64,000 bases of DNA. It comes from Rugalucina vietnamica (lineage: Eukaryota; Mollusca; Bivalvia; Lucinida; Lucinidae). Under the pieces are notes generated by a model. The model was not told the DNA's origin. It did not search any database and saw only the letters and a list, made by a program, of their open reading frames with translations. Of the stretch, positions 1 through 64,000 are shown piece after piece (positions within the stretch are counted from its first letter, which is position 1; every line of letters begins with the position of its first letter). Where the stretch lies: positions 1,828,501 through 1,892,500 of the forward strand of contig OZ024878.1 of the NCBI GenBank assembly GCA_964017185.1. The letters run 5' to 3'. Both the position numbers and the translations under genes were made by a program.

Positions 1-77
1 GCCAGTAATCATCAGTTTAAGCTGTGCCTAGTGTACATTCGTACTAAAATTAGAATTGATGAAGATGATTCTAACGT

Positions 78-1425
78 GTTTCTTTTTCACGGCTAACAAA
101 CCTTTAAATGCGTAACCGCGGTTAAGAAAAGAAATCCGATTCATGTCCTTCCGGTTTCGCATCAGATAACCAACAAAAGGTAAACAAACTTTTGCAGCTC
201 GTGTTTCCGAGTAAAATATTTCGATTCGAAGACGAATATTATAATTCTCTCAATGCTATTTTATTAGTTAGACATTGCTTTATTTGGACCCCAAAGGATT
301 TCCAGAAATAGTTCTTTATAAACATGATTTTTATTCCCTACCCCAAAACACATGTTGGGATTGCATTGTACACGACGAAAATGTGGGTCAGTCGCAGGGT
401 CATTTTTAGATTTCCGCTCATTACGTCCATATTAACGGAAAACAGTACAGTGCGCAGATGATTTTAACATTGTGTGAGGTCTGGTGACAGTTTCGTTGCC
501 TCTGGCCAATGCATTCTATGCATATGTGGTTAAAAGCTGTGTCAACATTTCGGTTACGAATTTAATCATTAGAATGATAGCAATATAGTCATTATAGAAC
601 ACATGTATTAAAGTTTTTGTTTTTGTTAATTGTTTTACGCTGAAGATTATTGTCACATTCTCTCGTCCTTTCTTAATAGTTGCTTACTCAAATTTGGTAT
701 GTGTGTGATATTTGCTGTGAAAATGTTTGATATAAAATAATACAAACTGTCTATGAAATACATGTAATACAATAGTTCACATGCATGATATTCCTGTTCA
801 TGAAGACGATTTTACAGCATTCTGTATACTTTAATTTGTTTTTTCTTGGTTTTATGTCTTTCAAAACGCTTTACAGGGAAATAAATACCATAACTTGAAC
901 AGGTTGAGGTTTTCAAACGTATCTTGAAATATATCCTTCATAGTTTAATGATTAAATGCGTACCCATCTTTTCCTTCCCTTCAAATCGATAATGACTGGC
1001 ACTAACACAACGAAATACTGGCACAGACATCAGATGCAATTTAGTTAATACATATATGTAAATTTGTCGTGGAACAATCACTAAAATTTGATATTTACCA
1101 GCAAATTGTCTAATTTTTAGTTGTATTTCGCCGACTTTGGCCTTGTTGGAACACCAGGTTCGAAGAAGGGAATAAATAACTCAAAGACCATCAAATTATT
1201 TTGCGAGCTACTTTGGTGCTGAGTTACAATAGTAAATAAGTGACAAAATAGCATTCATAGATAATCGATATATTTCTGTACAAAAATATAATAATCAATC
1301 GATCCTAGTAGTGTATGTTTTGTTTACCTTTTCTTGGTCTTCATATGCGGAACCGGAAGGGCGTGAATCGGATTTTCTTTCTTAACCGGCGGTTACGCAT
1401 TTAAAGGTTTGTTAGCCGTGTTTTT
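78..1425. mobile_element. Non-autonomous DNA transposon with ~110-bp terminal inverted repeats
   Basis: The segment at about 80-187 reappears in reverse complement at about 1316-1425. Both ends begin CACGGCTAACAAACC and contain matching TAAATGCGTAACCGC and AATCCGATTCA blocks, with few mismatches. The intervening ~1.1 kb has no ORF above background, so the element is non-autonomous. Runs of T flank both ends, so the target duplication cannot be defined. The superfamily is not recognised. Confidence 0.7.
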
Positions 1426-1523
1426 CTATGGGTGGGTTTTGGATGGAGTTCTCCATAAAACGAGTCATTGTTCGGTTCAAAAGTATGAGCATCGAATGTA
1501 ATAATTATTGTATCACTGTTTAA

Positions 1524-1818
1524 TCATTACGAAAACATGCCCATGCAATACACAGACCTTTTGAAAGTTGTAAAAAATGAAAATTAGATTGAAAAACATA
1601 GATTGTGGGTACAAGTTAGAACCATAAAAGCATATGAAAACATAGATTGTGGGTACAAGTTAGAACCGCCTCGGCGAGGCGGTTCTAACGAGTACCTACA
1701 ATCTATGTTTTGGAGCAAAAATAAGAAAAATAGGTATACCCCTACATACCCCAGTTTTGCTATATAAAAGTGGGGTTCAGGGGGAGGGGGTAAACATTAC
1801 ACGGACATGTTTTCGTGA
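1524..1818 (+). mobile_element. MITE family B copy
   Basis: Starts with an ATTACGAAAACATGCCC end and finishes with GGACATGTTTTCGTGAT. The core is a palindrome built from AGATTGTGGGTAC, AGAACCGCCTCG and their complements. This copy has the left half of the core partly duplicated (1592-1630 and 1640-1675). Other copies lie at 12625, 35938, 47536, 57849 and 58348. Confidence 0.75.
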
Positions 1819-2077
1819 TATGTTAAGTGTGCTTGTGGCGAGATATTTTCAATGCCACATTAATGGTGCGAAAACCATCTAAAGTTGCATTTCTTCCTGA
1901 CTTTTTAATATTTCCAACTTTTCCCTTTTCTCGAAAACGATAAAAATTTTACAATTAAAAACATTTTTTCTGAAAAGAATGCTTAAATCTCTTATTTTGA
2001 TATTACATTTCGGGTACATCAGTTTATCTAAAAGCTTATAATAATGCTTTTCGAACTTGCATGTTTTAACTTTACAG

Positions 2078-5000
2078 ATATCTCATTGGCACAGCCCGTA
2101 TTTCCATGGTTATTTCGCTGTGGGAAATTCATATCCCTCCATACTAGGAGACATGCTCTCAGACGGTATCGGCTGCATTGGGTTTTCATGGGTAAGATAG
2201 GATTCGTATTCATATTATCTGCAATAATCTAATCAGTAATCAACATGCAGTGATTTATTTATTTTTCTATCTCTTTTTTGCACCAAAAATATAACTTCAA
2301 CGGCAGTAATCGGGCACGAGGTTTTATGACTTTCTTTGCCTCTGAACTGAAGGGACTCAACAGGCTACCGGTACTTTTCACAGAGATTGAATAAGTGGGC
2401 GCAGTTTGGTAGTCTGTATATTGAACATGCACATGTAAGCAGTGATCAGAAATTGTCGCAAACAGAACCAAAGTACCGTGAACCAAAACAGCTGTATCTT
2501 ATCTTTCATATACCTCTTGGTTTAAGACCACTTCACCACTTGATCGAGAAAAACATGGAGCCTGGAGTCAAACTACATGTCACCATTATCCAATCAATTT
2601 CCGTTTCAGGCCACAAGCCCAGCCTGTACAGAGCTTGAGGTTATAACAACTGACTGGCTGGGTAAAATGATGAATCTGCCAGAGGAATTCCTGCACTGTG
2701 GCCCGGGACCCGGAGGTGGCGTTATTCAGGTTTTGATTTAATCAAAGCTTATTGCATAAGTTGAAATGCTTTGACCGTGCTGCTTGATTCTGTGATTTTT
2801 ATATGATTTGTTTTTCAGATTTCTTAAAATATGCAATGCGATATTCTAATCAGGTACACAGGCTAGTCAAAAGCATGTCAACGTGCTTCACCTCGATTAC
2901 AAGTCTTCAAAATTTGACATTGTTTGTCGTATATATTAAAATGCTTCTAAATGATCTACATAGGCATTACCATTGGTACGCAGCTTCATATAGTCTCAAA
3001 TCCAACACAAAGAGTATTAACCCAGCGGGCACATGACGTCAGAATGACGTGCTGGGAAGGCGATTCTTTATGTATCTTGAGTCTTGAGAAGAAAATAAAA
3101 TACTTTATTACGATTAATATCAATATAAATATACCATTAATATTATAGGGTTATTGCACTGATATCGGTGAATATTGTCCCGAGTTGGGATATCGAAGGA
3201 CGCGAGCTTGCGAGCGTCCGTAGATATCCCAACGAGGGACAATATTCACCGATATCAGTGCGATAACCCTTTTATTATATAGCTATAAATATCTGCTTCT
3301 CATATTTGATGGTTTTTTTTAGAGTTAGCCTTCCAAAACTGAAGGCCGCGATAATATCCATTAAGTGATATCATTTTTGCACTAGTGCAATATCAGATGA
3401 TATCATTTTTGCACTGTTACTTTTCGGAAGCACATTTTGCAATTGAATCAATATTGCTGACATTTTCTTTTCTGTTTCCGGCTTAAATTGCTTAAATCTG
3501 AAAATGACAAACTTCAGCTGACGTTTCGGCCCGGTATGACGTCATTTTCCACGCGACGTCAGATGAAGATGACGTCATTAGAGTTGACGTCCCAATTTTA
3601 CAAGATGACTCTCAAGTCGATAATTTGGCAATGTTTCATCAAAAGAATTCATCTCATTTAACAAAGTGTGAAATATCAAGTAAGTGTGCAGATATCGTCT
3701 GATATCTGCACACTTGTTACTCGGCTTTTATCCCTAAGTTTTAATCATTTGATATTTATAGCTTTTTAATAAAATAGTATATAATACATTAACATGATAT
3801 TAATATAACAAAGGAGCAGCTCATTATGAAGAAAAGAGAATCTGTGAAGCTGAAAGAAAGTGCATAACATGCAAAGCTAGATTCAAAAGACCATCACCGG
3901 TTTAATCAAAATAGACTTGCTCCACTTGCCACCGACAGTATAGAGTTACACCCTATGGACGGTTTGCCTTTATTACGTCAGGATGAACATTTGTCACCAA
4001 CATGACAGGCATATGTACCAGACGGGTTTCGAACCCGCAACCTCTTGATTGCTAAGCGAATACGCTATCCATTACACTACCGCGGCTGTACGAGCAAACA
4101 TTGCCTAGTAAGCCATCAAAGAACTCACCAACACACATGAACAAACTAACAATCAAGAAATACAGATGGTCTTTCTCATTAGAGAGGAACGACCATCCAT
4201 ATTAATATTTAAGATGCATCGATGTTCAGCTCATTAAAAGTAATTATAAATTTAGTCCTCTGCAAGTGAAGCCGTCTTCCTATGCATGTTGGCTGCAAGA
4301 ACTAAGATGGTGACGAAATACAAGGCTCAGCACCCAGAGATGGATGAAATGACTATCATATCAAAACTTGTAGCCTACAGTTCAGATCAGGTTGGTAACC
4401 AAATTCAGATCCAGAATAAATAGATAAATAGATATCCTAAGATGCAGAACAATGGATTCTAGTATTACAGAAAGATACTGTTTGGGTCCATTTTCGGTTT
4501 AAGCACTAGAGGTGGGTGTGTTTTCGGTTAAAAGATTAAACAGAGCAACTCAGAGGTTTCCAGCTGGTCCATTACAAGTGAAAAGAACATTAAGATTCAT
4601 AAAACATTTGAGCGGTTTCCAGTGAAAGAATCACAAATCATTTGCCAGGTTTTCAGTTCTACAATAGATCATTGAAAAATCATTACACGTTACAGACGTA
4701 TAGGATATAACTAATTGGCATAATTGTTATGCGGTAGTCTGCATGCTTAGTTTTTAACCCAATCATGGTTGATAACTATGCTGCCTTCTTTAATTGCACG
4801 CCGGTGAGTCGGGCGTCAGACTCTATGATGGCCCCGACATAAAGCTATTCATTTTAGTTGGTTGGGGCCGGAGCTTCTTGTCTGTTGCTTGGTCCACCAG
4901 GGTTCAACTGGCGTTTTCCTTTTGCTCCGGAGTTAGTTAGTTATATGGCGCCCAGGAATCTCCATCGTCGGGCAGCTTACTCATTCTGCGAGTCCTTGTT

Positions 5001-8000
5001 TTTGATTCATCATGGTGGTTATCATGATTTATTTGTTTGTCCATGATGATTCATTGACTAGTTAGAGATTCACCACGAGGACCGAACTACTAACTAAATG
5101 TTGTGAACCACTGCAGAAGCTGAGGGTAAGGTTAAGGCACATTAAAATTAATTTAAGCCCGCCAGTAATTTTATATTACTGATCGTTCCAATGCGATACT
5201 TCTGTGGTGGTTCTTATTGTTTTATGTCTTGGTGTTAAAATTTTTGTGCTGTTTGCGCCTTATGTATGTTTTCATATTTTTAGTTAAGATTTGGTAACTG
5301 AGTGGCCACCTATTGGGAAAATAGCTGCTCATTAGGCTTACGATGTGTTTTCATGGTATACGGACCTGTTTGTTAATTTAGTTTTTTTCTCACCTCGGTT
5401 TTTGGAGTGGGATTCTCTTTCTGATTGCGCCTTTTCCTGATCGTTACCTGCTTGTACCTTTTAATATTTTTACAGCTGCAGAATAAACAGAACGTTTGAA
5501 GTATTTTCAGATATAGAATAAAAGAAAAAGATTATTTTAAGCGTTTTTAGGGTCACTGAAGCCGAAACCGCGGTATGGCCCATCCCCTTTCTCATTAATA
5601 TGTTTACGAGGGTGGGTCAGGAAGTTCTGTCATAGGTGTTATATTACGATAAATAGACATGATATGTTGCTGAATTATACATTTCTCCTTTATAATGATA
5701 CCAAACCCCTGCCCAAAAGAAATAAATAGTTTAAATTATCCGTCTTGAAAGACAGGTGGCGTAAAACCACAGGCATGTTTTCTTGAAATTGTGAACCTTG
5801 TATTGTGTCTTTCATGTGTTGTATAGTTATAACTACTGATCATATTCTCGTCAAATTTTAAGTGATAAATTATGTTTTATTTAGAAAAGCAATCCGGCAG
5901 AAAGGAATGTCACATGTGCGCTACTGACTGTATAATGAAGCGATTAAAATGACGTCATTGGAATATGTACCCCTGAAAATGCCAGGACAGGCCGATTTCA
6001 ACATTTCATTGTGTTATAAAACAATTAAATTAAGTTGTAAAAGTTTGAGTTTTGCAGGACATAATCACTCATATTCGAAGAATATATAGCACTTATGACT
6101 TTTTTTTTCAAAATCATTTACTGTATATTTTTACAGTGTTTTCTTTAAATCATGCCAGTGTCAGGGAGTCACCGCTTTAAAAGTGATTTATTATATGTTA
6201 TTCATGAAGAGTCACAAACAATTTTTATCACAGGTAATAGCTAAAGAAATGGTCTTCCAGATGTTGTTATTTTAAAATAGTTTGCAATGACAGATACCGA
6301 GTAATATATGGAGTGACAGATCTTTTTGACCGATCATCGTACTGCTATTAAAGGATCTGTTTTAATCTTTTATTAATATGTATTAGAATATAATAGATGT
6401 TATGATGATACTGATGTTGTCATATTCAATCACTCAAACTGTATGTAATTGTGAATAGTTGGCGGCTGAACTGTATATTTTGCCCTTTTAAGGGCAATTC
6501 CTCTGTGCATAGATCCGGGCTACTTGGTGCTGTGAAGATGGTGAAGCTACCCAGTGACAAAAACTTCAGTTTGAGAGGAGAAACATTACAGGCTGCGGTA
6601 GACAAAGATAAAGCTGCAGGACTGATTCCTTTCTTTGTAAGTGAATTTAGGGATATTTCAAGAGTAAAAGTAAGTGTCGTCTAGGTACGTGTGCAATCAG
6701 AACCAAGGTCTCACAAATGTGAGGAAATACCAAAACTTTCTCATTAATATGTTCTCATATCTTTTCTTATTAATATCTTCACTGCTCTTAAAGGATCTCA
6801 GTTTTATCTTTATTTCCTATTACTGCAGCTGGTGTTGTGCCGTGTGGCGGCCGTAGGAGGTCTCCCCGTACATCATCCATAGTGCAGATTATATTTTCCT
6901 TTTGGTTCTTTGAGATCAGCGCGGGTATTCTGAGAAATCAAAAAAAAATATTATCGGTTAAGATTCATTTTCTAACCCACGTTTTTAGATAGTTGGTCCC
7001 ATTTGAATTTTACTAGTCCTTGTATCGACTACCCTGTCGAAAGATGCAAAATTACAGTAATTCACTTTGGTTCCATGTTGCCAAATATATAGGGTCACTG
7101 AAGAGGCTTAAGTAGCCGAAACCGCGGTATGGTCCATCCCCTTTCTCATTAATATGTTCACTGCTCTTAAAGGTTCTCAGTTTTATAATTAACAATACAA
7201 AGATAATGTAGGCCCATCGATCGAGTGCAAAGCCTTTCCCAAACCATTGGAATTAAGCAACAAAAATCTAACTTAATAAAGATCAAGACACAAAATGATA
7301 AAATGACTCCAAAAGTGCTCTGATGACTTCTGATTTACCAATACCTGCTCCACCTGTTAAGAAAGAAATTTTATTCATTTTAACATTAAATTCAATGCAA
7401 TGCATGATTGAAAAAATCTCTTTGTCTCAAATTCAGACTACTGAGTAGTATTAAGATTTCGTTATCCAGTAGTAAATACCAGTTGTTTCGACATGTGGCA
7501 CCGACCATTATGACTGCATTTCCATTTGAAAATCATACAAGTGTACACTCTACCACTATTTGGATTAAACACAATTCGTTTTTATTCTGCCTCTATTTTC
7601 TTGTTCTCCATATTTGCACTTTCAACCATCATCATTAGAGCCGCATCGTGAGAAAACCGGAGTTTTGCCTAGGCGAAAACAAAGGCGCAGATCAGCTTCG
7701 CGGTAACCGCGAAGCTGATCAGCGCCTTTGTTTTCGCTATACGGATAGTACAATTCCTCTTCTTCTTAAATCTGAATTTTCAAGCTTCTAACCTGCTTCT
7801 GTGACTGTACAGGCCGGTTTGTGTCAGACCTGGTCGGAACCCCCGAAGACCGGTTTTCTCACGTCGCGGCTCATTAAACAATCATAACGATTTACATTAT
7901 TTTCCATTTAGCTCTGTGCATCTTTGGGAACAACGAGTTCATGTGCTTTTGATAATTTGACTGAACTGGGACCCATCTGTAAGTACTAGTATATATTTGA

Positions 8001-10517
8001 TCAACCATAACTTGACGAACGACTATCTATTTTGGTTTGCTTAATGGGGCATCCGACAAAGGGACTGGACAGATTAAACGTAGAAGCATCATATAAATTT
8101 AATACATCACAGCATTTGGTAATGTACAAAAATAAACAACTTCACATTATAAAATAGTTAGAGTTAAAGGAAGACCTTATTTATTATTTAGCATAAAAAG
8201 GGAGACGTAATTTTCATTTTCAAGTGAAATATTCTAATCTCGCAAACAGCGAAGCAACGGAATCAAACAAATATTACAAATAAGATAAAATTAGGCAATG
8301 AGCAGGAAACGGTGTAATCAGAAAGAAATTCCCACTCCAAAAACCGAGATGGGAAAAAACTATATTGACATTCAGGTACTTATACTAAGAAAGCATTTCG
8401 TAAGCCGTGTGAGCAGCTATTTCCAAATAGGCGGACACTCAGTTACTCGAAGCGTTTTAATGCGACTTCTAGGTACCTCGATGACCTTTTGAACATTGAC
8501 AACCCTTATTTTGAAGGTATGGTCAATCAAATTTATCCACCTGAACTACAGTTGAACAAAGCCAATATCTCAGATACCGAAGCCCCCTTTTTAGACTTAC
8601 ATCTTTCTGTTGCAAATGGATTTGTTTCTTCTAAAATTTATGATAAGTGCGATGACTTTGATTTTGATATGGTAAATTTTCCGTTTTTGGATGGTGACGT
8701 TCCTCGTCGTGCTTCTTATGGTGTATACATTTCTCAACTTATTAGGTTCGCTAGAGTCTGCAATCATGTTATGGACTTCAACGATCGAAATAAATGTTTA
8801 ACGGCCAAACTTCTCCAACAGGGTTATCGGTATCATAAACTTCGAAAAACATTTTCTAAATTTTATCGTAGACACTATGAATTGATTTCCAAATATAATG
8901 TTGGGTTAAAGACGCTTTTAGGTGAGGGCCTTTCGGAACCAGAATTTTATGGTGACTTGGTTTACAAATTTAAGAAAAGGAATGATTTTTCTTTTCAGTG
9001 CAGAAAAATCATTACACGTTACAGACGTGTATAACTTGAATGTTATGCGACAGTCTGCATGCTTAGTTTTTAACCCAATCATGGTTGATAACTATGCTGC
9101 CTTCTTTCATTGCATGCCGGTGGGTCGGGCGTCAGACTCTATGATGGCGCAGACGTAAAGCTATTCATTTTAGTTGGTTGGGGCCGGAGCTTCTTGTCTG
9201 TTGCTTGGCCCACCAGGGTCCAACTGGCGTTTTTCTTTTGCTCCGGAGTTAGTAAGTTATATGGCGCCCAGGGATCTCACTCGTCGGGCAGGTTACTGAA
9301 TCTGTTGAGTCCTCGTTTTTGATTCATCAGGATGTTTATCGTGATTTATCTGTTTGTTCTTGATGATTCATTGACTAGTTAGAGATTCACCACGAGGACC
9401 GAAGAACTAACTAAATGTTATGAACCACTGCAGAAGCTGAGGGTGAGGTTAGGTACCTGTAAAATCGATTTAAGCCCCCCAGTTATTTCATAACTGACCG
9501 TTCCAAGGCGGTACTGCTGCTGTGGTTCACATTTATCCGAGTTATTTCATTTATGAGTTTAATGTTGCATGACTTTGTGACCACCCGAATATCAATTGGC
9601 TGTTCACTTAGCCCTCTGCATTTTACTTGTTCTGTCCAACCTAGCACTGTGACCACCTTACCTTCAATAGCTGATCACCCTGCTTTCCGTTATTCGTGCT
9701 TCATGTTGGTACCTATGTATATAATTTTCTTAACATGCTTTCCTTATTTCTCGTTTATATTTGTGTAGCACTGAACCACTACAGAAGCTGAGGGCGAGGT
9801 TAGGTAGATCTACCTGTAAAATCGATTTAAGCCCGCCAGTAATTTTATATTACTGATCGTTCCAAGGCGATACTTCTATGGTGGTTCTTTCGTTTTATGT
9901 CTTCGTGTTTAAATTTTTTTTGTGCTGTTGGCGCCTTATGTGTGTTTTCATAATTTTAGTTAAGTTTAGGTAACTGAGTGGCCACCTATTGGGAAAATAA
10001 CTGCCCATTCGGCTTACGATATTGTTTCATGGTATATAAGTACCTGATTGTTAATTTAGTTTTTTTCCCATCTCGGTTTTTGGAGTGGGGATCTTTTTCT
10101 GATTGCGCCTTTTCCTGATCTTTGCCTACTTGTACCTTTTTATTTAAATATCGTGTAATGGTGTGCTTAACTATCAACGATTTGTATATTTTACAGGTGA
10201 AGTGAATGACATGTGGCTACACATTGACGCTGCTTATGCAGGGAGTGCATTTGTTTGTCCTGAGTACAGAAAATATATGGAGGGGATACAGGTATGATTT
10301 TGTTAGGACTTGAATTAGATATTCTGTAAAGTACTAACAAAGCACAAAACCTTCTTGATTGACATAGTTATATCCAATTATTAAATCTCAGAGTATTTTA
10401 AAAATAGTGAGAACAATATTGATAATCTAAACTGTCGTAAAACAGTAAATATTGTCGGCATAGAAACAGAAATCAGAACACGCATTCTGTACACATACAC
10501 GTAACAATGTATTGAAT

Positions 10518-10548
<31 letters not shown>

Positions 10549-13500
10549 ATTAAAAGATACTGAACCTCATAGAAGAAGTCAAATTTTATATTTATGTATC
10601 ATATTTGCTTGCAAATTTCAGTACGCAGAAACATTCAGCACAAATCCACACAAATGGATGTTGATCTGTTACGATTTGTCGGTTATGTGGTAATAAACAT
10701 TTTAATAATCACCCTATCACACTTGACCACTTCTTCCAGTAGGGTCCATATAAATATCGAAATACACAAATTCGAAAAAATTGTTCTACCATTAATCTTA
10801 CAAATACCTCGGATCCAATAATAAATTTTAGATCCGAGCAAATACAAAACGCGCTGGAGAACACTGACAAAGTGTTGTCTGCCTATAATTTTTTTCACTC
10901 CACTGGTTATTAACATATGTTTTCCGGATTTTTTTTTCTTTTAAAAATTTCTTTGCTCTTATTGGAATTTCGCTAGTTTGCTGAGTTGTAATAGTTATGG
11001 TTCCAGGCTGTTTTGTCTTGTACTTTCCTTCCCGCCTGGTGTCTGAGTTCGAATTTTAAATTTAATTATACAATCTCTGGGATTTTTGTCGTACTTTTAA
11101 ATGACAAGAGCTTCTCTTGACATATTAAGAAATCAATCATATTTTGCATCGTGGTAATTTCAATGATGCCCATCAAGCATCTTACGTAGATATATGATAA
11201 AATTTCTGAGTAGCATGACCTCTTTCACAGACAGGCGACTTTCTCCAATTTGACTTATCTAGAGCTCTACACTTCTCTGCAAGAGTGTTTGGATAAACTG
11301 GTCATATATCATGAAATCAGCAGTGCTTTGTTTATATGTAACTACATGATAGTAAAAGAGTGATATTAAAAGCAGCAGAGTGGCTGTAATACTACCTGGC
11401 TTATAAGTAGATTTAAACTGAAGCTAATTAACTGCAAGAGCTATTGAGATAAAATGAAAATCGGAGGAATTTGAGAACCCCAAAATTGGGGGAGATTGGT
11501 GGAGAAAGTCGCCTGTCTGTTCATGCAAATTATGACAAAGTTTATGACAATAACCAGTTTTCATTGAAATTAAGATTCTTTTGAAAGTAATACTCCAATA
11601 GTAGGGATAACAGAATCTTACTGTAGTTGCTGTAACAGTTTCATGTGAAATGAATACTGTTACTACGTAATATCCTCTGTAGGATCAAGAATAGCTCATA
11701 CTTGGTGGACGCCTTCAACGTTGATCCTATATATCTGAGGCACGAGAATGAGGGCAGAGTACCAGACTTCAGGGTAAGTACACCTTCTACTGCTTTAGTG
11801 TGTATTTTGAGCCGCGACGCGAGAAAACCGGTCTTCGGGGTTTCCGAACAGGTTCGACACAAACCGGCCTGTACAAGCTCAGAAAAGAGCTAGAAGCTTG
11901 AAATTTCGGATTTAAGTAGAAGAGGAATTGTACTATCCGAGTAGCGAAAACAAAGGCGCTGATCAGCTTCGCGGTTACCGCGAAGCTGATCTGCGCCTTT
12001 GTTTTCGCCTAGGCAAAAATCCGGTTTTCTCACGATGCGGCTCTAATGATTATAAAAGGTCTTTGCAAATTCCAGTTAATGATTAAGGTGGTATTATTGA
12101 CTAAGAAAAATATCACTTCGAAAGAAAAGAAATGTCTGCACATATGGATATTGTCTCAGCTTTCGAAATGATGTGTATGTGCGTTTCATTAATGTTCATG
12201 TTTATTAATATTATAACATTCACTACACATTCAACATGTTTAGTACACGTCTGAATGTTTATTCTCACAGCACTGGCAAATCCCTTTAGGAAGGCGATTT
12301 CGCTCGCTGAAACTGTGGTTTATGCTGAGGTCCTATGGTGTAAAAGGTGTCCAGGAATTTATTAGAAGGGTAAAGAATTTATTTTTCAAAAGATCTAATG
12401 ACTGTTGACGTACGCACAAAACTCAAGTAACCGACATCTCGAAGTGTTTGACAGTGCTTCACAGTCCATGTTCCGTCGTAATCCTATGATAGCTATATCC
12501 ACGACAAACGTATATGAGACTACTTATGCATAGGAAAAGACATTTGATGCATTGGATCAATTTAAAAAAATGAAAGATAATGATATACATGTACGGTACT
12601 TGTACCCCATACTTTTTATATTTGACATTACGAAAATATGCCCATGCAATATACAGAGATTTTTAAAGTTGTAAAAAATGAAAATTTTCATAAGAAAATG
12701 TTTGCTATTTTTCTTATTTTTGCTCAAAACATAGATTGTGGGTACACGTTAAAACCGCCTCGCCGAGGCGGTTCTAACGAGTACCCACAATCTATGTTTT
12801 GGAGCAAAAATAAAAATAGGTTTACCCCTGCATACCCCAGTTTTACTATATAAAAGTGGGGTTTAAGGGGGTAAATATTTCACGGACATGTTTTCCTGAT
12901 GTATATTATGAGCTCAGTATGTCGCTTATACATGAATACTCCCATATCATCAATTTTCATGATTATTTCATTCGATAGCACTGCAGGCTGGCGAAGGAAT
13001 TTGAAGCTATGGTTCTAGATGATGACAGATTCGAGGTTGTCACTGAAGCAGTCATGGGTCTAGTCTGCTTCAGGCTAAAGGTAGGGTAATTGACTGATTT
13101 TCAACAGACAATATCGTATGCAGTTTCTGACTTACCAGGAACTTGTTATTTACATGTATATGGCAAGGTTTATATGAATCAAGTGTTGCTATGTGCTGTT
13201 TTAGAGAAGCTTGTGTATGAAAAGTATGATCAGCAGCTGGTGCATTCGTAACCAAAGTCCAACACAAAACAATGGATGTGTGAAAACCAAAATGAGAAAT
13301 AGGTACTGATACAAACAGAACACAATTAGCTGAGTGAACATCCTACAAACCCAAAAGGTGCACAAAGCCACAATTGTCGTTCTCTTTAATATTTAACATC
13401 ACAAAATATATAAAACGATATTGTGCTCCTTATATAACATCTAATGGTAAACAGTAGCGAGTTGCGCCCCCTGATTATCCGCTAGAGGCAGCACTAGACG

Positions 13501-16500
13501 CGGTCCTGTTTCCAGGAATCGTTTTCCAATAAACAATATGACTTCCCGGTTTGGAGAAATGAAACTTCCAGAATTAAGAGAAGAACTTCGTAAAAGAAAC
13601 GCCAAACTTGATGGGCGAAAGAAAGATTTAATTGAACGGTGTGTTTCCGTATAACAATCGTTTTTTTTCCCCAAGAATCAACACGAAAACGTTCGCTCCC
13701 GGCACAGTGGAATCTTGTCTGGGTCGAATTCAACCCGTTACCAATGCCCTTTTTTTCCAAGACATTGTCACAAAAATCAATTTATTATTGATCTCGTGAC
13801 CAATTGAAATAAAAAGAAGGATCGCATAAGTGTTTGTTTACGCAGTAACTAAGGAGACCCGATCAATTCAACGACAATACACACGTTTCGGCCCACGTAA
13901 ATTTTGAGCAAGATGGTTCGTTCTTCAGACGTAAGCGCCGAAATTTTGTCTTATTAAATTGCTGGTATCATTATTATACTGTCCGTTTTGTAATACACAT
14001 GATCCATATTTATCCTAAAATGAAATAGCTCTCTATATATATTATATAATTGGAGAAATAATTCTTTATATTTAGGGAGCTGGGGAGCTATGTTCCTACT
14101 ACCAAGTTGATCCTTTTTTTTTTTACTGTGTAATGAGACAATTAATTTCTGATCATTGCCTCAGGTACTGTGTAGATTTTTTGACTTGCTCAATGCCACA
14201 ATGAACGGCACCCCAGTTGAGGATCGAACCTGGGACCAGAGTCCTATACTCTTCTTCTGCGCCAGTCTGACCATTACCTCATAAGTTGTGATAAAGGCCA
14301 CAACAAATGGCATGCCAGGACCCAAGATCTCCGACCACTCCTGAGGCCAGCACTCTGCCACTGAGTCCAGCCCACTCCAATGAAAGCAATGTGGCCTTGA
14401 GGTAGCACATCAGAATCCAAATCAAGAGGTCTCGGGTTAATAAAAATCTGTTCCAATTTTTTATTGAACTTTTGGGACTGCTGGGACTCATCGTGCCCGC
14501 TACTCCAGGTCTTATTGGCCAGGGATACAAACTGCTTGTGTATTACGCCAGAGAAAATTAATTTTTTAAGATCCCCCCCCCCCCTCCGAATAGAACAAAA
14601 ATATATTTTTCAATACAAAATAAAGATAATGTGTAAGTTTCATTTATTTAATTGTCTCTGTGTTCTCTGAGATCAGAGAATCTGAATTAATTTTCTCTGG
14701 CCTTAACAGTATGAACTTCTCTTCCAGATTGGAAGCCTATGAGAGAAACAAGAATTTTGGGCAGCCAGACCTTACAGAGCCTGAATATAACATGGTTGTG
14801 CCAGATGGAAGCCTTTATAAGGATGTAAATGCTGACACAAAATTTTGTGACTTTTCTATGGACACTGTTGTTCACTATTTACATCAATTTGACAAGGAAC
14901 TTGACATTAAGACCATCCAAGAGTTTTATGATGACACAATGCTTAAATATTTCAGATTGGCATCAGAAAATGAAAAAATGTTTGTCAAAAGTGCCTGTCA
15001 AGCAGAATACATTAAATGTCGCGAGTACTTCATAGACATTGCAATTGACAAAGACGGGCTCATCATAGAATCCCAGTGTGATTGTGGAGGTGGCATGGGC
15101 CCAAACGGACACTGTAAACATATCTGTGTTGTGCTTTATGGTGCATATAAATTCTCACAAAAGAAAACTATTAAAGTGCAGGAAACATGTACACAGAAAC
15201 TTCAAACATTCCATCGAAGCAAAAGATTTGTTGGTAGCCCCCTGAAAGCCAACCAGCTGAATGTTCCAGGGGCAGACGAGATCACCAATGTGACATTTGA
15301 CCCTAGACCACCACACTACCGAGGAAATCCTGGATATCAAGATTTTTTCCGAAACACATGTTTAAATTTTTCTGGAGTTTCAACAATGCCTGTATTCCAA
15401 CTGTTTGAACCTGCAAATGCTTTGGCCATTGCTAAAGACCATGACTATCTAAAACTTACACCAGAGGATAATTTCTTAGAGAAACTTTGTGTAACTACTA
15501 TTTCTGAGCAAGAGAGGGTAAATGTAGAGGAAAGGACTCTGGGACAGACAGGGAATCCATTGTGGGCAGAAGAAAGAACAAAAAGACTTCCCTCTTCGCA
15601 GTTTGGAAGAATATGTAAGGCTATGTCTGACAATTCAAAAAGTGATAAAAACAAACTTATTCATTCTTTAGTTACTATTTCCCATATAAATGCACCGTCT
15701 TTACAGCACGGAAAGAAATATGAAGAGCTAGCTGTTTCTAAATATATGACAGACTTTGGACAAGAAGTAAAAAAGTGTGGAATAGTGGTGTGTCAAGAGT
15801 ATCCATTTCTTGCTTGCTCTCCCGATGGCATAATAGATAAGTCTCTCTTGTTGGAAGTGAAATGTCCATATTCTGCTAAGGATAAAATGATTACTCCTGT
15901 GACAGTACCATATTTGAAAATGAACGAAGAATCTAAATATTATCTGAACCATAATCATGATTATTATTATCAAGTCCAGGGTCAGTTACTTTGTACCGGA
16001 GCACAGAAATGTATTTTTGCTGTCTTCACAGGTGTGGACATTAAGTATGTTACAATTACTAGAGACAATGAATTTATTAAGGACATGGTTGAGAAACTGA
16101 AACTTTTCTTTAAAAATCATTTCCGACCAGCATTGCTTGAGAAGCGATTCTATAAGACATATATACCATAAAAAGTATTGTCATTGTGTTATTCTTTGTT
16201 TTACCAACAATATAAAGAAAACCAACAATTTGGGGGTCCGACCAGGTCTGATACAAACCGAGCTGTACAAGCACAGAAGATGATAGAAGCTTGAAATTTC
16301 GGATTTAAGAAGAAGAGATTGTACTATCCATGCAGCGAAAACAAAGGCGCTGATCAGCTGTGCAGTTATAAACCAAGGTTCCGTCTCCATATGAACTTAA
16401 TTGTTGATGGGATGTTAAACCCCAAATCAGTCAGTCATTCATTGTCCAAAACTTCTGAAAGTTGGGTACATGATAGATTTGAGCCTGTGCATGAGAAAAC

Positions 16501-19500
16501 CAACAATTTGCATATGCGAAAAACAAAGACGCAGATCAGCTGTGCAGTAGTATGCAAATAATTTAACAAAACTGACACTATGAAAATCTTGCATCATGAA
16601 AATATGTACTTAAACATTTTTCATGCTCAACTCAGCTGAGAATGATTATTTATCATGCTCTTCCACAATAAATGGCTACAGCTTATGAGATTTGCATATT
16701 TTAGATCACTAAAGAGGCAAAGACAGTCATTTATTTTGCTTGTTACAGTTAATTCAATATGTTGAATCTTATCCACCATAGAATTAAGACAATTTTCTGT
16801 TTAAGAACAAAGATAAATTTGACTCTGAGCTGAATGTAGGATGAAAAAGTCTATAATGTTATCATACATACATGTATTCAGACTGTACCATATGAATTTT
16901 TTCTCAAGCATGCTTTGGAATAATGCATGTTCTAAAATTGCACAGCATATAACAGCCAAAAATAATTTCTGCTGACATTTTTGTCTCAGTGCTAGTCATA
17001 GGATGACAAAGTATTTTGTAAGTCTTTCCTAAACCTATAATGCGTTCAATGTGAACCCGTTTACTAGATATCCGTCTGTCTCGTAAAATAACTTTACCAC
17101 TAAGTCTGTTTGTTTTCTTAAAGAAGGTAGGAATGTTAACGGTGACATCCTGGGAAGCAAACATATCTTGCACATTGAACCCTTTATCCGCCATAACTGA
17201 ATCTCCAGGGTCACACATTGAAACTATGTTGCATCTCTCAACAATTTGTCTGTCACTGGTAGAACCACCAAACACAGGGGAAATAAAAGATACGAGGCCG
17301 CCTGGCGTAGCTCCAATTAGTGTTTTCACAGTATTACGGTTTTTGTAGGTTGAGAAGGTTGACTGTTGAGCCCTCGGAGCTTTTGGCTTCTTGATAGGAC
17401 ACTCTGTTCCATCGATGATTACACGAGTGGTAGGAAACTTTGCCCTGAAATCTGATGGGTTAAAGTACCTTACTAGGCTGCGCGACGGCCAAATATTTAA
17501 TTCTTGCCACTGTCTGTGCATAAATAAAATCCAGGTGTAAACTATGTTTTTCACTGTCGCCTCAGATATATTGAACATTATCGATAACTCGTAATTAGTG
17601 GTATATCTCCTGAGTTTCATTAATGTTATAAAGAACTGATCCTCCACTGAAATTGTTACAATATTGTGGTAAATATAATTAAGGCAGTAAGCTGCTGGAC
17701 CCAGAGTACTTAGCACAAACATAACTTTGACATATGATTCCAAACCGGTGTAAAAATGTATAGCCTTATCATTGGATTTGAAATTCTGTAAGCTGTACAT
17801 CGGTTTTGGCTCGGTCTGTGTACTGAAGTCTCGTGGCATAAAAACTGGTTCTGCTGAGAAATCATAGACTGTTGAAGTTTCTCTGCTTTCAACTGTTACT
17901 TCAGACACATCAACAGGTACATGAATCTCCTGTTCCAACAGCTGAGCTACAGTTTCCTCTGCTTTTCTTTTCCTGGATGCTCTGTCTTGTAGCCGCTTCA
18001 CTCTGTCCTCCTGTAAGTAGGGTGGTTACAATATACTAGACTATTGATGCATGGCAATAAGTAGCCTGGAAATCTTACTTTTCAATATTTGATTATTTTA
18101 GATCAAAAACATAGAATGTGGCTACTTGTAAGAACCGCCTCACCCAGGCGATTCAAACGCATAGCTTTAATATATGTTTTGAGCAAAAATATAAAACTTT
18201 TTGTTTTCCATTTTTACAGCTATAAAAATCTCTTTTTTATTACATGGGTGATTTTTCGTAACTTGTACATGAAATTATTAAGAATTTGACCAGGGGTCTG
18301 ATATAATATACAAGTGTTGCTTTTTAAAATATGTACTTTTTTATGCAAGCAAAAACAGTTTTACCCAAACACCAGGATAACATGTCCGTGTAATATATAC
18401 CGCCTGGATTTTTTATCCAAAAAATAGATTGTGGGTACTCGGAGAGGCGGTTCAAATGTATATCCAAGATCAATATTTGATCAAAAATATAAAATATCAA
18501 AAAATGTGAAGAAATCATCAACTCTGTAAACAAAAAAAAACTCTGTATATTGCATGAGCATGCTTTCATAATGAACATTCTTTATGTGCATTAATATGTG
18601 CAAATTGCCAAATATACCATTACCTGCACATAGGCACACTGTTAATGATAATAATTGCAATTTCACTTTCCTGCAATGTCAATACTATCACAATAACCAT
18701 TTTGGACAAACATGATTTCCCTACCTGTAACGCAGCATTTGTCCGACTCCAATTAAAAATGGAAGGCACAGCTTCTGGCTTCAACTTCTGTTGTAAAGGT
18801 TTGCGACCTAGAAGTAGATAAACAATCAATGCAAGACATCTGCAAAACCGCCTTAGACAGAGGGTTCCTCAAACATCTATGTTTGGAAATCTGCCCCATA
18901 GGAATCACCGCATAAGAATCACCGGTATAGATGGTGAGTAAATAGAGATTCAGATTAATACATGTAGTTTCTGAGGAGAGCCAACAGAGGAGGAATTTTT
19001 ATTAAATCTTGTGAAGATTTAATTTATTTTTATTAAATATTGTGAAGATTTAATTAAAAAAATATTGGTCAACAATACTATTTTGAACAAGACATGCTCA
19101 GTTAATTGCTCAGTTAATTTAAGTTAATTCACATCATTCTTAATCACACAGGTTTCCAACACCCGTCGTTTGACTGCTGCAAAAAAATGTTTACTTCCTG
19201 GTTCTATCGAATTTATGTACCCATCGGAAATACCGAATTTTCACAAACTGACTCGCAGTTTTTACAATAACAGAAACGAAACAAATGTGATTTATTGCAA
19301 ATATAACATTAAGAAAATAAGTACAAACCATCTATGGTCTCGGAGACATAATCGCTGGGCGTGAAATGTGCTTTACAAACAACAGCCGTATCAGAAGGTT
19401 GCCAGTCTTTCCGGGTCACCTCGTCCACACGTTTCACGGCTCTAATCCATTTTTGTCTCACTTCTGGGTCAGCTGGGAACCTATGTCCGCCTCTCTTACT

Positions 19501-19969
19501 GCATTGCGGCACAGAACAGCACGTTGATGGCATAATTTCTCTCGTTTTAATCAGAAAATAGCTGTTTTTACATTTACTTCCGCGTTTCACTCTATAAATA
19601 AACAATGTTGCCAGGACCGCGTCATACTGCGCCACCTAGGCAGGGGAAACAACTCACTACTAAAAACCATTTAGGGGTCTAATAATAAGCGGAGAGTTAA
19701 AAAAACGTTATAATAAAGCAAAATCATCCAAGTTTATGGTCTCATTTCAGGGTGAAAACTTCCTAAGTGAGAAGCTGTACGATGAAATCCTAGCAGATGC
19801 AAGAATATACCTAATACCCGCCAGATCAGAGGATCTATATTTCCTCCGATTCGCCATTTGTGCAGAAAGAACAACTTCTGATGACGTCAAATTTTCGTTC
19901 AACGTCATCAAAACATGTGCAGACAGAATGCTGAGGCTTCCGTTCACAAAGACACAAGCCGCTGATTGA
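2078..19969 (+). CDS. Aromatic-L-amino-acid decarboxylase family (AMD/DHPAA-synthase-like), 5'-partial, 11 exons
   Basis: Exons read from GT-AG sites and reading phase: 2078-2191, 2610-2729, 4256-4390, 6493-6636, 7912-7978, 10197-10291, 10622-10689, 11683-11773, 12271-12369, 12979-13080, 19751-19969 (TGA). They join in frame to 417 codons. About 60-70 N-terminal residues expected for the family were not found to the left. Seen: SPACTELEV and GGGVIQ (exon 2), LGTT (exon 5), the PLP-binding HIDAAYAG (exon 6), the Schiff-base lysine motif NPHKW (exon 7), the catalytic-loop Tyr in DPIYLRH (exon 8), and [12 protein letters not shown] (exon 9). The Gly of PLGRR matches DDC-type enzymes; HDC has Ser there. 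In exon 4 the family's AHSSV motif reads GNSSV, so the PLP-stacking His (His192 in DDC) is Asn, as in insect AMD/DHPAA synthases. Family membership is secure. Substrate and reaction (amine or aldehyde product) are inferred. Confidence 0.92.
3148..3269. repeat. Near-perfect 122-bp palindrome
   Basis: GGGTTATTGCACTGATATCG at the left is matched by its reverse complement at 3235-3269. The inner part (TTGGGATATC, GGACGC) continues the pairing down to a short loop near 3210. It lies in intron 2 of the decarboxylase gene and abuts the palindrome-rich stretch to its right. Confidence 0.8.
3270..3776. mobile_element. Short inverted-repeat element rich in GATATC
   Basis: TATAGCTATAAATATC near 3283-3299 is matched by GATATTTATAGCT near 3751-3764, with TTTTATTA/TAATAAAA outside, suggesting terminal inverted repeats of a ~500-bp non-autonomous element. 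The interior has two TTTTTGCACT repeats (3370-3420) and a hairpin GCAGATATC...GATATCTGC (3686-3710). No coding content was seen. The boundary with the 3148-3269 palindrome is uncertain; both may be one element. Confidence 0.45.
3945..4092 (-). repeat. tRNA-derived SINE (minus strand)
   Basis: On the minus strand, a tRNA-like head from about 4090 down to 4020 has an A-box (TAGTGTAATGG) and a perfect B-box with T-stem (GCGGGTTCGAAACCCGT). The 3' acceptor strand does not pair with the 5' end, so a functional tRNA is unlikely. A tRNA-unrelated body continues to about 3945. Confidence 0.6.
4650..5460 (+). mobile_element. 5'-truncated Penelope-like retroelement, 3' end only
   Basis: This copy starts inside the last codons of the RT ORF seen at 32239-33267 and continues through the same 3' region. 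It ends in the shared tail (GAGTGGCCACCTATTGGG, then a terminal stretch ending CTTGTACCTT at 5460). It lies in intron 3 of the decarboxylase gene. Coding remnants have frameshifts. Confidence 0.75.
5550..5612 (+). repeat. Fragment of dispersed repeat D
   Basis: GGTCACTGAAGCCGAAACCG and CCATCCCCTTTCTCATTAAT match segments at 7085-7160 and 28012-28070. This is the short form, without the upstream half. Confidence 0.55.
6878..7190 (+). repeat. Dispersed repeat D
   Basis: About 310 bp matching 27797-28108: shared blocks TTATATTTTCCTTTTGGT, TGAGATCAGCG, ATTATCGGTTAAGATTCATT, CGAAACCGCGGTATGG and CACTGCTCTTAAAGG. A partial copy of its right end lies at 6740-6815, and a minus-strand trace near 39935-39990. 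No ORF; nature unknown. Confidence 0.6.
7638..7872 (+). mobile_element. MITE family A copy
   Basis: Ends are inverted: GAGCCGCATCGTGAGAAAAC at the left and GTTTTCTCACGTCGCGGCTC at the right. The core at about 7674-7738 is a 65-bp palindrome (GCGAAAACAAAGGCG, GATCAGCTTCGCGGT and complements) with one mismatch. The flanks share ATTA. It sits 39 bp upstream of exon 5 of the decarboxylase gene. Confidence 0.85.
8297..10140 (+). mobile_element. Penelope-like retroelement copy with an inverted terminal fragment at its 5' side
   Basis: 8297-8447 is the reverse complement of the family's 3' end: it contains CCCACTCCAAAAACCGAG and GAGCAGCTATTTCC, matching 33725-33880 read backwards. It is followed directly by the second half of the RT ORF (8461-9034) and the 3' region, ending TTGTACCTTTT at 10140. 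An internal 3'-region duplication is visible (CCACTGCAGAAGCTGAGGGT at 9426; CACTACAGAAGCTGAGGGCG at 9776). The copy lies in intron 5 of the decarboxylase gene. Confidence 0.75.
8489..9034 (+). pseudogene. 5'-truncated reverse transcriptase ORF fragment
   Basis: 181 codons open, nearly identical to the C-terminal two thirds of the ORF at 32239-33267. The upstream RT motifs, including GIPMGTNCAP, are missing. The YLDDLL motif is read just before 8489 in a different frame. The last ~70 codons of the intact ORF are lost through a frameshift after KKRNDFSFQ. It is a dead copy. Confidence 0.75.
10519..10542. repeat. Poly(T) tract
   Basis: An uninterrupted run of about 24 T in intron 6 of the decarboxylase gene, with no recognised element attached. 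Confidence 0.85.
11809..12043 (-). mobile_element. MITE family A copy
   Basis: Same termini as the 7638 copy (GAGCCGCGACGCGAGAAAAC / GTTTTCTCACGATGCGGCTC) and the same palindromic core (about 11944-12010), in the opposite orientation judged by the asymmetric GTACAAGC/CTTGAAATTTC arm. It begins 36 bp after exon 8 of the decarboxylase gene. Confidence 0.85.
12625..12900 (+). mobile_element. MITE family B copy
   Basis: A full-length reference copy. Left end ACATTACGAAAATATGCCC, right end GGACATGTTTTCCTGAT. The palindromic core at 12732-12797 is built on GATTGTGGGTAC and ACCGCCTCG/CGAGGCGGT. The asymmetric right arm is GTTTACCCCTGCATACCCC. Confidence 0.8.
13538..16171 (+). CDS. Transposon-encoded SAP-SWIM-YqaJ nuclease (ISL2EU second ORF)
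   Basis: Two exons, 13538-13638 and 14728-16171, join in frame to 514 aa; the junction reads IERLEAYER. Exon 1 is a short SAP DNA-binding motif (residues about 3-35: [19 protein letters not shown], then RKKDLIER). Exon 2 carries a SWIM-type zinc finger (QCDCGGG...GHCKH; CxCx(n)CxH, residues about 155-175) and then a YqaJ/lambda-exonuclease-like PD-(D/E)XK domain (about residues 315-490). Visible catalytic elements are HGKKYEE, SPDG, EVKCP and QVQGQL. Such proteins accompany ISL2EU transposases; their exact role in transposition is not established. The start codon is the first ATG inside the left terminus and gives the SAP motif. An in-frame ATG at 14660 is intronic. The gene converges on the transposase gene, leaving about 730 bp between stops. 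Confidence 0.85.
14160..14445 (-). repeat. Degenerate tRNA-derived SINE fragments
   Basis: In the nuclease-gene intron. On the minus strand, two tRNA-like heads are visible: GGACTCAGTGGCAGAGTGCT followed by TCTTGGGTCC (about 14380-14320), and GGTCAGACTGGCGCAG followed by the B-box CCCAGGTTCGATCC (about 14273-14222). On the plus strand, 14380-14440 has GTGGCCTTGAGGTAGCAC and CAAGAGGTCTCGGGTT, matching the SINE at 60568. The arrangement suggests fragments in both orientations. Confidence 0.5.
16205..16560. repeat. Partial MITE family A copies split by a SINE tail
   Basis: Between the two transposon genes. 16213-16372 holds one MITE A half (AAAACCAACAATTTGGGGGT through GCGAAAACAAAGGCGCTG). A SINE-like 3' tail (TTGTTGATGGGATGTTAAAC, about 16375-16440) follows, and then another MITE A left half begins at 16482 (GAGCCTGTGCATGAGAAAAC). 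No gene is seen here. Confidence 0.55.
16904..19533 (-). CDS. ISL2EU transposase: THAP zinc finger plus DDE domain
   Basis: Three minus-strand exons, 19329-19533, 18725-18807 and 16904-18010, join in phase to 464 aa. Exon 1 is a THAP C2CH DNA-binding domain: [11 protein letters not shown] at the N terminus, then W and CKAHF about 50 residues on. Exon 2 ends the THAP region with the AVPSIFNW motif. Exon 3 has a basic/coiled stretch, a helix-turn-helix ([17 protein letters not shown]) and a DDE_Tnp_4-like catalytic domain with IIDGTE, VMADKGF and HIERIIG supplying the D-D-E residues. No stop or frameshift interrupts it. The start at 19533 was chosen because it places the THAP Cys residues at the usual N-terminal position; an upstream in-frame ATG at 19635 would add 34 residues overlapping the terminal repeat. 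The intron at 18011-18724 carries MITE B pieces. Confidence 0.85.
18100..18560. repeat. Decayed MITE family B fragments
   Basis: In the transposase-gene intron. 18105-18190 has an eroded core (CATAGAATGTGGCTACTTG, AAGAACCGCCTCA). 18370-18560 has the opposite end (AACATGTCCGTG, AATAGATTGTGGGTACTCG). Both lack large parts of the family consensus. Confidence 0.5.
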
Positions 19970-20315
19970 CATTGATGCATCACCCAAGAGGCTTCATGGT
20001 TCAATGGAAGGCTTGCATATTGACACAGACAAGTAGACGTGCTATTGAAATCATGATGATATTATAAACATTTGAGATATATAGACCTTTGAGTAATTAT
20101 TGTAATTGCAGTCCTCAGTGTAAAATGTTTAAAAATGTATTTAAATTGTGCCATTTTGAATATCTAGCCAGCATACTCTACATATAACGTTCCATACTTC
20201 ACAGTAGGGGAACGGAAATGAATAGACAGTTGCTACTGACCGGGAAGTCATGTCACTTGCGATCATGTACAGTGGAGAATCGGTCACTTGCGGCATTGAT
20301 TATTTGTTTACACCT

Positions 20316-20321
20316 AATAAA
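20316..20321 (+). terminator. Candidate poly(A) signal of the decarboxylase gene
   Basis: AATAAA 347 bp after the TGA at 19967-19969 and just before the retroelement tail insertion. It is the first good hexamer downstream; no transcript evidence. Confidence 0.3.
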
Positions 20322-20331
20322 ACGTTCTCTC

Positions 20332-20494
20332 TACTGAGTGGCCACCTATTGGGAAAATAGCTGCTCATTCGGCTTACGAAATGTTTCATGGTATAAGTAC
20401 CTGATTGTTAGTTTGGTTTTTTCCCACCTCGGTTTTTTGGAGTGGGAATCTTTTTCTGATTGCGCCTTTTCCTGATCTTTGCCTACTTGTACCT
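20332..20494 (+). mobile_element. Terminal fragment of the Penelope-like retroelement
   Basis: Only the last ~160 bp of the family (ACTGAGTGGCCACCTATTGG to CCTACTTGTACC), with high identity to 33726-33886. It may be a solo terminal repeat rather than a 5' truncation. Confidence 0.7.
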
Positions 20495-21639
20495 TCTCAA
20501 ATGGACGGAAAAGTAGTCAGGCCCGTTTTATTTGGATTATAGGTAAGTTACATATATGCACTTCATTTTGACCACATGAACTTGCTATTTCATCTCTTGC
20601 TTTCTATGAAATAGACCTTTGATCACTTGTTAATCATGGTTTGATAGGCGATTTTTGAAATTGTAAACACGAATAAAACATGTGTAAAGTAAAAAACAAA
20701 ACACCTGGAATTCAAAGCTTTAGTCACAAAATGGTAATACTTGCTGAGAAAATGAAACAAAATAGTTGCAAAACTGTCCAAGGATGCAAAATATATGGAA
20801 AACATATAACACGTGTAAAACCCAAGATTTGTACAGTCACTTGCTTTGATGACGTAAAAAGCAAGTGACCGAGCGTCTATTGTACAATAAGCAAGTGACC
20901 GATCCTTCCACTGTACATTCGCAAGTGCCGTTACAGTCTATAGACCAAGTGCCCCTGTATTTTCTGGCAGTCCTAAAGTACATGGAGATATATCAACACC
21001 CTGACAGCTTTATTTTTAAAATAAACACAATCTGCTCTACAGCATGAGATAAAACCATTTGTCTGCCATAAATCCGTGCATGTAAACTGAAAGCTAGCAG
21101 AGGTGTTTTTTTTTTTTCAACTTGAAATGTGTAAGACCAGAGATACATGTAACTGAGTTTCATTTTTGTTTAGTTTACTTATTTGCACTGTTACAAAAAC
21201 ACATTCTGAATCAGAGAGATTCACATTTTTTTCAACAGTCTAATCTGTGTCAACTACGATATCATGATACAGTTTATATCCAAACCCAGCAAGCAAAAAC
21301 AACAAAGAGCAACAATTTCTAAAACAATCAAAGTAACTTGTGGCAGAGTAATCACCAAGCTCTGATATTGAAGCCAACATTTCCCAGTCAAACAGGGTTA
21401 AAACAACAATTAATGTCAGGGTGTTGATAAAAAAAAATATAGGAGAAAATTTATGGGCACAGATCTGTGCTCCTCGTAGGACTTAGTCTATAGACTGGTT
21501 ACTTTCGTTCACTTCCGTTCCCATACTGTGATACTTTAAAATGTTTAAATAAAGACAAACAGTAGATACACATTACTCTCTAGATGCACAATTGAAAAAG
21601 TAAGCAAATATCCTTTTGCTTTCCCATACTTAAATGTCA

Positions 21640-24600
21640 TTACTTTTGAATGTATCGTTTATAAAATTTCACAGACCGTTCTAAAGATTCTTCACATGAA
21701 TACATTGGCGTGTAAGCCAGCAATGATTTTGCTCTGTCATATTTAAAACTATATGAATATAGCATCTGCTTTAAGCCTGATATACCCATGCTGACGTTTA
21801 TCTTCATAATAGGCGAAAGCATCCACAGTATAAAATAAACCACATGTAAAGGAATCAATAGTAGCCACATCGGCAGTTTGGAATTTTTCACAGGTATATC
21901 ACAACCTTGTGCAAACGGAGCCAGTATTTCGTAACTGTCAGCACACGGGGTATCATCAACTGCGTAGTATACCTCCCCATCGACATGGTTTTCAGTCTCT
22001 TCCACCCGCCCATTCCTCAGAGCTAGTTCAGCACAAAGGAACATCCAAGCCACATTGCCGGCGTATACCATCTGATGAGTAGCACATTTGCAGTCAAACA
22101 AGTGCCACCCTCCGAATCTCTTGGCGAGTTTAAATGCTTTTGAAAATACTACAATGTCCTCTTCTCCATAGATTGTGACTGGTCGTATAGCAACAGTTTT
22201 CAAATCATCACCTGGGGTAGTAAAGCATGTACTAGGCCTACATAATGAGACAAGCAAAGCGATATTCGAAAACATGGAAAAATGGATTGGCAACAAATAT
22301 GAAATCAAAATTATAAGTTTCGGTTGGCGTATAACATAAATGTATACTATATACACAGTACAGAGCCTATGGAGACAAAACTATGGTTAAATGAGTTAAC
22401 GAAAATTAAACAATATGAGTTAATTTTTTGTTTACGTTTGTTTAAACAACACTTTTTAAACCAATCAATGAGCATATCATTTAGATATTAAAATGGGCTG
22501 GTTTCCAGCCTACATATATAATCAATATTAGAAATACTGGTAACCAAAACCATCTTGACCTTCAGGTCTTTAGTACACTTGTTCTATTCATATAAAACAA
22601 AGTCTATCTTTAGTGGATGTACTTTCCATAACAATGATAAGCTGCTCTTTTGTCAAACAGCTGATCTCACAGCTGATCTCAATCTTTATTTTGTACTAAA
22701 AGGTCATGTTCCTGCTAGTTTATTTGCAATGGCTGATCACATGTAGATTTACAAAGGTACCTTTTTCATGGCCAATACAGGAAGTGTCACAGTGTCACAA
22801 GAGTACAAAGCTGTGTCACAACATAACTTATTTTAATGAACATTACTTTTTGTACAGTTACAGTAAGACAAAGAACCTGATCACCTGCTCAGTTGTAAAA
22901 AGCTGGTCTGGATCTTACAGTCTATAGGATAAAACAGATAATCAACTGATTTTTTCTTCAAGTGCTGTGTTTTGGAAATTGATTCATAGTTTGAGTGATC
23001 TTTCATCAGGACCCTTTTACTCGCTTTCGGCTCGTAAAAGGTCCTGATGAAAGGTCATTGAACTATGAATTAATTTCCAAAACACAGCACTTGAAGAAAA
23101 AATCAGTTGATTATCTATAACTTATATAAATCAATAAGATGTTCAAGCAATTCGGAGCATTCCTTTCAGGCCTGGAAGGAATATTTTCGGAAACAAGCAT
23201 TCAGTGAAAGATGTATGATAGGCTGGCCTTACATCTAAGATGCAAAAAGATAAAAAGGTACATGTAGGCAAAGATCAGGAAAAGGCGCAATCAGAAAAAG
23301 ATTCCCACTCCAAAAACCGAGGTGGGAAAAAAACAAACTAACAATCAGGTACTTATACCATGAAACATATCGTAAGCCGAATGAGCAGCTATTTTCCCAA
23401 TAGGTGGCCACTCAGTTACCTTAACTTAACTAAAAATATGAAAACATACATAAGGCGCCAACAGCACAAAAATGTTTTTATACACCAAGACATAAAACAA
23501 AAAGAACCACCACAGAAGTATCGACAAAGTTACTGGCGGGCTTAAACCGGTTTTACATGGCCATAACCTCACCCTCAGCTTCTGCAGTGGTTCATAACAT
23601 TTAGTTAGTTATTCGGTCCTCGTGGTGAATCTCTAACTAGTCAATGAATCATCAAGAACAAACAAATAAATCATGATAAACATCCTGATGAATCAAAAAC
23701 CAGGACTCACAGACTGAGTAAGCTGCCCGACGATGGAGATCCCTGGGCGCCGAATAACCTACTAACTCCGGAGCAAAAGAAAAACACCAGTTGGACCCGG
23801 TGGGCCAAGCAACAGACAAGAAGCTCCGGCCCCAACCAACTAAAATGAATAGCTTTATGTCGGGGCCATCATAGAGTCTGACGCCCGACCCACCGGCGTG
23901 CAATTAAAGAAGGCAGCATAGTTATCAACCATGATTGGGTTAAAAACTAAGCATGCAGAATAAAACAATGTAATATGTAGAAGTCAAGCATGATCAAATA
24001 TGAAAAAGTGTCAGAAAATGCTTACTATTTGCATTTATCACCATAGATTCGGCCCTTTGCTTTGATGTAGCATAGCCATTGTGAAGGGGTACCCTGGCAT
24101 GGCAGGTGTTAGATTCCGTCCCATCAATGATGTCGTATGTTCCCAACACGACGGACATACTGCTGCAGTAGATGAACCGTTTCACTCCCACCTCTTTACA
24201 TACTTCTAATAAGGCACATGTTCCTTTTTGAAAATAATGACATATTGAAATCACGCAGTAAATGAAAATGCAGCAATCTATCTAAGCATTCCGTTCTTAA
24301 TTGACAATAATATTATTTATAAGTGGCAAGAAATTGAGAATAATAGATCTATTATAAATGACAAGAAGAAACAAACTGTTCCAGTAAATTTGCTACAGGG
24401 ATACAATATAATAATCACATACATACCTTCAACGTTGACAAAATCCATTTTCTTTTCGTCTGGAAACATGGAATAGTCTACAATGCTGGCCAGATGGAAG
24501 ACTGACGCCACACCCCGACATGCTTTAACTAGTACTTCTCTATCGGTTACACTACCGGTAAATTGTATAACGGGCTTAGTAGAGACGTAGTCTAGAACAT

Positions 24601-25321
24601 ATAAGACTTTTGTATGAGTCGTCTCATAAGAAAACCGATAATCAGCTTATGCCTCTTTGTTTTCGCTACACGGATAGTACAATTCCTGTACTTTCTAAAT
24701 AAAAAAAATCCAGCCTCTAGCCATCTTCTGTGACTGTGCAAGCCGGTTTGTGTCAGACATGTTTTCTGGCGTTGCGGCTCGTATGTTTCTCGAATGACAA
24801 AGTTTTATGCGAAAACTAATCGAAAAACACAATGTAATTACATATCATATAAATACATACGAGTGCATAGCTATACACACACGTATTATCATAGTTCGCA
24901 ACCTATGTACCCGTATATGGCTTAGATCTTGCAAATGTAAAATTAAAAATGATACGTCTCTGTCTCTCTGTCAGTAAACCTCAGATTATAAGAATGGTCA
25001 GTTTCATTTCCTCCTATGACTGCCCCTAATCATTCAAAATTCTAAATCATGTAATAAATGTAACATCATGTAATAAATAAAGCTGGCTAAACGTATGTGA
25101 CATTGTTAAAATAAGTTTTATGATTGAAAAGAACACATTCTTATCCAAAGGGAAATGAAATTTATAGATGCATTACCTAAATTGTTTTCAAATGCCTTGA
25201 TATCCAGCACTCGTATTTCCGTCACGTGAGGGGCACGTGTCTGCAGTAAACCAATCAAATGTTGTCCTAGGCACCCTCCACCACCAGTTACCAAAACAAC
25301 GTTATCACCTGTCGATGTCAA
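21640..25321 (-). CDS. 3-beta-hydroxysteroid dehydrogenase/isomerase family protein, complete
   Basis: Four minus-strand exons, 25177-25321, 24427-24591, 24026-24223 and 21640-22211, join in frame to 359 aa, close to the usual 3-beta-HSD length. Exon 1 has the NAD-binding Rossmann turn TGGGGCLGQH. Exon 2 has VFHLASIVD. Exon 3 has the YxxxK catalytic pair in NGYATSKQRAES with an upstream SS (IYCSSM). Exon 4 has AIRPVTIYGE, VYAGNVAWMF, YAVDDTP, a hydrophobic segment (LPMWLLLIPLHVVYFILWML) typical of the membrane-associated members, and the C-terminal YSCEESLERSVKFY. The family oxidises 3-beta-hydroxysteroids or related sterols with NAD(P)+. The particular substrate, and whether it isomerises, cannot be read. 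The gene is convergent with the decarboxylase gene; its introns hold a palindrome, a retroelement copy and a MITE A remnant. Confidence 0.9.
22360..22930. other. Intron sequence without recognised features
   Basis: Part of intron 3 of the 3-beta-HSD family gene. Short open frames only; no repeat, motif or exon is recognised here up to the palindrome that follows. Confidence 0.5.
22934..23117. repeat. ~180-bp near-perfect palindrome
   Basis: ATAATCAACTGATTTTTTCT and TTCAAGTGCTGTGTTTTGGA at the left pair with their complements at 23066-23117. The arms run to a centre near 23030 (CGCTTTCGGC) with few mismatches. It lies in an intron of the 3-beta-HSD family gene, immediately followed by retroelement sequence. 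Confidence 0.8.
23257..23960 (-). mobile_element. Penelope-like retroelement 3' end, minus strand
   Basis: The reverse complement of about 33165-33886, including the final ORF codons and the whole 3' region (GGTACATGTAGGCAAAGATC at the 3' terminus). It is a 5' truncation lying 66 bp from exon 3 of the 3-beta-HSD family gene. Confidence 0.8.
24616..24780 (+). repeat. Deleted MITE family A copy
   Basis: Retains the left end (CATAAGAAAACCG), part of the core (ATCAGCTTATGCC, TTTGTTTTCGCTACACGG), the asymmetric arm and the right end (GTTTTCTGGCGTTGCGGCTC). Most of the core palindrome is missing. It abuts exon 2 of the 3-beta-HSD family gene. Confidence 0.7.
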
Positions 25322-26170
25322 CTAGCTATTAAAGTTTAGAAAATCCGTAGAAAAACCATTTTGACCTACAACTCTAGTACTATCAAATATCAAAATTTAA
25401 ATATAAATCTAGACACAGCATTAGTTAAAGCCAATCCGATTGTCTATTTAATTTCACTAAGAAGATTAAGTTGACACAAAAATTGCCTTTATCAATAAGT
25501 TATGATAAAACGTTAAATGCATTGATGGACAGATGCTATCTCGGTGAGCCACATTTCAACAGCTCAATATCAAATTATCAGCCGACTACACATTAATTTG
25601 CCGGTAGCCGTTTTTATTCTGATTGCACTAGTTCCTGACCGTTGCTTACTTTTACTCTTGCAAACCAATGCAGATGTTACAATTAGTTTCTCAGGTCCTG
25701 TAGAGTACCGGCAAGTATCTCCGAGATGTAGACTAAAATGTATGGAATGGGTAGATCACTGGCGTATTAACGAATAATCTTTGGTTTGTGTAACGCCCCG
25801 GTGACATTTAAGAAACTAATTGAGAGGTTTATGGGAGATTTATCAAAGACAAAATAAAACACACACCTCATTGCTTATCAAAATTTCCCCCTGTGAAGAT
25901 GCGTTAACTATGTAGTTACGATTTAGAAGAAAAGGACAACTGCATTCTTGTGTATATCTGCAACTGCAAAATAATCTACAGATTCACCTGCAAAATGACT
26001 GTGAATATATTTATGTCCACTAACCGAATACGCACATGATTATTTTGATGAAAACCGAAATTAAATGAGTTCATGTTCAGAGATACTGAGTCTACACCAC
26101 GCCTTAAAAGTACCTTTATAAAAAATGAAGGAAAAAATGAACAGTGATTAGCTACCCTTTATATTCGGAA
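25322..26170. other. Upstream region of the 3-beta-HSD family gene
   Basis: No exon or intact element was seen. 25605-25668 is a weak relic of the retroelement 3' end (TTTTTATTCTGATTGCACTAG). A promoter for the minus-strand gene should lie here or further right, but no TATA box or initiator could be chosen with confidence. Confidence 0.4.
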
Positions 26171-26178
26171 AATATGCG

Positions 26179-26220
<42 letters not shown>

Positions 26221-26229
26221 CTCTCTCTC
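26179..26229. repeat. Poly(T) followed by (CT)n
   Basis: About 42 uninterrupted T, then CTCTCTCTC. A simple repeat between the divergent 3-beta-HSD and SH3 genes. Its length may be unreliable in the assembly. Confidence 0.9.
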
Positions 26230-26614
26230 AAGTAGGACTTTTGTAGGTGTTATAACAATAAGGAAGCTTTTTTGAGTGAAACATATCCGGCTTAAGTGAT
26301 CATGCTTAAAAACGCAAACCACTTCAAGTGATCATATTTTATTTCGGTAATATATCCTCATAAATGCAAGCATTGCGGAAGGATTGTTTAAACAGTTTAT
26401 CTTTAGTACTTTTCAAATGTGGTATGAAAGTTCGGGTAAACGCTTTGTAAAATTTCATTTTTAAAAATAGGTAAGCCGTCACATATTTTGGAAAAAAAAT
26501 CTGTATGCTACTCTTTACGGAACCTTCATTCATGTTTTGTTTGGAACTGTGCAAGGTTTGTGTTAACTTTGATTTAAATATGAATGAACAACTGTCCAAG
26601 TTAATGGAAAATTT

Positions 26615-26920
26615 CGAAAAAGGTACAAGTAGGCAATGATCAGGAAATGGGGCGATCAGAATGAAATTCCCACTCCACAAACCGAGAGGTGGGAAAAAAC
26701 TAAAAAGACGCTTAGAAAGTTATACAACGAAAACATATAGTAAGCCGAGTGAGCAGCTATTCCCCAATAGGCGGCCACTCAGTTACCTGAACTAAACTAA
26801 AATATGAAAACGTACATACATGTAAGGCTCAAACAGCACAAAAATTCGACTCCAAAACACAAAACATTAAAAACCACAGCAGAAGTATCGCCATGGAACG
26901 ATCAGTAATATAAAACTGAT
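26615..26920 (-). mobile_element. Diverged retroelement 3' end, minus strand
   Basis: About 300 bp matching the reverse complement of the family's 3' end (AAAGGTACAAGTAGGCAATG, CAGCTATTCCCCAATAGGCG), with more substitutions than the 23257 copy. It ends near the ATCAGTAATATAAAAC block. Confidence 0.7.
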
Positions 26921-27645
26921 TTAATCATTATTATTATATAACCTTTCTTTATGATATGTTTTTTTTCTTATTCTTTATTTGTTATACCATTTTGTTTTGC
27001 TTTGTTTTTGTTTGTCTTTGATCTATTAATTAGCGACACAGTCAAAAGCTACGGTCATGTCGTGGCGTTGCTTCCACTCTATGTGATTTTCACTCAACTT
27101 TATGATGTTATGACATCCAGAATGTGCCTGAAAATATCTAAGTTAACTACTAAGATGTGTATACTGACTGACTGGCTTGATTTAACAAGTTGTCCTCGGC
27201 AGGATTAGAACCAGTAATCAGGTGGTCGGTTAGTGAGTTATAAGCTTAGCAGCCCGTCTATTTCTCAATTAGGAGGTCCCAATTCCCAGCCTGCAACCCT
27301 TTAACTTTTCGTGTTTGATCATCGTCTGTTGATGATTAATCAGTAGCGTACAATGTGACATGCTGATTATATTGCTAATGTTTCGCTGATATTGTAAATC
27401 TGTAAACAATATCACACTGCATCACTGAATCAGGTTACGTAATTCGAATACGATAACAATACATGTCCATGCATTTCACATGACTTACAAATGTCAAAAG
27501 CACTAGATACCTTTGCGAATGTGGAAAATCATAATCGCATGACATTAACTGGCTAGGTTAAAATCATTTTACTAATATACGCAACGCTTAATTGTAATTT
27601 GTTGACCCTTTAAACATACATGTTTTATAACAAAGAAGATTATTT

Positions 27646-28156
27646 GAGCCTGTGCATGAGAAAACCAACAATTTGGGTTTCAGACCAGGCCCGGCACCAA
27701 CCAGCCTGTACAGTCACAAAAACGGGCTAGAAGCTTGACATTTCTGATTAAAGAAGAATAGGGAGTGTACTATCCTTGTAAACAAAGGCGCCTTTGTGCA
27801 TAGTGCAGGTTATATTTTCCTTTTGGTCCTTTGAGATCAGCGAGGGTATTCTGAGAAATCAGAAATTTATTATCGGTTAAGATTCATTTTCTTGCCAATA
27901 TTTAATATATTTGGTCCCATTTAGATAATACTAGTCTTTGTTTCGACTACCATGTTGAAAGTTGCAAAATTTCAGTAATTCTCTTTGGCTCCATGTTGCC
28001 AAATCTAAAGGGTCACTGACGAAACTTTGATAGTCGAAACCGCGGTATGGCCCATCCTCTTTCTCATTAATGTGTTCGCTGCTCTTAAAGGATCTCAGTT
28101 TTAATTTTTATTTGTCTTCGCCTATGTAAATTGTTGGTTTCCCCATGCGGCGGCTC
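27646..28156 (+). mobile_element. MITE family A copy split by repeat D
   Basis: Left half 27646-27796 (GAGCCTGTGCATGAGAAAAC ... AACAAAGGCGCC). Right end 28109-28156 (TTTGTCTTCGCCTATG ... GCGGCGGCTC). Between them lies repeat D (27797-28108), matching 6878-7190. Repeat D therefore inserted into, or recombined with, the MITE's palindromic centre. Confidence 0.7.
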
Positions 28157-28497
28157 ATTTATCACAATTAATTGTTTTAAAACAGAGGTCGATAGCATTT
28201 GTGTAGACTACCCATAAAAACCATATAACAAATACACAACCTTGATATTGTGTTGACAATAAATCGGCTTCATTGTTCGCTTATTTTCAGGGAATAAAAT
28301 GATATTGAAGACTAATTCGGAGGAAGAACACTTGCTATCCGCGATATACGATAATAGCAGCACGAGATGAAGAAGATGATATGCTAACACGAGGTGAAAT
28401 GAAACCTAAAATCAAAACGAAGAGAACTGAGTACAAAATTCAAAATTTCGTCGATGGTAATAGAAACACAAGATAATGAGCACAATCAAGTGATATA

Positions 28498-30858
28498 ATG
28501 GACCAAATGGAAAGTGTACATGTGGTTACGCCATACGCCATTGCTTTATATCCTTTCAAAGGTGAGTTAGATGATGAACTTTCATTTGTGCCAAATGACA
28601 TTATACTTTTAACTAGTCACGTTGACGATAACTGGTTAGAAGGAGAAATTGATGGTAAAATTGGAATCTTTCCTGCTAATCACGTGGTGATACAGATAGA
28701 TTGTAACAACTCAGAATCAGCAGACATCTCGTGTATAACTTCAGAATCAGCAGGCAGTCTCAAGGCTAGCGCGCCAAAGGCTTCTAAACGAGAGTCGAAA
28801 TTATCAAAGTCCTTTCCAACAAACCCATTTGTTAAGGATTGTTTTGACAATGACATAGGATGGAACAAACCCCCGTGTAGGAATTTACATTCCTCAGCTA
28901 CTTGGACAGCATTATTTGATGATGGACCTACGCTTAATTCAGTAGGAAACAGGACGGATCCTTGGTTGAGTTTCGATTCTGGACCAGATTCTTCCAACAA
29001 CTTAAAAGGCTCTTCGACCAAGAAATCATTTCTGAAGTCATACTCTGTTCCGGCAAGCTTTGCTGTAGAAAAGCCAGGAGGATCTGAACGGAAACCATTT
29101 ATACTGAAGAATAAACCAGCCCCTTCAGCACCTTGGGTAGTCCCATTCTCGTCTCCATCAAATGACCCTTGGAAAGTGTCTGAAAATTTATCCCAACCAG
29201 TGCCAAAACCAAGACCAAAGTCATGCAAATTGTCAACATCAGCTAGTGACAAAAGTTCGACACCTAAAGATAATGCGGACAAATTATTTGGAGAATTTGG
29301 ATATGCTGCCACAAAACTATTTAGAACTATTTCTATTAATACAAACAATGACCCTAGTCACAAGGAAGCAACTATTGGAAATGACGTACAAACACTAGAT
29401 CCAACCACAAAACTTGGTAAGCCGTTTGATTTGTATTTTTGAAAAGATAAAACTATCTTTAGAACGAAACTATGGCGAGAAAGCTGTAATCAGTAATCTA
29501 AATACGAATCCCATTTATTTATTTCAAATATCTAAATTACTCTCCAATCAAATTTCAAGAGCATTCAGTCATACGATAATACTAAACTGAAAGTAATTAT
29601 ACAAGTAAATAAAATGAAAGGAAACTTAATGACAAGTCTAATCTGATTATATTCAGAACTGATAATTAGACGGAGAGCATGTTGAGTGTGACATCCTGTA
29701 AGTAATGAAGATCATACATTTGTATTTCTATCGAAAGGCATGCTGCAAAAAAAATACGATCGTTCTGCGACTAATTTGTTTTCCTAAATCTAAGGATGAG
29801 GTGCCGTCTCCTTACTAAATAATAATATGAAGAAACACTGTAACGCCCAATCACCTAATTATTAATGGCATTCTTTCGTTTCAGCAACTAGTCCTACCAG
29901 TGACAATGTAGCAAGATCAAAATCCTATGCAGCCGGAGACGATGGTAAGCTGAAAGATATTGTTAAGGCACCGAGGCCTGTTCCAAGACGGCGAACTTCT
30001 GATAATATTGCAGTTGTAAAGGAAGACACAACCAAACAAAACACGAGTGGTCTCGCTCCAGTTCCAGCGCCAAGAAGAAGTATCCAGACGCAAAGTGAAA
30101 GAAGAAACATTCCTGTTCATACTCCAAATGCAGATAAGAACAAGAACTTAATAAATCATTCCATACACACAGAAGAACCTGTTAGAAGTAATAGAACTCC
30201 TTTACCAGATAATTTACTTCAAATTACTGAAAAACTTACACCCAACAGAGATGAAGCCAATGTCAAATCAACTACAGTAATAGATATTGAGAACCCTATT
30301 ATAGCTAATACTGAGATAAGTGAGGATATTTACTCAGAAATCGTTACTGAAACAGCTGATGATTATTATGCCGTTATTGAACAAAGTTCAAGTGAAAATG
30401 TGTATACGGATATGCCAACATTGAATTGTGACTCAGAATCAGTTGCAGATAAGTTTAAAACTGGTAAAACCACAATAATTATCCCGCCGCCTCCATTATC
30501 AAATCGACATAAACATGCACAAAAGAGTGTAGCAGCAGATACCTCGAGGGTCAGTCATTCGGACGCGGGGTTTAGAGGTGAATATGGCACTATCGAAAAC
30601 GTCCCAATTAAGAGCCCTACTTTACTTACACTAAAGGATACAGAGGATATAATTGATCCTATCAATTCCAATTCTAAACTTGAAACGGAAAAATCGACTT
30701 GCGAAGACTTTTACAGTGTCCCAATAAATAGAAGTGAAAATGAAGAAAACACTTACGAAATGATGTGGCCTGTACAACAAACCACAACGGAAATAATCAT
30801 TCCTCCTCCACTACCACCGAAAAAGCGGCCACTCAGCTTCAAAACATGGAATATTTAA
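28498..30858 (+). CDS. SH3-domain adaptor with endocytic and tyrosine motifs, 630 aa
   Basis: Two exons, 28498-29416 and 29885-30858 (TAA), join in frame to 630 aa. Residues about 14-66 form one SH3 domain with canonical ALYPF, DDELSF, WLEGE and GIFPAN elements; the usual Tyr after FPxN is His. The rest looks unstructured and carries short motifs: NPF (109-111, EH-domain ligand type), two DPW (154-156, 223-225, AP-2 appendage type), three PxPxPR-like sites (about 234-239, 335-342, 364-370, CIN85/CD2AP SH3 type), and C-terminal polyproline PPPLPPKKR (613-621). A tyrosine cluster between 455 and 600 includes YAVI, two YxxM sites (YTDM 480, YEMM 597) and YSVP. The set suggests a signalling or endocytic scaffold (inference). 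No orthologue is named. The ATG at 28498 was chosen because it directly precedes the SH3 domain; nearby upstream in-frame sequence has stops. Confidence 0.85.
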
Positions 30859-31064
30859 ACAAAGCCACTTTTTAAGTAACTTGATAAATATTTAAATTGA
30901 TATCCTTTAAGAACAGTGGACGTATTAATGCGAAATGGGATGGGCGTTGTTTGTTTGATTGTTTTTTTTTTGTTTTTGTTTTTTTTCCGGGGTTGGAGGT
31001 GGGTTGGGGGAGCGCAAGTCTTTGCGATAGTAAAATCAGTGAGAGTCTTGGTGTAACTAATAAA

Positions 31065-31070
31065 AATAAA
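31065..31070 (+). terminator. Candidate poly(A) signal of the SH3 gene
   Basis: AATAAA about 207 bp after the stop codon. It lies in sequence resembling the end of repeat D, so this is tentative. Confidence 0.3.
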
Positions 31071-31677
31071 ACTGAGAATGTGTATCAAATTAAGTTGTTG
31101 ACATCATGTTAAGTTCCTATGTTCAGTTCTTTCATATTGTTGGTCACTACTTGCCGACTTAGATTTGTGCATGACCAGTGCTCGCTTTCTCCTCATTCAG
31201 TATGACTGCATGTTCTTGAAATGTTCAATCTTTATACAGCTGCATTCAGTTATTAATATACCCCTGCAATATTCAGAAATAAATTGACAATTCTTCTTGT
31301 TTTTGAACAGTCGTCACTGGCAAGAAATGGAAAACTGGAGGAATTAGTTTATATGTATTTTGATAAGTATGAGGGTAAATATTTACTCTGTATATAAACT
31401 GTCCAGATCTCCTAATTTGATTACATAATATATGGAGCCCAATGTTTTAACAAAAATGCTGATAGCCGAGTTTCAAAGACTCAACAAGCAACAGTGTATA
31501 ATTTCATTTGTAATTTATGAAAGAATAACCATTTTTATTCAATGTGCATTTTAGAATTTCACGATAAAGTGGGCGTTACAATTTAAAACTAAACACGCCA
31601 GTCACGGTTATTTTGCAAGAAAACTAATATTCCACCAGGACGTCTGTACAAATCAACCTTGCTAGTGGATTCCTCCA

Positions 31678-32225
31678 GTCTTAAGGCACTGTGTAGTCAC
31701 CTCTGGCATTGAATCATTCTGCCAATACGCGTGTTGGAATATCATCAAACAGTTTTTCGTGATTTGTTTTTTTTTCGGCACAGAATACTAGTACCATAGA
31801 GGACTGGAACTTTCACAGAGAACCTTTTTTATTGTTAGGCTATCTCTCACAACTCATCTTTATAGCATTTCAACCCTCTTGTGTACGGTTTGGTTTAAGT
31901 CAAGGGAATCACAGGACATTCAAAGACAGACGTTCCTCTAATATCAAGAATCTGTTTTGCGGATTTAGAATTAATACAAAGAACATTGCCTTTCATAAAT
32001 ACTAATTCTTTTCGCACTCTTTATTAGCATGTTAATTTCCATGACTTAAACCCTATAGAAGGGGTTTAGAATATCATGAAGAGAGGTGTGAGTCATTGCC
32101 TGTCAATAAATTTAGCACACTATGGTATTCTGTGTGGAGGAACAAATCATGAAAGTATATGATGAAATGCCAACCCACGTTTTGACGGAATATCGAAGCC
32201 AGAGGTGACTCGACAGTGCTTTAAG
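31678..32225. repeat. Fold-back element with ~200-bp arms
   Basis: The left arm starts CTTAAGGCACTGTGTAGTCA. The right arm ends with the complement (GTGACTCGACAGTGCTTTAA). Pairing extends through GTTGG, the ACAGAATAC block, CTCTCACA and GGGTTTAAGTCA, with mismatches and small indels, to a loop near 31920-32025. It stops 14 bp before the RT ORF. Confidence 0.7.
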
Positions 32226-33886
32226 ACATGCTTATCTCATGAAGGAACCTACTAGCAAGCTAAAAAACTATGGTTCACTTTATTTGGCATGTAATGACAG
32301 AAAGGCTTTTTTCACTTCCTCTGACCAAAGTCGGTATACACTTTGGTCATGTCAGAATGTATGCGACGCCTTATCCTATCTCCTTGATAATATTTATATT
32401 AGATTTGGGACCAAGTTATACAGACAAATTGTTGGAATTCCGATGGGTACAAACTGCGCACCTCTAGTAGCTGATTTATTTTTATACTGCTACGAAAGAG
32501 ATTTCATGGATTCTCTTAACCATGATAATCAAGCTGATGTTATCGAGGCTTTTAATTCCACATCTAGGTACCTCGATGACCTTTTGAACATCGACAACCC
32601 TTATTTTGAAGGTATGGTCAATCAAATTTATCCACCTGAACTTCAGTTGAACAAAGCCAATATCTCAGATACTGAAGCCCCCTTTTTAGATCTACATCTT
32701 TCTGTTGCAAATGGATTTGTTTCTTCTAAAATTTATGATAAGCGCGATGACTTTGATTTTGATATAGTAAATTTTCCTTTTTTGGATGGTGACGTTCCTC
32801 GTCGTGCTTCTTATGGTGTATACATTTCGCAACTTATTAGGTTTGCTAGAGTCTGCAATCATGTTACAGACTTCAACGCTCGAAATAAATGTTTAACGGC
32901 CAAACTTCTCCAACAGGGCTATCGGTATCATAAGCTTCGAAAAACATTTTCTAAATTTTATCGTAGACACTATGAATTGATTTCCAAATATAATGTTGGG
33001 TTAAAGACGCTTTTAAGTGAGGGCCTTTCGGAACCTGAATTTTATGGTGACTTGGTTTACAAATTTAAGAAACTTAAAGGAATTAATGATTTTTCTTTTC
33101 AGTTCAGAAAAATCATAACACGTTACAGACGTATAGGTTATAACTTGAATGTTATGCGACAGTCTGCATGCTTAGTTTTTAACCCAATCATGGTTGATAA
33201 CTATGCTGCCTTCTTTAATTGCACGCCGGTGGGTCGGGCGTCAGACTCTATGATGGCCCCGACATAAAGCTATTCATTTTAGTTGGTTGGGGCCGGAGCT
33301 TCTTGTCTGTTGCTTGGCCCACCGGGGTCCAACTGGTGTTTTTCTTTTGCTCCGGAGTTAGTAGGTTATTCGGCGCCCAGGGATCTCCATCGTCGGGCAG
33401 CTTACTCAGTCTGTGAGTCCTGGTTTTTGATTCATCAGGATGTTTATCATGATTTATTTGTTTGTTCTTGATGATTCATTGACTAGTTAGAGATTCACCA
33501 CGAGGACCGAATAACTAACTAAATGTTATGAACCACTGCAGAAGCTGAGGGTGAGGTTATGGCCAGGTAAAACCGGTTTAAGCCCGCCAGTAGCTTTGTG
33601 TTACTGATCGTTCCAAGTCGATACTTCTGTGGTGGTTCTTTTTGTTTTATGTCTTGGTGTATAAAAAATTTTTTGTGCTGTTGGCGCCTTATGTATGTTT
33701 TCATATTTTTAGTTAAGTTAAGGTAACTGAGTGGCCACCTATTGGGAAAATAGCTGCTCATTCGGCTTACGATATGTTTCATGGTATAAGTTGCTGATTG
33801 TTAGTTTGGTTTTTTCCCACCTCGGTTTTTGGAGTGGGAATCTTTTTCTGATTGCGCCTTTTCCTGATCTTTGCCTACTTGTACCA
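32226..33886 (+). mobile_element. Best-preserved copy of the Penelope-like (unassigned) retroelement
   Basis: Comprises the RT ORF (32239-33267) and a ~620-bp 3' region ending TTGTACC. At least six other segments of the window share this 3' end at different 5' truncation points, in both orientations, and one carries an inverted terminal piece. Such partial terminal repeats are typical of Penelope-like elements. No GIY-YIG endonuclease was found, so the family call is tentative. Confidence 0.7.
32239..33267 (+). CDS. Reverse transcriptase, C-terminal part of a retroelement ORF
   Basis: 342 codons open. Visible RT palm motifs are GIPMGTNCAPLVADLF and the catalytic RYLDDLL. A conserved downstream region follows ([47 protein letters not shown]) and a C-terminal tail ends SDSMMAP. 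N-terminal RT fingers are absent: the copy is cut at the fold-back boundary at 32225, so the first Met is unlikely to be the native start. It is probably inactive because of this truncation. Similar proteins are abundant in invertebrate genomes. Penelope-like is the preferred class, other non-LTR classes possible. Confidence 0.75.
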   Translation: MKEPTSKLKNYGSLYLACNDRKAFFTSSDQSRYTLWSCQNVCDALSYLLDNIYIRFGTKLYRQIVGIPMGTNCAPLVADLFLYCYERDFMDSLNHDNQADVIEAFNSTSRYLDDLLNIDNPYFEGMVNQIYPPELQLNKANISDTEAPFLDLHLSVANGFVSSKIYDKRDDFDFDIVNFPFLDGDVPRRASYGVYISQLIRFARVCNHVTDFNARNKCLTAKLLQQGYRYHKLRKTFSKFYRRHYELISKYNVGLKTLLSEGLSEPEFYGDLVYKFKKLKGINDFSFQFRKIITRYRRIGYNLNVMRQSACLVFNPIMVDNYAAFFNCTPVGRASDSMMAPT

Positions 33887-34510
33887 TTTTCTTCGTACAA
33901 CCTTCCTAGTGGAATATTAGTTGTCTTGCAAAATAAGACTGCCATGCTTAGTTTTAAAAACCACTTTACCATGCATTTCTAAAATATACATTGAATGAAA
34001 ATCAGGGTCTAACTTTGCAAATAGTGCTCATAAAGACACCAAATTTTCAGGCTTTTCAGGCTATGTACAAAAATGGTTATTGTTCATAACTTACAAATAA
34101 AAGAAGATCTATGGTCAAGATGTAAAAAGTCCCTAAATCACAGATTTGGGAGGACAAAATTTTCAAGTTATGATTTTGGGGCTGAATTAAGCATTTATAG
34201 GAAAAGAAATTTATACACTTTTGTTTACAAAACAGTTTGGCTGATTTAACAGAATCCAGATAATGCAACTAACTAATTTCCCAACCCACCCCATCTTTGT
34301 CAAAATGAACCATTAGAAGTTGGACTGATTCGCAGTTATTTGTCAACAGCACTTTTCAAGCAAACAAATATGGGCTTGTTTGCCATATGAATACTGAATA
34401 ATGTCCACACATTGATTGTTAATTATTTTGTATTTTGAAGTTTATTTCGAACGAAATGTAAGCATAGTGCATAAGATCTTTAATTTACAATCTTATAGTT
34501 TATTTCTAGG

Positions 34511-34613
34511 TACGTTCCCCCCCTAGACCCAGCATGTCCTTTTGACAGTATATGTGTTTTTCACATATACACATCATATCAAAGTGGCATCCTGGGTCTA
34601 GGGGGGTGAACAG
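34511..34613. repeat. ~100-bp C-rich/G-rich hairpin element
   Basis: GTTCCCCCCCTAGACCCAG at the left pairs with CTGGGTCTAGGGGGGTGAAC at the right. An inner stem pairs TATATGTG with CACATATA. A related element occurs at 41712-41822, so this is a small dispersed family. Confidence 0.65.
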
Positions 34614-35637
34614 GGTTAGTAAGACAAAAATGTATAATTTTCTGAAATTTTCATGAACAAAATAAAGCACTGTTATTATGGACAATGTTAAAGACATCAA
34701 CTGTAGAATTGTAAATATTCTTGGCCGTATTTCTTGTCAAACCAGCGTCAGGGTGTGTATATTTAGTTTCTGTAGATGTATAAATAGATATACAGTGCAT
34801 ATTTAAAAGTAAATTTGCTTTCAATACATGTGTATTGCACAATGCTTAGAAGTGCAAATTTCCTAAAAAATGTTAAAACCGACATAAATAGTTTCACTGA
34901 CTTTCAAAATATGCCAGAATACACTAACAACAAAGAGCCAGGCCTTTGCGTCTTTGGAAGTGACATATTTATCAATTAGGGAGAACTCCCATTTAATCCA
35001 TAGATGTCCTTACAAACCATTGACTATTGTTCCTTGTGGAACTTTTGAAATTCGAATATCAGCGATCTTTTTTGTTAAAAAATTGGGCCCCATATATTTT
35101 GTAATCAATGTAGGCATACAACATCACAAGATCTGGAAGTTTTATAAATAATATATTAAGAGTAAATATTTATTCTCATACTTAACAAAATATCTCAACA
35201 GATTTCTCCAGTTGTCAATTTCTTGCCATTGACGATTGTTCAAAAACAAGAAGCGTTGCCAATTTATTTCCAAATATTGCAGGGGTATATTAATAATTGA
35301 ACGCAGCTGTATACGTCTCCATTGTACTTAAATGAAGCGGTAAAACACATACTTTCTTCACTCCTTATTTGAAATCTTTATTGTGAACAATGAATTAAAT
35401 CAGTCCAATAAATAAACTGACACTCTACTGGTAGTTATGACAGTGTGTACAATGCATGTAGATGTATCTTTCATTTACATCCCTTTCCCATGAGCGCTTT
35501 CCGTTCGTGTTCATTGTTTAATACTTTAATTATTTCAAACTTTTAACACAAACCATCCAGTGAATTAACAACAATGACTGACCCCTATATATAATATTGA
35601 TCAATATTAAGATTTCTTCCATCAAGACGAATTCCAG

Positions 35638-35643
35638 TTTATT
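35638..35643 (-). terminator. Candidate ETFRF1 poly(A) signal
   Basis: AATAAA on the minus strand, 59 bp past the stop codon of the minus-strand gene that ends at 35702. Confidence 0.45.
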
Positions 35644-35701
35644 ACAATGCTTGAACATTAACGAGGCAGAATTAAACACCAGCATAAACAAAGCCAAGGT
35701 G

Positions 35702-36067
35702 TCACGATTTCTTTTCTCCTGGAGGTGGTTCATCATAATACCTCTTCTTCAATGTTCTATATTTCTTCAAAGAATACAGCGCTTCTATCTCTTTGGCCAC
35801 ATATTTTCCTCTAGCGATCAAACGTTTTATTTCTTTAGGGTCCGAAACGTCTTTGTTTTTCATGAATGCCTCCTTGAGTTTCCTGTTGAAATACTCGGTT
35901 CCCATTGGATACTCTCTGCCCAAGTACAGCAACTGGAATACATCAGGAAAACATGTCCGTGCAATGAACTATGGTATGCAGGGGTATATCTATTTTCTAA
36001 TTTTTACTAGAAAACATAGATTGTGGGTAGTCGTTAGAACCCACAATCTACATGTATGTTTTGGACC

Positions 36068-36107
<40 letters not shown>

Positions 36108-37156
36108 TAGGTATACCTCAGTAAACCCCAGTTTTGCTGTATACGTGTAACGAACAGCCGAGCCAAGCCACAGCAAACAAAGCATGCTCATCCACCAAGG
36201 GTTGTTTACTGCGCTGATACTCTACACTTGCTCGATTCACAAAGATTCGAGTTTGAAATTTGCATATTACAAACACTCAATATGCCGCTAATACGTTGCC
36301 CCAACGTATTTTTCCAAGGGAGGCTATCCCGTCACATTACTTCCCCCTCCGAGAAGACTCGTCCCGAGTCTTGCCCTGTAAGGCAACCCCGGTCTGGCAG
36401 TTGTCATTATCCCACCGCTGCCACCAACTGTATCGAACAGCCGAGCCAAGCCACAGCAAACCCCGTCAGTGGAAAAGCATGCTCATCCACCAAGGGTGGT
36501 TTACTGCGCTATATGTACTCTACACTTGCTCGATTCACAAAGTTTCGAGTTTGAAACTTGCATATTACAAGCACTCAATACATGTTTGCCGCTAATACGC
36601 TGCACCAACGTATTTTCCAAGAGAGGCTATCCCGTCACATACGTAAAAGTGGGGATCAAGCGGTATATTTTTCATGGACATGTTTTCCGCACGGTGATAG
36701 AATCAGGGACAAAGTTGTAAAACCCCGTACATGTACTTCGTGCATCTGCCAGGTGTGAACTAAAGTTGGCCTTAGTGAACTTTGGTGTGAAATCCAAATG
36801 CACAATGCTAAACATTTCTTCGTCTTAGCCGTGCAACTCGTGTGCTCAACAAGTACATACATACGCTCCGTCCTAGTGGGAGTTTCATATTATGATTTAA
36901 TGAATGAGCAATATTTGGGCTACATGTACAAAGGTCGACATGACGGCCTCTTAGACGTGAAGTACTAAGCAGTATTAACAATTTTAAGATGATACCTACA
37001 AAAGCATTATTCTTTTGAGAATAGAATATCGTCCCCACTCCCCCATCCCTAACATATGATTGAACCAAACTCTCGCTTTTCAAATTTAACATAGATCTAT
37101 AGACTTACAGATTTGTAAAGTTCTTTCACTTTTGCTCTCAGACTCTGATTTGCCAT
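35702..37156 (-). CDS. ETFRF1: Electron transfer flavoprotein regulatory factor 1 (LYRM5), complete
   Basis: Two coding exons on the minus strand, 37109-37156 and 35702-35932, join in phase to 92 aa; human ETFRF1/LYRM5 has 90. The first exon encodes [16 protein letters not shown]. The second opens [11 protein letters not shown] and continues with [22 protein letters not shown] and KKRYY, giving the LYR-family helical hairpin. In mammals this mitochondrial LYR-motif protein binds electron-transfer flavoprotein and displaces its FAD. A splice acceptor at 37197 leaves 41 nt of 5' UTR on the first coding exon, so a further upstream non-coding exon is likely. The intron carries a MITE B copy with a TRIM element inside. 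The gene is divergent from DNAI7 to the right. Confidence 0.92.
36068..36107. repeat. (AAT)n microsatellite
   Basis: About 13 AAT/ATA units inside the MITE B copy. Confidence 0.9.
36146..36639 (+). mobile_element. TRIM: miniature LTR retrotransposon
   Basis: Two direct repeats, 36146-36336 and 36429-36639, each starting TGTA(A/T)CGAACAGCCGAG and ending CTATCCCGTCACA. They are separated by about 92 bp of non-coding interior (ending CACCGCTGCCACCAAC). TG...CA ends and a 4-bp TACG target duplication (36142-36145 and 36640-36643) support an LTR element. Removing it restores the MITE B arm sequence. It has no ORF, so it is non-autonomous. Confidence 0.75.
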
Positions 37157-37980
37157 CGTTTCGTCATGTACTCTGGTAAAGCAGACAGGCGGGATATCTG
37201 TAAGATTCAAAGATTCAAAAAATCCAAAACATATAGGATCATAACAGACATGACATGAAAACAGACATGACATGAAAACATAAATGGAATGGCGTCACTA
37301 AAGTACATGTACTAACTATATAGTGTATCCAACCACTCAACCTCAAAACTTCGTCTTGTGTACAACCCTACACAGACCCCTGTGATACATTTATGCATCC
37401 CAGTGGCACATGAAAGGCCAAAAACAGCCGACTAGCTGGATCCACCTTCACAAACATCACACAATGCAACTACCAGCTGGAATTGAATTCTAAGTACATG
37501 TATAAAACAATGTCTTATTTGTCAATAACGATACATATTCACGCCACTCATACGCGTTCATCTACCTCATATGTCGAACAATTCAGCCGAGTGTACAAGA
37601 ACAAAACCAAAAGGTATTGACTAAGCCTTGAAGTAGCTCTCATTCCTTGCAAACAAAATAATAAACTATTGTTGATAAACATTTCTACTGAAGAAATTAA
37701 CATACACTTTCGTCTGTCAGATGCAAAAATGACAAATGATTTATTCAGTACAAACACACTTCACACTCGATGGTTATGGCTAGAGCAACCTTAACGCAAA
37801 AGGGAACATACATGATTCAAACCAAATAAATTGTAGATACATAATGGTAGTCACAGAATTCAGTAGAATCTATCTGTTTTAAATTCTCAAGTCATATGAG
37901 TATTTAGCATTATGACTCCATTTCATTTGGAGCTTCCAATGTCCATTTAACACGAGTCATTCAAGTTAACTAAGCAAGAG

Positions 37981-38220
37981 TTGAGGTTCACTGACACATA
38001 CAAAGATAAAGGCGCCAAGATAAACAGGACCAGGGTAAGTGTGAACACAACTAAAGTCCCATACGACACAGTGATCCATTCTACACCGGTTTACAGTGAC
38101 CACCGGCCAGTGGTGTCTAAACACAATGTAGGAAATTTCCGAAAACAACAAGGCGAAAAAAACAAGCTGCAGCCAAGTGTGCTTCGACATGAACCTTCAG
38201 TTGTATTCAGAACAAAATAA
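37981..38220 (+). pseudogene. Possible relic of an EEP-type phosphatase/endonuclease domain
   Basis: An open frame of 79 codons containing TPVYSDHRPVVS, which resembles the C-terminal SDH(R/K)PV motif of the exonuclease-endonuclease-phosphatase fold (inositol polyphosphate 5-phosphatases and related enzymes). A good donor-like CAGG|GTAAGT occurs at about 38035. No flanking exons were found. This rests on one short motif. Confidence 0.2.
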
Positions 38221-38224
38221 GAAA

Positions 38225-39180
38225 ATTAAAAAGAGATTCTTTACAAACTTTTAATCCATACAAGACTATAAAACACTTACAAATTGTTTTGTTTCCTTCA
38301 ATTTTGTGTCCTTTATCTTGGTTGCCACAAATCGAACATGTTGTCGTAAAAGTAAGATCTAGGAGAAATGATCTCGCTTTCACATCTAGACGTGATTCAT
38401 GTTCAAAATGAGCTTAATTTGACGATGAATAATAATAAAAGAAATGGTAAAATCTGACAATCAGCGTATAAATTTATGTGCTATTTGCTCAGTTATCGCG
38501 TAACAGTATTCAACACTGTGGGTCACCGTTATCATTATATGTTCGTGGTTCTTCATGCCTATGAAGGCGAAATACGAAGTCTTAATTGGCGTTGATAACA
38601 TTGATAAGAGTTGTGCTGCCACATATTTACATAGTTCTTAACATGTTTTGCCGAGTCATACGTGCATTTCTAATCAAAAATCTCTACTCCACACAGAAAA
38701 CAAGTTGAGTCAGTCAAGTGTTCTAGTTGAAAGGTTATCTTCAAGACTTGTTCACCGCAACGAGTGAATCCCGTCGGTAGCGGCTTCAGTGAACTGGCTA
38801 TTTCACTCTGGACATAAGGTGGATCTGAGTATCAGTATGAATATTATCGTGTACCATAGATGCTATACTTTATGCATAACTTCAAGGTATGATTTTAATG
38901 ACATAACTTTAAGCGCCTGGGGATGTCTCCAGCCAACATAAAGTATGTCCGATGTAGACACATTGAGACTGTGAAACTTCTACTGTTGTGACATAAACAA
39001 GAGACACATCGTAGTATATGGTACGTCAAAGCTGGTTATACCCATTACGAAAGTTTGTCCATGTGATATACAGAGATGTTTTCAGCTTTAAAAATTCAAA
39101 ATTTCATTGGAAAAGTCTGATCTTCAGAACAGATGGTCTTCTTGTGTAGTACAAATGCTCAAACGGCAAACTAGAGTGAA
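38225..39180. other. Intergenic stretch without recognised features
   Basis: Between ETFRF1 and DNAI7. AT-rich, only short frames. A decayed MITE B end is visible at about 39043-39115 (CATTACGAAAGTTTGTCC). Nothing else is recognised. Confidence 0.5.
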
Positions 39181-39190
39181 AGGAGCTGTA

Positions 39191-39192
39191 CT

Positions 39193-39247
<55 letters not shown>

Positions 39248-39250
39248 TTG
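39191..39250. repeat. (TTTA)n microsatellite
   Basis: About 15 TTTA units, uninterrupted. Confidence 0.95.
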
Positions 39251-40374
39251 GGGTGTTGATGGGGGTAGGAGATTTGTTGTGAGGTTCGTTAGTAAAAAGA
39301 GATGGTTTGGTTGGCTTTTTTGTCACAATAGCAATATGGTTATCCCAGGAGGCCTGACTATGGTGGCTTCTCTCATAATGTCTTCTTCAGTATTTCACAG
39401 TCGATCATGTACACATATGATCTGGACAGTCTTTTTATGTGAGATTCTGTTGTGTTCACGTACATTTGCCTGGGTTTAAAACCATACGCCAGTTCTCTCC
39501 AACTCCTAAAGGCGACTAATGTCCTCCTGTAATGACCACATCTTATTTGGCTTGAAACAACATTGTACAAAATGCAACCGTCATTGGTAAATATCAGGAA
39601 TAAAAAATGGTCTAGCACAGTCCCTGAACACCTGAAGTTATAGGAGAGGAGGGTTGTGTTTTACCGTCTGTAAAACCACTTTTTGGTATCTTTCAGCAAG
39701 GAGCTCAGATTCTCTGAACACTGTGTGGCTTTTAAAATAGTGTATCTGGCTTTCGTTGGCAGTTAGTAAGTAGTCTCTGATAAGGGTGCATTACCTGAAA
39801 TGGATATGTGCCGTATCTCAGTAACTAGCGATGAAGTTTTCTGCTTTAGCGACATACCACTTTCGTACGTGATCGCTCCCTGCTATGGGCAAATGATTTT
39901 TAGAGTGAAAAATAAATCAATAATTAATAAAAATAAAACTGCGATCTCTTTAGAGCAGTGAGCATATTAATGGAAAAAGAGATGGGCCATAACAATTCGA
40001 ACTTGATGTATGTGGTTGTCTAATGTCTGCCTGTCACCAGACGGATATAGCGGTTTCACAGGTATATCCCACGTATATCGAGATATGTCCTAGTTTTCTT
40101 TCTACTCAGACATCCCTCGTTATTGCTGCTTCTGTGAGAGGGATTTGGGTAAAGTAGTGCAGTAGTGGCGATAAGCAAGTTGTAAATACGTAAAGAGGAG
40201 AGATATATATCCATCTTCCACTACTTCATAACTTCCTAGCTCAGATGACTTCAGAAAGAATTCAATGAATGGAATACAGTAAATATGTTAAGGTGACGGT
40301 TGAGAGTGGGCAGTGTCCATTTGCCATTGTGGCCTGGTAGTGGTAATACCCTTACTCGGGGTTAAAGCGATGTG

Positions 40375-41514
40375 CGCCGAAAAGTCAACGGCGGAATACT
40401 ACAAACTTATAGTAGAGCTGACAGGTAGCGCTTCACGCACTGACCTGTCGCAGTTGGCCAATTATTATTTAATGGCTACTGACCATCAGTTACACAAAAA
40501 GCTTTATAATGATTGTTTCACTATCAAAGAAATTCACCAACTGCAATTTTCATTGGACAATTAAATCTCATCCTCTAGAAATTAAAACAAAAGTTACCCA
40601 TGTTGGAATTCCTGTTGTATCAGATATGAAATCAGACTCTGCAATTGAAGTGGCTATAAGAAAGGGTAGAGCAGCATTTCACTAATCTTTGGGTTTTAGT
40701 TTTAGAGATCAAATATCACTTAGCCCGATTACAAGCCTTAAACTCTATAAATCTGTGATACTCCCAACGGTTTTGTATAGTTGTGAGATGTGGCACAATA
40801 TGAGCATGTCTGCACTACAGTCTGCAGAAGTGTTTCATCATTATTGTTTGAATAAGATACAATTTTTACCAAAAAACACACGGTCTGCTATGTGTCAAAC
40901 ATTACTAGGTGTAGGGTCGCTCTTATCAGAAATTGATAAGAGAAAGTTGATGTTTTTTTTTTCATAAAATTACCCTTCTTTCAGAAGACTCCTTATCAAA
41001 ACAAATATTTCTAAGGAGATTATTTCTTTACCAACACAGAATTTCAAACTCAAATACTGTTAATCAATATGGTTTTATTCCTGATCTTGATAGAATTTTA
41101 ACCAAATATAGACTAAAACATTATTTGGACAATTTTACGGCAGGAGCCCAGTTACCAACCAAAACATGTTGGAAGCAAATAATGAACAAATCTGTTAGAA
41201 ATCATGAAAAACAAAGGTTAACTATGCTGTATGAAAAAGATAAAGATTTTGTAAGGTTTCAAAGAGTTCATACATCACAAAATTTATATCATCTTTGGAA
41301 GGTTCCATCATCTGCTACTGAGTTAAAGCTGATCCATTTTATTGTAAAAAACTTGACTTTAGTTCCACAGAATGTCCAACAGACATGCTCATATTGTGGT
41401 CATTTTTTCAAAGATGTTTTCCTACATATAGTAACTTCATGTCAGACAACATTAGAGATTAGAAATACGTTTTTGGAAGGACCTCTGACGGTGGTAATGG
41501 GAGCCATAATGTAA
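40375..41514 (+). pseudogene. Non-LTR retrotransposon (LINE) ORF2 C-terminal remnant
   Basis: Three consecutive open segments in different frames (40313-40564, 40689-40967, 41125-41514) read as one degraded protein. It has THVGIPVVSD then AIEVAIRKGRAAFH, the motif KLYKSVILPTVLYSCEMW typical of LINE ORF2 C termini, and a terminal Cys/His cluster (CSYCGHFF...HIVTSC). Stops and frameshifts separate the pieces. No RT core or endonuclease is present, and the clade is not assigned. Confidence 0.6.
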
Positions 41515-41711
41515 AGCTGCCTCAGATTTTGATGAAAATAAATGTTGGTCAAATGTTTCTGTTTTTGTATATATGTTTGCTGGTAGTCCATAGTTTATGA
41601 CATTGGATTGAGGTTCTTATTTCTAAAGAAGTACTGCTTTATTTTTGGGTTAAAATGGACATATTTTGTATTAAACATATAGAAAAATAGAAAAGTATTT
41701 ATTTAACATTG

Positions 41712-41822
41712 TTCCCCCCCCCCCCCAGTCCCAAGAAATCCCTTTGCATATGAATGTATTGTCATATTATACATAATATATGTGAATGGCGTTCTGGGAC
41801 TCGGGGGGGGGGGGGGGGGGGG
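41712..41822. repeat. ~110-bp hairpin element with poly-C/poly-G ends
   Basis: CCCCCCAGTCCCAAGAA pairs with TTCTGGGACTCGGGGGG, with a looser palindromic interior (TATACATAATATATG). It is related to the element at 34511-34613. The homopolymer length is probably variable. Confidence 0.6.
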
Positions 41823-42099
41823 ACAGTACCCTACAGCCCAAAATGTTATCTCAGTACTAGAGCCCAAGTTATGGGATCTGGGAAATTCATGCGGGATGCC
41901 CCAGCTTTCTTCGTGTGTCGTCTGTAGCCAAAATAGGCTATATCCCACAATTCAAAGCGTCAAATGCGAGAGATCAAGATGAGGTATCGTCTGATCTCGC
42001 GATAATGAGAATTATTCATCATTTTTATCCACTTATTCCAAGCTTACTGAAATCAACATTAGAAATATGGAACTTTACCAACCCCCCCCCCCCCTTGGT

Positions 42100-43445
42100 T
42101 TATTGATTTTTTCCAAGGGGATTTGGTTTGGTTACCAGTATTTCCAATAATGTGTGTGTAATGTGTGAGGATTTCCTGTAAAGGCAGAATAAATTGCAAG
42201 GCACGGGACACGAAAAACACGATCACCATACCGCTAGATTTGTATGTCGTAAAATTTACGGATTACGGCATTGGTTGCTAGACAAAACAAATCGAGGTCG
42301 CAGATTCTGCTCTTGTACATTCCCAGATTAAAAATGGTGAGACTAATTTATAGCGAGCAAAATAAGATAAAGTTGATTCAAAGTGCATGTTTTGGGTTGC
42401 GAATTTGCGAAGGGGAAATTTTGTTTTGCACCCTGCCTAGAATGTCCGCGAGGGCATATGGCAGTATAGAGATAGATAGATAGATAGATAGACCTGTACT
42501 GTGTAGACCAGGATACCAGGGCTCCTTCTTGCATTCCATATATTTCATACAGTGGATTGGGGATTCCCCTGATCGGTTTGTTGGCAAGACTATGTACTGT
42601 GGGGCACCTGTCAAATGGGTAACCCGAGCTTTCTCTGGCTGCAAACCCATAAAGGGTTCTTATAGCCTCCAGTCAAAAATAATTGAAGGCTATTTAATGT
42701 CAGAGAAGTCGCAGATTATCAAATGGGCTACTAAAAAAGACAGGCTTGCCACCAACGGGGTTGAACAGTTGATACTTGTGATACGATGCTGTCCCCTGGA
42801 GTTGCGCACTTAAGCATTGTTTGACCGTTCAGATTATAAAAGAAGCAATTTCTGAATAAAACAAATAATCTTCTTTTTGCATAAACATGTAATGCATACA
42901 ATTACCAAAAGAAATTATGAAAATGTCAAAAACTTTTCTCTGAATTTCATCATAAGTAAAGCTACCCCCATTTTTATCCCTGACGTCAAAGGTCACATGG
43001 AGTTGCGCACTTGATTTATTTGACGTCTTTAGATGGCTTTCTTCAAGAAATATGGTATTTAAACAAATGTTTTGTGAAATTTGTCATATTTCTAGTTGAT
43101 TAGCCACAAAAAGATCGAATAAAGCAGCCCCATGCATAATTAATTTGGCCAATGCAATATACTGGGTAAACAAAATGTCTTGCAAGTACGTTTTGCATCA
43201 TTTTCTCCTTCTGTTCTGTCCCATCTATGATAATTTTTATTTTTAGTTCATTTAATGAAGTTAGCTGACAAAATGTTACTCACAAATAAATGTAAGCTTT
43301 CATGCCTTAGACCTGAGACAAGAAACTAAGAGATGCGCAAGTCCATGTGCCGCGCAACTCCATGAGACTCAACTGTATATCAGCTTTTGATTGAAATCAA
43401 CAGATCATGGAAAAATGTGTGTAACGCAGAGTTAAAGTATCATGT
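42100..43445. other. Intergenic stretch with minor repeats
   Basis: A short (GATA)n tract lies at 42469-42491. GGAGTTGCGCACTT occurs at 42797 and 42999, and an inverted relative (CGCGCAACTCCATG) at 43353, suggesting a decayed inverted-repeat element. An open frame at 42529-42813 has no recognisable domain. No gene is claimed. Confidence 0.4.
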
Positions 43446-43451
43446 CCTATT

Positions 43452-44250
43452 ATCATAATGCCAGTGATGTAGATAATTATTTTTCACAATGCGTACTGTA
43501 CGCATCAAAATAAATGTTCAGTGCGTACCGACAATACAACTGCGTACAAGTTTTCTGAGGATTCTTATTCAAACCTCTCATTTAGAATCAAACTTATAGA
43601 TAAAGGTACAGGTATGGATAAGATCATTTAATCGAGTATGAAAATTTAAGTAAACTGGTTGATAATCCTGTAATAACATGTCATTCTATCATTTAGGCAT
43701 GTTAAACTACACTTTTGTCCCCTGCCTAGATAATAAGAGACACAAATGAGGAAAACATTAGAGACTTGGATGGCTGTAGAAAATGGATACATCAAGTTTT
43801 AAATTGAAAACAATGACCAGAAATCAATGCAAAATGCCTATTCAATAAACCAAAGAGACAGACTATCATTAAACTTCATGAATAAACCTTTGATAAACAA
43901 TTTGTCTGGTCAAAGTACTGAACGGCGAGCACGCATATGGTATAACTACTGAAGATACATAATATATTGCATCATATATAATATGGAACGATCAAAAGCT
44001 GCATTAATATTGTATCTACTTTTCGATTGTTGACAAGCAGCCAGACAAAACTAGTTGAAAAATTGTCATTTTGGTGAAAATTTTAAAGGTATTTTATCTG
44101 AGTATGCATAAAACCGAAAACTGTTAGCGTACCGCTGATTTTTACTGCGTACATGGTACGCACAGGTCTGAATTTTTTATGCGTACAGAGCGAAAAATCG
44201 TGCGTACATACGCAGTACGCATCGTTATCTATTTCGCTGTAATGCATTGA
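43452..44250. mobile_element. Inverted-repeat element with GTACGC-rich ends
   Basis: The left end (GATGTAGATAATTATTTTTC, ATGCGTACTGTACGC, CAGTGCGTACC) is matched in reverse complement at 44110-44245 (GTGCGTACATACGCAGTACG, CGTTATCTATTTCGCTG). The arms are ~100 bp with several repeated GCGTAC motifs. The interior ~550 bp is non-coding. A non-autonomous DNA transposon is likely. Confidence 0.55.
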
Positions 44251-45196
44251 GGAAACATTACAGAATTGGAAATTAAAAGTTCTTGCACGAAAGTTAAAAA
44301 GTTTTATATTAGTCGGCGTTTTGAAATCCAATTAACGTTGCAAGCAATTTCATGACGTCACATTTACATACATGTGATATTTTCTTTCTTCACGGTCGGA
44401 AGATTTCCAATTTGAAATCGTAATATTTGCTCTTATGTCGGGAGGTTTATTTTCTCATGGTCATGACCGATATTACATCGTCAAATTGTACTGAGGCTGA
44501 TCAAGCTTATTCTCCTTTTGTTTGTAGATGGCTTTTGAACCCGAAGAATGAAGAATAAAAATGAATAGCTTGTAAATTCAGACCATTCTATTATAACAAA
44601 ATAAAAATTGTACATACAAACATTCGAATACTGAAGCGCTTAAATCCAATGTCAGCACTACAATGGGATTTTCTTTAGACTCATTGCGGTACACTCCATG
44701 ATAGTTTTTTGTCATTCCGTTATTGATTACAATAATTTTAACACAGGGTTTATTTTCATTACACTCGAACGCACATGTTGATGAGCAATTAAATAGCTGA
44801 CACCAGACTTGTTAAACCAATTAATCAGATTTAATCCCTCTTGTAAAAACATCAAGTATTGATAATCCAATTATTCACACGCTATGACACATCCAAAAAT
44901 AGCCACAGGTAATATACATATTATCTGGGTCAAGATATCACGCAGCGTCTTCAAGTCAATTACCGTATTTACCATCCTAAGGTTAATAATTGGACTGTTG
45001 GATAAAAAAAAAAACTGCAAACAGCTCAAATAGGGGACTTCGGCAGATCGGGGGACCGTCGGGAGTGGGCCCTTGAAATTCCTAAAATACGCCGAGTTCG
45101 GGAGATATCACATGTATGCATTTAAACATGTTTTGTGACGTCGACATTGTACCTCCACTAGACCAAAAATCGCAGAGAACATCGCATATAACTGTA

Positions 45197-45412
45197 TATT
45201 TTCATCCTCCAAAACAAGAGTCAGCCAAGAAGAAATTATTAAAAGCAGAAAAAGAATAACAATAATAAATTTGTATAACTACAGTCCAACCTGTCATAAG
45301 CAACATCTGTATTAAGCAAGCACCTCTCTTTGGCAAGCACTTTCATATATTTTAGCCTCCTAAACAAGGATCAGCCACGATAAAGTTGTCAAAAGCAGAG
45401 AAAATAAATCAA
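45197..45412 (+). pseudogene. Two decayed copies of the first visible DNAI7 exon
   Basis: 45207-45260 and 45355-45410 repeat the exon at 46166 (CCTCCAAAACAAG, GTCAGCCAAGAAGAAATTAT / GATCAGCCACGATAAAGTTG). Both end in stop-bearing sequence (GAATAAC; AATAAATC) and lack the splice donor. The flanking CTACAGTCCAAC..TATAAGCAA blocks are duplicated too, so the unit was a ~150-bp tandem duplication. Confidence 0.65.
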
Positions 45413-45478
45413 ATAGAATTCTGTATAACTACAGTCCAACTTGTTATAAGCAACACCTTCATTAGGCTGAAAATATAT

Positions 45479-45713
45479 GAGCCTGTGCGTGAGAAAACCA
45501 ACAATTTGGTTTTCTGACCAGGTCCAACATAAACCGGGCTGTACAAGCACAGAAGATGGCTAGAGGCTTGAAATTTTAGATTGAAGAAGAAGAGGGACTG
45601 TTCTATCCGTGTAGCGAAAACAAAGGAGCTGATCAGCTTCGCGGTTACCGCGAAGCTGATCTGCGTCTTTGTTTTCGCATAGGCAGATTGTTGGTTTTCT
45701 CACGCACAGGCTC
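45479..45713 (-). mobile_element. MITE family A copy
   Basis: Termini GAGCCTGTGCGTGAGAAAAC and GTTTTCTCACGCACAGGCTC are perfectly inverted. The core palindrome is near 45617-45682. The flanks both read ATAT. Upstream of the DNAI7 exons. Confidence 0.85.
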
Positions 45714-45970
45714 ATATATTTTTTTTGTCCTCCACCTAACTACCAACTTTTAACCCCCCTACCCCAAAAATTATATTGCAATTTTATGAGGTAAAATATT
45801 TTTATTTTTCTATTATTTGGTAGGAATCCAGTCCTTATCAAACATTTTTCCTGCAAGTGCATCCTGTCTACCAAAAGCATTGTTGGGAACATTGCTGAGC
45901 TAAAGGACAAACAAACAATTTTCTAATTCAGGCCCTAAGCAAGCACTATCTTTAGCAAGCTCTTTCATAT

Positions 45971-46153
45971 GAGTCTTTGCACAAGTAAGCCAACAATTTG
46001 GATTTCCGACACGGTCTGTCACAAACCAGCTTGTACAGCTAGAAGCTGGAAATTTTGTATTTAAGAAGAAGAAATATACTATCCTTGGAGCGAAAAATAA
46101 AGAAACCTTTGTTTTTGCATAGGCAAAAATCTGTTTTTCACATGATGCTGTTC
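45971..46153 (-). repeat. Decayed MITE family A copy
   Basis: Recognisable arms (AACAATTTGGATTTCCGAC, ACTATCCTTGGAGCGAAAA) with most of the central palindrome deleted and both ends eroded. It lies 12 bp upstream of the first visible DNAI7 exon. Confidence 0.6.
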
Positions 46154-46165
46154 ATATATTTTTAG

Positions 46166-49100
46166 CCTCCAAAACAAGGATCAGCCAAGAAGAAATTATC
46201 AAAAGCAGAGAAAGAAAAACTGAAACAGGAGGAGGAAGAAAGAAAAGCCATAGAAGAAGGTTTGTAAACTATCATAGTCATATGACTGGCATTCAGTGCT
46301 CTACCATCACTAAATCATTCAAAGTTTACCAGGTAACAATGAGCCGCGTCATGGGAAAAACGGATTTTTGCCTATGCGAAAACAAAGGCGCAGATCAGCT
46401 TCGCAGTAACTGCGAAGCTGATCAGCGCCTTTGTTTTCGCTACACGGATAGTACAACTCCTCCTCTACTTATACCCAAAATTTCAAGATTCTAGCTTTCT
46501 TCTGAAAATGTACAGGCCAGTTTGTGTCAGACCGGGTCGAAAACCCCGAAGACCGGTTTTCTCGTGTCGCGGCTCAATATGTCTCTGTTATAAGCAAGAT
46601 GTATTGTCAAATTAAGGCAGATGCATAGCCATACTAGTTATCTTACCTGCCTGAATGTTGTTGACATGTTGTATTACTGTAGACTGGTTTGACTTCTGAC
46701 AATCTGGACCCAATGTGAGAACTCGCTCCCCAGGTCACAGAGAATCTCTGCTAAATATCGGAGATATGGCAGTTGCTCTGGCTATTCTTGGCGGAAGCGG
46801 AGCTTATTGCCCTTTGGTCCATAGTATAGAATATGAGACAGTTTGTTGTCATAAACAGCAACAATTATTAGCATGAAGCCATTTCAAATTTAGCATTTAT
46901 AAAAACATTCTACAACCTCATTTTCATAATTTCCAGAGGAGGCTCGTGTAAAGTTTGAAGAGGAAGAGAAGATCAGGAAGGCTCAAGAGAAGGAGGCGGA
47001 AGCCGAGAGAAAGAAACTAGAAAATGCTGTGAGTTATCTCCCTTCACAAACCTGGTCCCACGGTTATAAAAAAATATTGTCATGCTCAACTCAGCTGAGC
47101 ATGAAATTCAAACCACTCATAAATGCTGAAATAGCCCAAGTGAAGTAAAGTTTCAGGTTTAGGTCACTTGTCCTGTTGATAAATGTTAAAATGCCAATTG
47201 ATCAGCAACTTTGCTTTTCACTGCATTTTCATTGATGTAAAATTTCATGCCTTTGGTAATGGGCAAGAAAATACGAGAGACAGGTTTTCTGGACTTACTG
47301 TTAATATTACAGGAGAAAGAGAATCGTCTAGCGGAGATGATGGCATTAGTTGAGATACAGGAAACTGGTAGAAACACTCTGGAAGCCATGGATGCTGAGA
47401 GGAGGAAACAAGCTAAGGTTAAAAATAATTATGTTTTCAAAGTAGATAATTTGAATTTTAATACAGTTTTAATCTAGATTTTGATTAGTAAATGAAAATT
47501 AACTGTGAAGCAGAGATGATGGCATTAGATACAGGAAAACATGTCCGTGTAAATTATACCCCCTTAAACCCCAATTTTATATAGCAAAACTGGGGTACAC
47601 AGGGGTATACCTATTTTTAGCTCACCTGAGTCGTTAGGCTCACAAGGTGAGCTTATAGGATGGCCATGATCCGGCGTCCGTCCGTCCGTCGTCCGTCCGT
47701 CCACAATTTCAAAGATCTTCTCCTCTGAAACCACTTGGCCAATCAAAGCCAAATTTTATATGAAGCATCTATAGGAAGGGGGAACCAATGTGTATATAAA
47801 TAAACCAGGTCACATGACCAAGATGGCCGCCATGCCCATATATGGTAAAAACCTTTAAAAATCTTCTTCTCCAGAACCCAAAGGCCTAGGATCTTGAAAG
47901 TTGGCATGTAGCATAAGTGACTCAAGGTCCACAATGTATATATAAATAATGACCTTAGGATGACCTTGACCTATTTTACGGCAAGGTCAACATAGGTCGC
48001 CAATGCATTTGAATGGGGAAAACTTTTAAAATGTCATTTAAAGTGAAAGTCTTGCAGGAAATGGGCAGTAGGGCTGAATATTTATGATTCTGAAACAAAC
48101 TGGACCCCAGGGGCTCATATGCCCCCACCCCAGGGCAATATACATGTATATCTCCATAATATTCAAACATCATCTCCTCTGAAACCGCTTGGCCAATCGA
48201 AGCCAAATTTTATATGAAGCATCTATAGGAAGGGGAACCAATGTGTATATAAATAATACAGGTCACATGACCAAGATGGCCGCCATGCCCATATATGGTA
48301 AAGACCTTTAAAAATCTTCTTCTCCAGAACCCAAAAGCCTAGGATCTTGAAACTTGGCATGTAGCATAAGTGACTCAAGGTCCACAATGTGTATATAAAT
48401 AATGACCTTAGGATGACCTTGACCTATTTTACGGCAAGGTCAACATAGGTCGCCAATGCATTTGAATGGGGAAAACTTTTAAATGTCATTTAAAGTGAAA
48501 GTCTTGCAGGAAATGGGCAGTAGGTCTGAATATTAATGATTCTGAAAAAAATGGACCCCAGGGGCTCATCTGCCCCCACCCCGGGGCAATATACATGTAT
48601 ATCTCCATAATATTCAAACATCTCCTCTGAAACCACTTGGCGAATCAAAGCCAAATTTTATGTGAACCATCTATGGAATGGGGGAATTAATGTATATATA
48701 AATTATCTAGTGCACATGACCAAGATGGCTGCCATGCCCATATATGGTAAAAACCCGTCAAAAATCTTCTCCGAATCTGGTGGACCAATTTCAAAGAAAC
48801 TTGGCATAAAGCACCAATGGCTGAAGTACTACAATGTATATATAAATCATGACCCTGTGGTGACCTTGACCTATTTTACGACAAGGTCAACATAGATCGC
48901 CAATGCATTGGAATGAGAAAAACTTTTAAAAAGTCATTTGAGGTGAAAATCTTGCAGGAAATGGGTAGTAGGACTAAATATTAATGATTCTGAAAAAAAT
49001 GGGCCTAAGGGCTCATATGCCCACACCGCGGGGCAACATACATGTATATTACCATAATATTCAAACATCTTCTCCTCTAAAACCACTTAGCCAATTGAAG

Positions 49101-52100
49101 CCAAATTTTATGTGAAGCATCTACAGGATGGGGGAACCAATGTGTATATTAATAATCTAGGTCACATGACCAAGATGGCCGCCATGCCCATATATGGTAA
49201 AAACCCTTCAAATATCTTCTTCTCTGAAACCAATAGATTGATTTCAATGAAACGTGGTGTGAAGCATCCATGCTTAAAGTACTACAAAGTATACATAAAT
49301 CATGACCCTGTGATGACCTTGACCAAGTTTATGGCAAGGTCAACATGGGTTGCCTATGCATTTGAATGAGAAAAACTGTTAAAATGTCATTTGAAGGGAA
49401 AAGCCAGCAAGAGCCAAGAAATTGGCAAATGGACAGAATATTGATTATTCTGAAAAAAGGAAAACCGCCCAAGGGCTTCATCTGCCCCTGCACTGGGGTT
49501 AAATACCATAATATTCAAACATGTTTATTGGTATATGCAGCAGACTCAGGTGAGCGTTTACAGGACCATTGGTCCTCTGGTTCTTATTTTTGCTCCAAAA
49601 CGTAGATTGTGGGTACTCGTTAGAACCGCCTCGACAAGGCGTTTCTAACGTGTATCCAAAATCTATGTTTTGAGCAAAAATAACGAAAATATAAAAAAAA
49701 AATTCAGCTTAAAATTTTCAATTTTTAAAGCTCAAAAAATCTCTTTATATTGCATGGGCAAGTTTTCGTAATGGATACAGGAATCTCATAGAAACACCCT
49801 AGAAGCCATGGACGCTGAAAGAAGGAAACAAGCGAAGGTTGAAAATATTCAAGTTCCATTTGCTTACTAGATTCATGATTTAAATTTGTATGAAATATAA
49901 AACAAAATTGCATTCCCAACTGCCAAAAACATATTGGATTGCCAAAAATGTATTGGCAATCAAGAATATTCAATTTGCATTTTGCAATTTAAAACACCTT
50001 TTTTGGCAATGTAAAACTGATTTGGTAAATGGGTTGTTCGCAATCACTGCTAATATGGCATGCTTATAATATCTGTCATTGATTTCAGTGGGCAAGATAC
50101 ATGAGATGTGACGGCTCCCCTGACCCAACTATTCCTGGTGAGATCAACACCTATATTAACCTTAGACTGGAAGACTCAGAGCATAATGACATTGATAGTG
50201 TCATGAAGCAGGGACAGCAGGATTTGGCAGTGAGTAGCTATGTGTTTTTGTGGGATCAGGAGGTGGGGCTCAGAAAGTAAGGGTTTGGGGCCTGACCCAA
50301 CTATTCCCTGGAGAATTCAACACCTATATTAACCTTAGACTGGAAGACTCAGAGCATAATGACATTGATAGTGTCATGAAGCAAGGACAACAGGATTTGG
50401 CAGTGAGTAGCTATATGTTTTTGTGGGATCAGGAGGTGGGGCTCAGAAAGTAAGGGCTTGGGGCCTGACCCAACTATTCCCTGGAGAAATCAACACCTAT
50501 ATAAAGCTTAGACTGGAAGACTCAAGAGCATAATTACATTCATAGTATGGCCAACAGTTATGTAATTGTATTTTTGCAATTTTATGGTGAAACATTTAAA
50601 AATATTTTGATGTAGGGCATCATTCAACATTGCTTTATAAAAATCGTGAAGACGTCAACATACAACATCAGCTTTTCTTGCTATTTTATGAATTGCACAA
50701 GAATCATGTCTCTTTACATTGATGGGAAAACCCAAAGGTCATTGAGTATCACAAAATTTTGAAATTTAATAGGATGAACCAAGTTTGTAATTCTGAACCA
50801 ATAAAATTGCGTCTATTAAGAAATCATATGATGATTTTTTTATTCCACAGCTGATCAATGAGCAAGAGTTCCTGTTAGAAGACACACCCAAGTTAGAATT
50901 GACCCCAGAAGAAGTTTAAAGATACAAAACCATACCTCAAAAGTCAAAACTAATGATATTCTGTCTATTTATAGATCATGTGATAACTCATTTATTCCAC
51001 AGCTGATCAATGAGCAAGAATTCCTGTTAGAAGAAACACCCAAGTCAGAATTGATCCTGGAATTAAAGATACAAAAGCATACTTCAAAACTAATGATATT
51101 CTGTCTATTTATAGATCATGTGATAACTCATTTATTCCACAGCTGATCAATGAATTGGAATTCCTGTTAGAAGGCACACCAGAATCAAAATTGATCCTGT
51201 AAGAGGATGAAAGACACAAAAATATACCACTGAACCAGTGAAGCTGTGGCTATTTATAGACCATATGATAAATTATTTATTTCATGGCTATTTATAGATC
51301 ATGTGATAACTCATTTATTCCACAGCTGATCAATGAATTGGAATTCCTGTTAGAAGACACACCAGAGTCAGAAACGATCCTGGAAGAAGTTGAAAGATAC
51401 AAAAGTGTAAGATCCCATAACTTTTAGCTGAGATGCATAAATATAGTCATGATAAAGTGAGAAGACTATATAGATATTGTTCCCACAGACCTTTTTCTTT
51501 AAAGGTCAGGTTGATCTTGGCAAGATCTATACATAAGGAAAAATGAAAAGAAACTGTGGGGTCTTACTTATTGGACAGTGCAGATTTTCATTTTGATCTC
51601 CCCTTTATTCATGTGAGGCATAATCTTGAAAACATGTTATTTGATTTAAGAATATTCTTTAAACTGCATACCATGGATGACTTAAAGTTAATCCAGGTTA
51701 ACTTGACGCAGCTTCAGTTCTTGTCCTACAGTGGGCCACTGAATATGCGACTCTGGGTCTACACTTTATGGAAACGGCTCCGTGTTAAAATTCGATTTGA
51801 TTGGATATTGATTACTTGAAGAATGAATCTGAAACTGCGTAGTGATATATATGTGAGTATCAACCGACTTCGGCATGTATTAAATAAATAGTTATTCAAG
51901 GATTTGACAAAAAACTTGTAAATATGTGTAACGTGAAACAATATTATGCAAGCTATACCATTTAAAGGATTTAAAAGATAAAATACGGGCTGGAAATTAC
52001 GTCTATCTATGCTCACTATTTTTTTGTACCTTTACCCCCTTCAAACCTAGACTTGTAAACCCAGGTAAAATCTAGGTTTGCCAGGGTAAAGATAACACGG

Positions 52101-55100
52101 ATCTGTAGCCATGATGATTTTATTCCTAAGAAATAAATATTAATGATCAACTGATTGAAAATAAAGATTTTTGTTTTCTCCCTTAGACTATGGAAGACTT
52201 ACAGAAGTTAATGCAGGTTAAGCTAGATGCCGCCTCGGTACTTGTCCTACAGCGAGCCACGGAATTATGTGACAATGAGACATTTAATCTTCATTATCTC
52301 AATGAGAACCCGGATGTCTGTCTATGTGTCTGGGGAAACCTCAGTAAAAATCCCAGGTAAACCAGACTTTGATATACCCTTTTCATTGTGTGTAAAGTTG
52401 GTAACCAACTCTGAAAAGCAAACATGGCATATTTTGTCAAGTACATGTAACTCTAAAGTGTTCAAACTTGACGTGGATAATGCCAAATGACGAAGCATTT
52501 GCTGTATTTAACCATATTTGTAAGAGAATTTTAATATGATAAAAGCTGATATAGATCATGTGATTTCTTTACTCTCTTAATCCATAATTTTGAGTTTCTA
52601 GCCCTTTTCTTGCTTGTATTGTCGATATTGTGACAGACTTTTGTAATAGTAACACAGAAGATAGCATCTCTGTCATCATTGCCTAATTTTGTCTTCTATT
52701 TCCTTACAGAATCAAGAGTTTTGAGTTTGCTGAGAAGGGCTTCAAGTTTGACATTCCTCGCATGCTGACATTGTCAGATTGTGCGTTCAGAATCCTCTTC
52801 ACAAAATATGACCACTTCTCAGCCAAATCAAAGAGCTTCTACCCTAGAAGAAAGAAGAAGGAAGGTACTGTCATTGCCTAGATTTTATTTACACGTCACA
52901 TTAGGAGATATTCTTCAAAATGATATAAGTAGCTTTCTAATTATCAACTTTGCAAGTCACTGAAGCATGGGACAGAGGTCAAACATATGCCTACGAAAAC
53001 CATTTGATTACTGTAGTTTTCATTTACCGGGTATTAAGTATCGTTAAACAGAGATGCTTGCACCGAATTAGACAAATATTCTAAAGGACCAGAGCATAAT
53101 AAAATAGCAAAATATGTTTTCCATCTATCACTATTCACAAAAATGAATTTCCTAAAAAAATATCCCCAAAGACAGAAACAATAGAATAAAATATGTTTGT
53201 TTGATTATTATCTGTATGATAAATGAATGGCTCATGCTCATGTATCTTCTACAGAGCCAGTGCCAGAAGTGGAAGAGGCCAAGGAGGAAGAGGAACAGAA
53301 GGAAGAAGAGCAGGATGGAGAGAAGAAGGAGGGAGAAGGGGAAGAAGAGGGAGAAGAAGGGGTTGAGAAAGAGGACACTACGGTAGGTGATTTTCTTTAT
53401 TTCGTTTTTTTTAACTACATTTTCTAACAGTTAGCTTCTCCATCCCGTACTAAAATATAGTTTTGTTATAGAAAATAAGGTCATTGATACTCATGAGTGA
53501 TTATATGAGCCCCGACGCGAGAAAACAGTCTTCGGTGATTCTGACCAGGTCCAACACAAATCGGCCTGTACAGTCACAAAAGCAATATTGGCTATAAGTA
53601 GAAGAGGAATTGTACTATCAAAGTAGCGAAAACAAAAGCGCTGATCAGATGTGCAGTTACTGCACAGCTGATCTGCACCTTTGTTTTCGCATATGCTAAA
53701 TTCTGATTTTCTCATGGCGCGGCTCATGTTGTAATATAAGACAGAGTGCAAGATAATTCTAAACCTATCATTAAGAAAGTCACAAACCTTTCAGAATTAT
53801 TTACGTGTGTTCAGTTATATTCCAATTTTACCCTGATCCTTCAACCCATGTATTCACCTATTGTTAATGTTGAAATAAACCATGACATGACAAACCTGGT
53901 TTTTAGCTCACCTGAGCCGAAGGCTCACAAGGTGAGCTTATAGGATGGCCATGCTCCGTCATCCGTCCGTCGTCCGTCCGTCCACAATTTCAAAGATCTT
54001 CTCCTCTGAAACCGCTTGGCCAATTAAAGCCAAACTTCATGTGGAGCATCCTTAGGAAGTGGGAACAAAAGTTTATATAAATGGTCCAGGTCACATGACC
54101 AAGATGGCCGCCCTGGCTATAAATAGCAAAAACCTTTAAAAATCTTCTTCTCCAGAATCAGAAGGCCTATGATTTTGAAACTTGGCATGAAGCATCACAG
54201 AAAGAAGCTCTACAAAGTTTATATAAATCATGACCCTGCGATGACCTTGACCTATTTTACGGCAAGGTCAACTTAGGTCGCCAATGCATTTGAATGGGGA
54301 AAAATGGTAAAATGCTATTAAATGTGTAAAACTTACTGGGAATAGGAAAATAGACAGAAAATTAATGTTTATGGAAAAATTTTGGCCCCTGGGGGTTGTC
54401 TGCCCCTGCCCCAGTCTCCTCTGAAACCACTTGGCCAATCGAAGCCAAACTTCATGTGGAGCATCCTTAGGAAGAGGGAACAAAAGTTTATATAGATGGT
54501 CCAGGTCACATGACCAAGATGGCAGCCATGGCTATAAATAGCAAAAACCTTTAAAAATCTTCTTCTTCAGAACCAGAAGGCCTATGACTTTGAAACTTGA
54601 CATGAAGCATCAGGCAATGGAGCTCTACAAAATTTATATAAATCATGACCCTGGGATGACCTTGACCTTTTTTACAGCAAGGTCAATTTAGGCCGCCCAT
54701 GCATTTGAATGGGAAAAAATAGGAAAATGTCATTTAATGGCAAAAAACTTGCTAAGAATGAGCAAATGGACAGAAGATTAATGTTTATGAAAATATTTTG
54801 GGCCCAGAGGGTTGTCTGCCCCTGCCCCGGGGCTATATACATGTGTATGACCATAATATTCAAACATCCTCTTCTCTGAAACCGCTTGGCCAATCAAAGC
54901 CAAACTTTATATAGAGCATTCTTAGGAAGAGTGAATGAAAGTTTGTATAATTGGTCAAGGTCACATGACCAAGATGGCCACCATGGCTATAAATAGCAAA
55001 AACCTTTAAAAAATCTTCTCCAGAACCAGAAGGCCTGTGGGTTTGAATCTTGGCATGAAGCATCAGGCATTGGAGCTCTACAAAAAGTTTGTATAAATCA

Positions 55101-58100
55101 TGACCCTGGGATGACCTTGACCGTTTTTACAGCAAGGTCAACTTAGGTTGCCCACGCATTTGAATGGGGAAAATTGTTACAATGTCATTTGAAGGGCAAA
55201 ACTTGCAGTAAATTGTCAAATGGACTGAATCTTAATGATTTAAAAAAGAAATTGACTCCAGAGGTTGCTCTGACCCTGCCCTAGGGTTATATACATGTAT
55301 ATTACCATTTGTTATGTATGACAGTTACTTGTTGAAAGATGTGCATTCAGTACTGGTAAACTTCCCAAGGGAGTATGCCCAGGAAAGTATGATGTTATAC
55401 ATATGATGTTTACTTGTTGCCTTTAGCAATTATTTACTTTTAGTGTCCCAGATATTGGACATAAACAGGTTGTTTACTTCAGAATTTTCTAGAAATTTCA
55501 AATTGTTCTTTGACGGAAAAGTCCAGAAAAATCTGGAAGAACCAAAGATGTAGAATCTTCTAGAAAAATCTTTTTTTATGTCAAAAGAATATTGTGGAAT
55601 TTTCTGGAAGGATAATGGCCTCTCTAGAATATTCCAGAACATTAAATTTTGGTAAACAACTTGTTATTTTTAGTGTATGATATCATAGAATTTGCTGGAA
55701 GAATCCTGAATGTTCCTCAGTGCTATATAAGGGCTACAAATTTTCATAAGGAGAATCTTTGGGTACTGTTACTATTAAGAAGTCAAAATCTATCTTACTG
55801 GAATTTAAACTTATTCTTGGATTACTTTGTGATATTCGATTCTGGATTGGGACATAGTGCTATTTTGAAACAAACTTTAATTCTTGGGATCAGAAACTGA
55901 TACAGACTTGTGTTAAAAAATTCTGAGGGACATTCAGACATTCTTTAAGGGAATTAACATCTTGAAAGGTATTGTACATTCATTTTTGTTTGATTGTATA
56001 TATGCTTTTGATTGTTTCACATGTAATTACTGGTTAAATCACTTCTAAATAGATTTGTTAAATTTTAAACAAAGCTTGTTGCTGGCTAACCAACTTGTTG
56101 GTTTCCTTAATCTTCTAGTTACGCCTGGCACGTAACACATTCTAGTCAAACAAGTTTATTGGTATATATCTCAGTCTCAGGTGAGCGTTTACAGGACCAT
56201 TGGTCCTCTGGTTAGTTTGATTTAGGGTCACTTAAGCCTGTTTGGTCAAATATGGCTAGAGGCTTGAAATTTCTGTTCAGGAAATCCCCCAGCTGCTCTG
56301 CCGCTTTGGTTTTGAATATAAAAGGTTTCTTCATGATTTGTTATCACGAGTTAGAGCCTTGATAGTCCAAATGTGAATTATGTAGTAAAATAGTGTGTGG
56401 AGCTATACTTTATTGATTGTTAATCAATAATTGATTCTGCAAAAAGACATTATGAATTAACCAGCTCTTATAGCTCCGTTTTGAGAGAGCACACTTTGAG
56501 AGTACATAGTAGGTTCTGTCATCATGGAAACCTCTCCGTGTGAATTTGTGAAACTTAGCCCCTCTCCGTGTGAAACTTAGCCCCTCAAACCTATACTTAT
56601 ATAGTAAATGTGAGGTTTGATGAGGTCAAGTGAAAAAATCAATAATAGCTATAATTATGTAATCCAAAAACTCTAAAATAGGGATTATTGCTAAGAATCA
56701 ACATAATATACATTTATTTTAAGATAGTAAGGTAAATGATAGTAAGAATTGAGGTTTAGCTCATAAATAAGGAACTTTTAATACTTTGACGGAAAATTCA
56801 GATTCAGTACGGAGAAGTTTTCGTTATTTTTCACGCCCCTGCTGTGCCATACCAAAGGCCAAAACAAAGCATAATATTATGGATGATATGCATTCTTTAT
56901 GCCTACATTATTCTCATGAAATGAACAGATTATTATTATGAAGTTTTTATTTTGCACAAATTAAAGCATGAAGTAAGTATTCAGATAGAGGGTGATTGTT
57001 TTCAGATATTTTTATTACAAGTAGAATTTTATACAGATATGTATGTGTGTCATAGAATTCTTCATGTTTATATACAGATATGTTTATGTGTACATGGGGA
57101 TTCATGTTTTGTACTTGTTAGAGGGATCATAATCTTATTTTCTTTTATTTGTGTTTGTTACTTTTGTGCTGCATTCAGTGAAGAAAACAACAAGATCATA
57201 TTACATGTAGTCGGCTTTGTGTCACTAGCAAACTCTTTGTATGGCATCGTTGCAATATATAGAAGTCCCCATTTCCATCATTTTATCCACCCTCCAATCA
57301 ACAAGCTTCTAATGGAGATGAGATAGCTAATTGTAGCCAAAAAGTGCACATTTTCATGAGAAAAAGGTTGTTTTCTGTGCCCTCATAGCATAATTTCACG
57401 CATAACATTTCCTCGTACAGACAATATGCCCCCTGCCCTCCCTGAAACCTAGCTCTGCCACTGATATCAAAATGATTTTTTGTGGTATGATAATTGGATT
57501 CATTTCTAGTCCAGGCGAAAAATTTCATTGAGATATGCAAGTGTTGAACAAACTTTCTACCACCAGTAAATCTTTTGAGCACTCCAGAAAATGCTGTATT
57601 TCAGTGATGTACAATGCACTTCAAGAGCTCTATAAATTAAAAGCGTTAAAATAATGTAAACCAATCTATAGGATAGGTTGATGTTAGCTTAAATTGATTA
57701 GAAGCCATTCAACATAACTTCTGTATATTGAGCAGCACTGCCACATTTCAATACAACCTGCAAAATATTCCTTGAAATTCTATTGCACTGGTTTTATATA
57801 TGGAAACTTGATCGCAAACAATAGTGTGCCCATTTTAAGTTTTGAATCACATCAGGATAACATGTCCATGTAGTTAAAGACCCCTTCAACCCCACTTTTG
57901 GGGTTTTCAGGGGTATATTTAATTTTCTTACTTTTGATCCAAAACATACATTGTGGATACTCGTTAGAACCGGCTCACCGTGGCGGTTCTAACTTGTACC
58001 CACAAAATGTATGTTTTGAGCTAAAATATTAAAAATATCCAAATCTTTATATGAGCCACATCGCGAGAAAAGGGGACTTTTGCCTATGCGAAAACAAAGG

Positions 58101-60928
58101 TGCAGATCAGCTTCGCAGTAACTGCGAAGCTGATCAGCGCCTTTGTTTTCGCTACACGGATAGTACAATCCCTCTTCTTCTTAAATCCAAAATTTCAAGC
58201 TTCTAGCTTTCTTCTGTGACTGTACAGGCCTGTTTGTGTCGGACCTGGTCGTAAACCCCGAAGACCGGTTTTCTCGCGTCGCAGCTCATATAACATGGGT
58301 ACGTTTTTATAATGATCATAACAAAAAGATCTTATACGAACTCTACCACATTACGAAAACATGCCTATGCAATATACAGAGATTTTTATAGCTTTAAAAA
58401 ATGAAAAATTTTCAGCAGAAAAAATTTGATATTATTCTTTTTTATGCTCAAAACATAGATTGTGGGTACACGTTAGAACCGCCTCGCCGAGGCGGTTCTA
58501 ACGAGTACCCACAATCTATGTTTTGAGCAAAAATAAGAAAAATAGGTATACCCCTGCATACCCCAGTTTTTCTGTATAAAAGTGGGGTTTAGGGGGTATG
58601 CATTGCATGGACATGTTTTCCTGATGATCAATCCATAAAACTTGGACATAATTTGCTATTTCTTTGCATCCAAGCTAGACACATATGGGGTTAATAAATG
58701 ACAAAAGGCTTGTATATTATCTCTTGCCATATAAAAGTTATCGCAGTAGTGCACAAACTTTTAGTTCACCCCACATATTTGTTAGATCGTGTTTGTTCTG
58801 TACATAGTTTTGTTGAAAAGTGAAGAAGTTGTGTTTTATATTTATACATATACATGTTTTCATTTTTACATATAGATATTTTTGTATGCTCTTTCTTTTT
58901 ATACAATTTAAAACTTCATAATTTAAAGTCTTCATGTTACATAACTTGCAGCATAGCAAAAAGGTATTGTATATGACCATGCTTGCTTATTTACTTGAAT
59001 GAATTGGGTATGTTTGGAATGGTTATTTACATGTTATGTTGAGTTTGAAGTTCATTGAAAAAGTTGCTTTTAATTATATAATGCCTTTGCTTTAGTTTGG
59101 TGTATGGTGTATGTTGCATAAGAAATGATCACCTATGAATTGAGCCGCATCTTTAGAAAACCAGATTTTTGTATATGCGAAAACAAAGGCGCAGATCAGC
59201 TTCGCAGTAACTGCTTAGAGGATCAGCGCCTTTGTTTTTGCTACACTGATAGTACAATTTCTCTTCTTCCTAAATCTTAAATTTCAAGCATCTAGCCCTC
59301 TTTTGAAGCTGCACAGTCCGGTTTGTGTCAGACCTGGTCAGAAATCCCGAAGACTGGTTTTCTCACATCATGGCTCAATTTATGAAGATTGTACTTATAA
59401 GACAGAAGGTGGCATGAATATAATAAATCGTTCAACTTGCACTGCCAGTAATTAAACAATAGTAAGAATAGAGGGAACAGGAATCGATGCAATTAAATTT
59501 AAAGTCCCAACATAGAACCCAGGTGGGAAAGAAAATACATAAAACATAACTAAACATTTTTCCAATAACACTTGAATAGCACAATGACTAGCTCTTTCCC
59601 AACAAGGTAGCCATCCAGCTAAGTTTCAACTGAAACGAAGGGCAATGAGCATGACAGAGAGGCAGGCACAATTAACAGTGGTATAATGAAGATAAACCAC
59701 TTTTCCTGGGACACCGAGCCATATTCACAGGAGAAAAAAACAAAACTTTATACGAAATAACAAAATAAAAATAGAAGGACCAGAAACCTTGATACAATTT
59801 TAAATCCTAACCCAGTCACCTGGTAGGAAAGAAAGGAATACACAAAATACCACAAAATTATTTTGCAGCGTTACTAGCTCTTACCCAGTAAGTTAGCCAT
59901 CCAGCTATATAGTTAACTAAAGATGATATATACAGCAGGGAGGCAAAATGTAACCTGTAAATGACAAAAATTTAGAAAATATCACTAAGCCTGAGAAATG
60001 CCATCATATGATATATAAATTTCTTTTTGTTTAAATATGGCTGTAAATAACTTATGTAACAGCAGGAATCACCAATATGTGGCAATTAATCTTGCTGCTT
60101 TTCATGTATGATTTGCTATTGTATGAACACAATGAATTAAAACTTGACTGCATTAATTTGCTGTAAACATATGCTTGATTTTAAAGCATGGTGGGTATAG
60201 TGTGCACTTTCATAATCTGGTGTCATTACCATATTATTGTTCAATTATTTTACATTTTATTCAATTTCAGAAATTAAATGCTGAATCAAAAGTTTGTTTA
60301 TTGGTAAATAAACATGTGCTGTAAGTTATTGCATTTCAAGATGTGTGATGTATCTTTCAAAGAATGAGTGAATGTACCATCATTTGAAAGTCATACTTTT
60401 TACTGGTAAATAAAAACATCACACAAAGACACTAGAAACCTCTGTGTCAAAAGCGCTTGCCTTGTAAATTGGGGTTATGAGTTAGATACCAGGCTTTCCC
60501 CAACCCCTGGTATATGATTGATATATCTGTTCAATATCTTGAGAACTGGATGCAATACCTCAATCAGGGAGCACAGTGGCCTAGTGGTAGAGCGTCAGAC
60601 TCTGAATCAAGAGGTCCTGGGTTCGATCCCCACAATGGTCACAGTGTTGTGTCATTGAGCAAGACACATTAACTCCCTAGAGTACTGGTTAAAACCCAGG
60701 AAGCATTGGCTCCATCCCAACATGACTGAAAAATTGTTGACTGGGACGTTAAACCTCAATACAAACAATACCTCCATCAGTTTTTAAGTGTTTGATGGTG
60801 TTTTTTTCAGGACCTGATGGCAATGTTACGTCAGATGAAGGGAGAGGAGGGAGAAGAGGAGAAGAAGGAAGAGGTGGAAGAAGAAAAGGAAGAAGTCGTA
60901 GATGAGTTTAAAGATCCACCCACACCTG
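46166..60928 (+). CDS. DNAI7: DNAI7 / CASC1 (IC97-type axonemal dynein-associated protein), partial
   Basis: Nine exons in continuous phase: 46166-46259, 46937-47028, 47313-47417, 50089-50229, 51326-51406, 52187-52356, 52710-52864, 53255-53382, 60811-60928. The reading frame stays open over ~361 residues and runs off the window. Order: a charged coiled coil (KAEKEKLKQEEEER, EARVKFEEEEKIRKAQ), then the family signature MRCDGSPDP (human CASC1 has a near-identical CDGSPDPS), a helical section (LINELEFLLEDTPES), CVWGNLSKNPR with KGFKFDIPRML, and a Glu/Lys-rich linker. DNAI7 homologues associate with inner-arm dynein in motile cilia (family knowledge). The C-terminal domain and the true 5' start were not located. 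Several exons have decayed tandem copies beside them; only the copies listed keep both splice sites and the frame. Confidence 0.92.
46341..46575 (+). mobile_element. MITE family A copy
   Basis: Full length. Termini GAGCCGCGTCATGGGAAAAC / GGTTTTCTCGTGTCGCGGCTC, with a perfect core around 46377-46441 (GCAGTAACTGC centre). The flanks share CAAT. In a DNAI7 intron. Confidence 0.85.
47536..49773 (-). mobile_element. MITE family B copy carrying a nested HINE
   Basis: The left arm 47536-47617 (AAAACATGTCCGTG...GGGGTATACCTATTTT) and right arm 49582-49773 (TCTTATTTTTGCTCC...GGCAAGTTTTCGTAATG) together make one MITE B in reverse orientation. GATACAGG at 47528-47535 and 49774-49781 flanks it and is a candidate 8-bp target duplication, though the family end itself resembles ATCAGG. 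Confidence 0.75.
47618..49581 (+). mobile_element. Helentron-like non-autonomous element (HINE) with ~450-bp tandem units
   Basis: Starts TAGCTCACCTGAG with a hairpin partner (CTCACAAGGTGAGC), followed by a CCGT/GTCC microsatellite (47676-47702). Four ~450-bp tandem units follow (starts near 47721, 48174, 48623, 49073). The end has a subterminal inverted match (CTCAGGTGAGC) and a 3' stem-loop AGGACCATTGGTCCT followed by CTGGT. The MITE B host reads as an uninterrupted T|T site when the element is removed, with no target duplication, as for Helentrons. The short open frames inside units are not genes. Confidence 0.7.
50299..50560 (+). pseudogene. Tandem partial copies of the DNAI7 CDGSPDP exon
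   Basis: The 3' part of exon 50089-50229 plus following intron is repeated with a ~172-bp period (GACCCAACTATTCC at 50122, 50294 and 50467). Copy 2 keeps the donor (TTGGCA|GTGAGT) but lacks the acceptor and the MRCDGS part; copy 3 is truncated. An open frame across 50250-50453 is an artefact of this duplication. Confidence 0.7.
50851..51205 (+). pseudogene. Three decayed copies of the DNAI7 LINELEFLL exon
   Basis: Acceptor plus exon starts at 50851, 51003 and 51143 (each TTCCACAG|CTGATCAATGA), followed by the intact exon at 51326. Copy 1 reads to an in-frame TAA after PEEV, copy 2 loses frame and donor, copy 3 has TAA after SKLIL. The preceding intron (ATAGATCATGTGATAACTCA) is duplicated as well. 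Confidence 0.75.
51655..51775 (+). pseudogene. Decayed copy of the DNAI7 exon at 52187
   Basis: ACCATGGATGACTTAAAGTT, TTGTCCTACAGTGGGCCACT and CGACTCTGGGTCTAC follow the order of the real exon (ACTATGGAAGACTTACAGAA, CTTGTCCTACAGCGAGCCAC, CTATGTGTCTGG). The acceptor is lost and several codons are altered. Confidence 0.6.
53507..53725 (-). mobile_element. MITE family A copy
   Basis: Termini GAGCCCCGACGCGAGAAAAC and GATTTTCTCATGGCGCGGCTC. The core has a GTGCAGTTACTGCACAGC centre. Slightly shorter arms than the consensus. In a DNAI7 intron. Confidence 0.8.
53904..56212 (+). mobile_element. Second HINE, with an extra ~0.8-kb segment
   Basis: Same 5' end (TAGCTCACCTGAG, then CTCACAAGGTGAGC, then the CCGT microsatellite at 53963-53981), three ~415-455-bp units (starts near 54001, 54415, 54870), and the same 3' end (CTCAGGTGAGC, AGGACCATTGGTCCT, CTGGT). 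Unlike the copy at 47618, it carries about 800 bp between the last unit and the 3' end, including a cluster of heat-shock-element-like motifs. Confidence 0.7.
55482..55640. promoter_or_regulatory. Cluster of four heat-shock-element-like arrays
   Basis: Perfect inverted GAA/TTC pentamer arrays at the HSF spacing: GAATTTTCTAGAAATTTC (four units, 55482-55499), GAATCTTCTAGAA (55553-55565), GAATTTTCTGGAA (55597-55609) and GAATATTCCAGAA (55627-55639). All lie within the extra segment of the second HINE. Binding is inferred from motif only. Confidence 0.5.
56216..57840. other. DNAI7 intron stretch without recognised genes
   Basis: AT-rich. A short direct duplication (CTCTCCGTGTGAA..AACTTAGCCCCTC) lies near 56530-56585. 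The open frame at 56952-57326 has no domain and sits in low-complexity sequence. No exon or element ends were recognised. Confidence 0.45.
57849..58317 (-). mobile_element. MITE family B copy split by a MITE A
   Basis: The left part 57849-58050 (ACATCAGGATAACATGTCC, GTGGATACTCG core, GTATGTTTTGAG) and right part 58290-58317 (AACATGGGTACGTTTTTATAATG) form one reverse copy. MITE A (58053-58287) is inserted between them with ATAT on both sides. Confidence 0.7.
58053..58287 (+). mobile_element. MITE family A copy nested in MITE B
   Basis: Full length: GAGCCACATCGCGAGAAAA ... GGTTTTCTCGCGTCGCAGCTC. The core palindrome has a GCAGTAACTGC centre (about 58089-58151). Confidence 0.85.
58348..58625 (+). 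mobile_element. MITE family B copy
   Basis: Full length, close to the 12625 copy: ACATTACGAAAACATGCC ... GGACATGTTTTCCTGATG. The palindromic core at about 58456-58520 is perfect around ACCGCCTCGCCGAGGCGGT. Confidence 0.85.
58626..59140. other. DNAI7 intron stretch without recognised features
   Basis: AT-rich sequence between MITE copies; short open frames only. Confidence 0.5.
59142..59376 (+). mobile_element. MITE family A copy
   Basis: Termini GAGCCGCATCTTTAGAAAAC / GGTTTTCTCACATCATGGCTC. The core has one arm altered (CTGCTTAGAGGATCAGCGCC). The flanks share AATT. Confidence 0.8.
59465..59935 (-). repeat. Two tandem diverged retroelement terminal repeats
   Basis: Units at about 59465-59640 and 59780-59910 share ACCAGAAAC/ACAGGAATC..AATTTAAA, ACCCAG..GGTGGGAAAGAAA/TGGTAGGAAAGAAAG and ACTAGCTCTT(T)CCCA..AAGGTAGCCATCCAGCTA. 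They resemble the minus-strand retroelement tail at 23257 (CCACTCCAAAAACCGAGG, GCAGCTATTTTCCCAATAGG) with strong divergence. No ORF lies between them. Confidence 0.4.
60568..60766 (+). repeat. tRNA-derived SINE with target duplication
   Basis: The head has an A-box (TGGCCTAGTGGTAGAGC) and B-box (GGGTTCGATCCC) at 60575-60640. A conserved body follows (CATTGAGCAAGACAC, GTTAAAACCCAGGAAG) and a tail ACTGGGACGTTAAACC with an A-rich end. A 14-bp near-identical duplication (AATACCTCAATCAG at 60554-60567; AATACCTCCATCAG at 60767-60780) flanks it. It ends 44 bp before the DNAI7 exon at 60811. Confidence 0.85.
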
Positions 60929-61086
60929 GTAGGTCATTGAATCATTGAATAAATATAATTTATTAACCCATATTCGACGAATGGATTTTCCCATCATTAT
61001 CATTTGGGTAAGCCCACTTTCATTTTTAGGGTTGTCAGGAGTGAATATAAATTTTATTCAATTTTGCGATGAAAATTAACTAGACA

Positions 61087-61150
61087 AACTGAATAGCCCC
61101 AGGTGGGACGCCGCGTTCTGCGGCATCACATCTGGGGCTATTCTGTTTGC
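61087..61150. repeat. Hairpin with GCCCCAG stems
   Basis: AACTGAATAGCCCCAGGTG pairs with CATCTGGGGCTATTCTGTTT around GACGCCGCG/CGCGGC-like inner sequence. A short element in the DNAI7 intron after 60928. Confidence 0.65.
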
Positions 61151-61488
61151 CTGTGTCCCATAAAAGGGACGCCAGGCTTAAATGAGTTAAACATCACAAA
61201 TTACTAGATGGAGTTGGGGGGGGGGGTAGCAATGGCCTATCACGATTCCAAAACACCTGGTAGGTTTCAGTTCTTGACATGTAACTCAATAAAATGCATA
61301 AACAAACTTGTAATACATAATTATGCATATGTTTTATTTATATACACTTGTATTCTCTTTGGAGAGAGATACACAGAGAATGAGTGCTGATCAAATATGT
61401 GATGTGATACCTAAATGCAATATAAATATTCAATTACATTATTTGTCTTTCGATTTGTTGTTAATCATTGTGTGGGCAATAAACATTT

Positions 61489-61722
61489 GAGCCACTGCAT
61501 GGGAAAACCAACAATGTGCATATGCAAAAACAAAGACGCAGATCAGCTTTGCGGTAACCGCGAAGCTGATCAGCGCCTTTGTTTTTGCTACATGGATAGT
61601 ACAATACCTCTACTTTCTAATTCCAAAATTTCCAGCCTCTAACTATCTTTTGTGACTGTACAGGCTGGTTTGTGTCGGAACTGGTCGGAACCCAAATTGT
61701 TGGTTGTCTCACTCACAGGCTC
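61489..61722 (+). mobile_element. MITE family A copy
   Basis: Termini GAGCCACTGCATGGGAAAAC / GTTGTCTCACTCACAGGCTC. The core has the GCGGTAACCGCG centre (about 61523-61590). The rightmost copy in the window. Confidence 0.85.
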
Positions 61723-62184
61723 ATTTACTTACTATCATTTTGATTCCTTATGTTCCTGTCCTAAGTGTATACATTTTTTGTGTAAAAAAATATGAATAAA
61801 TTAAATTGATATTGATAAAGAATATGTTTCAAATAAACTAACAATCTTTAAGCATGGCATACTGGAAAATGGGAGTATGGTAAGGTCACAGAATTATAGT
61901 CAAGATCATGGGTAATAGGTCAAGGTCATTATTTAGCAAAAGAACAATTCTGGCTCATAGGTTAAAAGGTATTTTTCATGATAAAGAAAATAAAATGACT
62001 GAGTAGTCTAGACAGGGCTGTTGTCCTTTACGGCTCCGTAGCTTTGTTCTTGGCAGACACGCTGACGATAACCCGACCATGGTTTCGTCTATATGAAGAC
62101 TCTTCAGGGGATTTCTCTGATGGGTTGACTCTAGGAGAGTCGAAAGTCGAATGATGCTGGTACAGCAGTAACGCGCCTTATATA

Positions 62185-62400
62185 GTGGTGAAAAGCGGCT
62201 CCAAAATGGCTTCCCGGCTCCCAAAAGCGGCTCTAAAAGCGGCTTCTGGAGCCGCCGGCTGAAAAACGGCTTCTTGAGCCGTCATAGAGGCTCCCGGTTC
62301 GTGGAGCCGCCGATTTCGAAGCAAACAGTCTATCAAAACCGGCTCCAAACGAGTATGTGTCTCACAGGACTCTCAGAGCCGCTTAAGTGGGCGACTAGCG
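62185..62400. repeat. GC-rich cluster of CGGCTCC/GGAGCCG motifs
   Basis: At least ten CGGCTC(C/T) or (A/G)GAGCCG motifs in both orientations, locally GC-rich against an AT-rich background. Could be a decayed inverted repeat or a CpG-rich regulatory stretch. No ORF of note. Confidence 0.4.
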
Positions 62401-62635
62401 CCGCGTGAGAAATACAGTAGGATCGCTCTCTGTAATGGCTCAAAAACGGGACTGCAGCTCCAAAAAGGCTTTGGGATATGCATAGTGGGGCTTTAGGTGC
62501 CGCCTGTAATTGTCGTTTTACGTCATTCTGGAGCTATCGGAGCTACGGTATGTTTTGGTTAGATCTGTTTAAATTGGAGTGGTGTTTCCGATATGGACAG
62601 TCTTTGCTTGCCGTCCGTGTATCGGTTCCCACGAC

Positions 62636-62772
62636 TATAAATGCCTAGTCTGGCCTCGATTGTGACCGAATTTAGACATAAACAGCGTAACAGTAAACAA
62701 TGGCACCAGATTGTTACGCTATGTTTATGAAGAACAACAACACTGGACCAATCAGGTGAAGGAAAGCAACTG
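62636..62772 (+). promoter_or_regulatory. Possible TATA promoter and first exon
   Basis: CGACTATAAATGCC at 62630-62644 resembles a TATA box. About 60 bp on, ATGGCACCAGATTG opens a frame of only 19 codons. A donor-like CAACTG|GTAAGT follows at 62769-62776. This may be the start of an unrecognised transcript or of a transposon; nothing downstream confirms it. Confidence 0.2.
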
Positions 62773-63029
62773 GTAAGTGCTTGTTTTCCCCTATTGTTAC
62801 ATCGATGTACGATTGCATCGTAAGATTGGTACTGTGGAGCGTGACATGTGTTGCCGTGTAATGTATCTGGTTGGAGGTCCGCAAAAATAAGATAAAATAC
62901 GATATAATGACTGCGGGGGTGGTATTTTTCATGATAAACTCATCTGAGCATGAAGTTAGTCTTATTGTTAAAATTATAGCATTTTAAAGTTAAAACAAAT
63001 TATTGCATAAATACCTGTGCCACACAATA

Positions 63030-63125
63030 TTAAAAGCCATATATTAATGAAAAGAAAGCCTTGTATTAATATAGCAATTCTCGTGAGCGCATGATGTTAA
63101 TATATGGCTTTAATTTATGCTCATT
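63030..63125. repeat. Hairpin centred on AAAGCCATATATTAA
   Basis: TTAAAAGCCATATATTAATG pairs with TTAATATATGGCTTTAA across a ~45-bp loop. A small palindromic element; a further GTTCATTAACATTCGCTA / TAGCGAATATTAATGAAT pair follows at 63303-63368. Confidence 0.55.
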
Positions 63126-63852
63126 ACTGGGTGCCACGCAAATACGCAATAATAATGAGTAACTGATGTCTGCTCGGAACAAGCATAATGATGAAAACTT
63201 TTATGCGTATTAAAATGTGATTAGGCTGTAAAATATAGTGCACCATTATTTCTTTCATTTGTGCAGAATTTATGCAATAATAGCGATCAAAATGATTTTG
63301 TCGTTCATTAACATTCGCTACCACCCTCGGGGAGTGTTTTCAACAGACCTAGCGAATATTAATGAATGGAAAATCATATTTGCTCGCTATATAAAGTTAG
63401 CTAACTGACTTGAATTTTACTGATTATGACTATTTTTGGCATTTAAATGCCATTTAAATTTCATGCTTGGTGGAGTTTATCATGCAAGAAAACAAAATGG
63501 TCAGGTTTTGTCATATTACTAACAGAACCCATACATTTAGACATAAAAATAGTACCCCCCTGCACTTATAGTATAATTGCATGCAATCAATTTTATTTTG
63601 ATTTTTCTCTGTGGAAAAATGGACAATTTCAGAAATTTGGTGAAGGATTTTTATCTTAAAGTTATTACATTTTAAATTTGTCATAAATATATGTTGGTGA
63701 TTTGGCAAAATTTTTATGACATATATTTTATTGTGTAAAATATTTGTTGTAAATTTAGCATACCATGACTGTACTATGATTAATAAACCTGGGCCCAGTT
63801 GTTCAAAACTAACGAAGTCGTTAGTTAACGTTTGGTTAAAATTTCAAACATT

Positions 63853-63957
63853 AATATTACAAATACACTGTTATTTTTTGTTGAAAAAATGTGAGAATCC
63901 TTTGCACTGCAAAGGATTCTCACATTTTTTCAACAAAAAATAACAGTGTATTTGTTA
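63853..63957. repeat. Perfect ~100-bp palindrome at the right edge
   Basis: TTACAAATACACTGTTATTT and the following TTTGTTGAAAAAATGTGAGA continue through ATCCTTTGCA and then mirror exactly to 63957. Outside lies an AACTAACGAAGTCGTTAGTT palindrome (63809-63828). Probably a fold-back MITE cut by the window end. Confidence 0.8.
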
Positions 63958-64000
63958 CTTTAGCTGATATTTGCTTAACAAATTTATGTCTTAACGATAT

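Follow-up and report, generated by a model that had tools for sequence, protein, structure and literature searches.

A probable full-length ISL2EU DNA transposon with two open spliced genes in the last intron of a decarboxylase-like gene of Rugalucina vietnamica

Analysis of a 64-kb stretch of Rugalucina vietnamica DNA (64,000 nucleotides in full, hereafter the window) placed an apparent ISL2EU element of 6,223 bp at positions 13446-19668, within the last intron of a decarboxylase-like gene and with its nuclease gene in the same orientation as this host gene (Table 1). The two host exons flanking the element join in frame, in agreement with an initial annotation which had located the element in a host intron. 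Their joined product, corresponding to the C-terminus of an aromatic-L-amino-acid decarboxylase, gave a gapless alignment to the aromatic-L-amino-acid decarboxylase 3k40 (E = 1e-19), and all 15 distinct sequences matching it at E up to 0.01 were decarboxylases or related synthases by name. Two neighbouring coding stretches of the window were matched by Pfam: 21643-22380 (- strand) to the 3-beta hydroxysteroid dehydrogenase family, encoding part of such a protein (E 3.2e-18), and 28480-29439 (+ strand) to an SH3-domain protein (E 2.5e-12).

Table 1. Features of the element, its host gene and the related repeat copies (positions are those of the window).
Feature	Position	Strand	Basis or remark
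Host exon, aromatic-L-amino-acid decarboxylase-like, preceding the intron that holds the element	12987..13080	+	in-frame join
Left AT target site duplication	13444..13445	.	context CTA|AT|GGT; fits the A|AT|T rule (PMC4482050)
Left terminal inverted repeat core, GGT start	13446..13464	+	gapped homology to right end until about 13508
12-bp block, left copy, identical to right copy	13497..13508	+	candidate transposase-binding site
Nuclease exon 1, most of SAP domain	13538..13638	+	splice model and profile match
Nuclease exon 2, SAP end, SWIM-like CxC..CxH motif, YqaJ domain, stop included	14728..16171	+	
Rearranged MITE-like repeat, nested in the gap that separates the 3' ends of both genes	16216..16549	.	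pieces 16216-16368, 16477-16549
Transposase exon 3, HTH_Tnp_4 and DDE_Tnp_4, stop included	16904..18010	-	splice model and Pfam
Two diverged repeat pieces, transposase intron 2	18086..18573	.	pieces 18086-18261, 18408-18573
Transposase exon 2, THAP end	18725..18807	-	splice model and profile match
Transposase exon 1, start codon and most of THAP domain	19329..19533	-	splice model and profile match
12-bp block, right copy	19612..19623	-	shared-word comparison of both ends
Right terminal inverted repeat core	19650..19668	-	pattern and end comparison
Right AT target site duplication	19669..19670	.	context ACC|AT|TTAG
Last host exon, decarboxylase-like gene, stop included	19751..19969	+	in-frame join
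MITE-like family copies	7704-7843, 11843-11977, 24655-24761, 27659-27791, 45492-45647		
MITE-like family copies, continued	45984-46096, 46407-46539, 58119-58251, 59208-59342, 61555-61709		

The nuclease gene consists of two exons separated by a GT-AG intron and encodes a protein of 514 aa without internal stops. Pfam searches revealed a SAP domain at residues 5-40 (E 3.7e-10) and a YqaJ domain at residues 313-460 (E 6.1e-18), both above cut-offs, and a Viral_alk_exo match narrowly below its cut-off (19.9 vs 20 bits); the match to the NCBIfam lambda-exonuclease model lay beneath the curated cut-off. A CxC...CxH motif at residues 151-165, unreported by Pfam, looks like a SWIM finger. The protein aligned to lambda exonuclease (1avq) and to related solved nucleases including protein R354, presumably a mimivirus protein, and its residues E366, D400, E410 and K412 were aligned to identical residues of lambda exonuclease which we take to be catalytic. 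With exon 2 as query, no pattern stretches were obtained in viral contigs and none of 28 stretches was confirmed in prokaryote genome contigs, while 227 phage records matched this exon, every one with less than 60% identity; the best 20 of these 227 were annotated exonucleases at a query coverage of 45-48%.

The transposase gene comprises three exons on the opposite strand, both introns being GT-AG, and encodes 464 aa, again without internal stops. THAP (residues 6-86, E 3.3e-16), HTH_Tnp_4 (residues 217-261, E 1.7e-12) and DDE_Tnp_4 (residues 295-454, E 8.6e-35) were all detected by Pfam, the last over its whole profile (1-158 of 158), and DDE_Tnp_1 was narrowly over its cut-off. As read from the motifs, D296, D371 and E418 are the likely DDE triad. 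The NCBIfam IS5 transposase model matched beneath its curated cut-off, and a single-sequence structure model of exon 3 reached a mean pLDDT of 36.5. Neither of two pattern stretches of exon 3 was confirmed in viral contigs, nor was any of nine in prokaryote genome contigs.

Joining of the exons strengthened both matches: SAP rose from 38.2 to 44.1 bits as its coverage of the 37-position profile grew from 2-31 to 2-37, and THAP from 48.6 to 64.4 bits as coverage of its 87 positions grew from 1-61 to 1-87. That both domains reach their profile ends once the exons are joined supports the first junction in either gene, and the reading frame is maintained across the second junction of the transposase. 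An unspliced nuclease translated from the open frame just upstream of exon 2 is a possible alternative gene model; a profile search of that frame gave no SAP match. The two convergent genes of 464 and 514 aa predicted in the initial annotation, and its splicing model, were supported; the three acidic residues that it saw in the transposase are here candidates placed by motif.

Both ends of the element start with GGT, and an AT borders each of them. With CTA-AT to the left and AT-TTAG to the right, the site before insertion would have included A|AT|T. The 19-bp cores of the terminal inverted repeats (TIRs) match at 14 of 19 positions, and the next ~40 bp of both ends can be aligned with gaps only. 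Local alignment of the inverted ends (101 bp each) nevertheless scored 23.5, whereas the scores of 500 shuffles averaged 8.75 and rose no higher than 15, and the longest word common to both ends was 12, a length reached in none of 200 shuffles (10 at most). The matched terminal repeats previously proposed for a span of 13443..19674 were hence confirmed above the level of shuffles, with the boundaries refined to those given above. In the 64-kb window, the TIR pattern matched the two ends of the element and nothing else; this search is no independent test, because the pattern was built from these same two ends, and at three mismatches two or more matches were also seen in 5 of 100 shuffles. The CpG observed/expected ratio was about 1 near the ends (1.18 and 0.98), 0.32 in nuclease exon 2, 0.38 in the gap between the genes and 0.66 for the window.

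At E up to 1e-3, sequence of the element that recurs elsewhere in the window was traced to two places of the gap (16215-16549, 16618-16645), to 18079-18574 within transposase intron 2 and to a single place of the nuclease intron, 14385-14438, but to no exon. The nested repeats therefore lie outside the exons, as initially annotated, and the SINE nature ascribed to some of them gained no support from ARAGORN, which detected no tRNA in the window. The MITE-like family, a rearranged copy of which lies in the gap, has at least 10 other copies in the window, and a second copy of the element's coding parts was not detected there by blastn (to E 1e-3) or tblastn (to E 1). Three identical 68-bp matches to Rfam SECIS_1 (37.4 bits; gathering 35) at 4817-4884 (+), 23813-23880 (-) and 33242-33309 (+) fall within copies of one repeat. 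The last of these overlaps the end of a TAA-terminated ORF at 32209-33267, which has an in-frame TGA immediately ahead of its listed start and looks like a reverse transcriptase, with no Pfam match. Some Penelope-like retroelements carry selenocysteine codons; a literature search on this subject found nothing.

The nested pieces were compared with leave-one-out consensuses of 3 to 10 window copies each, copies with a match below 100, 90, 90 and 50 bases being excluded (e.g. a 76-bp match at 53584-53659). Differences were found at 15/136 (10 other copies) and 2/59 sites (4) for the gap pieces, and at 37/168 (4) and 41/164 sites (3) for those of intron 2, i.e. 3-25% for the nested pieces and 4.5-16.4% for other repeat copies in the window. 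These differences (2/59 to 41/164) argue against a simple young, clean copy; as dating evidence they are weak because of the 2/59 piece, the small copy number and unresolved repeat subfamilies.

Neutral decay of both coding sequences was simulated in 1,000 runs per setting, assuming half transitions and, where indels were included, 0.1 indels per substitution of which 80% were frame-breaking. When indels were allowed, the share of runs that kept both ORFs open was 49.6% at 0.2% decay and fell to 3.0% at 1% and to 0.1% at 2%; when they were not, it was 27.1% at 1%, 10.1% at 2% and 2.4% at 3%. At 5% decay, both were open in 1/1,000 runs without indels and in 0/1,000 with indels. Together with the divergence of the nested repeats, the simulation makes it unlikely that the genes have been neutral here for as long as most nested pieces look old.

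There is thus a tension, resting on weak dating, between nested repeats that have diverged and two genes that have stayed open. Recent insertion or selection is a plausible account of the intact genes: either earlier copies carried the repeats and the present copy is younger, or selection kept the genes at this locus. We prefer the first, and consider it somewhat probable that the old-looking repeats were acquired by earlier copies and carried along during movement. Compatible with this explanation, and adding to it solely a young age, is a very recent insertion (less than about 1% decay) from a family that is still mobile and whose own sequence includes the nested repeats, to which we give an even chance. 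The two open ORFs, the exact target site duplication (TSD) and the full set of catalytic and DNA-binding domains favour such an age, as does the rate at which both ORFs survived 0.2% and 1% decay in the simulation with indels, but the element's two ends are not closely similar.

Improbable, by comparison, is an old insertion at which host selection has kept both genes (a two-gene domestication) with the element's own terminal repeats still attached, the same improbable reading having introns, gap and terminal repeats decay meanwhile. The divergence of the gap and intron 2 pieces would fit such a history, as would the near absence of open ORF pairs at 5% simulated decay, the imperfect terminal repeats and the low CpG ratio of nuclease exon 2 relative to the window. 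However, the AT duplication has remained exact and so has the GG at either end, two separate genes and both ends would have had to persist, and repeats that were carried along account for the same facts; moreover, one nested piece is merely 2/59 from its consensus, and the consensuses derive from 3 to 10 copies, with the other copies themselves differing by 4.5-16.4%.

Judged from its termini, TSD and domains, the element is very probably a full-length ISL2EU (PHIS superfamily) DNA transposon, as the initial annotation had named it, and potentially an autonomous one. ISL2EU elements are described as having an AT TSD in A|AT|T, TIRs usually starting with GG, a THAP/HTH/DDE transposase and a YqaJ second ORF (PMC4482050), and these four features were all found here. 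The assignment as full-length follows from the termini, the AT duplication and two spliced genes that are open and encode complete catalytic domains. Counted against it are the 14/19 TIR match, the gapped inner ends, the old look of most nested pieces, the low pLDDT of the structure model, the DDE positions read from motifs only and the sub-cut-off NCBIfam matches to IS5 and lambda exonuclease. THAP domains occur also in P-type and some other transposases, but membership of another THAP-bearing superfamily (Kolobok or P) is exceedingly improbable in view of the DDE_Tnp_4 and HTH_Tnp_4 matches, the IS5 match and the YqaJ partner gene. Kolobok, with a TTAA TSD (PMC9587614), was rejected as the flanks are AT/AT, and P was set aside on TSD and domains.

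A scenario consistent with this anatomy would begin with insertion of the element at an A|AT|T target in the decarboxylase gene's last intron. The THAP/HTH transposase would bind the terminal repeats and probably the shared 12-bp inner block, and its DDE domain would cut the ends and join them to target DNA opened by cuts staggered by 2 bp. The SAP/SWIM-like/YqaJ protein may be a lambda-exonuclease-type nuclease with a putative DNA-binding domain of its own that acts as an accessory factor; held on DNA via SAP, it would perhaps trim or recombine the broken ends of the donor site, such that repair keeps copies. The nested repeats would have been acquired by earlier copies, selection during propagation keeping the genes open.

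The function of the second ISL2EU gene is described as unknown (PMC4482050), and intact two-gene copies are material for asking what role the YqaJ nuclease has in transposition. In a clam genome, expanded YqaJ domains were placed under endogenous viral elements (PMC7826175), and in a scallop the YqaJ, THAP and HTH_Tnp_4 families were grouped among transposition-related genes (PMC10225492). The anatomy of the present element suggests that such YqaJ genes may instead be parts of ISL2EU transposons.

Among known systems, PIF/Harbinger elements share a related DDE transposase and the two-gene layout with the element, but their TSD is TWA, of 3 bp, and their second gene is of the Myb/SANT type (PMC4482050); this group was rejected in view of the AT TSD and the SAP/YqaJ second gene found here. 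The YqaJ-type lambda exonuclease and protein R354 have the same nuclease core and catalytic motifs as the element's nuclease, which differs in being encoded within a transposon and in having SAP and SWIM-like parts ahead of its nuclease domain. The N-terminal SAP domain and the SWIM-like motif are unmentioned in the main text of PMC4482050, and SAP is likewise not mentioned in that of PMC9179366; newness of the SAP domain does not follow from such main-text silence. In a literature search on YqaJ, SWIM and SAP domains, YqaJ and SAP occurred together in none among the matches listed. At 6,223 bp the element exceeds the mean of about 4,840 bp given for autonomous ISL2EU elements (PMC4482050), the nested repeats being part of the excess. 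In its AT TSD, GG termini, transposase domains and YqaJ gene it is like the ISL2EU group as described there, and it is a good example of this known group of animal transposons, not a new kind.
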